NCBI GenBank assembly: GCA_020725805.1
Contig: DYEF01000093.1
Location: forward strand, 1 to 35,273
From: Bdellovibrio sp.
Lineage (GTDB): Bacteria > Myxococcota > SpSt-1050
Direction: 5' to 3'
Length of the DNA stretch: 35,273 nt
Shown here: piece by piece, positions 1 through 35,273 of the stretch
Layout of the letters: every line of letters starts with the position of its first letter
Position numbering within the stretch: position 1 is the stretch's first letter
The notes under the pieces: generated by a model
Database searches by the model: none
The model's input: the letters and a program-made list of their open reading frames with translations, nothing else
What the model was told of the DNA's origin: nothing
Position numbers and translations under genes: made by a program

Positions 1-194
1 CCGGGCAGCTGAAAGCTTAGGGTAAGCTCCTGACCCTGTTCGAACAGGAAGTCCGACACAAGAAATGCCCCGCCCCTGCTGATATTCTTTGTCGAGAAAT
101 AGATGATTCCGCCGGCATTTGCCACACCGGCCTTGATCTCCACCTTAATCGGCCCTCTCAGATGTTTTCTTTTGTCAATCTGACTGTTTTTCAT
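1..194 (-). CDS. PilZ domain protein (3' part cut by window edge)
   Basis: The gene starts at an ATG complementary to 192-194 with a strong GGAGGAG ribosome site 5 to 6 bases upstream, and runs off the left edge, so only the first 64 or so residues are visible. The fragment has both hallmarks of a PilZ c-di-GMP receptor: an RxxxR motif (Arg9 and Arg13) and, about 30 residues later, an NxSxGG motif (NISRGG), the usual D/NxSxxG. PilZ domains bind cyclic di-GMP and often control motility, exopolysaccharide or gene expression. It is the last visible gene of a minus-strand operon, 12 bases after the lipoprotein gene. Whether more domains follow cannot be seen. The domain call is firm; the function is family knowledge only. 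Confidence 0.85.
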   Translation of the reverse strand, partial: MKNSQIDKRKHLRGPIKVEIKAGVANAGGIIYFSTKNISRGGAFLVSDFLFEQGQELTLSFQLP

Positions 195-206
195 ATCTCT
201 CCTCCG

Positions 207-1193
207 TCAGAAGCCCAGATCGGTTTTCAGGGAATCCCTGATTACCACGGATTTTCTCTCCTTCTCACACCGTCCTGTGATATACGCATTGCTGATTGTA
301 TAAAAGCCATAGACATTGATACCGCAGAATGAAATTATGAGGTCACCTTTATTAAAAATATCCTTACCCAAAAAGGGGAATTCAGGACCTTCGTAAAGAA
401 TACCGCAGGAATAATTCTTCATAATACCGATATACTTCTGGCATTTATCCCTGTAAAATTCCTCGAATAGCATCTCCGCCTCAATCTCCTTGTCGATATC
501 CGGTTTTTCCACCCTGCAATCGCCTTCACTCTTTGTATTGCGGGGATAGACAGCCTGAAAATGGTTGACGAAATAGTTCAGTTCCTTTCTGACGGTCTTT
601 GCACCAAGCCCGCTCAGAATCTCACCAAGAAGCTCCTTCTGATATCTGTAGAGAGGATTCAGCATATCCCCCGAAGACAAATCAGGCTCAAAGAGAAACC
701 TGTCCTCAAACAATGTATCCTCTTCGGAATAATGCAGAATCCTGCTTGTTAGCCTAAGTTTCATCTCCGAACCCGCCGTCTTTTCACTCCCCTTTGCGGC
801 CCTCCCCGAGAGTTCGCTCACCATTACTCCCGTCTCCTCGATAACGGTATATTCGATAAAAAGCGTTTTTGAAGGCTCGATATTTCCTTCCGAGAGCACC
901 TTCTTCAGGTCCGAGCAGATGAATATCTCCTTGAACGGACAGTCCTTTTCAATCTTATATTCCTGCGGCAATACGACATAATAACTGCTGTTTGCCGATA
1001 CAAAATCAGCCGATTCAATGAGCATACGGTATATCTGGGAATTTTTTAATAAAAAGTTTGATTTGACGGGAAGAAAAATGATTGCCCTGATATTCTGTAT
1101 CTTATCAGCCGGCAGTCTGATGCTGACTCTCTTTGTCTGACAGAAAGAGAAAAGGACCAGAAGAATCACAGACCAGAGAATACCTCTATGCAA
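207..1193 (-). CDS. putative lipoprotein with a PDZ-like C-terminal segment
   Basis: I do not recognise this protein as a named family. An in-frame ATG lies at 1241 but would overlap the upstream gene by 44 bp. I prefer TTG at 1193, 4 bases after the upstream stop, with a GGAGG about 11 bases before it; this gives 328 aa beginning with a short lipoprotein signal (hydrophobic stretch ending LFSFC, Cys18). The phenylalanine just before the Cys is unusual for a lipobox. The last 60 or so residues (GDLIISFCGINVYG, then a basic stretch and VVIRDS) look like the second half of a PDZ domain. It sits between a cyclic-nucleotide-binding protein and a PilZ protein in one operon. An envelope role is likely; the exact job is unknown. 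Confidence 0.75.
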   Translation of the reverse strand: MHRGILWSVILLVLFSFCQTKRVSIRLPADKIQNIRAIIFLPVKSNFLLKNSQIYRMLIESADFVSANSSYYVVLPQEYKIEKDCPFKEIFICSDLKKVLSEGNIEPSKTLFIEYTVIEETGVMVSELSGRAAKGSEKTAGSEMKLRLTSRILHYSEEDTLFEDRFLFEPDLSSGDMLNPLYRYQKELLGEILSGLGAKTVRKELNYFVNHFQAVYPRNTKSEGDCRVEKPDIDKEIEAEMLFEEFYRDKCQKYIGIMKNYSCGILYEGPEFPFLGKDIFNKGDLIISFCGINVYGFYTISNAYITGRCEKERKSVVIRDSLKTDLGF

Positions 1194-1197
1194 TTTA

Positions 1198-1665
1198 TCA
1201 GAACCCTCCGGCCATAGCGAAAAATGCCTTGATCTTATCATTCGTATCGCGCAGCCTCTGGCTCAGGGTCTTCAGCAGTGCCCACATAATAAAATATGCA
1301 AGGTCCCTGTCACTCTGAAGCATATCCACAAAATCATCCCTGTATATCTCAAACAGCTCACAGTCCGTATGTGCAATTGCTGTTGCGGACCTCGGGAATG
1401 TATCTATGAGACTCATCTCTCCGAAATATGAACCTTCATTCAGTATGCTCAGTGCCTCTTCGCCTATCCCCGATATCAGTTTGGATATCCTGACCTGTCC
1501 CTTTTCGAGGAGATACATCCTGTCACCTGAGGAACCTTCATTGAAGATAACACTCTGAGCAGGGAAATTTACGACCCGTACGACATTGGTGACCGGTACG
1601 AGAATCTCAGTCGGAATCTGTGAAAAAATACCATACCTTCTAAGTTGTTCTGGTGTAACAGGCAT
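1198..1665 (-). CDS. stand-alone cyclic nucleotide-binding domain protein
   Basis: This 155-aa protein is a Crp/PKA-type cNMP-binding domain with no helix-turn-helix or other effector. The phosphate-binding cassette is well preserved: FGEMSL (residues 81-86) followed by PRSATA with Arg92 in the place of the phosphate-binding arginine and Glu83 in the place of the ribose-binding glutamate. An upstream 'IFNEGSSGDRMYLLEKG' fits the beta-roll. The C-terminal 35 residues are helical. The start has a GGAGG site 5 bases upstream (CTGGAGGTTAT before ATG). It is the first gene of an operon with the lipoprotein and the PilZ protein. It probably acts by protein-protein contact in the cytoplasm; the ligand (cAMP, cGMP or none) cannot be told from sequence. 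Confidence 0.88.
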   Translation of the reverse strand: MPVTPEQLRRYGIFSQIPTEILVPVTNVVRVVNFPAQSVIFNEGSSGDRMYLLEKGQVRISKLISGIGEEALSILNEGSYFGEMSLIDTFPRSATAIAHTDCELFEIYRDDFVDMLQSDRDLAYFIMWALLKTLSQRLRDTNDKIKAFFAMAGGF

Positions 1666-1697
1666 ATAACCTCCAGATGGACGATTTTCTTACGGTC

Positions 1698-1726
1698 TAT
1701 ATAATTCAAACTGTCAGTAAAAGCAA
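1698..1726 (-). promoter_or_regulatory. possible sigma70-type promoter for the CNB-lipoprotein-PilZ operon
   Basis: Reading the minus strand, TTGCTT and TATATA are separated by exactly 17 bases about 30-60 bases upstream of the cyclic-nucleotide-binding gene start. The match to consensus is moderate (3/6 and 4/6), so this is a weak prediction. Confidence 0.33.
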
Positions 1727-1734
1727 CAATTTAT

Positions 1735-1763
1735 TTGAAATTACAGAGAACAGGATATATACA
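1735..1763 (+). promoter_or_regulatory. possible promoter for the small lipoprotein gene
   Basis: TTGAAA and TATACA are spaced 17 bases. A second candidate is a perfect TATAAT at 1816-1821, which has no good -35 box but would give the short leader typical of other promoters in this window. Either could serve the gene starting at 1847. Confidence 0.28.
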
Positions 1764-1846
1764 GATTCAATATGATATCGTCCATTTGTATGATAGCCAT
1801 AATCTGTTTTGTCTGTATAATTATTTTTGTACCGGAGGGAATCCAT

Positions 1847-2320
1847 ATGAGAGAAAGACCGCTCTTTTCCGTAATTCTTTTTGTGCTGTCAATATCTCTG
1901 TTTACGTTCTGTGCGGGTTCAAAGAATATCCAGAAAGTTGACGGACCCGATGACTACTATGAACCGGAAGCCTCATCACAGCCCTCTTCCCAGAATGCAA
2001 ATGACAGCAAGACTGCGGCAACCGAAGAAAAATCCGTCTCACCGAAAAGCACGTCTCCGCAGGCAGAAAAGCCTGCCCCCTCACCGGCAGCCCAGACAAA
2101 AGCCGAAAGCCCGAAACCAGCTAACAATAAAAATCAGCCTGTACAGGAGACTCAGTCTCTTCCGGTAAAGGTGGAGGAGAATCCTCTGCCGCAGGAGATA
2201 CAGGAGGAACTCGGCGATGACAACTGGGCCAAAGACGATAATAAAGTCAAAATAAGAAAGAAAGATAAGGAGAAGATTAAGGACTCGCCACCGGACGACG
2301 ATAAATGGGGGAAAGAATAA
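1847..2320 (+). CDS. small lipoprotein with a Pro/Ser/Glu-rich tail
   Basis: A longer frame opens at 1772, but ATG at 1847 has a proper GGAGG ribosome site (ACCGGAGGGAATCCAT) and yields a clean lipoprotein signal: MRERP, a hydrophobic stretch and LFTFC with Cys22. Position -1 of the lipobox is Phe, which is unusual. After the Cys the 157-aa protein is low complexity: Pro/Ser/Ala/Lys-rich to about residue 110, then a highly charged Asp/Lys/Glu-rich end (DDNWAKDDNKVKIRKKDK). No enzymatic domain is visible. It is likely an envelope-tethered, disordered spacer or structural lipoprotein. It is transcribed divergently from the cyclic-nucleotide-binding operon. Function unknown. Confidence 0.72.
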   Translation: MRERPLFSVILFVLSISLFTFCAGSKNIQKVDGPDDYYEPEASSQPSSQNANDSKTAATEEKSVSPKSTSPQAEKPAPSPAAQTKAESPKPANNKNQPVQETQSLPVKVEENPLPQEIQEELGDDNWAKDDNKVKIRKKDKEKIKDSPPDDDKWGKE

Positions 2321-2386
2321 ACAGATATTGAATCCGTTTTATCAAATCTGTTAATACTGTGTTAGGTTGTTTTATACTTAAAACAG

Positions 2387-2406
2387 GTATTTGAAAATAC
2401 TTTTTT
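2387..2406 (+). terminator. weak hairpin plus T-run
   Basis: GTATTTGAAAATAC can fold into a short AT-only stem and is followed directly by six T residues. It lies 66 bases after the lipoprotein stop and 50 bases before the CorA start. The stem is weak, so termination is only possible, not certain. Confidence 0.3.
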
Positions 2407-2456
2407 GTTGAATATTTGTTTTATTGGATTATAAAGCCTCAGGCAGTGAGGAGTAT

Positions 2457-3371
2457 ATGCTGAAATCTTTCAAACTCGAAAATCAGAAGATCATCGACTC
2501 AAATGAAAAGGATGCAAATATATTTGTATATATTGCACCGGACGACAATGAGAAGAGAATTCTTGCAGACAGATATAAAATCGACGAACATACCCTCAGT
2601 TCATCTCTTGACCCCGACGAGCTATCCCGTATAGAATTCGAGCCCGAACACATAGCCATAATCTATAAAAGGCCGAAGAATATTTCAAAGGACAAGAGAC
2701 TCCTGTTCAAGGTAGATTCAGTAGGAATTTTTCTGTTCAGGGAGAAAATTATCATTGTAATGAGCGAAGATATTCCTCTCTTTAGTGCGAAACTCTTTCA
2801 GAAAACAGGTTCATACAACGAGATTCTGCTGAAACTCCTCTCGGTTTCGGTTACTCACTTTCTGGAGCATATAAAGGTTATGCATATGATTACGGACGAA
2901 CTCGAGAAGAAGATTAGCAGCTCTATGGAGAATAAGTATATCCAGAATTTCTTCAATATCGAGAAATCGCTTGTTTACTATGTCAACTCGATAAATTCTA
3001 ACAGCGTACTGATAGAGAGAATCCGCAACAATTCACAGAAATTCGGATTCAATCAGGAAGAGACAGAATTTTTAGACGACCTTATAATCGACAACAATCA
3101 GTGCTTCAGACAGGCAGAGATATATTCGAACATCCTTGCCTCACTGATGGACGCAAGGGTCTCTATTGTAAGTAACAACCTGAATATCCTGATGAAGACA
3201 TTAAATATCATAACCATTGCAATAATGGTTCCTACACTTGTGGTCAGCGCATTCTCAATGAACGTATCCATACCAATGCAGCATAATCCGCACGCATTCT
3301 GGATTATAATGGGACTTGCTCTTTTATCTGTGGCAGGATTTCTTCTGTTCTGGAAATATAAGAAGTGGTAA
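2457..3371 (+). CDS. CorA-family divalent metal ion channel/transporter
   Basis: The 304-aa protein has the CorA layout: a soluble N-terminal domain, a long helical stalk (about residues 120-245) and two C-terminal membrane helices separated by the signature loop, ending with the basic WKYKKW tail. CorA proteins are inner-membrane pentameric channels for Mg2+ or related cations. The frame opens at a TTG at 2424, but ATG at 2457 is preceded by GAGGAG and is the better start. The signature GMN tripeptide reads SMN here (FSMNV, about residues 267-269), a change in the selectivity loop. The following helix reads FWIIMGLALLSVAGFLLFW. The gene is convergent with the AGCS symporter, 3 bases apart. 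Family assignment is firm; Mg2+ as substrate is not proven given the altered motif. Confidence 0.85.
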   Translation: MLKSFKLENQKIIDSNEKDANIFVYIAPDDNEKRILADRYKIDEHTLSSSLDPDELSRIEFEPEHIAIIYKRPKNISKDKRLLFKVDSVGIFLFREKIIIVMSEDIPLFSAKLFQKTGSYNEILLKLLSVSVTHFLEHIKVMHMITDELEKKISSSMENKYIQNFFNIEKSLVYYVNSINSNSVLIERIRNNSQKFGFNQEETEFLDDLIIDNNQCFRQAEIYSNILASLMDARVSIVSNNLNILMKTLNIITIAIMVPTLVVSAFSMNVSIPMQHNPHAFWIIMGLALLSVAGFLLFWKYKKW

Positions 3372-3374
3372 AGT

Positions 3375-4703
3375 TCATCCCCTGATTTTCGTAAAATAGC
3401 TTCTTGTCTCTTCCTTAATAATCCTGCTTAAAAGCAGCAATGCAAGAAGATTGGGAATAGCCATCAGTCCGTTTGCAATATCGGCGAATGTCCAGACAAC
3501 CGGAAGTGAGAGAACAGAACCCAGAAAGACCGAAAGTACCCATAATATCCTGTAGTAGCTCTTGACCCTGCTCCCAAGAAGATATTCGGCAGCCTTCTCT
3601 CCGTAATATGACCACCCGATAATGGTGGAAAATACGAATGTCAAAAGACCTACGTTGAGTACAAGAGGGCCAATAATCCTGATGTGGGAGAAAGCAGATG
3701 TGGTGAGCTCCGCTCCGCTCTTTCCTGAAATCCAGTCTCCCGAACTTACAACCGTAAATCCGGTTATCAGACAGATGATAACTGTGTCCCAGAACGTGCC
3801 GGTAGATGAGACAAGTGCCTGTTTGACCGGCTCTTCTGTTCTGGCTGCCGCCGCTACAATCGGAGCACTGCCAAGACCCGATTCATTGGAAAAGAGTCCT
3901 CTTGCAATTCCGTATCTGATAGTATCCTTTAGGACAGAACCAGCAAATCCGCCTGTAGCTGCCAGCGGACTGAATGCCCCCTTAAGAATTACAATGGCGG
4001 CATCCGGTAGTCTATCATAGTTCAATGCGAGAATTATCAGACACCCCAGCACATAGAATAATGCCATAAAAGGGACCAGTCCCTCGCATATCCTTGCAAT
4101 GCCTCTGACCCCGCCGATAATCACCACGAATGTAATAACCGAAAGAAAGATTCCGGTCAGATATTTGGATATACCGAAATTATTTGCTGTCATTTCCGCA
4201 ATCGAATTTGCCTGAACCATATTCCCGATTCCAAACGCAGCAACAGCAGTAAATATTGCAAACAGAATACCAAGCCATTTCATATTAAGCCCTTTTTCGA
4301 GGACATACATCGGTCCGCCCGCAAAACTTCCGTCCTCTGCCTGTATCCTGTACCTGACCGACAAAAGGGCCTCTGAATATTTTGTTGCTATTCCGAAAAT
4401 ACCTGTAAACCACATCCACAGAACCGCACCGGGCCCTCCGAGCGCAATGGCAGTAGATACTCCGACAATATTCCCTGTACCTATCGTTGCCGCAAGTGCC
4501 GTGGCAAGTGCCCCGAAATGCGAGATTTCTCCCTTCTCCGTATTCTCCTTCGAAAATGAAAGTTTTATTGCATAAAAGATATATCTCTGGATAAAACCGG
4601 TTTTAATTGTAAGGAATATATGTGTACCAAAGAGCAGAATTATAAGCGGCCACCCCCAGACGAAAGAGGATATTTTATCCAGTACATTCAGCACGACTTC
4701 CAT
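3375..4703 (-). CDS. sodium:alanine/glycine symporter, AGCS family
   Basis: A 442-aa polytopic inner-membrane protein of the AGCS (DagA/AlsT/AgcS) family, which imports alanine or glycine together with Na+. Typical segments are visible: GALATALAATIGTGNIVGV followed by AIALGGPGAVLWMW near the N-terminus, GGVRGIARICEGLVP mid-protein, and the family region NESGLGSAPIVAAAARTEEPVKQALVS. About ten hydrophobic helices are present. The frame extends to 4763, but ATG at 4703 has a GAAAGGAAC ribosome site and starts MEVVLNVLDKISSFVWG, the normal family N-terminus. It is monocistronic as seen, divergent from the DUF1844 gene and convergent with corA. The substrate is inferred from the family. Confidence 0.93.
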   Translation of the reverse strand: MEVVLNVLDKISSFVWGWPLIILLFGTHIFLTIKTGFIQRYIFYAIKLSFSKENTEKGEISHFGALATALAATIGTGNIVGVSTAIALGGPGAVLWMWFTGIFGIATKYSEALLSVRYRIQAEDGSFAGGPMYVLEKGLNMKWLGILFAIFTAVAAFGIGNMVQANSIAEMTANNFGISKYLTGIFLSVITFVVIIGGVRGIARICEGLVPFMALFYVLGCLIILALNYDRLPDAAIVILKGAFSPLAATGGFAGSVLKDTIRYGIARGLFSNESGLGSAPIVAAAARTEEPVKQALVSSTGTFWDTVIICLITGFTVVSSGDWISGKSGAELTTSAFSHIRIIGPLVLNVGLLTFVFSTIIGWSYYGEKAAEYLLGSRVKSYYRILWVLSVFLGSVLSLPVVWTFADIANGLMAIPNLLALLLLSRIIKEETRSYFTKIRG

Positions 4704-4735
4704 AAAGTTCCTTTCGAAAAAAATATTAGATACGA

Positions 4736-4763
4736 AAGATAACAACATTTTTTCTCTTTGCAA
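4736..4763 (-). promoter_or_regulatory. possible promoter for the AGCS symporter
   Basis: On the minus strand TTGCAA and TATCTT are separated by 16 bases, upstream of the start at 4703. Both boxes match consensus at 4 of 6 positions. Confidence 0.33.
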
Positions 4764-4804
4764 GAAATTTTATGATATTCTCATCAGTTTTATCCCGAAA
4801 CTAT

Positions 4805-4832
4805 TTGACAATATCCGATTTGGAATTATTAT
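4805..4832 (+). promoter_or_regulatory. sigma70-type promoter for DUF1844-OMP genes
   Basis: A perfect TTGACA is followed after 16 bases by TATTAT (5/6). Transcription would start near 4839, giving a leader of about 19 bases before the GGAGG and ATG at 4858. This is one of the two best promoter matches in the window. Confidence 0.6.
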
Positions 4833-4857
4833 AAAAAGCAAAATTGCGGAGGATTTT

Positions 4858-5160
4858 ATGTCAGATACAGATAACAGGACAAAGAGTGAAGCTGAGACAA
4901 AAAAGATAGATTTCGGTTCATTTATAGCATCTCTCTATATGAGCGCACTTGTATCACTCGGGATGATTGCAGACCCGATTACAAAGGAGAAGAGAAAGAA
5001 TCTTCAGTTTGCACAGGAGACTATCGAAATTCTGAAAATCCTGCAGGATAAGACAAAAGGTAACCTTACGGAAGACGAAAAGAAGTTTCTAGATGACTGC
5101 GTCTATAAACTGATGCTCGCATATGTCGAGGCCGCAAAGGAAGAGGTCAGACAGGATTGA
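4858..5160 (+). CDS. DUF1844 domain protein
   Basis: This 100-aa soluble protein matches DUF1844 across its length: FGSFIASLYMSALVSLGMI, then DPITKEKRKNLQFAQETIEIL and LQDKTKGNLTEDEKKFLDD. The family is small, helical and widespread in Deltaproteobacteria, Myxococcota, Acidobacteria and Planctomycetes; its function is unknown. The ATG has a GCGGAGG site at 8 bases. Its stop codon overlaps the TTG start of the next gene, an outer-membrane beta-barrel protein, so the two are probably translationally coupled. There is no signal peptide, so it should remain in the cytoplasm. Confidence 0.88.
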   Translation: MSDTDNRTKSEAETKKIDFGSFIASLYMSALVSLGMIADPITKEKRKNLQFAQETIEILKILQDKTKGNLTEDEKKFLDDCVYKLMLAYVEAAKEEVRQD

Positions 5161-6200
5161 ATGCCTTATTTATGATATTCCTGCTCTCGCTCCCTGCCGA
5201 TATTCTTCTGAAGGAGCGCTTAAACATCTCATCGGAATATGACTCGAATGTCCTGAAATCCCCGTCAAAAGGCGATGAACCGATAGAATCAGACTTCAAT
5301 CTGAAACTCCAGTCGGACCTGAATCTGAGATACTCATCAGGTAAGAACATCATAAAAGCAAACATAATAAACGGAGGCAAGCTGTTTTTCAGTATTTCCA
5401 ACGCCAATACACTCGCGAATCAGGTCGAAGCGTCATATCTCTACAAAACCGGTAAATTTGCACCTGAGGCCGGAATCGAACTCAAGGATACCACAACAGT
5501 CAGAACCATGCAGGATTATACCCTCTTAAGACCATTTGCCGCACTCAATTACATATCCGATATGGTTTATCTCAAACTAATGATAGGCTACGAAAAATTT
5601 ATCTTTGACTACAACAATAACTTTTCCTACGAAAGTCCTGTATCTGTACTCGTGACATCGGTAAATGCAGATGAAAACCTGAATATAAACCTAAATTATT
5701 CCTTCAAATATATGCTTTATGACACATTTGCCTATAAAAAAATCGGGAATCTCGAAAAAGATACCCTGCTGACCCGGAAGACATCCGACAAGAGAACCGA
5801 CACAAACCATAATATAATTCTGAGACTGAACTACGAGTCTGACCTTATAATATCACTGACATATAATCCCGAAATCAATCTTTCCAATTCGGCAGGCGAA
5901 TCAGTATTCAGGCAACGTTTTCAGCTCTCTATGACATCAATGCTCTTCTTCAGGATATATCTCAATATGCTCCTCTCGGTTATGATATCCTCATTTAAGG
6001 ACGGCATACTGATATCCGATGAACTGCTGCTTATCAACGACAGCGAAAACCGCAACTATATCATCGTAAAACTATCCCGTGAAATTTACAAAAAGACGAT
6101 GCTCGAACTGAAATATTCCTACTACTACTCTGAATTTTCAAATTATATCACGCAGTTTTCCCGGACTGTCCTTTCAGCAGGACTATGCCTGAAATTCTGA
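5157..6200 (+). CDS. outer-membrane beta-barrel protein
   Basis: A 347-aa protein with a short hydrophobic N-terminus (MNALFMIFLLSLPADILL) that may be a signal peptide although it lacks the usual positive charges. The rest alternates polar and hydrophobic residues in strand-like blocks separated by Asn/Asp/Ser-rich turns, and the last strand ends LSAGLCLKF with a C-terminal Phe, the standard BAM recognition feature. I therefore read it as an outer-membrane barrel, perhaps 14-18 strands. No named family is recognised. The start is uncertain: TTG at 5157 overlaps the DUF1844 stop (TTGA), while ATG at 5172 would leave a weaker signal. It ends 10 bases from the convergent lipoprotein gene. Confidence 0.72.
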   Translation: MNALFMIFLLSLPADILLKERLNISSEYDSNVLKSPSKGDEPIESDFNLKLQSDLNLRYSSGKNIIKANIINGGKLFFSISNANTLANQVEASYLYKTGKFAPEAGIELKDTTTVRTMQDYTLLRPFAALNYISDMVYLKLMIGYEKFIFDYNNNFSYESPVSVLVTSVNADENLNINLNYSFKYMLYDTFAYKKIGNLEKDTLLTRKTSDKRTDTNHNIILRLNYESDLIISLTYNPEINLSNSAGESVFRQRFQLSMTSMLFFRIYLNMLLSVMISSFKDGILISDELLLINDSENRNYIIVKLSREIYKKTMLELKYSYYYSEFSNYITQFSRTVLSAGLCLKF

Positions 6201-6210
6201 ACCGAATATT

Positions 6211-7761
6211 TTATTTTTCGCTGCAATAGACCCTTTTCATATTCAGAAAGTATTTCATTTTGCTGCTGATATCTGTATAAAACACATAGAAGACATTGTC
6301 CGAAAAAGACATATACGGTTTTTCTATCAGTGAGACCGGTGAAATAATAAGTTCCGATATCTTCTTGCCGCTGATATCTATATCCGAAAAGAGGATATAA
6401 CCCTTGCCGTTTCTCATTCCCTCAAATGCGCTCCCGAAAATATTACCGTTGTAGATTATTACAGGGAGACCGAACTCCTCATAACTGAAATCCACTCTTT
6501 TGAGCAGGAGACTCACCATATCGCTGTCGAGTATGGTAATAAACATTGTCCCGACTGAGGTCTCTGACTCGGTCCACATAAGCATAAAATAACCGCTCCC
6601 GTAACCTATGGCAGTACCTAGGACATTTCTGGACGTTTTATAGACAGGGTATCTGTGCTGACCGTTACCGTAGAGTTCGTTCTCCATAATTACCACCTCG
6701 ATACCCCCGCCTTTCATTTCACAATAAGAGACATAAACCTTATCATTCTCAATAACGATATTATGCCCGAAGGAATCGAGGTCTTTTGTAGATACCACCC
6801 GCTTCGATATCATCTCATAGTTTAATGTATCGATCTCCGACAGAAATACTGACTTGATCCCGTTTTCGCTCGTCTCAAAGGAAATATATGTCCCGGACTC
6901 ATATTTAATAAAAATCAGATTCGTAACGGGATTTAACCCCCTGTATACTTCCAAAGGTTCTCCCATCGTAACGCCGTTATAGGATATCCTGTTAAATAAT
7001 ATTTTCGAGGCACCGCTGCAGTTCTCTGTCCAGAAGACTTCTATGCCGCCATCCAGCAGCTTCATAGCCACAGCGCCAAAACCGCAATCTGAGGCTATCT
7101 GACGGATATCCGTACTGAATATACTCCTTCCGCCGTTATCAATTACCGCAAGTTTAAGAATACTCCCCTGCCCTACAAGAGATTCGACAAAAGCCACGGC
7201 TATATATAAACTGTTTGACACGGAAAAAAGACCCGAAAGTCTGCCTCCCATATCCGAGGCAATATTATATGTCCTGCTATCCACCTGTAAGTTACATACG
7301 TTGTCTACAAAACCGTCACAGTCATCATCCTGCATATTGTAAGGAATCTCACTCTCACCTGATTTCAGGCATTTATACTCGCAGCCGTTCTCGTACTTCT
7401 TATCGAGGTCTGTATATCCGCCGATGCAGTAATCAATAACACATACCGAGTTTTCACAACCTGCATTCGAGACATTCTCCTTAACCTGACAGACATTCTC
7501 ACATCTGCCGCAGTTATTCCGGTCAGTTGAAATGTTCGTCTCACAGCCGTCATCTGCATCTTTATTACAGTCAGCGAAATTCTTATCACACCTCTTTATG
7601 GTAAAATTTCCGTTCTTGTCCTTCACGGCAAAACCGTTGTTTACCCTTACTGTCTCGTAATCTTCCCCGTTGTCACCTTCTGCACTATCGCCGCAGTTGC
7701 AGCTGCAAAATACCAGTATAAAACTAACGAACCCCGAATATATCAGATATTTCCATTTCAT
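6211..7761 (-). CDS. Cys-rich MopE-like lipoprotein with a C-terminal propeller-like region
   Basis: The 516-aa protein begins with a signal ending VFCSCNC, so Cys19 or Cys21 is the likely lipidated residue. Residues 50-150 hold Cys-rich motifs common in myxobacterial surface proteins: DGCETNISTDRNNCGRCENVC and MQDDDCDGFVDNVC, the latter of MopE-like CDGxxDN type. The remaining 360 residues are beta-rich repeats (for example AVAFVESLVGQGSILKLAVIDNGG) resembling a degenerate propeller; no catalytic motif is visible. ATG at 7761 has a GGGAG site 9 bases upstream, and its first 38 bp overlap the end of the alpha-amylase gene in another frame, so the two are cotranscribed. It is probably displayed on the cell surface; the role is unknown. 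Confidence 0.8.
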   Translation of the reverse strand: MKWKYLIYSGFVSFILVFCSCNCGDSAEGDNGEDYETVRVNNGFAVKDKNGNFTIKRCDKNFADCNKDADDGCETNISTDRNNCGRCENVCQVKENVSNAGCENSVCVIDYCIGGYTDLDKKYENGCEYKCLKSGESEIPYNMQDDDCDGFVDNVCNLQVDSRTYNIASDMGGRLSGLFSVSNSLYIAVAFVESLVGQGSILKLAVIDNGGRSIFSTDIRQIASDCGFGAVAMKLLDGGIEVFWTENCSGASKILFNRISYNGVTMGEPLEVYRGLNPVTNLIFIKYESGTYISFETSENGIKSVFLSEIDTLNYEMISKRVVSTKDLDSFGHNIVIENDKVYVSYCEMKGGGIEVVIMENELYGNGQHRYPVYKTSRNVLGTAIGYGSGYFMLMWTESETSVGTMFITILDSDMVSLLLKRVDFSYEEFGLPVIIYNGNIFGSAFEGMRNGKGYILFSDIDISGKKISELIISPVSLIEKPYMSFSDNVFYVFYTDISSKMKYFLNMKRVYCSEK

Positions 7762-10700
7762 TGTTATTATCTCCCGAAATAGTCACCTTTCTGTTCTGAC
7801 CGGAAAATTCCACACCATCCCATCTCTCTATTGCCCCGAAATCGATCAGATACTTATATTCAATCTGGGTTTGGTTACAGATATAGGTCTCAAAATATGA
7901 ACTGTTTTCACTTGTCTTTACCATCCTAACCCTGTTAGGAACCCAGTTTCCGACCTGAGCAATATCACCGGTGATAAAGGCTGACTTACCTCCCGATATC
8001 TCAGAAGATTTACTCTGTGTGTTGAGATAAAATTTAACCCTTACCGGAGCAAGACTGCTCTTTTCGGAAATTTCAAAAAACCTTACCTCATACTGTTTGA
8101 GCGGTCCTGTAAAGAAGTAATTGTAATTCTCTTCTACCTCCAAATTCTCATATCCAAGAACAGACCTGAGCTGAAGAACCCCGCAGCTGTTTTCCCTGAT
8201 AATACCTATATTCATACTTACCGTATCTACATAGGTATCCTTCATATTGACAACACCCAGAACTCTTTTCTCCCCTGATTTTACCGCAAATGTGTATACA
8301 TAATCCATCCGGGAATTCGGAATACTGTAAAACTCGGAACCTGATGAAAGTTTTATTTCACTGCGCAGTTTATACATAGCCCTGTAGAAGTTATAGAGCT
8401 GATTATTCTCACTGTAGTTCTGCCACGGCACAAATCCCCTGTATTCAGTAATACCAAGTTCTTCTCCATACAATATCTGAGGAGAATTCGGGAACATAAA
8501 CATTACGGATGCTGCAGATATCTGTTTTGAAATCCCTTTATCATTATATCCTCCGTATTCATTAAGGGCTGTACTCTTATGCGGGATATCGTGGTTTTGT
8601 ATAAAGAATGAATGAGTCACACCTCTGGAAAACTTCTTTCTCAGATCGGACCTGAGTCCGTCTATAGAATCAGGTTTGTTGTTACCGTTTATAACCGAAT
8701 TGATCGTCCAGTAATAGGGGAAGGTAAAAGCGGCATCGAACTCTCCCCTGTAGTAGTCCTTTATCCCGTAACCCTGATTATTATTGTCAAAATCCCTGAA
8801 TACCTCTGCTATTAGGACTGTATCGGGGTTGAGTGATTTCACATATCTCCTCAGATTCATCCAGACACTGTGCGAAGGTCCTGTTACGTGGTCGATCCTG
8901 AATCCGTCAACGCCGTCCGAAAAATCTCCGTCACCGTTCGGGTCCATCCAGAATTTCAGCATATCATAGACATACCTTCTAAGAACCGGGTTCGAATAGT
9001 TGATATCGGGAATCTCTGCCCAGCCTGTCTCGAGTGTAAGTCTCGAGCCGCCCATCTCCCTTCCGTAACCATATTTGTCATAGAGATTGCTGCTGCTGTT
9101 CTCGAACCAGATATAAAAATCCCTGAAATAAGGGTTCATATTCAGTGCCTGAATGAAGAACGGGTGCCTTCGGGAGGTATGATTTATAACCATATCGAGA
9201 ACAACCTTTATACCTTGCCGGTGAGCCTCACCAATCAGGGCAAAGAGGGCGTCATTATCCCCGTAATCCGGTTCTATGGTATAATAATCGACTGTGTGAT
9301 AACCGTGGTCCTTATCGTTCGAACGGAAAACAGGCATAAGCCATATTGTATCCACACCAAGTTCCTTCAGATATGAAATCTTCTCTTTCAGACCTATCAG
9401 ATCCCCGATTCCGTCTCCGTTGCTATCCATAAATTTTCTTACAAATATTTCATATATGTTCGAATATCTGAACCAGTCTGACGAATGGGAAAAATCCTGT
9501 GCCCTTACTTCAGACCCTTTTTTGGTAACAAAAAATGTCTTTATATCGGAATTTGCAACCGTATCGTTTACAATCAGATAGAAGAAATATACCCCGTCCC
9601 TTGAGACCGAAAACTGATTGGACGAAACCTGAGAGAGATTAAACTTTTCCGGATTTCTGATATCTTCTATCCAGACAAAACTGAGATTCCCTGAATTCGC
9701 ACCCGCTGATTTTGACGCATCGATAAGAATACTGTTACCATCGACAAGTATTTCTGCGTTTACAACAGGTTTTAATCCCGACCCTGATTTGGAGATGACA
9801 TATACATCCGTCTCATCAGGACTACTCTCGCCGTCCTTATTCGAGACTCTGAGTGAGAATCTGTAATACCCCTCCTTCTGGGGGACAAAACTGACAAGCG
9901 ACCTGACCTTCTGGGGAACGGCATTCGGGTCGTTGTTGTAACCGGCAGGGTCAGTTGCATATTCATCGCTCAGCACAACGGATTCAGGTGCCGAAACCAC
10001 TTCCCACTTATACGTATCAATTCCTGTCTGATAAGGGTCTTCCGACAAAGTCCCGTCCAGTATTACCTTATTCCCTACTTCAGCAATCTGAGTATAACCT
10101 GCATTGGAAATGGGAACTTTTTTCATAGTCTTCACAATAAAATACACGGAAGGCGACACAAACCTGTTACACTCCATATCCCTTATAACCACAGAATACC
10201 AGTGAGGACCGTCATGAAGATTTACAACTGCCGAGATAACAGACTTATTCTCCGAAAATCCGGCCTTCTGAACATTTCCGTCGATAATAAAATATGTACC
10301 TGATTTGTCTATTTCTCTCCCGCCAAGAAAATATTCCGATTCAATTTTCACCTCCGACACGTTAAGTATCTCCCCGTCTGACGGACTCTTACTGACTATT
10401 TCGGGAGTACATCCGTCCTTTACAACAGCAACCGAATTCTTGAATACCGGTTCGATATTACTGTTGTCGGGGTCGTTTATCCACTGATTCTTATTCAGAA
10501 TAAATTTGTATTCATATTCACCAGAGCCAAGAATAACCGCAGCGGAAAATATTCCGTCACCCGCTATCTCGTCTCCGTTTACCCCGTCGTCATTCATAGA
10601 GATGCGGCTGTCTCCCCAGTTTGTAAACTGTGCGGCAAGTTCGACAGCCGAAACGGAGAATCCTGCTTTTGATGAATCATATTTGAAAAGTGTAGGTTTG

Positions 10701-11137
10701 ATTTCACATTTTTTATACACACACTCCTTAACAGGTTCTTCCTTCTTCTTATATTCAAAACCATTTTTCAGTATCGCTGACTTCCCGTCGGGATTCAGGA
10801 CCCTGACATCTACCTTTCCTTCCGGATGCGGAGGATTGATAACAACAAGGGCCGAACTGCTAAGAAAAGATTTTACCTGAGCCTCACTGTCTCCGAAAAA
10901 GACCTTTAGACTCTCCCTGAAATTCCTTCCGCTCAGAGTGACCTCGATACCTCCGTCTGTAAATCCGGCTTCAGGATTTGCCGAAAATATTTCGGGATAT
11001 TTCCCGTTATCTCCTGTATCGTTGACAACAATATCAATAATCTGAATCGTATCTCCGCCTGTATCCATACTCTGTTCCGACGGAGAAAAACAGGCAACTG
11101 TCATCAGCAGGGAAAGAAGGAAAATATATATTCTCAT
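7724..11137 (-). CDS. multidomain lipoprotein alpha-amylase (GH13 with TIG, Ig-like and CBM20 modules)
   Basis: This 1137-aa enzyme starts with a lipoprotein signal ending TVAC (Cys16). In order follow an IPT/TIG domain (about 48-130), an E-set/CBM48-like module (150-240), Ig-like and PKD-like modules (250-540), the GH13 barrel (555-960) and a C-terminal CBM20 starch-binding domain (1030-1120, VRVKFYLNTQ to AQVGNWVPN). All four GH13 regions are present: DMVINHTS, DGFRIDHVT (nucleophile Asp749), AEVF (acid Glu778) and QNHD (Asp850). It should cleave alpha-1,4-glucans at the cell surface. The frame also allows GTG at 11143, but ATG at 11137 has GAGG 5 bases upstream. The stop lies inside the next gene. 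Family is certain; the exact product profile is not. Confidence 0.93.
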   Translation of the reverse strand: MRIYIFLLSLLMTVACFSPSEQSMDTGGDTIQIIDIVVNDTGDNGKYPEIFSANPEAGFTDGGIEVTLSGRNFRESLKVFFGDSEAQVKSFLSSSALVVINPPHPEGKVDVRVLNPDGKSAILKNGFEYKKKEEPVKECVYKKCEIKPTLFKYDSSKAGFSVSAVELAAQFTNWGDSRISMNDDGVNGDEIAGDGIFSAAVILGSGEYEYKFILNKNQWINDPDNSNIEPVFKNSVAVVKDGCTPEIVSKSPSDGEILNVSEVKIESEYFLGGREIDKSGTYFIIDGNVQKAGFSENKSVISAVVNLHDGPHWYSVVIRDMECNRFVSPSVYFIVKTMKKVPISNAGYTQIAEVGNKVILDGTLSEDPYQTGIDTYKWEVVSAPESVVLSDEYATDPAGYNNDPNAVPQKVRSLVSFVPQKEGYYRFSLRVSNKDGESSPDETDVYVISKSGSGLKPVVNAEILVDGNSILIDASKSAGANSGNLSFVWIEDIRNPEKFNLSQVSSNQFSVSRDGVYFFYLIVNDTVANSDIKTFFVTKKGSEVRAQDFSHSSDWFRYSNIYEIFVRKFMDSNGDGIGDLIGLKEKISYLKELGVDTIWLMPVFRSNDKDHGYHTVDYYTIEPDYGDNDALFALIGEAHRQGIKVVLDMVINHTSRRHPFFIQALNMNPYFRDFYIWFENSSSNLYDKYGYGREMGGSRLTLETGWAEIPDINYSNPVLRRYVYDMLKFWMDPNGDGDFSDGVDGFRIDHVTGPSHSVWMNLRRYVKSLNPDTVLIAEVFRDFDNNNQGYGIKDYYRGEFDAAFTFPYYWTINSVINGNNKPDSIDGLRSDLRKKFSRGVTHSFFIQNHDIPHKSTALNEYGGYNDKGISKQISAASVMFMFPNSPQILYGEELGITEYRGFVPWQNYSENNQLYNFYRAMYKLRSEIKLSSGSEFYSIPNSRMDYVYTFAVKSGEKRVLGVVNMKDTYVDTVSMNIGIIRENSCGVLQLRSVLGYENLEVEENYNYFFTGPLKQYEVRFFEISEKSSLAPVRVKFYLNTQSKSSEISGGKSAFITGDIAQVGNWVPNRVRMVKTSENSSYFETYICNQTQIEYKYLIDFGAIERWDGVEFSGQNRKVTISGDNNNEMEISDIFGVR

Positions 11138-11160
11138 AATCACCTCAACACACCTAGTAA

Positions 11161-11187
11161 ATTATAAGCAAAAATTCGAAAAAACAA
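11161..11187 (-). promoter_or_regulatory. possible promoter for the amylase-lipoprotein pair
   Basis: On the minus strand a perfect TATAAT lies 24 bases before the amylase ATG, with TTGTTT 15 bases further upstream. The spacing is short, but the -10 box is exact and the leader would be about 17 bases. The remainder of the 233-bp gap up to 11370 is AT-rich; it contains a TTGTAA/TTACAA inverted repeat near 11320-11340 and no gene. Confidence 0.38.
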
Positions 11188-11370
11188 ATAAAAATCCATA
11201 TATATCGCGGAATCTGGTCTGTTATACACAATTCATAAAACATGGAATAATTTCTCTTCTGAATCAGAACCTAAAAAATCTCATCCTCAACTGACTTTAG
11301 ACCCGCCATACTCCTTTGTAATATTTTATTTACAATTAATCCGGTTGAGTTTTCCGGCAAAGCAAAATGC

Positions 11371-12396
11371 TCATTCTGTTCTGCTACCCCTCTCCCTTTC
11401 AGAAAGTGCCCTCTCGACCTCCTCCCGTACTATCCTCCTTATAATATCCTCAAAACGGGATTCGACAATCCTGTCTACCGCCAGAGACATTCTGTCCGAA
11501 AGTTCCTTCTGCTTTTTACCGAGCAGCACAATCAGCCTGCTCTTGAAATACAGATAATACACCAGAATTGAAAGCCCGAATCCGGTAATTACATCCAGAA
11601 TGAAATGCTGCTTGGTAAACAGAGTAGATGCACCGATAGAAAGTGCTGTAATCATTCCCCATATTCCGAAAAGCCAGTTTATTTCCAGAAGGACAAGCGC
11701 CGCCATCATAGCCATTGCACAGTGAGAGGACGGAAAACAGTTCCATGGTTTGTCATTTTTATATACCAGACTCAGAGCCCATGTGGAAAAATCATTTACC
11801 ACCAGATCAGGACGCGGGTATTCAACAGGATACAGATAGAAAAAGATGTAGCATATAAGCATAACCGTAATATATGAGCTCATAACGAGTTTCAATAGCT
11901 TCCTCTCTGTCAGACCGAAAAGCGGGATAAGGAAAATCATATATACAGTAAGGTAAATCCAGACCCACTCCGGCACAAACGGTATCATTCTGTCGAATTC
12001 GACTATCATTGTATGTTTTTCAGCATTTATACGGGATTCTGCTATCCAGAAATACAATCCCGACCAGACACCAAACATCGCAAGTCCGTATATCAGCCAG
12101 TCATACTTTTTATACCACTTCAGTTCACGTGGTTCTTCACTATATGGAATCAGGATGAAAGACCTGTTGTTTCTTTTCATTCTCTCGTCCGTATAGATTC
12201 CCACCAGTATACCGATTAACGGAATCAGAACGGTTATCATTATACTCTTTACAAAATCAGATACCGGCAGAGGGAAGAAACTCTCAAGAAAGAAGAAAAT
12301 CTGTGCAGCAGTGGTAATCCCTATAAGATAAAAGAGAATGAAAAGCCTTATTATCCTCGTAAGACTGTTTGCTCTTAAAAATCCGGTTACGACCAT
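11371..12396 (-). CDS. PAP2-family membrane phosphatase / phosphotransferase
   Basis: A 341-aa membrane protein with several helices and the PAP2 signature in the C-terminal half: PSSHCAMA (222-229, catalytic-site His225) and STLFTKQHFILDVITG (257-272, His264 and Asp268). The upstream basic PAP2 motif is poor; YPRP at about 193-196 may correspond. The FPSSH...TKQHFILDV pattern resembles the inositolphosphotransferase/Aur1-like branch (PAP2_3), whose members act on lipid phosphates or transfer polar lipid head groups. A charged helical tail (residues 290-341) extends into the cytoplasm. No clear ribosome site precedes the ATG at 12396. It is divergent from the SPFH gene. The substrate cannot be inferred. 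Confidence 0.82.
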   Translation of the reverse strand: MVVTGFLRANSLTRIIRLFILFYLIGITTAAQIFFFLESFFPLPVSDFVKSIMITVLIPLIGILVGIYTDERMKRNNRSFILIPYSEEPRELKWYKKYDWLIYGLAMFGVWSGLYFWIAESRINAEKHTMIVEFDRMIPFVPEWVWIYLTVYMIFLIPLFGLTERKLLKLVMSSYITVMLICYIFFYLYPVEYPRPDLVVNDFSTWALSLVYKNDKPWNCFPSSHCAMAMMAALVLLEINWLFGIWGMITALSIGASTLFTKQHFILDVITGFGLSILVYYLYFKSRLIVLLGKKQKELSDRMSLAVDRIVESRFEDIIRRIVREEVERALSERERGSRTE

Positions 12397-12509
12397 ATCT
12401 GGTTACATTAAACATAAAACAGGCAAAAATGCAAAAAAATGTAGATTTAACATATCAGTTATGCTAAATTATCACCCGATAACCTTTATTAGCAGAAAGA
12501 GAGGTTGCT

Positions 12510-13703
12510 ATGGGTATCTTTTCAAAAGAGATCAGAAGAGAATTTATTGCCAGACCCGATGAAGCAAAGGATTTTATCATCTACAAACACCCCGATTCAA
12601 ACATCAGAATGCTCTCACAGCTGACAGTAGAATCCGATGAGGCCGCCGTCTTCTTCAGAGATGGTACAGTCAGAGGAATATTCACACCCGGAAGATATAC
12701 ACTTGATTCATCCAATATACCATTTATCGGTCTTCTCGTCGACGCCGCATCCGGCGGGAATATGTTTATTTCCGAAATATTCTTTGTCTCGACAAGGGAA
12801 TTTCCCAATCAGAAATTCGGCGGACCTATAGGGGATGTCAGAGACCCGGAGACCAAACTTGCAATCGGACTTCTGGTTTACGGGGATTTTTCACTAAAAG
12901 TCAAAGAACCAGCCAAACTTATAACAGGTCTTGCCGGTATGGGTAAGGCGGATAATGAATCGTTCGTAAACTGGTTCAAACAGCAGACACTTAAAGTCAT
13001 AAGGGACCGCTCCGCCGAACTCATTGTCAAGAAACAGTGGCCTCTTCTGAACGTAACTTCCGGAGCATACACCGAAGAGATTGAAGAAGAGGTAATAGAA
13101 GGCGTAAAGAGACATATGGCCGAATACGGTGTTGACATTGTCAAACTCGGTAATTTCGTAATATCGATGAAGGAAGAGGATGAGGCAAGACTCAAGGCCT
13201 TCTCAGAGAGACAGGCACTCAGCCAGCTGGCCGGAGGTTATCAGCAGGCAGCCGCAGCCGAACCGATGTTCGGACTGGGGAAAGGTCTTGCACAGGGCGG
13301 CGGAGAGGGAGGAGGCGGAGCAGGAGCAAACAGTGCAATGGCAGGTGCCGGTCTCGGAATGGGATTTGCATATGCCCAGCAGATGATGATGAATCAGTCG
13401 GCAATGAACCAGCCGCACCCTCAGGCCCAGCCTCAGTCTGTTGCACCGGCAGCAGCCGCACTTGTTCTCTGCCCTTCCTGTAAAAAGAATGTTGCACCGG
13501 GCAAATTCTGTGCCGAATGCGGAGCGGCTCTCGCAACTAATCCTGTATGTCCGAAGTGTAACGCACAGATAAATCCGGGAGCCAAATTCTGTCCGTCCTG
13601 CGGCAATCCACTTTCAGCGCCTTCAAAGGTAAAATGCCCAAAATGCGGCAAGGAATTCGATGTAGGAACGAAGTTTTGTACAGAGGACGGGACCAAGCTT
13701 TAA
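12510..13703 (+). CDS. SPFH-domain protein (YdjI-like) with three C-terminal zinc ribbons
   Basis: Residues 1-235 match the SPFH/Band-7-like family represented by Bacillus YdjI (IYKHPDSNIRMLSQLTVESDEAAVFFRDG, RGIFTPGRYTLDSSNIP). A Gly/Ala/Met/Gln-rich linker (240-315) follows. The tail has three zinc ribbons: Cys321/324/334/337, Cys347/350/361/364 and Cys376/379/390 with Asp393 in the fourth position (FCTEDGTKL). SPFH proteins assemble into membrane-associated scaffolds. ATG at 12510 is preceded by AGAGAGG. A Tim44-like protein that also ends in a zinc ribbon follows 47 bases downstream; similar pairings occur in ydjGHI-type loci. A role in membrane organisation or stress is inferred. Confidence 0.88.
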   Translation: MGIFSKEIRREFIARPDEAKDFIIYKHPDSNIRMLSQLTVESDEAAVFFRDGTVRGIFTPGRYTLDSSNIPFIGLLVDAASGGNMFISEIFFVSTREFPNQKFGGPIGDVRDPETKLAIGLLVYGDFSLKVKEPAKLITGLAGMGKADNESFVNWFKQQTLKVIRDRSAELIVKKQWPLLNVTSGAYTEEIEEEVIEGVKRHMAEYGVDIVKLGNFVISMKEEDEARLKAFSERQALSQLAGGYQQAAAAEPMFGLGKGLAQGGGEGGGGAGANSAMAGAGLGMGFAYAQQMMMNQSAMNQPHPQAQPQSVAPAAAALVLCPSCKKNVAPGKFCAECGAALATNPVCPKCNAQINPGAKFCPSCGNPLSAPSKVKCPKCGKEFDVGTKFCTEDGTKL

Positions 13704-13750
13704 CTGACCGCCTCAAAGAATAGTTTTTTGCTTAATAAAGCAAAGAGTTT

Positions 13751-14854
13751 ATGATTATAAGCCAGAGAAAAATCAGAGTGCGAGTATTTTATTCTGTTTT
13801 GGTAGTCACGCTCCTTCTGACCTTATTATCAGGCAAATTGTCTGCCACTGAAACCACGGGAAACAAGTCGTATAACCGGACAGGGACCAAAGAGAAACCT
13901 GCCACGAATACACCCAGATATATTCCCAAGACCAATCCCAATTACAGCCCGAATACAACGAAGCCGCAGAAACCTTCAGCAGATACAGGAAGATATTCTC
14001 CGGCTCCACCAGCTCCTCCTTCTGCTCCGGTTCAGCAGCAGCCTTATACACCTCCCCAGAGAACAACACATTCCTACAACAGTAGTCCGCCGAGCCCCGG
14101 TGCTGCCGGATGCGCGGCCTGCATTACCGGATGCTTCAGTCTGCTGCCTTTTGCTGTAATCGTAATCATCTTCCTCATTATAAGGTCGGTAAACAGAAAG
14201 ATAATACGGCAGAATATCAGTAATATGATGGTAACACAGATAGTCACTCCTCCCAGAAATACAGATTTCAATCAGGGAATTCTATTTTATATCAAAGAGA
14301 GAATTCCTGATTTCAACGAAGTTGCATTTATGGACAGAGTCAATTCCGTCTTCTTCGAGATACAGCACGCAAAGATGAAAAAAGACCTTGCATCCGTAAG
14401 ACAATATTTAACCGAAGGATATTTCAACAAGTTCAAATTTACAATAAACCAGCTTGCTGCCGAGCATAAGCTCCTTCTCATAAAAGACTTATTTGTCAGA
14501 AAAATCAGTATCATTAAATTCAAACAGGAAGACAATATAAATGCCATCACGGTAAGGATAGATGCCTCAATGACAGAAGCCCTTGTGGATGAGAAGAATC
14601 CGTCAAAGGTATATTCAGGTTCACTTCAGACACCAAAATCCATATCCGAACTCCTGATTTTTGTAAAAGATGACAGCGGAGAAATAACTAGTAAAGTTCA
14701 GAGTTCAGTAAAATGTCCTGTATGCGGGGCACCTGTCAAACCGGATGCAGATAATAACTGCGAATTTTGCGGTGCCAGAATAATGACCCGGACAACTGAA
14801 AATGAATGGCTTCTCTCTGATATCAGACCGGTACAGGACTCAGCCCAGACTTAA
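13751..14854 (+). CDS. Tim44-like domain membrane protein with a zinc ribbon
   Basis: The 367-aa protein has a basic N-terminus and hydrophobic stretch (residues 13-32, possible cleavage after LSA), a Pro/Ser/Thr-rich segment (45-117), a transmembrane helix (129-145), a Tim44-like domain (about 173-315, including FNEVAFMDRVNSVFFEIQ and VRQYLTEGYFNKF), and a zinc ribbon with Cys322/325 and Cys337/340. If the first helix is a cleaved signal, the proline-rich part faces the periplasm and the Tim44-like and zinc parts the cytoplasm. It follows the SPFH gene and is probably cotranscribed. The ribosome site is weak (AAAGAG close to ATG). Its last 15 bp overlap the convergent FHA gene. Tim44-like domains often bind membranes or partner proteins; function here is unproven. 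Confidence 0.8.
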   Translation: MIISQRKIRVRVFYSVLVVTLLLTLLSGKLSATETTGNKSYNRTGTKEKPATNTPRYIPKTNPNYSPNTTKPQKPSADTGRYSPAPPAPPSAPVQQQPYTPPQRTTHSYNSSPPSPGAAGCAACITGCFSLLPFAVIVIIFLIIRSVNRKIIRQNISNMMVTQIVTPPRNTDFNQGILFYIKERIPDFNEVAFMDRVNSVFFEIQHAKMKKDLASVRQYLTEGYFNKFKFTINQLAAEHKLLLIKDLFVRKISIIKFKQEDNINAITVRIDASMTEALVDEKNPSKVYSGSLQTPKSISELLIFVKDDSGEITSKVQSSVKCPVCGAPVKPDADNNCEFCGARIMTRTTENEWLLSDIRPVQDSAQT

Positions 14855-15514
14855 CCATACAAACAGACCCGACAAGAGAATAAATATCAGGGCAAGTGCT
14901 GACAGAACGGTATAGAATAATAAACCGGGTCTTCTGGATATTCTCTTCTTTTCGCTGACAGGATAATTGTAGTATCTGCTCTTGCTGAGAATCACTGCAA
15001 AGATTCTTTTGTCTTTCATTTCAATCTGAATCACTCTCAGAAGATCATCTTTATATTTTTCTTCAAATCTATAACGTCCTAAAAAACCTTCGGTCCTGAA
15101 TTCATCATCTGATAAAATCCTTATGACATTCCCACAAGCACCAACAAGAATAATCTCGCTCACCTCCAGTCCGCCAATCATATTATCAAACAGAATTCTT
15201 GTCTTCGACTCATCCGCACCAGACTCTCTCACCGGATATATACTAATGCCGTCTGTTTTCAGTCTCTCATCAGGACGAATCAATACAGGATTATTCCTTC
15301 CGGGTCGTTTTGAACCAATCAATACACCATTTAAGCTTTTATCAATGACAAAGAACTGTCCCAGTACCTCAGCAATCACAAGATGTTCGTACGATATAAA
15401 CGGAAAATCCAGAACGATATCTGAAAACGGGCTCCTGCCGATTCTGCATATATTGCCCTTTATTTCTTCCTTCAGAATTCTCTGCCCGTCTTTTTCAACT
15501 ACAACAGTAAACAT
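14840..15514 (-). CDS. FHA-domain, tail-anchored membrane protein
   Basis: Residues 22-92 form a forkhead-associated domain with GRSPFSD (26-32), SYEH (Ser41, His44) and NG (62-63), the core phosphothreonine-binding positions. A middle region (100-180) has no recognised domain, and a single transmembrane helix (about 197-222) ends the 224-aa protein, so the FHA domain should face the cytoplasm with the C-terminus in the membrane. The start is 4 bases after the TPR lipoprotein stop, with no strong ribosome site, suggesting translational coupling. FHA proteins read Ser/Thr kinase signals; no kinase lies in the window. The last residues overlap the Tim44-like gene tail-to-tail. Confidence 0.85.
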   Translation of the reverse strand: MFTVVVEKDGQRILKEEIKGNICRIGRSPFSDIVLDFPFISYEHLVIAEVLGQFFVIDKSLNGVLIGSKRPGRNNPVLIRPDERLKTDGISIYPVRESGADESKTRILFDNMIGGLEVSEIILVGACGNVIRILSDDEFRTEGFLGRYRFEEKYKDDLLRVIQIEMKDKRIFAVILSKSRYYNYPVSEKKRISRRPGLLFYTVLSALALIFILLSGLFVWLSLG

Positions 15515-15518
15515 AATT

Positions 15519-16487
15519 TCATTTGCAGCCCGAGGATATTTTTATTGATTCTTCCTTCTTCCCGTTCACAAAGAGTGTATCAACAAGATAACTGCAGGAA
15601 GGAGAAAACCCTGATTCATAAGACTTTCTGAAATAGAACTCCGCACTCTGATAATTCTTCATCTCATATTTGACTTTGCCCAGATTGAAGAGGATAGCCG
15701 GGTCATCCGACTGGTTACCCAGTGCCTTCTTCAGAATCGCTTCTGCCTTTTCGTATTCCTTTGTACATATCAATGCTGCCGCATAGTTAACCGTATATTC
15801 TTTAAGGCCTGAATACTCACTCTTTACCTTTTCAAAATCTGACAGAGATTCATCACATCTGTTTAAGGTCAGATTCAGAAAGCCTCTGAGATATAATCCC
15901 TTTGAACTCATTTTTTCGCTTGCTATCATATCCTCTGTCACTGAAAAGGCGTCTGATATTCTACCCAGTTTTATATAAACATTTACCAGAAGGGAGAAGA
16001 CCTCCTCACTGTCCGACAATATTCTGAGTTTCTGTAATTCCGACTCAGCCTTCTCATTCTCACCGGTGAGTATATACGCCCTTGCAAGATTGAGCCTCGC
16101 ATTGGTAAAAGCCGGGTCAATATTCAGTGCACTCCTGAACCTCTGCTGGGCCTTCTTATAGTCCTGCCTGACAAGGTAGATATAGCCCAGATTGTTGTGA
16201 GCCTCTGCAAAGTCGCTGTTGTATTCAATGGCGAGCGAAAAGAATTTTTCTGCCTTATCAATCCTGTTTTGCCTCAGATATATTATTCCGAGATTGTTAT
16301 ATGCCTCAGAATAATTCTTGTTATACTCAAGTGCGAGTTCGAGATGCTTTTCGGCCATTTCGAGACTATTTTCATTAATAAGCCTCACGGCGTTAAGATT
16401 GTGCTCTTTGGCCTTTTTATGAACAGCACTCGAATGACAGGAAAAAAGGACGGTCAATAAAATGATTAATAAAAGGTCTCGTCTCAT
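15519..16487 (-). CDS. TPR-repeat lipoprotein
   Basis: The 322-aa protein has a lipoprotein signal ending LFSC (Cys17) and then tetratricopeptide repeats over nearly its full length; clear units are at residues 27-60, 61-94 (EAYNNLGIIYLRQNRIDKAEKFFSLAIEYN), 95-128 and 262-295, with weaker ones between. TPR lipoproteins serve as scaffolds in the envelope (PilF-like proteins are one example), but nothing here identifies a pilus system. ATG at 16487 has CGAGG 7 to 8 bases upstream. The FHA gene follows at once, so the pair may link an envelope scaffold to a cytoplasmic phosphopeptide sensor; that is inference. Confidence 0.86.
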   Translation of the reverse strand: MRRDLLLIILLTVLFSCHSSAVHKKAKEHNLNAVRLINENSLEMAEKHLELALEYNKNYSEAYNNLGIIYLRQNRIDKAEKFFSLAIEYNSDFAEAHNNLGYIYLVRQDYKKAQQRFRSALNIDPAFTNARLNLARAYILTGENEKAESELQKLRILSDSEEVFSLLVNVYIKLGRISDAFSVTEDMIASEKMSSKGLYLRGFLNLTLNRCDESLSDFEKVKSEYSGLKEYTVNYAAALICTKEYEKAEAILKKALGNQSDDPAILFNLGKVKYEMKNYQSAEFYFRKSYESGFSPSCSYLVDTLFVNGKKEESIKISSGCK

Positions 16488-16825
16488 AATAAACCTCGTA
16501 TTTTACTTAATGCCATCAAATTCCGTGCCAGATTTAATAATATCAGGTGCCAGATACAAAACATGACCGAAAGCAGCCGAATTGACCTCTAACTACCTGT
16601 AATCATTGTTTTTTTATGGTGCCAGTTATAATTCGAGGCAGTGTCACCTAAGATAAACCGAAATAGTTCTCCCTTTCGGTTCTCCCCAAGAATCTGCTTT
16701 TATCTGACAATTAATACTTTTAATAACAGCCTACAATATTAACAAAATACAAAACCACTCACAGAAGAATGATACAACAATATTATTTCTCTGCAGTTTT
16801 ATCCGGCCTAGTGGAACAGAACTGA
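16488..16825. repeat. gene-free region with repeated GTGCCAG motifs
   Basis: No gene with a usable ribosome site is visible in these 338 bp. GTGCCAGAT occurs at 16525-16533 and again at 16547-16555 (22 bp apart). GGTGCCAG at 16618-16625 forms an imperfect inverted pair with TGTCACC at 16642-16648. Such GTGCC/GGCAC motifs could be remnants of REP-type repeats or part of a control region for the TPR gene. The rest is AT-rich without further structure that I can see. Confidence 0.4.
16516..16530 (-). promoter_or_regulatory. imperfect sigma54-like promoter upstream of the TPR-FHA genes
   Basis: The minus strand reads TGGCACGGAATTTGA: a perfect -24 element TGGCACG, the correct spacer, then TTGA where the -12 element should be TTGC. 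It would give a leader of about 18 bases. The missing -12 C makes this a weak prediction, and the same TGGCAC core belongs to the local repeats. Confidence 0.25.
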
Positions 16826-17059
16826 TTAAAATTCTGTTGTAACCAGAGTCTCGGTGGCCTCTACACCCTTGACTCCCCTTATTTCGGTTACAACCTTTCT
16901 GGTCATTTCGTTGATTGACTTGGCCTCTACCCTTACCACCACATCCCAGTGTCCGAAGACCAGGTCTACTTCGACGACTCCTTTCAGTACTCTCAGTGAA
17001 TTAAGAGCTTCTCTCTCAAGTCCGGGGACAAGTCTTAGCAACACATAACCTCTAACCAT
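16826..17059 (-). CDS. stand-alone Lrp/AsnC ligand-binding (RAM) domain protein
   Basis: A 77-aa protein that consists only of the RAM/Lrp-AsnC ligand-binding fold: GYVLLRLVPGLEREALNSL (first strand and helix), VVEVDLVFGHWDVVVRVEA (the family's FGxxD-type turn) and MTRKVVTEIRGVKGVEATETLV. The DNA-binding helix-turn-helix of Lrp is absent. Such domains sense amino acids and may form oligomers alone or with full-length Lrp proteins. The frame extends upstream to 17113, but ATG at 17059 has a clear GGAGG site 7 bases before it. It is divergent from the IgGFc-binding-like lipoprotein gene across a 120-bp control region. Confidence 0.88.
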   Translation of the reverse strand: MVRGYVLLRLVPGLEREALNSLRVLKGVVEVDLVFGHWDVVVRVEAKSINEMTRKVVTEIRGVKGVEATETLVTTEF

Positions 17060-17084
17060 AGTAAATCCTCCAAAAGAGCCATAC

Positions 17085-17113
17085 TTAATGACAAAAATAT
17101 CGCAGTATGTCAA
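17085..17113 (-). promoter_or_regulatory. possible promoter for the RAM-domain gene
   Basis: A perfect TTGACA on the minus strand is followed after 17 bases by CATTAA (3/6). It lies 26 bases before the ATG at 17059 and immediately beside the palindrome at 17117-17135. Confidence 0.4.
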
Positions 17114-17116
17114 TAT

Positions 17117-17135
17117 AGAAATTTACAAAATTTCT
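17117..17135. promoter_or_regulatory. perfect 8-bp palindrome, candidate operator
   Basis: AGAAATTT and AAATTTCT are perfect inverted repeats separated by ACA. The site ends where the extended -10 box of the rightward promoter begins and is 4 bases from the -35 box of the leftward one, so a protein bound here could control both genes. Confidence 0.5.
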
Positions 17136-17143
17136 GATATAAT
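17135..17143 (+). promoter_or_regulatory. extended -10 promoter of the IgGFc-like gene
   Basis: TGATATAAT is a perfect extended -10 (TGn followed by TATAAT). No good -35 box is present, which is usual for extended -10 promoters. Transcription would start near 17150, giving a leader of about 30 bases. Confidence 0.58.
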
Positions 17144-17179
17144 GTTTGTGTGTTATATTAATTATGTCAGGAGGAGACG

Positions 17180-19051
17180 ATGCCTAAGGTCAGAATTCCG
17201 GGAATTATCATTTTCCTTTCAGCAGTTTTATTGCTTTCATATTGTTCATCATCAGATGATTCAGGAAGCAATCTTTCAGGAAAAGATGGTTCTACCGGTA
17301 ACGATGGTTCAACATCTCTGGTCTGCACCCCCAAGGAAAGGGCCGGATGCACAACTTATTTCGACTACAAGGTCTGTAATGACTCGGGAACAGGATATGA
17401 AACGAAATCCTGCGATACCGGACAGATATGCCAGAACGGTGAATGCAAAAATGTCACCTGCTATCCCGGAACGCTTAAATGCATCGACAACAAGACTCTT
17501 CAGAAATGCTCGAATGACGGAAGCAAATGGGAAAACTACCTCACCTGTGATAATACCAAAGGAGAGGTATGTACAGACAACAAATGTATGAATGCCTGTC
17601 AGGAGGCGACAAGTACCAAATCATATATTGGCTGTGAATACTGGGCGGTCCATTTAAGGAATGCACCTCAGGAACTTATGGGAGACCCGAGTGTTCAGGC
17701 ATCCGATACGGCCGTCTGGGGAGTTGCTGTAAGTAATACAAACACAAACCTGTACGCTCACGTAACAATTACCGAGGCAGCGACAGGCACGGTTATCGCT
17801 TCCAATACTATAGAGCCCAGAAAACTTCAGGTCTTTACATTCGACCCGAAGAAGGATAATCAGAAGTATAATCTGAAAGGTACCGAACTTGCCAACAATA
17901 AGCTTCTGAAAATATCTTCGGATGTACCGGTTGTAGTATATCAGTTCAATCCGATGAATAATACAGTCAAGGTCTATTCCAACGATGCATCCCTCCTTCT
18001 TCCGACGCACATTCTTACGGGCAATTACATAGTCGCATCCCGTCAGGAGATAGGTGTAAATCACCTGAACAACGGATACCTGACAATTATCGCCACATCT
18101 CCCGGCACAACGACAGTCGATATTACTCCTGCGGCAAACACCTCGGCCGGGACTAATGTCCCTGCGATGACAAAGGGTCAGAAGAAGACATTCACCCTCA
18201 ATCAGTATCAGGTACTGAATATCGAGACTGCATCACAGGGGAATGACCTGACAGGTACAATAATAAAATCCAACAATCCCATTGCGGTATTCGGAGGACA
18301 TATCTGTGAAAATATCCCGGATTCGAGCGGTTATTGTGACCATCTGGAAGAGCAGATGTTTCCTGTAGACACATGGGGAGACAAGTTCACCGCCGTTCAG
18401 TTTGCCCAGAGAGACTATCTGACAAACAAGAACGACCAGTGTATAGAACCGAAAAAAGGTGAATGGAATCCGAATTCCATTTACAGAATCATTGCCGGCA
18501 AGTCCGGTGTTACCGTAAATACAACACCACAGCAAACGGGTTTCCCGAAGACACTTAACCTCGGACAGTTTTATGAATTTCAGTCCAATCAGAACTTTGT
18601 CATCGAGGCCAATGGTCCGGTTATGGTCGTTCAGTATATGGCAGGTTCTACCTACCAGAACTCTGTATTCAGCAACTATGACTCCTGCAGTCATATAGGA
18701 GACCCTGCAATGGTTCTGCTCGTCCCTCAGGAGCAGTACAGAAAGGATTATATTTTCCTCGTCCCCGCAGATTATGCAACCAACTGGGTAAATATTGCAG
18801 CGCCCGTCAATACAACGGTTACACTTACACTTCAGGGGACGCAAAACAAGACAGTCATTCAACCGAGCCAGTTTACACAGATTCCCAATACACAATACGG
18901 CGTTTACAGATTCAGGGCTGTATCAGGTATATATGAACTCAACGCAAATAATCCGGTCTCAATAATTGTCTACGGATATCATCAGGATGTCTCGTTTGCA
19001 TATCCCGGAGGTCTGGACCTCAAGGTGATATACGATAATCCACAATTATAA
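17180..19051 (+). CDS. IgGFc-binding-like lipoprotein with Cys-rich N-terminal part
   Basis: This 623-aa protein has a signal ending LLSYC (Cys22, with Tyr at lipobox position -1), a Ser/Gly/Asp linker, and a Cys-rich segment at about residues 49-140 (GQICQNGECK, GEVCTDNKCMNAC type). The remaining 480 residues resemble the IgGFc-binding protein N-terminal family: VVVYQFNPMNN, SRQEIGVNHLNNGYLTIIAT, NPIAVFGGHICENIP, HLEEQMFPVDTWGDKF and FVIEANGPVMVVQYMAGS are typical of this fold in myxobacterial surface proteins. AGGAGGAG precedes the ATG by 3 to 5 bases. It probably mediates surface adhesion or glycan/protein binding; antibody binding is only the family name. It is monocistronic as seen. Confidence 0.85.
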   Translation: MPKVRIPGIIIFLSAVLLLSYCSSSDDSGSNLSGKDGSTGNDGSTSLVCTPKERAGCTTYFDYKVCNDSGTGYETKSCDTGQICQNGECKNVTCYPGTLKCIDNKTLQKCSNDGSKWENYLTCDNTKGEVCTDNKCMNACQEATSTKSYIGCEYWAVHLRNAPQELMGDPSVQASDTAVWGVAVSNTNTNLYAHVTITEAATGTVIASNTIEPRKLQVFTFDPKKDNQKYNLKGTELANNKLLKISSDVPVVVYQFNPMNNTVKVYSNDASLLLPTHILTGNYIVASRQEIGVNHLNNGYLTIIATSPGTTTVDITPAANTSAGTNVPAMTKGQKKTFTLNQYQVLNIETASQGNDLTGTIIKSNNPIAVFGGHICENIPDSSGYCDHLEEQMFPVDTWGDKFTAVQFAQRDYLTNKNDQCIEPKKGEWNPNSIYRIIAGKSGVTVNTTPQQTGFPKTLNLGQFYEFQSNQNFVIEANGPVMVVQYMAGSTYQNSVFSNYDSCSHIGDPAMVLLVPQEQYRKDYIFLVPADYATNWVNIAAPVNTTVTLTLQGTQNKTVIQPSQFTQIPNTQYGVYRFRAVSGIYELNANNPVSIIVYGYHQDVSFAYPGGLDLKVIYDNPQL

Positions 19052-19140
19052 TATTCAGAATTGGTCTTACCTTTCAAAGAGTGTCTGAATAAAGATATAA
19101 GCGTAAATATCCTGTTAAATATAAAACCGGCCGAATTTTC

Positions 19141-19168
19141 TTGCCATTTTTGAAGAGTTTGTGATTAT
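19141..19168 (+). promoter_or_regulatory. possible promoter for glutamine synthetase
   Basis: TTGCCA (5/6) and GATTAT (4/6) are separated by 16 bases, about 31 bases before the ATG at 19200. The upstream part of this gap also holds an ATTCAGA/TCTGAAT inverted repeat (19053-19059 and 19084-19090) just after the preceding stop, which may be a transcript-end hairpin. Confidence 0.38.
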
Positions 19169-19199
19169 CTTACGATGATTCATCCGGGAGGATTATTTT

Positions 19200-20621
19200 A
19201 TGGCCAGAAAGACAGAGGAAATCATCAGGCTTCTCAAAAAGGAAGATATCCTGTCCGTTGACCTTAAATTTGTAGATATGAACGGAGAGTTCAGGAAGGT
19301 CACTATCTCGCGTGACGAATTCAACGAAGACCTCCTCAAATACGGCATAGGATTCGATGGTTCTTCTGTAACCGGATTCAGAAAGGTCAAGGCCGGCGAC
19401 CTCGTACTCATACCCGAGACAGATACAATGCACTTCGACCCCGCATCAGAGACCAAGGTACTTTCATTCATCTGCTCAATAAATGAGGCCGATACAAGGA
19501 AGCAGTTTGAGGATGACCCGAGATATATATGCAAGAAGGCCAACAAATATCTGAAGGATTCCGGGATAGCAGATGAGGCATACTTTGCACCTGAATACGA
19601 ATTCTATATTTTCAACAATGTATCCTATGACATTTCGAAAAATCACTCTTATTTTTCAGTTGAAAGCGAGGAAGGCTACTGGAATTCGGAATTCGGAGAC
19701 GGAAACTACATTCCGATACCATATCAGAGAGGTTATCACAAGGCCCTCCCGTCAGACAGGTATTTTCACATAAGAGACAAAATAATCAGGACAATGCACC
19801 AGATGGACATCAGATTCAAGTATCACCATCACGAAGTAGCCTCTCCGTCCCAGCACGAGATAGAAGTTCCTCCGACACCGCTCCTCAAGGCTGCCGACAA
19901 TACTGTATGGATAAAATACATTGTCAAGAACACCTGCAAAAAGGAGAATCTTCTCGCAACCTTTATGCCCAAACCGCTTCCGGAAGATTCCGGCACCGGG
20001 ATGCATATTCACATTCTTCTGAAAAAAGGAGGCAAAAATATCTTCTTCGGAAATGAATACGCCTCGCTGAGCAAAACAGCTCTCTACTTTATCGGCGGCA
20101 TTCTCTATCACGGACGTTCCCTTGCGGCATTTACGAATCCTTCTGTAAATTCGTATAAAAGGCTTGTACCGGGATTCGAGGCGCCTACAACACTCGTATT
20201 CTCCCTCGGAAACAGGTCTGCGGCCATCAGAATACCAAAGTATGCAACTACCGAAAAATCGGCGAGATTCGAATTCAGAACCCCCGATGCAACTGCCAAT
20301 CCCTACCTCGCCTTTTCTGCTGTCCTGATGGCAGGTATCGACGGAATAAAGAACAAAATCGACCCCATAAAAAGAGGCTTCGGACCCTTTGATAAGAATC
20401 TTTACGAACTTTCGGATGCTGAACTGAAAAAGATCAGTTCGATTCCCCATAACTTCGAAGAGGCACTTGCGGCATTGCAGCTGGACTATGAGTTTCTCCT
20501 CTCAAACGGTGTCTTTACCAAGAACTTCATCGATGCGTGGGTAAATACCAAATTCAAGGAGGCCAAGCAGTTCAGATATTCCATTGACCCGCTTGAGTAT
20601 AAGATATATTTTGACTGTTAA
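19200..20621 (+). CDS. glnA: glutamine synthetase, type I
   Basis: The 473-aa enzyme makes glutamine from glutamate, ammonia and ATP. The N-terminal beta-grasp domain contains GFDGSS (51-56), and the catalytic domain carries the metal and substrate residues at near E. coli numbering: Glu132 and Glu134 (PEYEF), Glu212, Glu220, His269 (GTGMH) and Glu358/Arg360. The signature stretch NPSVNSYKRLVPGFEAP (313-329) and NRSAAIRIP are intact. The segment FDKNLYEL places Tyr402 at the position adenylylated in GSI-beta enzymes, so regulation by adenylylation is possible. A GGAGG precedes the ATG. It stands alone between a surface lipoprotein and a convergent giant protein gene; no P-II or amt gene is adjacent. 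Confidence 0.96.
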   Translation: MARKTEEIIRLLKKEDILSVDLKFVDMNGEFRKVTISRDEFNEDLLKYGIGFDGSSVTGFRKVKAGDLVLIPETDTMHFDPASETKVLSFICSINEADTRKQFEDDPRYICKKANKYLKDSGIADEAYFAPEYEFYIFNNVSYDISKNHSYFSVESEEGYWNSEFGDGNYIPIPYQRGYHKALPSDRYFHIRDKIIRTMHQMDIRFKYHHHEVASPSQHEIEVPPTPLLKAADNTVWIKYIVKNTCKKENLLATFMPKPLPEDSGTGMHIHILLKKGGKNIFFGNEYASLSKTALYFIGGILYHGRSLAAFTNPSVNSYKRLVPGFEAPTTLVFSLGNRSAAIRIPKYATTEKSARFEFRTPDATANPYLAFSAVLMAGIDGIKNKIDPIKRGFGPFDKNLYELSDAELKKISSIPHNFEEALAALQLDYEFLLSNGVFTKNFIDAWVNTKFKEAKQFRYSIDPLEYKIYFDC

Positions 20622-20643
20622 TCAATATAGTTAAAAATCAGAA

Positions 20644-23600
20644 CTAATCGACAACCGAGCAGCTGCATCCGGATTCTTCGGCGCCACTATCGTCCTGACC
20701 TGATGTATTACCATCGGTAATATGAATCCCGTCCTTAATCTCTGATGAATCCCTGCCAGATGCATCCGCAACAGATATATCGCCGGCATCCGCAGTATCA
20801 TCATAGCTAGTATCTGAACCGGTATCTTTATAGCCGAAGCATTTCCCCATATAGCAGTATGTCTCGTCGGGGCAGACTACATTCTTGCAGTAATCAACAC
20901 ACTTCCCGTTTTCACATACTGTCCCGTCTTTGCATACCACACCGATACAGGGATTCTGAGGGATACAATAACCATTGATACAGTCATATCCCTTCTGACA
21001 TTCACCGCTCATACAGGGGTCGGCACAGTAACCGTCTATACACTTCTGGGAGACTTCGCACTCGATTTTTCTGCCATCACAGTTCAGATCACCGGTAGAG
21101 CAATCCTCATATGCTGCCGGGTTGATCTCCTTGTTATAATCATCACAATCTTCACCGCCGCACCTGTAATCCTTAAAACCGTCCTTATCCCTGTCGGGGC
21201 AACCGCACCTCTTCTCCCCTCCTTCTTCAATGACCACTTCAAACTCCTTACATACGACCAGTACCTTCTCTGCCTTACTTATATGTCCTCCGATATCGGT
21301 TGCAGAAGCCCTAATTGTATATTCACCGCCTTCGAGCCTCCTGCCCCCGAACATTGCATCGTATCTGATATTCTTTACAAGAGTCTGAACGGAAATAAAA
21401 CTTGGATTCGTATCAAACAGTACATTGCCGCTCTTGTCCAGAATCTGCATCTGATACTGCGTAATATAGGTCTTGTCGTAAAATGTGAGCAGAATATCTG
21501 TATAGTCATAGAGCCCGTCACCGTCCGGTGTAACCGGATTATTTGAAAGCTCGATTTTAACCTCAGGAGGTGTGATATCGATTATTTTCACACCGTCGCT
21601 TATCGTCTCAGGTCCTGTAATCTTAACACCCTTCTCGATCTTGTACGGCCTTACCAGAAAATAATAAATAAAGTCGAATACGAGCCTCAGGTCCTTTGTG
21701 ACAGCCCTGTTTTTGACTCCGTTATCAGTCCAGTAGGTTATATATGTCCCGTTCTGGGAAATAATGGCATATTCATATCCCGTTGCACCGTCCACCTTCT
21801 CCCAGTTTGCACCGAGCGTACTTGTATATTCCTGACAATCCACATCCTCATCCTTGTCGGACGGACATCTGTCAGGACCATTGTCGAAGGTGGCCGTAAA
21901 ATAACCGTCATTTTCATATACATAGGGAGTAGCCTTTAATTCGGCCCTGTCGATTGCATAAATATATCCGTCTCCTGTACTGATGAGTATCTCGACATAA
22001 TTATCCCCGTCGAGGTCACCTGCAATAATATTGCCGACCGGATATCTGAAATTCAGGACAAATACCAGATCAAGATTCACTGCATCCACGGCATAGAGAT
22101 ATCCGTCTTTGGAGCCCACAACAAATACAGCCCTGCCGCTCTTGTCTATGTCTCTTATTGCAATTGACGGAGTCAGGTCACTCAACACACATTTATCCTT
22201 TGCGGCATCATCCTCTTTTTCGTACAATTTTCCGCATCCAAGAATTCTGTCTTTCAGAAGTGTCCCGTCCGATACCTTGTAAAGATATATATGAGCCGAG
22301 TCCACTGCCGTCTGCATAAACATAAGACCATCTGCTGTCTCAACCATAGAACCGTACTTGCCTGCATACTCAGTCTTGACAGAAGATTCCCATATCTTCT
22401 GCAGGCTGAAATTATATGCAGAAGGTGATGAGTATATCGCACCCGTATGTCCACCGTGGTTTATCAGCAACCCGCCGAAAAATGAAATCACTCCTGCATA
22501 GACATTGGCACTGGTATTCTGCGTAACAAGTGAACCATTTACGGCATTGAGCACTCTGAGTTGCCGGTAAGGATTGATTACATAATCCTCTAATCCGTCT
22601 CCGTTACAATCGGCAACCGTCCTGTAACCCTGACCGTCGCCCTGATAGGCAAGCCCGTATTCTGATGCCCAGTATTTCTGGGCTGTCTGCGAAGTCCCGT
22701 CCCAGACTATTATTCCGTATTTTGCGAGATTATTGTAGGGGTCGGTATATACATAATAGATATCCGGAATATTATCCCCGTTTGCATTGCCGAAAATCAG
22801 GTCCCGGTAAAATCCGTCTGTCTCGGTCCTTGGTGCAATAATACTGCTGAAGATCTTCTGGAGGTTATAGTTGAAGACATTTACAACAAGATTATTCCCC
22901 TCGAATTCGCCATATATCATATCGAATTTTCCGTCGTTATTCATATCTCCGATTGTGGGTAGTCCGCCGCTCCGGCTCCAGAGTATCCGCGGAGGGTTTA
23001 CAAGGTCAGTCGTCATACCGTCCAGCACAGAGATTACACCGCTCGAACGTGTAGTAAATACTTCGGGCCTGCCGTCCTTTTCAAGGTCCGAAATAAGCAT
23101 GTCGGCAATATACCCGCCGCTCTTCAGGTCCGGTATACCATCATAATCCATATCGTTTACAGACCTGAACTGGCTGTCATAGACAAATATTGTCCCGTTA
23201 TTGAAATGACCAACCAGATATCTTTCTTTTCCGTAAATTACCGGTCTGTAGAAATTATAAGATGCATTTGCAATACCTTCGATAAGTCCGACCCTGAAAG
23301 CCTGAGCGTCACCTACATCATAAGCCTCGATATTGTTACCTGTACGCATAATTATTTCTTTGCTGCCGTCGTTGCCATAATCAAACACGAAAAGCCTGTC
23401 GGCATAATTAAGTGATGCACCGGCAGCATTATCATAATAAATTGCATAAGAGAGACCGGCGGGGAAAAGAACTTTGATTACCAACACATATTCATCATTA
23501 TTCTTTTCGAGTTCGTACAGTCCATATCTGCCGGAGGTATAATCATACAGAAAAATCTGACGTTTTCCGTTATTATAAATATCGGCACTCCCGTAATACC

Positions 23601-24759
23601 TGTAATCCTGCAGTTCCACCCTGCTGCTGTAACAACTTGTAAATCTGTCCCACTTGGTAACACCTGTACAGATATATGAAGCATCGAGAATGTATGTCTT
23701 CCATTTACCCGTATTCGAGTCATAAACCGAAGTAATAAACTCAGATTCACCGTTATTGTCGAAATCACCGAGCGGGTCAGGCATAAGTGCAACCGAATCC
23801 CTCTGGAAGGTGGATTCCGGCGGTGATATCTGCCATATTGGTGTCAGAAAACCGTCCATTACCTTTAATGCCGTTATTCTCCTGCTCCCTCTTGCATAAT
23901 TCGAACTTGAATACAGAAATATCTCTTCCGCACCGTCATTATCCACATCCTTCGTCAGTATACTGGGAGAGCCCCACGGGAATGCCCCGAGAAAACCGGA
24001 CGCATACTTTAATCTTCCGTCATCTGCAGAATATACATAGAGATACTGGTCACCCGGTGCAATCACCTCGTAAATACCATCTCCGTCGATATCTGCAATC
24101 TGATTATTATTGCCACAATAGTAATCTCTTGTCTGCGGTTCAAGTGTAAATAACTTCTGAACATTTTTGAATCCGTTTCTGAAAGAATAGGCTATTCCTG
24201 TGCCATAGACAGCCCTCGGCTCTCTTGTCGCAGAACCACATGCCCTGTCTGCTGCATATATGTCGTCATAACCATCTTTGTTGATATCCTGAATAATCAA
24301 TGCCCCTATCCAGTTGAAATCGGTCTCTGAATTAATCCACTCGACAGACCCGTCCATTGCAGCAAGTATCAATATCCTTCCCTGCGAGTTTACAACTACT
24401 ATATCCTTTCTGCCATCCATATCTATGTCTCCGATATCAATAAGACTCTGTGCTGCAATATACGGAGTATCCCATATCAGAATGTCATTATGGAGTTTTG
24501 AAAGAACCTTCCCGCCCGATATAAGAACGTACTCCAGAGACCCGTCATTGTTGATATCATCAACAAGCAGTTGTCTCGAAGAGAGCGAACCTCCTGCATA
24601 ATACTTCCATTTGACTGACGGGATATCTATCTCGGCACTGCCTGAGACCATCGCCGTGCGGTTTACATCAGAGCGGAACATATGCCAGTAAATGTCATTA
24701 TAGCCGAACAGAAAGAGTGTAAAAGCACAGATAGTTACAAGAATCTTATATCTTCCCAT
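20644..24759 (-). CDS. giant exported FG-GAP/VCBS protein with MopE-like Cys-rich C-terminus
   Basis: The 1371-aa protein starts with a signal peptide (MGRYKILVTICAFTLFLFG). About 14 FG-GAP-like units follow (for example DDINNDGSLEYVLI, DIGDIDMDGRKDIVVV, QIADIDGDGIYEVIAP, IGDMNNDGKFDMIYGE), whose Asp-rich loops normally bind Ca2+ and build a beta-propeller. Residues about 1080-1190 resemble a FlgD-type Ig-like domain (PPEVKIELSNNPVTPDGDG). The C-terminal 180 residues hold a MopE-like CPDRDKDG...GGEDCDDYNKEINPAA block, several Cys-rich loops, an Asp/Ser/Thr-rich linker and the end SGCSCSVVD. It follows the 918-aa gene by 11 bases and is likely cotranscribed. It is probably a surface-exposed or secreted adhesion or structural protein. 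Confidence 0.86.
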   Translation of the reverse strand: MGRYKILVTICAFTLFLFGYNDIYWHMFRSDVNRTAMVSGSAEIDIPSVKWKYYAGGSLSSRQLLVDDINNDGSLEYVLISGGKVLSKLHNDILIWDTPYIAAQSLIDIGDIDMDGRKDIVVVNSQGRILILAAMDGSVEWINSETDFNWIGALIIQDINKDGYDDIYAADRACGSATREPRAVYGTGIAYSFRNGFKNVQKLFTLEPQTRDYYCGNNNQIADIDGDGIYEVIAPGDQYLYVYSADDGRLKYASGFLGAFPWGSPSILTKDVDNDGAEEIFLYSSSNYARGSRRITALKVMDGFLTPIWQISPPESTFQRDSVALMPDPLGDFDNNGESEFITSVYDSNTGKWKTYILDASYICTGVTKWDRFTSCYSSRVELQDYRYYGSADIYNNGKRQIFLYDYTSGRYGLYELEKNNDEYVLVIKVLFPAGLSYAIYYDNAAGASLNYADRLFVFDYGNDGSKEIIMRTGNNIEAYDVGDAQAFRVGLIEGIANASYNFYRPVIYGKERYLVGHFNNGTIFVYDSQFRSVNDMDYDGIPDLKSGGYIADMLISDLEKDGRPEVFTTRSSGVISVLDGMTTDLVNPPRILWSRSGGLPTIGDMNNDGKFDMIYGEFEGNNLVVNVFNYNLQKIFSSIIAPRTETDGFYRDLIFGNANGDNIPDIYYVYTDPYNNLAKYGIIVWDGTSQTAQKYWASEYGLAYQGDGQGYRTVADCNGDGLEDYVINPYRQLRVLNAVNGSLVTQNTSANVYAGVISFFGGLLINHGGHTGAIYSSPSAYNFSLQKIWESSVKTEYAGKYGSMVETADGLMFMQTAVDSAHIYLYKVSDGTLLKDRILGCGKLYEKEDDAAKDKCVLSDLTPSIAIRDIDKSGRAVFVVGSKDGYLYAVDAVNLDLVFVLNFRYPVGNIIAGDLDGDNYVEILISTGDGYIYAIDRAELKATPYVYENDGYFTATFDNGPDRCPSDKDEDVDCQEYTSTLGANWEKVDGATGYEYAIISQNGTYITYWTDNGVKNRAVTKDLRLVFDFIYYFLVRPYKIEKGVKITGPETISDGVKIIDITPPEVKIELSNNPVTPDGDGLYDYTDILLTFYDKTYITQYQMQILDKSGNVLFDTNPSFISVQTLVKNIRYDAMFGGRRLEGGEYTIRASATDIGGHISKAEKVLVVCKEFEVVIEEGGEKRCGCPDRDKDGFKDYRCGGEDCDDYNKEINPAAYEDCSTGDLNCDGRKIECEVSQKCIDGYCADPCMSGECQKGYDCINGYCIPQNPCIGVVCKDGTVCENGKCVDYCKNVVCPDETYCYMGKCFGYKDTGSDTSYDDTADAGDISVADASGRDSSEIKDGIHITDGNTSGQDDSGAEESGCSCSVVD

Positions 24760-24770
24760 ATATCACCCCT

Positions 24771-27527
24771 TCAGTAAATACCAAGGATACGGTTATTCCC
24801 GGAGTCAACAACTATCATCGCCCCGCCCGAGGTAAAATAGATATCAGATGGGAAACAGAGACCTGTTGACGCCCTCTCTCCGTACTCTTCGGAGCAGGAG
24901 TTCTTCCCGATAAGCGTAATGGCTTCTCCCGTGCTTTCAATCTGCCTTATGATATGATTGTTGCGGTCTGCAACGAATAAAGTAACACTTTCATCAAAAT
25001 TGACCATCAGGGAAATCCCCGACGGCTGATTATAAAGGGCTTCATCCTTTGTACCGTCCTTGAAACCACCTTTTGTATTTGCAGGGTCACCCGAATATCT
25101 GACTACAGAACCATCGGGATTGATCTTTCTTATGAGGTGATTCCCCGTATCAGAGACATAGCATTCGAGTTTGGATTTATTGCAGACAATACCTTCGGGG
25201 GCATTGAATGTAGCAGAATTATAAGCCCCGTCTGCCCTGCCTGCGGTTCCGCACTTGCCGCTGTATACCGAAACAACCCCGTTTTCTATAACCTTTATAC
25301 AGTGATTCCCGCTATCCGCAAAGAGGAGCCTCTTGTCATCCAGAACAGTGATTCCGTCAGGCTTATTCAGGCGGGATGTATCCTTATCGCCGTTCACATT
25401 GCCCGCTGTTCCGCATTTCCCTGCAACTGTCTCGGTTTTATATGAACCTGAATCCTTGTCATACGATACCTTTCTGATACAATGATTAAACTTATCCGAA
25501 AAGTAGATATCCTCCCCGAACTTCGTCATTTTCGAAGGCAGATATAGACTGGATTCAAGAGAACCTGCCAGACCATCACCCGAAATATTGTATGTTTCAT
25601 AGGATGATATGAGTAATACGCGGTTTGAATATGTATTGGAGATATATAAATCCTTCGAGGCCTCATCGAAGAACAATCCTGAAGGATATGCTAAAGGCGT
25701 GGAGTAAGTGGCTCCCGGTTCCTGTGACTTTCCCCTGCCGGCCACAAATGTAAACGAACCGTTCGACAGATTAATCTTCCTTATCATCTGGCTCTTCGAC
25801 TCTGTTACAAATGCAGATGAATTCTTACCGAGCGTGATTCCTGTGGGTGATTTAAGGCCGGATATGAGTGTCTGAACATTCAATGTAGGAGAGACCTGCC
25901 TTATGCTTCCGTTGTAATCCACAACAAAGAGATATCCGTATTCGTCCAGTGCAACAGATACAATATCCGCATTGCTTATCTGAACATATGTGGAGACACC
26001 GCCCGTCTTCGAAATCAGTCTTATTCTGCTGTTCCCTCTGTCTGCCACATAGAGGTCACCGGCATCGGAAACTGCAAGCCCTGTGGGCATATTGAATCTT
26101 GCGGCCTTCGGGTCAGACGAATTCGTATTCCCGGATGTCCCGCATATACCCGCATATGTATCCGCAATATATTTCTGCTTGAAAGTATCATACTGCAAAC
26201 GTCTGATACAGTGATTGTATGTGTCTGCAACGAATATCACGCCATTCGAATCCGCAACTATACCCATAGGATAATAAAATGTTGCATTCTCTCCTTCTCC
26301 GTCATCAGCACCAATATTTCCGCTACCCGCAATAAGAGAAGAGGAGAAGGTCTGCAGGTCAACAGCCTTGATTTTGTTATTGAGAGTATCAGCAATTAGA
26401 AGCCTGTCCGTACTTTTATCAATTACCATTAGTGAGGGACCAGAAAAGCGGGAGACATCTTTATTCCCTGTAAGGTCTCCCCTGTAACTGTCACCGGAAA
26501 AAATCTCAGAGCTGTACGACCTGCTTACATCATCGTACTTTAAGACAAAAATCATATTTGCTATATAATCGCTCACAAATACATCCCCGCTCTTTTCATC
26601 GAACGCAATCCCAAAAGGCATAACAAAATATGTCTCTGTAAGTCCTTTCCCTGTTGCAAACGGTGTCTTCATATTCCCCGCCAGCACAACGGAACAGTCA
26701 GGTGCGTCCTCATCGGTAAATCCGTCACAGTTGTTGTCCTTCTTATCACATATCTCTACCTGAGGGTTCTTCTTTTCGGCATCACACTCTACCCCGCTGC
26801 CGTCTGCCTTACAGACATATTTCCCTTCAGACCGGCATTCCCCAAGTCCTATCGTGCATTTCTGATTGAGTTCTTCGAAATCCTCGTCAGTAAGCCCGTC
26901 ACAGTTGTTGTCCTTCCCGTCACATATCTCCTTCTGCGGTTCCTTCTCAATCGCGTTACATACAACCCCTTTCCCATCCGGTGCACATATATAGAGACCC
27001 GCTGTCTTACATTCACCCTTACCTACTTCACATTCCTTATTCAGGTCTGTGAAAATCTCATCTGTAGAACCATCACAGTTGTTGTCCTTCCCGTCGCATA
27101 TCTCATCACTCGGGAAGAGTAAAGTTGCATTGCATAATACACCGTCACCCTTTTCATTGCAGGTATACACTCCCTCGCTCTCGCACTGTCCCTTCCCGGT
27201 AACGCAAACCTTCCCGAGGTCTTCGAATGTCTCATCTGTCTTACCGTTGCAGTCATTATCCTTCCCGTCGCATATCTCGGGTGACGCCTTACCGGCAACC
27301 GCATCACATTTTACCTCGAGAGTCTTCTTGTCGCATATATACTTCCCCGTCCTTCTGCACTCACCTGTCCCGGCTTCACACTCCTTTCCTATCCTTTCAT
27401 CATTACAATCCGTATTGACGATGGCATCGGACTGCCCCGAATCAGCTGAGCCATTTTCATCCGAACATCCGGCAAAGAGGAGAAATATCATAACAGCAAA
27501 AACCGGTAATAAATTCTTCATATTCAC
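24771..27527 (-). CDS. lipoprotein with four MopE-like Cys repeats and an NHL propeller
   Basis: The 918-aa protein has a lipoprotein signal ending LLFAGC (Cys21). Residues 50-281 are four repeats of exactly 58 residues, each with GxGEC and CDGKDNNCDGxTDE motifs typical of MopE-like surface proteins. From about residue 295 to the end there are NHL-type propeller repeats (GIAFDEKSGDVFVSDYIANMI, GIVADSNGVIFVADTYNHCIRRL, GLAVSDAGDLYVADRGNSRIRLI and more), probably two propellers. Start: GTG at 27527 lies 7 bases after AAGGAGG, the best spacing; ATG at 27521 is an alternative. The 1371-aa FG-GAP gene follows directly. The domain layout suggests a cell-surface binding protein; no catalytic residues are visible. 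Confidence 0.88.
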   Translation of the reverse strand: MNMKNLLPVFAVMIFLLFAGCSDENGSADSGQSDAIVNTDCNDERIGKECEAGTGECRRTGKYICDKKTLEVKCDAVAGKASPEICDGKDNDCNGKTDETFEDLGKVCVTGKGQCESEGVYTCNEKGDGVLCNATLLFPSDEICDGKDNNCDGSTDEIFTDLNKECEVGKGECKTAGLYICAPDGKGVVCNAIEKEPQKEICDGKDNNCDGLTDEDFEELNQKCTIGLGECRSEGKYVCKADGSGVECDAEKKNPQVEICDKKDNNCDGFTDEDAPDCSVVLAGNMKTPFATGKGLTETYFVMPFGIAFDEKSGDVFVSDYIANMIFVLKYDDVSRSYSSEIFSGDSYRGDLTGNKDVSRFSGPSLMVIDKSTDRLLIADTLNNKIKAVDLQTFSSSLIAGSGNIGADDGEGENATFYYPMGIVADSNGVIFVADTYNHCIRRLQYDTFKQKYIADTYAGICGTSGNTNSSDPKAARFNMPTGLAVSDAGDLYVADRGNSRIRLISKTGGVSTYVQISNADIVSVALDEYGYLFVVDYNGSIRQVSPTLNVQTLISGLKSPTGITLGKNSSAFVTESKSQMIRKINLSNGSFTFVAGRGKSQEPGATYSTPLAYPSGLFFDEASKDLYISNTYSNRVLLISSYETYNISGDGLAGSLESSLYLPSKMTKFGEDIYFSDKFNHCIRKVSYDKDSGSYKTETVAGKCGTAGNVNGDKDTSRLNKPDGITVLDDKRLLFADSGNHCIKVIENGVVSVYSGKCGTAGRADGAYNSATFNAPEGIVCNKSKLECYVSDTGNHLIRKINPDGSVVRYSGDPANTKGGFKDGTKDEALYNQPSGISLMVNFDESVTLFVADRNNHIIRQIESTGEAITLIGKNSCSEEYGERASTGLCFPSDIYFTSGGAMIVVDSGNNRILGIY
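26685..27380 (-). repeat. four in-frame coding repeats, period 174 bp (58 aa)
   Basis: Within the 918-aa gene the repeat-opening cysteines fall at residues 50, 108, 166 and 224, exactly 58 apart. Each unit carries six conserved cysteines and one CDxKDNxCxGxTDE loop. The DNA copies are clearly related but diverged. Confidence 0.8.
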
Positions 27528-27709
27528 AATAAAACCTCCTTCAATTAACTGTCTTATAATTACAATACTATCTTATGGTTGTAAATAGCAAACTGTTTAA
27601 ACCCCAAAGGCAGGAGAAAACATGCACAAAACTGCAAAATAAAATAGTTTATGTTCGAAAGTTTTTTTGTTTTTTCATTTTTGATGTATTGTGATAAGTA
27701 AATCTGCCT

Positions 27710-28687
27710 ATGAAGTACGAACTCAATGACTGGAAGATTGCAGGTTTTCTATTATCGATAACACTTTTTGTACTGCTTTTTTATTTTATCGATTTCAGGG
27801 AGGCATTAGAGGCCTTCAGAAATGTAAGACCTTTAGAACTGACTATTGTCTTCTTCCTGAACTTTGTTGTTATAATATTCAAAAGTATACGTTGGCAGAT
27901 ACTGCTTACTCCGAGACCCAGACTCGTAATACTATTTCTTACAAACCTTGTAGGTTTTATGGCAAATACAATACTGCCTGCAAGGGCCGGCGAACTGGTC
28001 AGGGCACTCGTACTCGGCAAAAAAGAGAATATCTCGAAGACTACCGTCCTCGGTTCCGCGGCACTCGACAGGATATTCGAGGGTATCGGGATGCTGATTC
28101 TGCTTGTCATTATGCCCCTCATTATGGAGACACCGGACTGGATGAAAAAGGGGACATTCGGATTTATTATATTCTTTTCGGCAATCTTTATCGTAATAAT
28201 ACTGATGATGAAACTGAGCCCCGAAACACTGGTAAAATATTTACCTCTGAGCAATAAAACAAATGAGGTAATAAAAAATATCTTCGAAAAACTTCAGAAG
28301 GGCTTTGAGGCAATCAATAATCTGAAGACATCATCTGCCGCAACACTTCTGTCACTTCTGGGCTGGATAACCCAGATATTTATGATTCATCTGGTAATAC
28401 TCTCGTTCGGGATTCATCTTTCACCTCTTGCGGCCCTTATGACACTTCTGGCAGTAAATATTGCCATAATGATTCCGGCCGCACCCGGTTCACTCGGGAC
28501 CTTCGAACTCTCCGTAGTACTTGCACTCGGATTCTTTGGCATTGAAAAATCTCTTGCTCTCTCAATAGCCCTCACCTATCACTTCATTCAGCTAATCCCT
28601 GTAACCATTGCAGGTGTAATATCAATCCCGCTTCTGGGAATGAAATTCAGGGATATCGATACAAACATCGAATCCGCAAACGATTAG
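27710..28687 (+). CDS. YbhN/UPF0104-type membrane protein (LPG synthase TM-like)
   Basis: A 325-aa polytopic membrane protein with seven to eight hydrophobic helices of the lysylphosphatidylglycerol-synthase transmembrane/UPF0104 family. Typical family segments are SIRWQILLTP, GFMANTILPARAGELVRALVLGKKENIS (the conserved PARxGExxR motif), TVLGSAALDRIFEG and MIPAAPGSLGTFELSVV. There is no cytosolic aminoacyl-transferase domain, so it is not a complete MprF. Family members are linked to lipid or isoprenoid-carrier handling in the membrane. The ATG at 27710 has only a poor ribosome site. The upstream 180 bp are AT-rich with a T-rich tract at 27662-27685. The DUF362 gene follows 9 bases later. Confidence 0.86.
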   Translation: MKYELNDWKIAGFLLSITLFVLLFYFIDFREALEAFRNVRPLELTIVFFLNFVVIIFKSIRWQILLTPRPRLVILFLTNLVGFMANTILPARAGELVRALVLGKKENISKTTVLGSAALDRIFEGIGMLILLVIMPLIMETPDWMKKGTFGFIIFFSAIFIVIILMMKLSPETLVKYLPLSNKTNEVIKNIFEKLQKGFEAINNLKTSSAATLLSLLGWITQIFMIHLVILSFGIHLSPLAALMTLLAVNIAIMIPAAPGSLGTFELSVVLALGFFGIEKSLALSIALTYHFIQLIPVTIAGVISIPLLGMKFRDIDTNIESAND

Positions 28688-28696
28688 AGGTAAGAT

Positions 28697-29806
28697 ATGA
28701 GACCAAAAGTATTTTTTGCGAATTTCAGGGCAAACCCCAAGAAGAATCTGCTGGATAAAATCAGGACTCTTTACCTGAGAGCAGAATTCGACAAAGTCTT
28801 TAGTGAGAATGACCGCGTTGCCGTCAAGGTTCACTGGGGTGAGAAGGGAAATACAACCTTCATCCCCGTCCCTTTCATAAGGACGATAGCCGATGAGATA
28901 AAAAAGAACTGTCAGAATGTATTTATAACCGATACCAATACGCTCTATACAGGCGAGAGGAAGAATGCAATCGAAAACATCAGAACAGCTGCATACAACG
29001 GATTCACTCTCGAAAGCACCGGCTCACCCATCATCGTAGCAGACGGACTTACAGGGACTGATTCAGTCGAAGTGGAGGTCGGCGGGGATTACATAAAGAA
29101 GGCAAAGATTGCCGGGTCGATATATCACTCTACTGCTATGGCAGTAATCTCACACTTTAAAGGGCATATGCTGTTCTCTTTTGGCGGGGCATTAAAAAAT
29201 CTTGGGATGGGATGTGCTACTTCGGCAGGCAAACAGATTCTACACAGTGACATAAAACCCTATGTTGATGAAGAGACGTGTAAGGGAGATTCGATCTGTA
29301 TAAGACACTGCCCGGTAAAATGTATATCTCTAAAAGAGAATAAAAAGGCGTTTATTGACCAGTCCCGTTGCATTGGTTGCGGCGAATGTATTGTAGTCTG
29401 TCCGCACAGAGCCATACCGGAGAACTGGAAGACCTCATCGGAGCCGCTGCAGTGCAAGACCGCCGAATATGCCCTTGCCGCCGTAAAGAACAAGGCAGAT
29501 AAAGTAATTTATTTCAACTTTCTGATGAATATTACCACCGACTGCGATTGCTGCGACTGGAGTGATAACAGACTCACTCCTGATATCGGCATACTTGCCT
29601 CAAAGGACCCGGTTGCAATCGACGAGGCATCAGTATATCTCTTCAACAAAGCCCCCGTCTCTCCCCTCTCCGTAATGGAAAAACACGCGGGGTGTGAAGA
29701 CAAACTCAAGGCATTGCGGCCAAAGATTGACTATACAATAATATTAAGACACGCGGAAAGAATCGGTCTTGGTTCAAGAAAATTCGAACTGATAGAGATA
29801 AGTTAG
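28697..29806 (+). CDS. DUF362 protein with ferredoxin-type iron-sulfur domain
   Basis: The 369-aa protein is a DUF362 family member: VAVKVHWGEKGNTTFIPVPFIRTIADEIKK near the N-terminus, GSPIIVADGL, AMAVISHFKGHMLFSFGGALKNLGMGC mid-protein, and ASKDPVAIDEASVYLFN toward the end. A ferredoxin insert at residues 190-245 should hold two Fe-S clusters. The second motif is complete (Cys225/228/231 and Cys235). The first reads CKGDSICIRHCP: Asp198 stands where the second cysteine belongs, with Cys195, Cys201 and Cys205 present. Further cysteines lie at 283, 285 and 286. ATG at 28697 has AGAGGT upstream. It is probably cotranscribed with the YbhN-like gene and overlaps hisD by 4 bp tail-to-tail. A redox role is inferred. 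Confidence 0.9.
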   Translation: MRPKVFFANFRANPKKNLLDKIRTLYLRAEFDKVFSENDRVAVKVHWGEKGNTTFIPVPFIRTIADEIKKNCQNVFITDTNTLYTGERKNAIENIRTAAYNGFTLESTGSPIIVADGLTGTDSVEVEVGGDYIKKAKIAGSIYHSTAMAVISHFKGHMLFSFGGALKNLGMGCATSAGKQILHSDIKPYVDEETCKGDSICIRHCPVKCISLKENKKAFIDQSRCIGCGECIVVCPHRAIPENWKTSSEPLQCKTAEYALAAVKNKADKVIYFNFLMNITTDCDCCDWSDNRLTPDIGILASKDPVAIDEASVYLFNKAPVSPLSVMEKHAGCEDKLKALRPKIDYTIILRHAERIGLGSRKFELIEIS

Positions 29807-31074
29807 GTCTCTCTTATCTTTACGGCGTTGTAATGGCCGGATAATCCTTCTGTTTCAGCCAGTTTCATCGTGGCATCTCTGAGAAGATTGTATCCTCTCT
29901 CGTTTATCCTGAGTTGTGTTGCAATTTTTACAAAATCATACACCGATAATCCAGCCCTGTACTTTGCCACACCATTTGTGGGAAGTGTATGATTGACACC
30001 TGCGGTATAATCCCCGAATACCTCGGCCGAATATCTGCCAACGAACAATGAGCCGTAATTTACAAGTTTTGTGAGAACTTTTTCGGGATTTCTGACTATT
30101 ATTTCAAGATGCTCTGGTGCAGTTTCATTTGCTATCCTTATACATTCGCCGGTATTTCTGCACAGAACCACATATCCGTTTTTTTCAAGACTCTTTTTAA
30201 TAATCTCCCTGTTGGGATTATCCCTGACCTGTCTTTCAATCTCCCCAACAACCATCTTTGCAAGTGATTCTGAAGTAGTAAGCAGGATTGATGAGGCATT
30301 AATATCGTGTTCGGCCTGAGCTATCATATCTGATGCAAGAATTTCCGGCTCTGCACTCCCATCCGCAATTATCATAACCTCGGAGGGTCCCGCTATCATA
30401 TCTATTCCGACCTGTCCGAAGACCTCTCTTTTTGCAAGAGATACATATTTGTTTCCGGGACCTACAATCTTATTGACCGGCTTTATTGTCTCTGTACCGT
30501 AGGCCATTGCAGCAATAGCCTGTACACCGCCAACCCTGTAAATCTCCTTTATGCCGAGCAGATATGCCGTTTGCAGAATAACAGGATGAATATCTCCGTT
30601 ATATCTCGGAGGAGAAAAGACAGCTATCTCCCTGACACCTGCCACCTGAGCAGGAACGGCACACATAATAAGAGTGGAAACGAGAGGAAAATTCCCGGCC
30701 GGTACATATATGCCGACTCTTTCAATCGGTATTATTCTCTGTGAACATAAGACTCCTTTCGATGTACAGGCAGAGAAATCCCTCAGGCATCTGAGCTGGG
30801 AGAGAGAAAATTTCTCTATATTCTTCCTTGCAAGATTGACAGCATACCTCAGGTCATCATCAATTCTGCGGGCTAAAGACTTAATTACCGGACTCTCTAC
30901 CCTCAGCAGACCGGTATCGAGTCTTACACCGTCAAATTTACGGCAATATTCTGTAAGTGCTCTGTTGCCTCCCGTTTTTACGTCTTCAAGAATTCTTCTC
31001 ACCCTGCTGATATCGGATTTGTCAAAGGAGAATAAGGACTTTTTTGAAAATTTTCCGGACGGGATTATTCTCAT
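29803..31074 (-). CDS. hisD: histidinol dehydrogenase
   Basis: The 423-aa zinc enzyme carries out the last two steps of histidine synthesis, oxidising L-histidinol to L-histidine with two NAD+. Family regions are complete: GPGNKYVSLAKREVFGQVGIDMIAGPSE, the zinc-site motif MIAQAEHD, the catalytic Glu-His pair in APEHLEI, GDYTAGVNHTLPT and the C-terminal GHYNAVKI histidine. Length is normal. AGGAG precedes the ATG by 6 bases and the ATGA overlaps the stop of the hisA/I/E fusion, showing tight coupling. It is the last gene of the operon and ends against the convergent DUF362 gene. Confidence 0.97.
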   Translation of the reverse strand: MRIIPSGKFSKKSLFSFDKSDISRVRRILEDVKTGGNRALTEYCRKFDGVRLDTGLLRVESPVIKSLARRIDDDLRYAVNLARKNIEKFSLSQLRCLRDFSACTSKGVLCSQRIIPIERVGIYVPAGNFPLVSTLIMCAVPAQVAGVREIAVFSPPRYNGDIHPVILQTAYLLGIKEIYRVGGVQAIAAMAYGTETIKPVNKIVGPGNKYVSLAKREVFGQVGIDMIAGPSEVMIIADGSAEPEILASDMIAQAEHDINASSILLTTSESLAKMVVGEIERQVRDNPNREIIKKSLEKNGYVVLCRNTGECIRIANETAPEHLEIIVRNPEKVLTKLVNYGSLFVGRYSAEVFGDYTAGVNHTLPTNGVAKYRAGLSVYDFVKIATQLRINERGYNLLRDATMKLAETEGLSGHYNAVKIRET

Positions 31075-32318
31075 TTGAATCTCCTTTTTCTGAGTTCAGC
31101 AAATACCTCTTCAGGACTTATCCCCTCCTTTGCCATAAAGACTGTCAGAAAATATAAAAGGTCTGCACACTCCCAGACCTTATTATCCCTGTTATCCGAT
31201 TTGATAACCTCAAGTGCCTCTTCCATAATCTTAGCCCGTAATTCATTATCCGATAGCGAGGCGGTATAGGATTTGGGGTCTTTCTTCTTTATCCGGTCAT
31301 TTACAATTTCGTAGAGTTCATAGATATCATAGATTCTGTCACCGAAACAGGAGTAAGAACCGGTATGACAGGCATAATTCTTCTGAAAGACAGTCGAGAG
31401 GATGGTATCCCTGTCACAATCCGCCCTCAGTCTTATTACATCCTGATAATTGCCCGACTCCTCACCCTTCTGCCACAACCTCTTTCTCGACCGTGAATAA
31501 TAGTGCATTCTCTTCGTCTCGAATGTCTTTCTGAGTGACTCCTTATCCGAATATGCGAGCATCAGGACCCTGCCGGAATAATCCTGTGTAATGGTAGGAA
31601 TCAGGCCGTTATCAAATCTGAGCGATTCAATAAAGGCATCAGCAAGATTCACTTTTTTCGTATATAACGCCATACCAAGCTGGACATCTACTCCCGTTTC
31701 AGCAAGCACCCTGATTTCCTCAACCGAAGATACTCCGCCTGCAACAACAAGACGGTTATTTCTGATAGTTCCTTTAAGTTTTCTTACAAGCTCTATATCT
31801 ATTCCCTTCATCGTCCCTTCATTGTCAATATAAGTAAAGAGAAATTCAGAGCAGAACGGGGACAATTTCTCGGCTGTCTCAAAGAGTCCCATTCCGGTAT
31901 CGTGTGTCCAGCCCTTCGTAAAAATCTTCTCTTTGAAGGAATCTATTGCTATTATAATACGTTCCCTGCCGATATTTTTTACAGCATCTTCAAGGAAATT
32001 ATAATCGATATCGTCATTTTCGAAGATTCTTGAGGAGAATATTACCTTTCTGGCACCGCAGGAGAGTAATTCCTTCGCTTTTTTCAGGTCCCTGATACCC
32101 CCGCCAACCCTGCATTCACCGATTCTCAGGATTTTTCTGATACTCTCTGTATTCTCCCCTTTTGAGAGTGCAGCATTGAGGTCGATTACCGCGATCTCGG
32201 TCGAAAAATCGAAATCCCTTGCCAGTCCTTCAATATCATCTACTTCGAGAACCTTCTCTTTACCCTGTCTCAGCTGAACGGCTTTACCGTCCATCAGATC
32301 TATCGAAGAAATGACCAT
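31071..32318 (-). CDS. HisA-HisI-HisE trifunctional fusion protein
   Basis: A 415-aa protein joins three enzymes of histidine synthesis. Residues 1-232 are HisA (ProFAR isomerase): IDLMDGKAVQLRQG with Asp7, RVGGGIRD, IAIDSF with Asp126 and VAGGVSSVEEI. Residues 235-325 are HisI (phosphoribosyl-AMP cyclohydrolase): LMLAYSDKESL, MHYYSRSRKRLWQKGEESGN, the metal-site DCDRD (300-304), and CHTG plus Cys324. Residues 332-415 are HisE (phosphoribosyl-ATP pyrophosphatase): KIMEEALEVI and ECADLLYFLTV. HisE and HisI perform steps 2 and 3, HisA step 4. GAGG precedes the ATG, 8 bases after the hisF stop. HisIE fusions are common; adding HisA in front is unusual. No frameshift joins the parts; the linkers are only 3-8 residues. 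Confidence 0.95.
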   Translation of the reverse strand: MVISSIDLMDGKAVQLRQGKEKVLEVDDIEGLARDFDFSTEIAVIDLNAALSKGENTESIRKILRIGECRVGGGIRDLKKAKELLSCGARKVIFSSRIFENDDIDYNFLEDAVKNIGRERIIIAIDSFKEKIFTKGWTHDTGMGLFETAEKLSPFCSEFLFTYIDNEGTMKGIDIELVRKLKGTIRNNRLVVAGGVSSVEEIRVLAETGVDVQLGMALYTKKVNLADAFIESLRFDNGLIPTITQDYSGRVLMLAYSDKESLRKTFETKRMHYYSRSRKRLWQKGEESGNYQDVIRLRADCDRDTILSTVFQKNYACHTGSYSCFGDRIYDIYELYEIVNDRIKKKDPKSYTASLSDNELRAKIMEEALEVIKSDNRDNKVWECADLLYFLTVFMAKEGISPEEVFAELRKRRFK

Positions 32319-32326
32319 AACTTACC

Positions 32327-33082
32327 TCACAGTCTTACATTGATTCCCTTATCCTTCAGGTATAACTTTATGTCCCTTATCCTAAATTCCTTTTTGTGAA
32401 CTATCGAGGCAACAAGTGCCGCATCTGCCTTCCCTTCGGAAAATGCCTCGTAAATCTGGTGCAATCTCCCCGCTCCGCCGGATGCAATTACAGGTACCCC
32501 TGCAGATTCGGAGACCGTCTTTAGAAGTTCAAGGTCGTATCCCTCTTTCGTTCCGTCCCTGTCTATGGAGTTCAGCAGAACCTCTCCGCAACCAAGGGAT
32601 TCTGCATACCTTATCCACCGGATTACATCCCAGTCTGACCTCTCGCGCCCGCCGTATTTGTATGCAACATACCTCTCACCCTCTTTTCTTGCATCTACCG
32701 AGAGAACAATGCACTGTGAACCGAATATCTTAGCACCTTCCCTGATCAGTTCCGGTCTTTCGAGTGCGGCCGTACAAAACGAGACCTTGTCTGCACCGGC
32801 AAGCAGAGCGCTGCGTATATCCTCAACAGTCCGTATTCCGCCTCCTACTGATATCGGGATAAAGACGACCTGAGAGACAGCATTGACAACATCAAGCATA
32901 AGATTTCTGCTCTTATATGATGCTCCCACATCCAGAAATACAAGTTCGTCTGCCCCCTCATCATTGTAATATCTGGCAAGTTCAACGGGGTCTCCTATAT
33001 CCTCGAGATTTCTGAAATTCACACCCTTTACTACCCTTCCTTCAAAGACATCCAGACAGGGGATAATCCTCTTCGTCAGCAT
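32327..33082 (-). CDS. hisF: imidazole glycerol phosphate synthase, cyclase subunit
   Basis: The 251-aa TIM-barrel subunit takes ammonia from HisH and converts PRFAR to imidazole glycerol phosphate and AICAR. Both catalytic aspartates are present: Asp11 in IPCLDVFEGRVVKGVNF and the one in IVLSVDARKEG (about residue 126). The phosphate-binding segments VGGGIRTVEDIRSAL and ASGGAGRLHQI are conserved. Length is typical (about 250-255). Its ATG lies inside the end of hisH (7-bp overlap), consistent with equimolar HisH and HisF production. Confidence 0.97.
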   Translation of the reverse strand: MLTKRIIPCLDVFEGRVVKGVNFRNLEDIGDPVELARYYNDEGADELVFLDVGASYKSRNLMLDVVNAVSQVVFIPISVGGGIRTVEDIRSALLAGADKVSFCTAALERPELIREGAKIFGSQCIVLSVDARKEGERYVAYKYGGRERSDWDVIRWIRYAESLGCGEVLLNSIDRDGTKEGYDLELLKTVSESAGVPVIASGGAGRLHQIYEAFSEGKADAALVASIVHKKEFRIRDIKLYLKDKGINVRL

Positions 33083-33669
33083 AACTCCACCCAGTTCTTA
33101 AGAAACTTCAACCCCGCATATGAACTCTTTTCGGGGTGAAACTGCACAGCAACTATATTATCTTTCTGAATTCCTGATACGAATTCTACCGAATATTCTG
33201 TCTTAAGGAGCGCAATCTCCTCCTCCGGGCAGACATAATAACTGTGTACAAAATAGTAATATTCATCCCCAAGACTCTCTGCCAGTGCCGATTTGCCAAA
33301 AACTCTTCCCAGATTCCATCCGATCTGAGGGACTTTATTGGTCCTGAATTTTCTGACACTACCCTTCAGAACAGACAGCCCCCTTATGCCGTCCGACTCT
33401 TCGGAAGTCTCGAATAATAACTGAAGTCCGAGACAGATTCCCAAAAAAGGTCTGCCTGAAGCAATCCATTCTATGACGGCATCAGAAAATCCGCTTCTCT
33501 GAAGATTTGCTATAGCAGCCCCGAACGAACCTACTCCCGGGAGAATCAGTCTGTCAATCCCTGCCAGTTCAGCGGGCGATTTTAATATTCTGACCTGAAA
33601 CCCCAGAAAGCGCAGGCTGTTTATGACAGAGAAGAGATTCCCCGCATTATAATCCACGATGCCTATCAT
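33076..33669 (-). CDS. hisH: imidazole glycerol phosphate synthase, glutaminase subunit
   Basis: The 197-aa class I glutamine amidotransferase releases ammonia from glutamine for HisF. The triad is visible: Cys79 in GICLGLQLL and His178 with Glu180 in VQFHPEKS. The oxyanion region LPGVGSFG (43-50) is intact. Length is normal. It overlaps hisB by 4 bp upstream (ATGA) and hisF by 7 bp downstream. Confidence 0.97.
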   Translation of the reverse strand: MIGIVDYNAGNLFSVINSLRFLGFQVRILKSPAELAGIDRLILPGVGSFGAAIANLQRSGFSDAVIEWIASGRPFLGICLGLQLLFETSEESDGIRGLSVLKGSVRKFRTNKVPQIGWNLGRVFGKSALAESLGDEYYYFVHSYYVCPEEEIALLKTEYSVEFVSGIQKDNIVAVQFHPEKSSYAGLKFLKNWVELC

Positions 33670-34247
33670 AAGACCCCTTTTGTAGAGAGCAGAACACCTT
33701 TCTTTGCATTCATTACAGCCATTCTGAGTGCCCTGCCGAATGCCTTGAATACAGATTCTGCCTTATGATGGTCGGAACGTCCCGAAAGACTCTTTATATG
33801 CAGCGAACATTTCAGTTCATTTGTAAAACCGGCAAAGAAATCCTCTATTACATCCGACTCGAGTTCGCCGACAAATCTGCTCCTGAATTTCAAATCGTAT
33901 GAGAGATAAGGTCTGCCGGAGATATCTACCGAGACAAGGGATAACGCCTCATCCATAGGGAATATGAAGAAACCTGCCCTTGCTATGCCTCTCTTGTCCG
34001 AAAGCGCCTTTGCGAATGCCTGTCCCAGAAGAATACCGGTATCTTCAACTGTATGATGCTGGTCGACATCGGTATCTCCCGATATTCTGAGAGAGAGGTC
34101 AAATAATCCGTGCTTTGTAAAGGATTCAAGAAGATGCCGGAAAAATCCTATATCGCAATGAATATCGGATACACCACTTCCGTCCAGTTTCAATACCGCA
34201 GCGATATCTGTCTCCCGTGTCACCCTATTCAGCTTTACCGTTTTCAT
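33666..34247 (-). CDS. hisB: imidazoleglycerol-phosphate dehydratase
   Basis: A monofunctional 193-aa IGPD that dehydrates imidazole glycerol phosphate; there is no phosphatase domain as in the E. coli fusion. Metal-site motifs are present: HHTVED (64-69), DHHKAE (159-164) and PMDEALSLVSVDISGRPYL (97-115). The first conserved block, normally GFxDHML, reads GFFRHLL with Arg37 in place of Asp, next to the conserved His38. The frame opens at 34295, but ATG at 34247 has GGAAGG upstream, overlaps the hisG stop by 4 bp and gives the standard N-terminus, which ends ambiguity about the start. Activity is likely but the Asp-to-Arg change deserves note. Confidence 0.94.
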   Translation of the reverse strand: MKTVKLNRVTRETDIAAVLKLDGSGVSDIHCDIGFFRHLLESFTKHGLFDLSLRISGDTDVDQHHTVEDTGILLGQAFAKALSDKRGIARAGFFIFPMDEALSLVSVDISGRPYLSYDLKFRSRFVGELESDVIEDFFAGFTNELKCSLHIKSLSGRSDHHKAESVFKAFGRALRMAVMNAKKGVLLSTKGVL

Positions 34248-35104
34248 ATAATCACCTTCCTGATGGAGTATTCGAGTATATCGGTTGCACCCCACTTCTT
34301 GAGTTTCGGAATCAGTTTTGCCGCCTCATCCTTTTTGACAGCAATCTTGATTGCAAACCCCTCTTCACCATAGAGCGGGGCAACTGTAGGAGACCTCATA
34401 CAGGGGAGCCTTTTTACAATAAAATCAAACCGTGATTTCGGGACATTCATCTCGAGCATTACCCTCTGCTGACCGTTGATTACGGATTCAAACAGGAGTA
34501 TCATCTCACCGAGTTTCGATGCAATAAAGGGATCTTTGAGAGATTTTTTGTTGGCAATGAACCTCGTCGACGACTTCAGGATGGTATCCAGAACTTTCAG
34601 ATTATTTGACCTGATCGTCTTCCCCGTAGCCATATTATCCACTATCATATCCGCATCTTCCGGCGGAAAAACCTCAGTTGCCCCGAAAGTCCTTACAAAT
34701 ATGTAATTGGTTATGCCCCTCTTTCTGAGATAAGCCTTCGTGATATTCTCATATTCGGAAGCAACAATTATCCTCCTCTTTGAGAGCACCGACTTTAATC
34801 TGAGACCTAAAGGGATAGCAGATACAATCGAGACAGTATCGAAACGGGTATCCAGAAGTTCCCCGACATCGGAGCCCGTCTCCTCTATCCAGTCATAACC
34901 TGTAAAACCTACATCGTGTGAGCCGATTTCAATAAGTTTGGGGATATTCTGTGCCTTCATCAGTTTGACCTCAAGAAAATCGGAATTTACATACGGTCTG
35001 TAAGACCTCTCGTCGGTCTTTACGATGATACCCGATTCTCTGAGCAGATTCAGAACATTCTCGAACATTCTCCCCTTCGGGAGCACCATTCTGATTTTTT
35101 TCAT
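34244..35104 (-). CDS. hisG: ATP phosphoribosyltransferase, long form
   Basis: The 286-aa enzyme starts histidine synthesis by joining ATP and PRPP. The N-terminus MVLPKGRMFENVLNLLRESGI, the GFTGYDWIEE segment and the PRPP-loop region MIVDNMATGKTIRSNNL fit HisG. The C-terminal 70 residues (VPKSRFDFIVKRLPCMRSPTVAPLYGEEGFAIKIAV) are the regulatory ACT-like domain of the long form, so HisZ is not needed and feedback inhibition by histidine is expected. ATG at 35104 has GGAG 7 bases upstream; an upstream in-frame start at 35122 lacks one. It is the first gene of the operon. Confidence 0.96.
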   Translation of the reverse strand: MKKIRMVLPKGRMFENVLNLLRESGIIVKTDERSYRPYVNSDFLEVKLMKAQNIPKLIEIGSHDVGFTGYDWIEETGSDVGELLDTRFDTVSIVSAIPLGLRLKSVLSKRRIIVASEYENITKAYLRKRGITNYIFVRTFGATEVFPPEDADMIVDNMATGKTIRSNNLKVLDTILKSSTRFIANKKSLKDPFIASKLGEMILLFESVINGQQRVMLEMNVPKSRFDFIVKRLPCMRSPTVAPLYGEEGFAIKIAVKKDEAAKLIPKLKKWGATDILEYSIRKVII

Positions 35105-35130
35105 AGAACTACTCCATATCAAGGCCTGTA

Positions 35131-35159
35131 AATATATTACAATAATTAAGCGATGTAAA
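35131..35159 (-). promoter_or_regulatory. promoter of the histidine operon
   Basis: On the minus strand TTTACA (5/6) and TATATT (5/6) are separated by exactly 17 bases. Transcription would start near 35124, about 20 bases before the hisG ATG. That leaves no room for a histidine leader peptide or attenuator between this promoter and hisG. Confidence 0.6.
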
Positions 35160-35182
35160 ATTTTTTGGTTAATAATTGGTAT

Positions 35183-35230
35183 GCAGAAAGAGATTCAGGG
35201 TGTCAGGCAGAAAAGTGCTGCAGGGTGTCA
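35183..35230 (+). repeat. two imperfect direct repeats of about 24 bp
   Basis: Both units begin GCAGAAA and end CAGGGTGTCA. The 10-bp block CAGGGTGTCA is identical at 35196-35205 and 35221-35230, 25 bp apart. They lie just upstream of the his promoter. They could be binding sites or the end of a mobile element that continues past the window edge. Nothing else is seen in 35231-35273. Confidence 0.5.
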
Positions 35231-35273
35231 TCTATGAAAGTGGGTTGGCAAGAGAAAATTCGTTTATTATCCA

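Follow-up and report, generated by a model that had tools for sequence, protein, structure and literature searches.

JDVT-CTERM and Synerg-CTERM sorting signals are tripartite, with a helix and a basic tail. Predicted myxosortases are reportedly the subject of a 2024 in silico study. PMC11980579 describes the signals of sortases, archaeosortases, rhombosortases and myxosortases as tripartite, with a helix. According to the same paper, cleavage of TraA by MrtX, and the need of this cleavage for the Cys pair, have been shown, lipidation of MYXO-CTERM proteins has been proposed and MYXO-CTERM is universal in Myxococcota. Our literature search covered titles and abstracts, with the 2024 study outside its scope, and returned no helix-free form of MYXO-CTERM.

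Here, we describe an exported protein encoded by Bdellovibrio sp. (GenBank GCA_020725805.1; Myxococcota). The stretch of DNA analysed, hereafter the window, comprises 35,273 nucleotides (positions 1 to 35,273 of contig DYEF01000093.1).

Results

An exported protein with a helix-free MYXO-CTERM-like end

The features of the locus are as follows.

20644..24759, minus strand: coding sequence of the tagged exported protein, 1371 amino acids, with FG-GAP-like repeats, a weak MopE-type motif, a Cys-rich region, a linker and the tag (open reading frame list)
24706..24759, minus strand: N-terminal signal peptide, MGRYKILVTICAFTLFLF..., with no lipobox Cys; boundary approximate (home-made signal-peptide rule)
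20827..21220, minus strand: Cys-rich region ahead of the linker; boundaries set by eye (sequence)
21070..21150, minus strand: MopE-type putative metal-binding motif inside the Cys-rich region (PF11617, residues 1204-1230)
20671..20826, minus strand: linker of 52 residues, rich in Asp, Ser, Thr and Gly (sequence and composition of such linkers)
20647..20670, minus strand: tag GCSCSVVD, with the stop codon directly after (sequence; profile E 0.0057 in the genome search)
20622..20643, no strand: 22-base gap up to the end of the convergent open reading frame 19200..20621 (plus strand) (open reading frame list)

The FG-GAP-like repeats correspond to PF13517 (70.2 bits), and the PF11617 match scores 21.7 bits, below the cut-off of 27. 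The reading frame ends ...DSGAEESGCSCSVVD, with GCSC encoded at 20659-20670 and SVVD at 20647-20658. An earlier note on this DNA had described a tail like the start of a MYXO-CTERM signal that then stops, with no helix or arginine cluster. The translated sequence confirms this: neither a transmembrane helix nor an Arg cluster is found past the motif, and the stop lies four residues beyond the second Cys. The 22-base spacing to the next gene, given in the same note, is also exact (20622-20643). Hence, there is no room at the locus for a lost helix. The home-made rule detected no lipobox Cys after the signal peptide, and the TIGR03901 model for MYXO-CTERM gave no match to the protein at E ≤ 10. 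Since the helix, the Arg cluster and the family-model match are all lacking, we did not file the tag as MYXO-CTERM. Elsewhere in the window, 31071-32318 (minus strand) lies in a histidine gene cluster and encodes, by reading only, a 415-residue fusion of HisA with HisI/HisE.

The tag recurs in both genomes of the genus

The earlier note called this end an orphan and proposed searching the genome for others. We ran that search and found many, so the label was wrong, and the outcome named in the note as a refutation did not occur. Briefly, a stop-anchored pattern (GCxC, four codons and a stop) occurs at 35 places in this bacterium's 3.29-Mb genome (G000), compared with 3 for a reversed-pattern control. 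We also derived a tail profile of 17 columns from 21 tails. The profile does not include the stop codon, and all six frames were searched with it. G000 yielded 44 matches at E ≤ 10, all of which were read; 42 are tagged C-termini. The two others lie 177 residues from the stop of their frame (C94:8997) and in a 73-residue frame (C30:10057). Two of the 42 tagged ends, on C105 and C114, lie close to contig ends in short frames of 51 and 30 residues. The other genome of the genus (G001) gave 18 matches. Each of the 17 that were read has the tag at its end; the remaining match is a 10-residue frame with an internal stop. Chance was rejected as the origin of the recurring tag, both by the pattern and control counts and by the position of the profile matches at C-termini.

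Together, the two genomes provide 59 tails. The number of residues after the second Cys is four in 55 of these, three in one, five in two and six in one. Within the 55 four-residue tails, the core columns are G (54), C (55), S, G or A (41, 12 and 2) and C (55). The columns past GCxC are S (37), mostly L, I, F, V or Y, then I, L or V (23, 21 and 8) and finally E, D or F (25, 10 and 7). The typical form in G000 is thus G-C-[SGA]-C-x-x-[VIL]-x-stop behind an Asp/Ser/Thr-rich linker. Both Cys residues are present in 59 of 59 tails, which is partly a consequence of how tails were defined. Other residues are tolerated between and after the Cys pair, as in GCNCATVY (L321, G001) and GCGCTLLN (L320, G000). 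Because the profile missed at least one G001 tag (GCNCATVY), our tag counts are lower bounds.

Tagged proteins belong to many families

BLASTP places the 40 tagged frames of more than 100 amino acids in 27 sequence clusters, some perhaps linked only via common repeats. A Pfam scan of all 40 left 9 with no family at E ≤ 1e-5. Peptidases of families M4, M36, S8, M64, C1 (two), M10 and S15 are represented. Other enzymes include GH25, GH123, an amidase, a phosphodiester glycosidase and a heparinase/alginate-lyase protein. There are also two calcineurin-like phosphoesterases and a peptidyl-arginine deiminase. The remaining named families are of the VWA, FG-GAP, kelch, laminin-G, Lcl_C and propeller types. 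By a simple rule, 51 of the 59 tagged frames have a signal peptide; of the 8 in which the rule saw none, 4 are fragments or 5'-truncated. Around forty exported proteins thus share a MYXO-CTERM-like tag with no helix. Hence, the helix is probably not essential for surface placement.

The core of the tag is constrained

We compared 15 mutual best pairs of tagged proteins from G000 and G001. The four core positions are identical at 59 of 60 positions; one pair with a five-residue tail was compared at CSCS. All eight tail residues together are identical at 98 of 120. Identity is 282/600 (47%) in the 40-residue linker and 6170/8845 (70%) in the body. Both members of each pair were selected for carrying the tag, and these figures therefore describe tags that were kept, not tag loss. 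Judged from these alignments, the GCxC core is conserved and the linker is not.

Helix-bearing and helix-free forms across Myxococcota

Our comparison set held 39 genomes, of which only three (G000, G001 and a third genome, G002) represent the order. Classic MYXO-CTERM, defined as a TIGR03901 match at E ≤ 0.001 and over the cut-off, occurs in 30 of the 39 and in neither genome of this genus. Even at E ≤ 10, TIGR03901 gives nothing in G000. It gives a single match in G001 (E 1.31, profile positions 21-33, in a 105-amino-acid frame), judged to be chance since the C-terminus of that frame, as read, has no such tag. The search at E ≤ 10 brings one further genome, G037, over the cut-off.

In G002, the fixed four-residue pattern is found 8 times, against 29 for its control; the longer tails of this genome are visible only by the profile. 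There were 31 profile matches. Twenty-five are helix-free tails, with 3 to 22 residues past the second Cys and a mode of 5 (C100:2291 is a 96-residue frame). Two have a helix and basic residues, and four are short chance frames. Searches with TIGR03901 and with the protein family described below added two more helix-bearing proteins, so that four were read in total. By the tails read, G002 is a transitional genome in which both forms of the tag are present. One helix-bearing tag, GCGCSTVG, is internal (G002:C71:1491-1523, L303): it lies 285 residues ahead of the end of a 2437-residue open frame. It resembles the internal MYXO-CTERM of MXAN_5598 described in PMC11980579.

The third residue after the second Cys (+3) is V, I or L in 4/4 helix-bearing and 23/25 helix-free tails of G002, and in 55/59 tails of the genus. 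An aliphatic +3 residue is found in 82 of 88 tails from the order and 2 of 11 from other families, a biased comparison: the order's tails were mostly collected by a profile favouring an aliphatic residue there, and the 11 others are incidental readings.

Across the 36 genomes outside the order, the profile gave 14 matches at E ≤ 0.3 (0 to 3 per genome), and all were read. Four are classic helix-bearing tails (G008, G010, G020 and G030). The other ten, in frames of 35-157 residues, were taken as chance; the one from G028 (64 residues) ends GCSCSIARK. No long helix-free tagged protein is among these 14 matches. Neither G003 nor G012 gave a profile match at E ≤ 10.

Helix-bearing tails with a single Cys (GGCAA, GGCSS and GGCGTA types, each with a hydrophobic stretch and a basic end) occur in G037 (L340, L344, L347, L351, L355, L361 and L363), G012 (L336 and L343) and G035 (L341). 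These three genomes encode a myxosortase core over the cut-off and have no TIGR03901 match at E ≤ 0.001. Four of the G037 single-Cys matches barely exceed the TIGR03901 cut-off and the remainder fall short. Hence, TIGR03901 may under-call the single-Cys subtype.

The two forms interchange within one protein family

We examined a family that includes a G000 protein encoded on C78. Members in G000 end GCSCSLID, GCGCTLLN and GCSCNLLF, and those in G001 end GCSCSLID and GCNCATVY. In G002, helix-free members end GCSCMVVGP, GCSCSAVGF and GCSCSVLSLRGIR, and a helix-bearing member ends GCACSALGAS-helix-KKRSGVK. The orthologue of the C78 protein in G005, a genome from another family of the phylum, shares 59% identity over residues 19-428. 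It ends GCGCGSVGGPAG-helix-RRRR (GCGCGSVG), a classic MYXO-CTERM. The family search returned 26 rows, and 22 loci were read (all but L329, L332, L333 and L334). Eight are helix-free, all from the order, and nine have a Cys, a hydrophobic stretch and a basic end. Three, two from G006 and one from G004, lack a Cys tag, and two more are cut by the locus end. At the level of sequence, then, the tag recurs on many unrelated families, and orthologues and paralogues carry either this or the helix-bearing form.

A myxosortase-core protease is retained

The earlier note proposed looking for a co-occurring processing enzyme, and G000 does encode one myxosortase-core protease (Mrt). PF02517 (Rce1-like, CPBP) proteins number one each in G000 and G001, and at least two in 32 of the 39 genomes. 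Against the Mrt_core model (NF040914, cut-off 100), the G000 protein scores 117.9-119.3 bits and the G001 protein 109.6-110.7. The cut-offs of the MrtX, MrtC, MrtP, MrtS and MrtZ models are all missed by both; for G000, the scores are 160 against 250 (MrtP), 135.7 against 195 (MrtC) and 83.3 against 180 (MrtX). With the model for MrtJ, the JDVT-CTERM enzyme (NF033192, cut-off 75), the G000 protein scores 78.7 and its G001 orthologue 72.7. For both, the MrtP and MrtC models give much higher scores, yet under those cut-offs. The protein has the catalytic-type motifs PEEIFFRG, FALGH and HWISN. A search of solved structures with it returned nothing at E ≤ 0.1.

In all three genomes of the order, mrt is divergent from the same two genes, which encode a secreted protein and a TPR protein. 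Between G000 and G002, identity is 33% for the secreted protein, 29% for the TPR protein and 38% over 164 positions for Mrt. A wider contig scan with the Mrt pair found four loci, three of them distant. Adjoining mrt is an apparent IspD-IspF fusion (L306:8556-9713, plus strand, in G000; L186:5513-6667 in G001), identified by reading only. In a tree, the Mrt proteins of G000, G001 and G002 group with weak support (42/61); the tree is compatible with one origin of the proteases in this order or with several. The branch leading to the G000/G001 pair measures 1.72 changes per column, compared with a median end branch of 0.41 (L306:9717-10370). It looks as if the protease altered when its substrates lost the helix. 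However, this may be chance, since G006 and G031 are also long-branched.

The presence of Mrt alone proves little, because the core exceeds its cut-off in 33 of 39 Myxococcota genomes regardless of tag type. What counts is that Mrt persists as the sole detected CPBP protein where the helix-bearing tag is undetected. Hidden classic MYXO-CTERM clients were considered as the reason for the kept protease in G000 and rejected, as none appears at E ≤ 10. G000 also carries a type II secretion cluster on contig C16, in which GspD, E, F and G exceed their cut-offs.

Linkers and lipoboxes

Asp, Glu, Ser, Thr and Gly together make up 56% of the 40 residues preceding the tag (33 proteins). The value is 44% for the 40 residues past a lipobox Cys (17 proteins). 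Among untagged exported proteins, it is 32% for the C-terminal 40 residues (48 proteins) and 35% for residues 31-70 where no lipobox is present; the lipobox effect is modest. Several large exported proteins show one of two layouts: a lipobox at the N-terminus with Asp/Ser-rich sequence behind it, or the mirror image, such sequence leading into the C-terminal tag. Four large untagged lipobox proteins encoded in the window have stretches rich in Asp, Ser, Gly and Thr shortly past the lipid Cys: 17180-19051 (plus strand) and 24771-27527, 6211-7761 and 7724-11143 (minus strand).

We compared lipobox frequencies using the home-made signal-peptide rule and genes from the fetched stretches (window, G000 and some of G001). 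The comparison excluded eight tagged frames in which the rule saw no signal peptide and any untagged protein bearing an additional hydrophobic segment. Among exported proteins, a lipobox was called on 8 of the 47 with the tag and 26 of the 44 lacking it (p = 3.8e-5). A stricter rule, applied to the G000 stretches only, gave 4/33 and 17/48 (p = 0.02). A lipobox that is rarer on tagged proteins is as expected if the tag itself is an anchor. When read, about three of the 8 calls on tagged proteins look false and about five are convincing. Because of these five or so, two anchors, or no C-terminal anchor, must be allowed for some proteins.

Discussion

A probable helix-free descendant of MYXO-CTERM

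Of the two suggestions in the earlier note, a different C-terminal processing or lipidation signal or a helix-free version of the myxobacterial one, the second is better supported. The core motif and acidic linker are shared, and both forms sit side by side in G002. Orthologues bear one form or the other, and a myxosortase-core protease is kept. Our preferred reading is that the tag is a helix-free descendant of MYXO-CTERM that works as a CaaX-like box: the Cys would be lipidated after export, and the tail may be trimmed by the myxosortase. We give this a probability of about 0.65. Within it, descent from MYXO-CTERM is well supported, and lipidation of the Cys with trimming of the tail is what we infer to follow export.

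The proposed pathway is as follows. Client proteins would leave the cytoplasm by Sec. In the periplasm, lipidation of GCxC, probably at its first Cys and perhaps at both, would provide an inner-membrane anchor with no helix. The lipid, in place of the helix, would hold the precursor. According to PMC11980579, no lipid transferase is known for MYXO-CTERM. The myxosortase would then read the lipidated Cys and the aliphatic residue three past the second Cys, and trim the few residues behind, much as Rce1 does on a CaaX box. Next, a type II system would move the protein, still anchored, to the cell surface. The linker would be a tether beside the anchor, mirroring the Asp/Ser-rich stretch after the lipid Cys of several N-terminal lipoproteins. 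That the first Cys is the modified one is suggested by the GGCAA-type single-Cys tails in G037 and G012. As speculation, retention of both Cys residues in helix-free tails could mean that two lipids compensate for the helix. The most complete version of this scheme is an extracytoplasmic CaaX-like system in which dozens of proteins would be surface-anchored via one or both Cys residues of GCxC, lipidated on a soluble tail and trimmed by a myxosortase, the helix being dispensable and lost within one order. We advance it tentatively, at somewhat less than even odds.

Alternative explanations

The gene might instead encode approximately the end that a myxosortase would leave, so that the Cys is lipidated, the tail stays untrimmed and Mrt serves some other purpose or survives as a relic. 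Nothing apart from the helix obviously needs removal, and the spread of G002 tail lengths, from 3 to 22 residues, looks as if the end were indifferent. Against this, G000 and G001 each keep one CPBP protein with catalytic-type motifs, although no helix-bearing tag is detected in G000, and the tail is of four residues in 55/59 cases with an aliphatic +3 residue in 55/59, as expected of a site that is read. We consider this explanation unlikely, with perhaps one chance in five of being right.

Alternatively, there may be no lipid anchor. A CxC pair is able to form a disulfide or bind metal. The end could then be a disulfide-bonded, metal-binding or thiol-modified structure, or a recognition element for type II secretion, and the proteins would be released. 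The invariant Cys pair fits such chemistry, with the caveat that tail definition contributes to its invariance, and many clients are typical secreted hydrolases. Interchange with MYXO-CTERM among orthologues argues otherwise, as does the partial exclusion between tag and N-terminal lipobox. Moreover, single-Cys helix-bearing tails elsewhere in the phylum argue against paired-Cys chemistry as the core function. This possibility is weaker again, at near half the likelihood of the untrimmed end.

A signal of separate origin that merely looks like MYXO-CTERM would account for the silence of TIGR03901. Such convergence is most improbable given that the two forms in G002 share one core and one +3 preference, that they swap inside a single protein family and that mrt is syntenic. 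An artefact in which truncation, frameshift or stop-codon recoding hides a helix has a negligible chance of being correct and was ruled out: the same end occurs on 42 proteins, the window leaves a 22-base gap, the stops of the 59 tails are mixed (TAA 21, TGA 20, TAG 18) and a downstream hydrophobic stretch follows in frame in 1/59, with 0/59 and 3/59 in the other two frames.

Implications and comparison with known systems

If the CaaX-like reading is true, this class of sorting signal can do without the helix taken to define it. The helix-free form and the transitional genome tell apart two roles within the signal: GCxC-x-x-aliphatic, which is probably what is recognised, and a segment that does no more than keep the precursor membrane-bound. 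They also make two questions testable: whether lipidation precedes and suffices for anchoring, and what a myxosortase must see. Our data suggest that a helix-based annotation model misses a set of surface proteins in G000, and that the universality of MYXO-CTERM in Myxococcota, as worded in PMC11980579, needs qualification.

Among known systems, MYXO-CTERM/MrtX shares with the tag a GCxC core, a preceding linker, an N-terminal signal peptide, hydrolase and adhesin-like clients, a genome with a myxosortase-core protease and type II secretion, and the phylum. It differs in that the tag described here has no helix, Arg cluster or TIGR03901 match, meets a stop a few residues on and favours an aliphatic +3 residue. 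Other C-terminal signals served by intramembrane proteases are JDVT-CTERM/MrtJ, Synerg-CTERM/MrtS and GlyGly-CTERM/rhombosortase. Unlike our tag, GlyGly-CTERM and the general sorting-signal architecture are tripartite, with a helix and a basic tail, according to PMC11980579. N-terminal lipoproteins (Lgt/LspA) resemble the tag in placing a Cys beside an Asp/Ser-rich linker, with a proposed lipid anchor. However, the tag is at the opposite end, the window protein has no lipobox and no hydrophobic helix lies by the Cys. The eukaryotic and archaeal CaaX box, processed by Rce1, also has a Cys near the C-terminus, aliphatic residues behind it, few removable residues and a CPBP protease. Its Cys is fourth from the end, whereas the second Cys of the tag is fifth (in 55 of 59 tails) and the first is seventh. 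Finally, CaaX proteins are cytosolic and the tagged proteins are exported with signal peptides.
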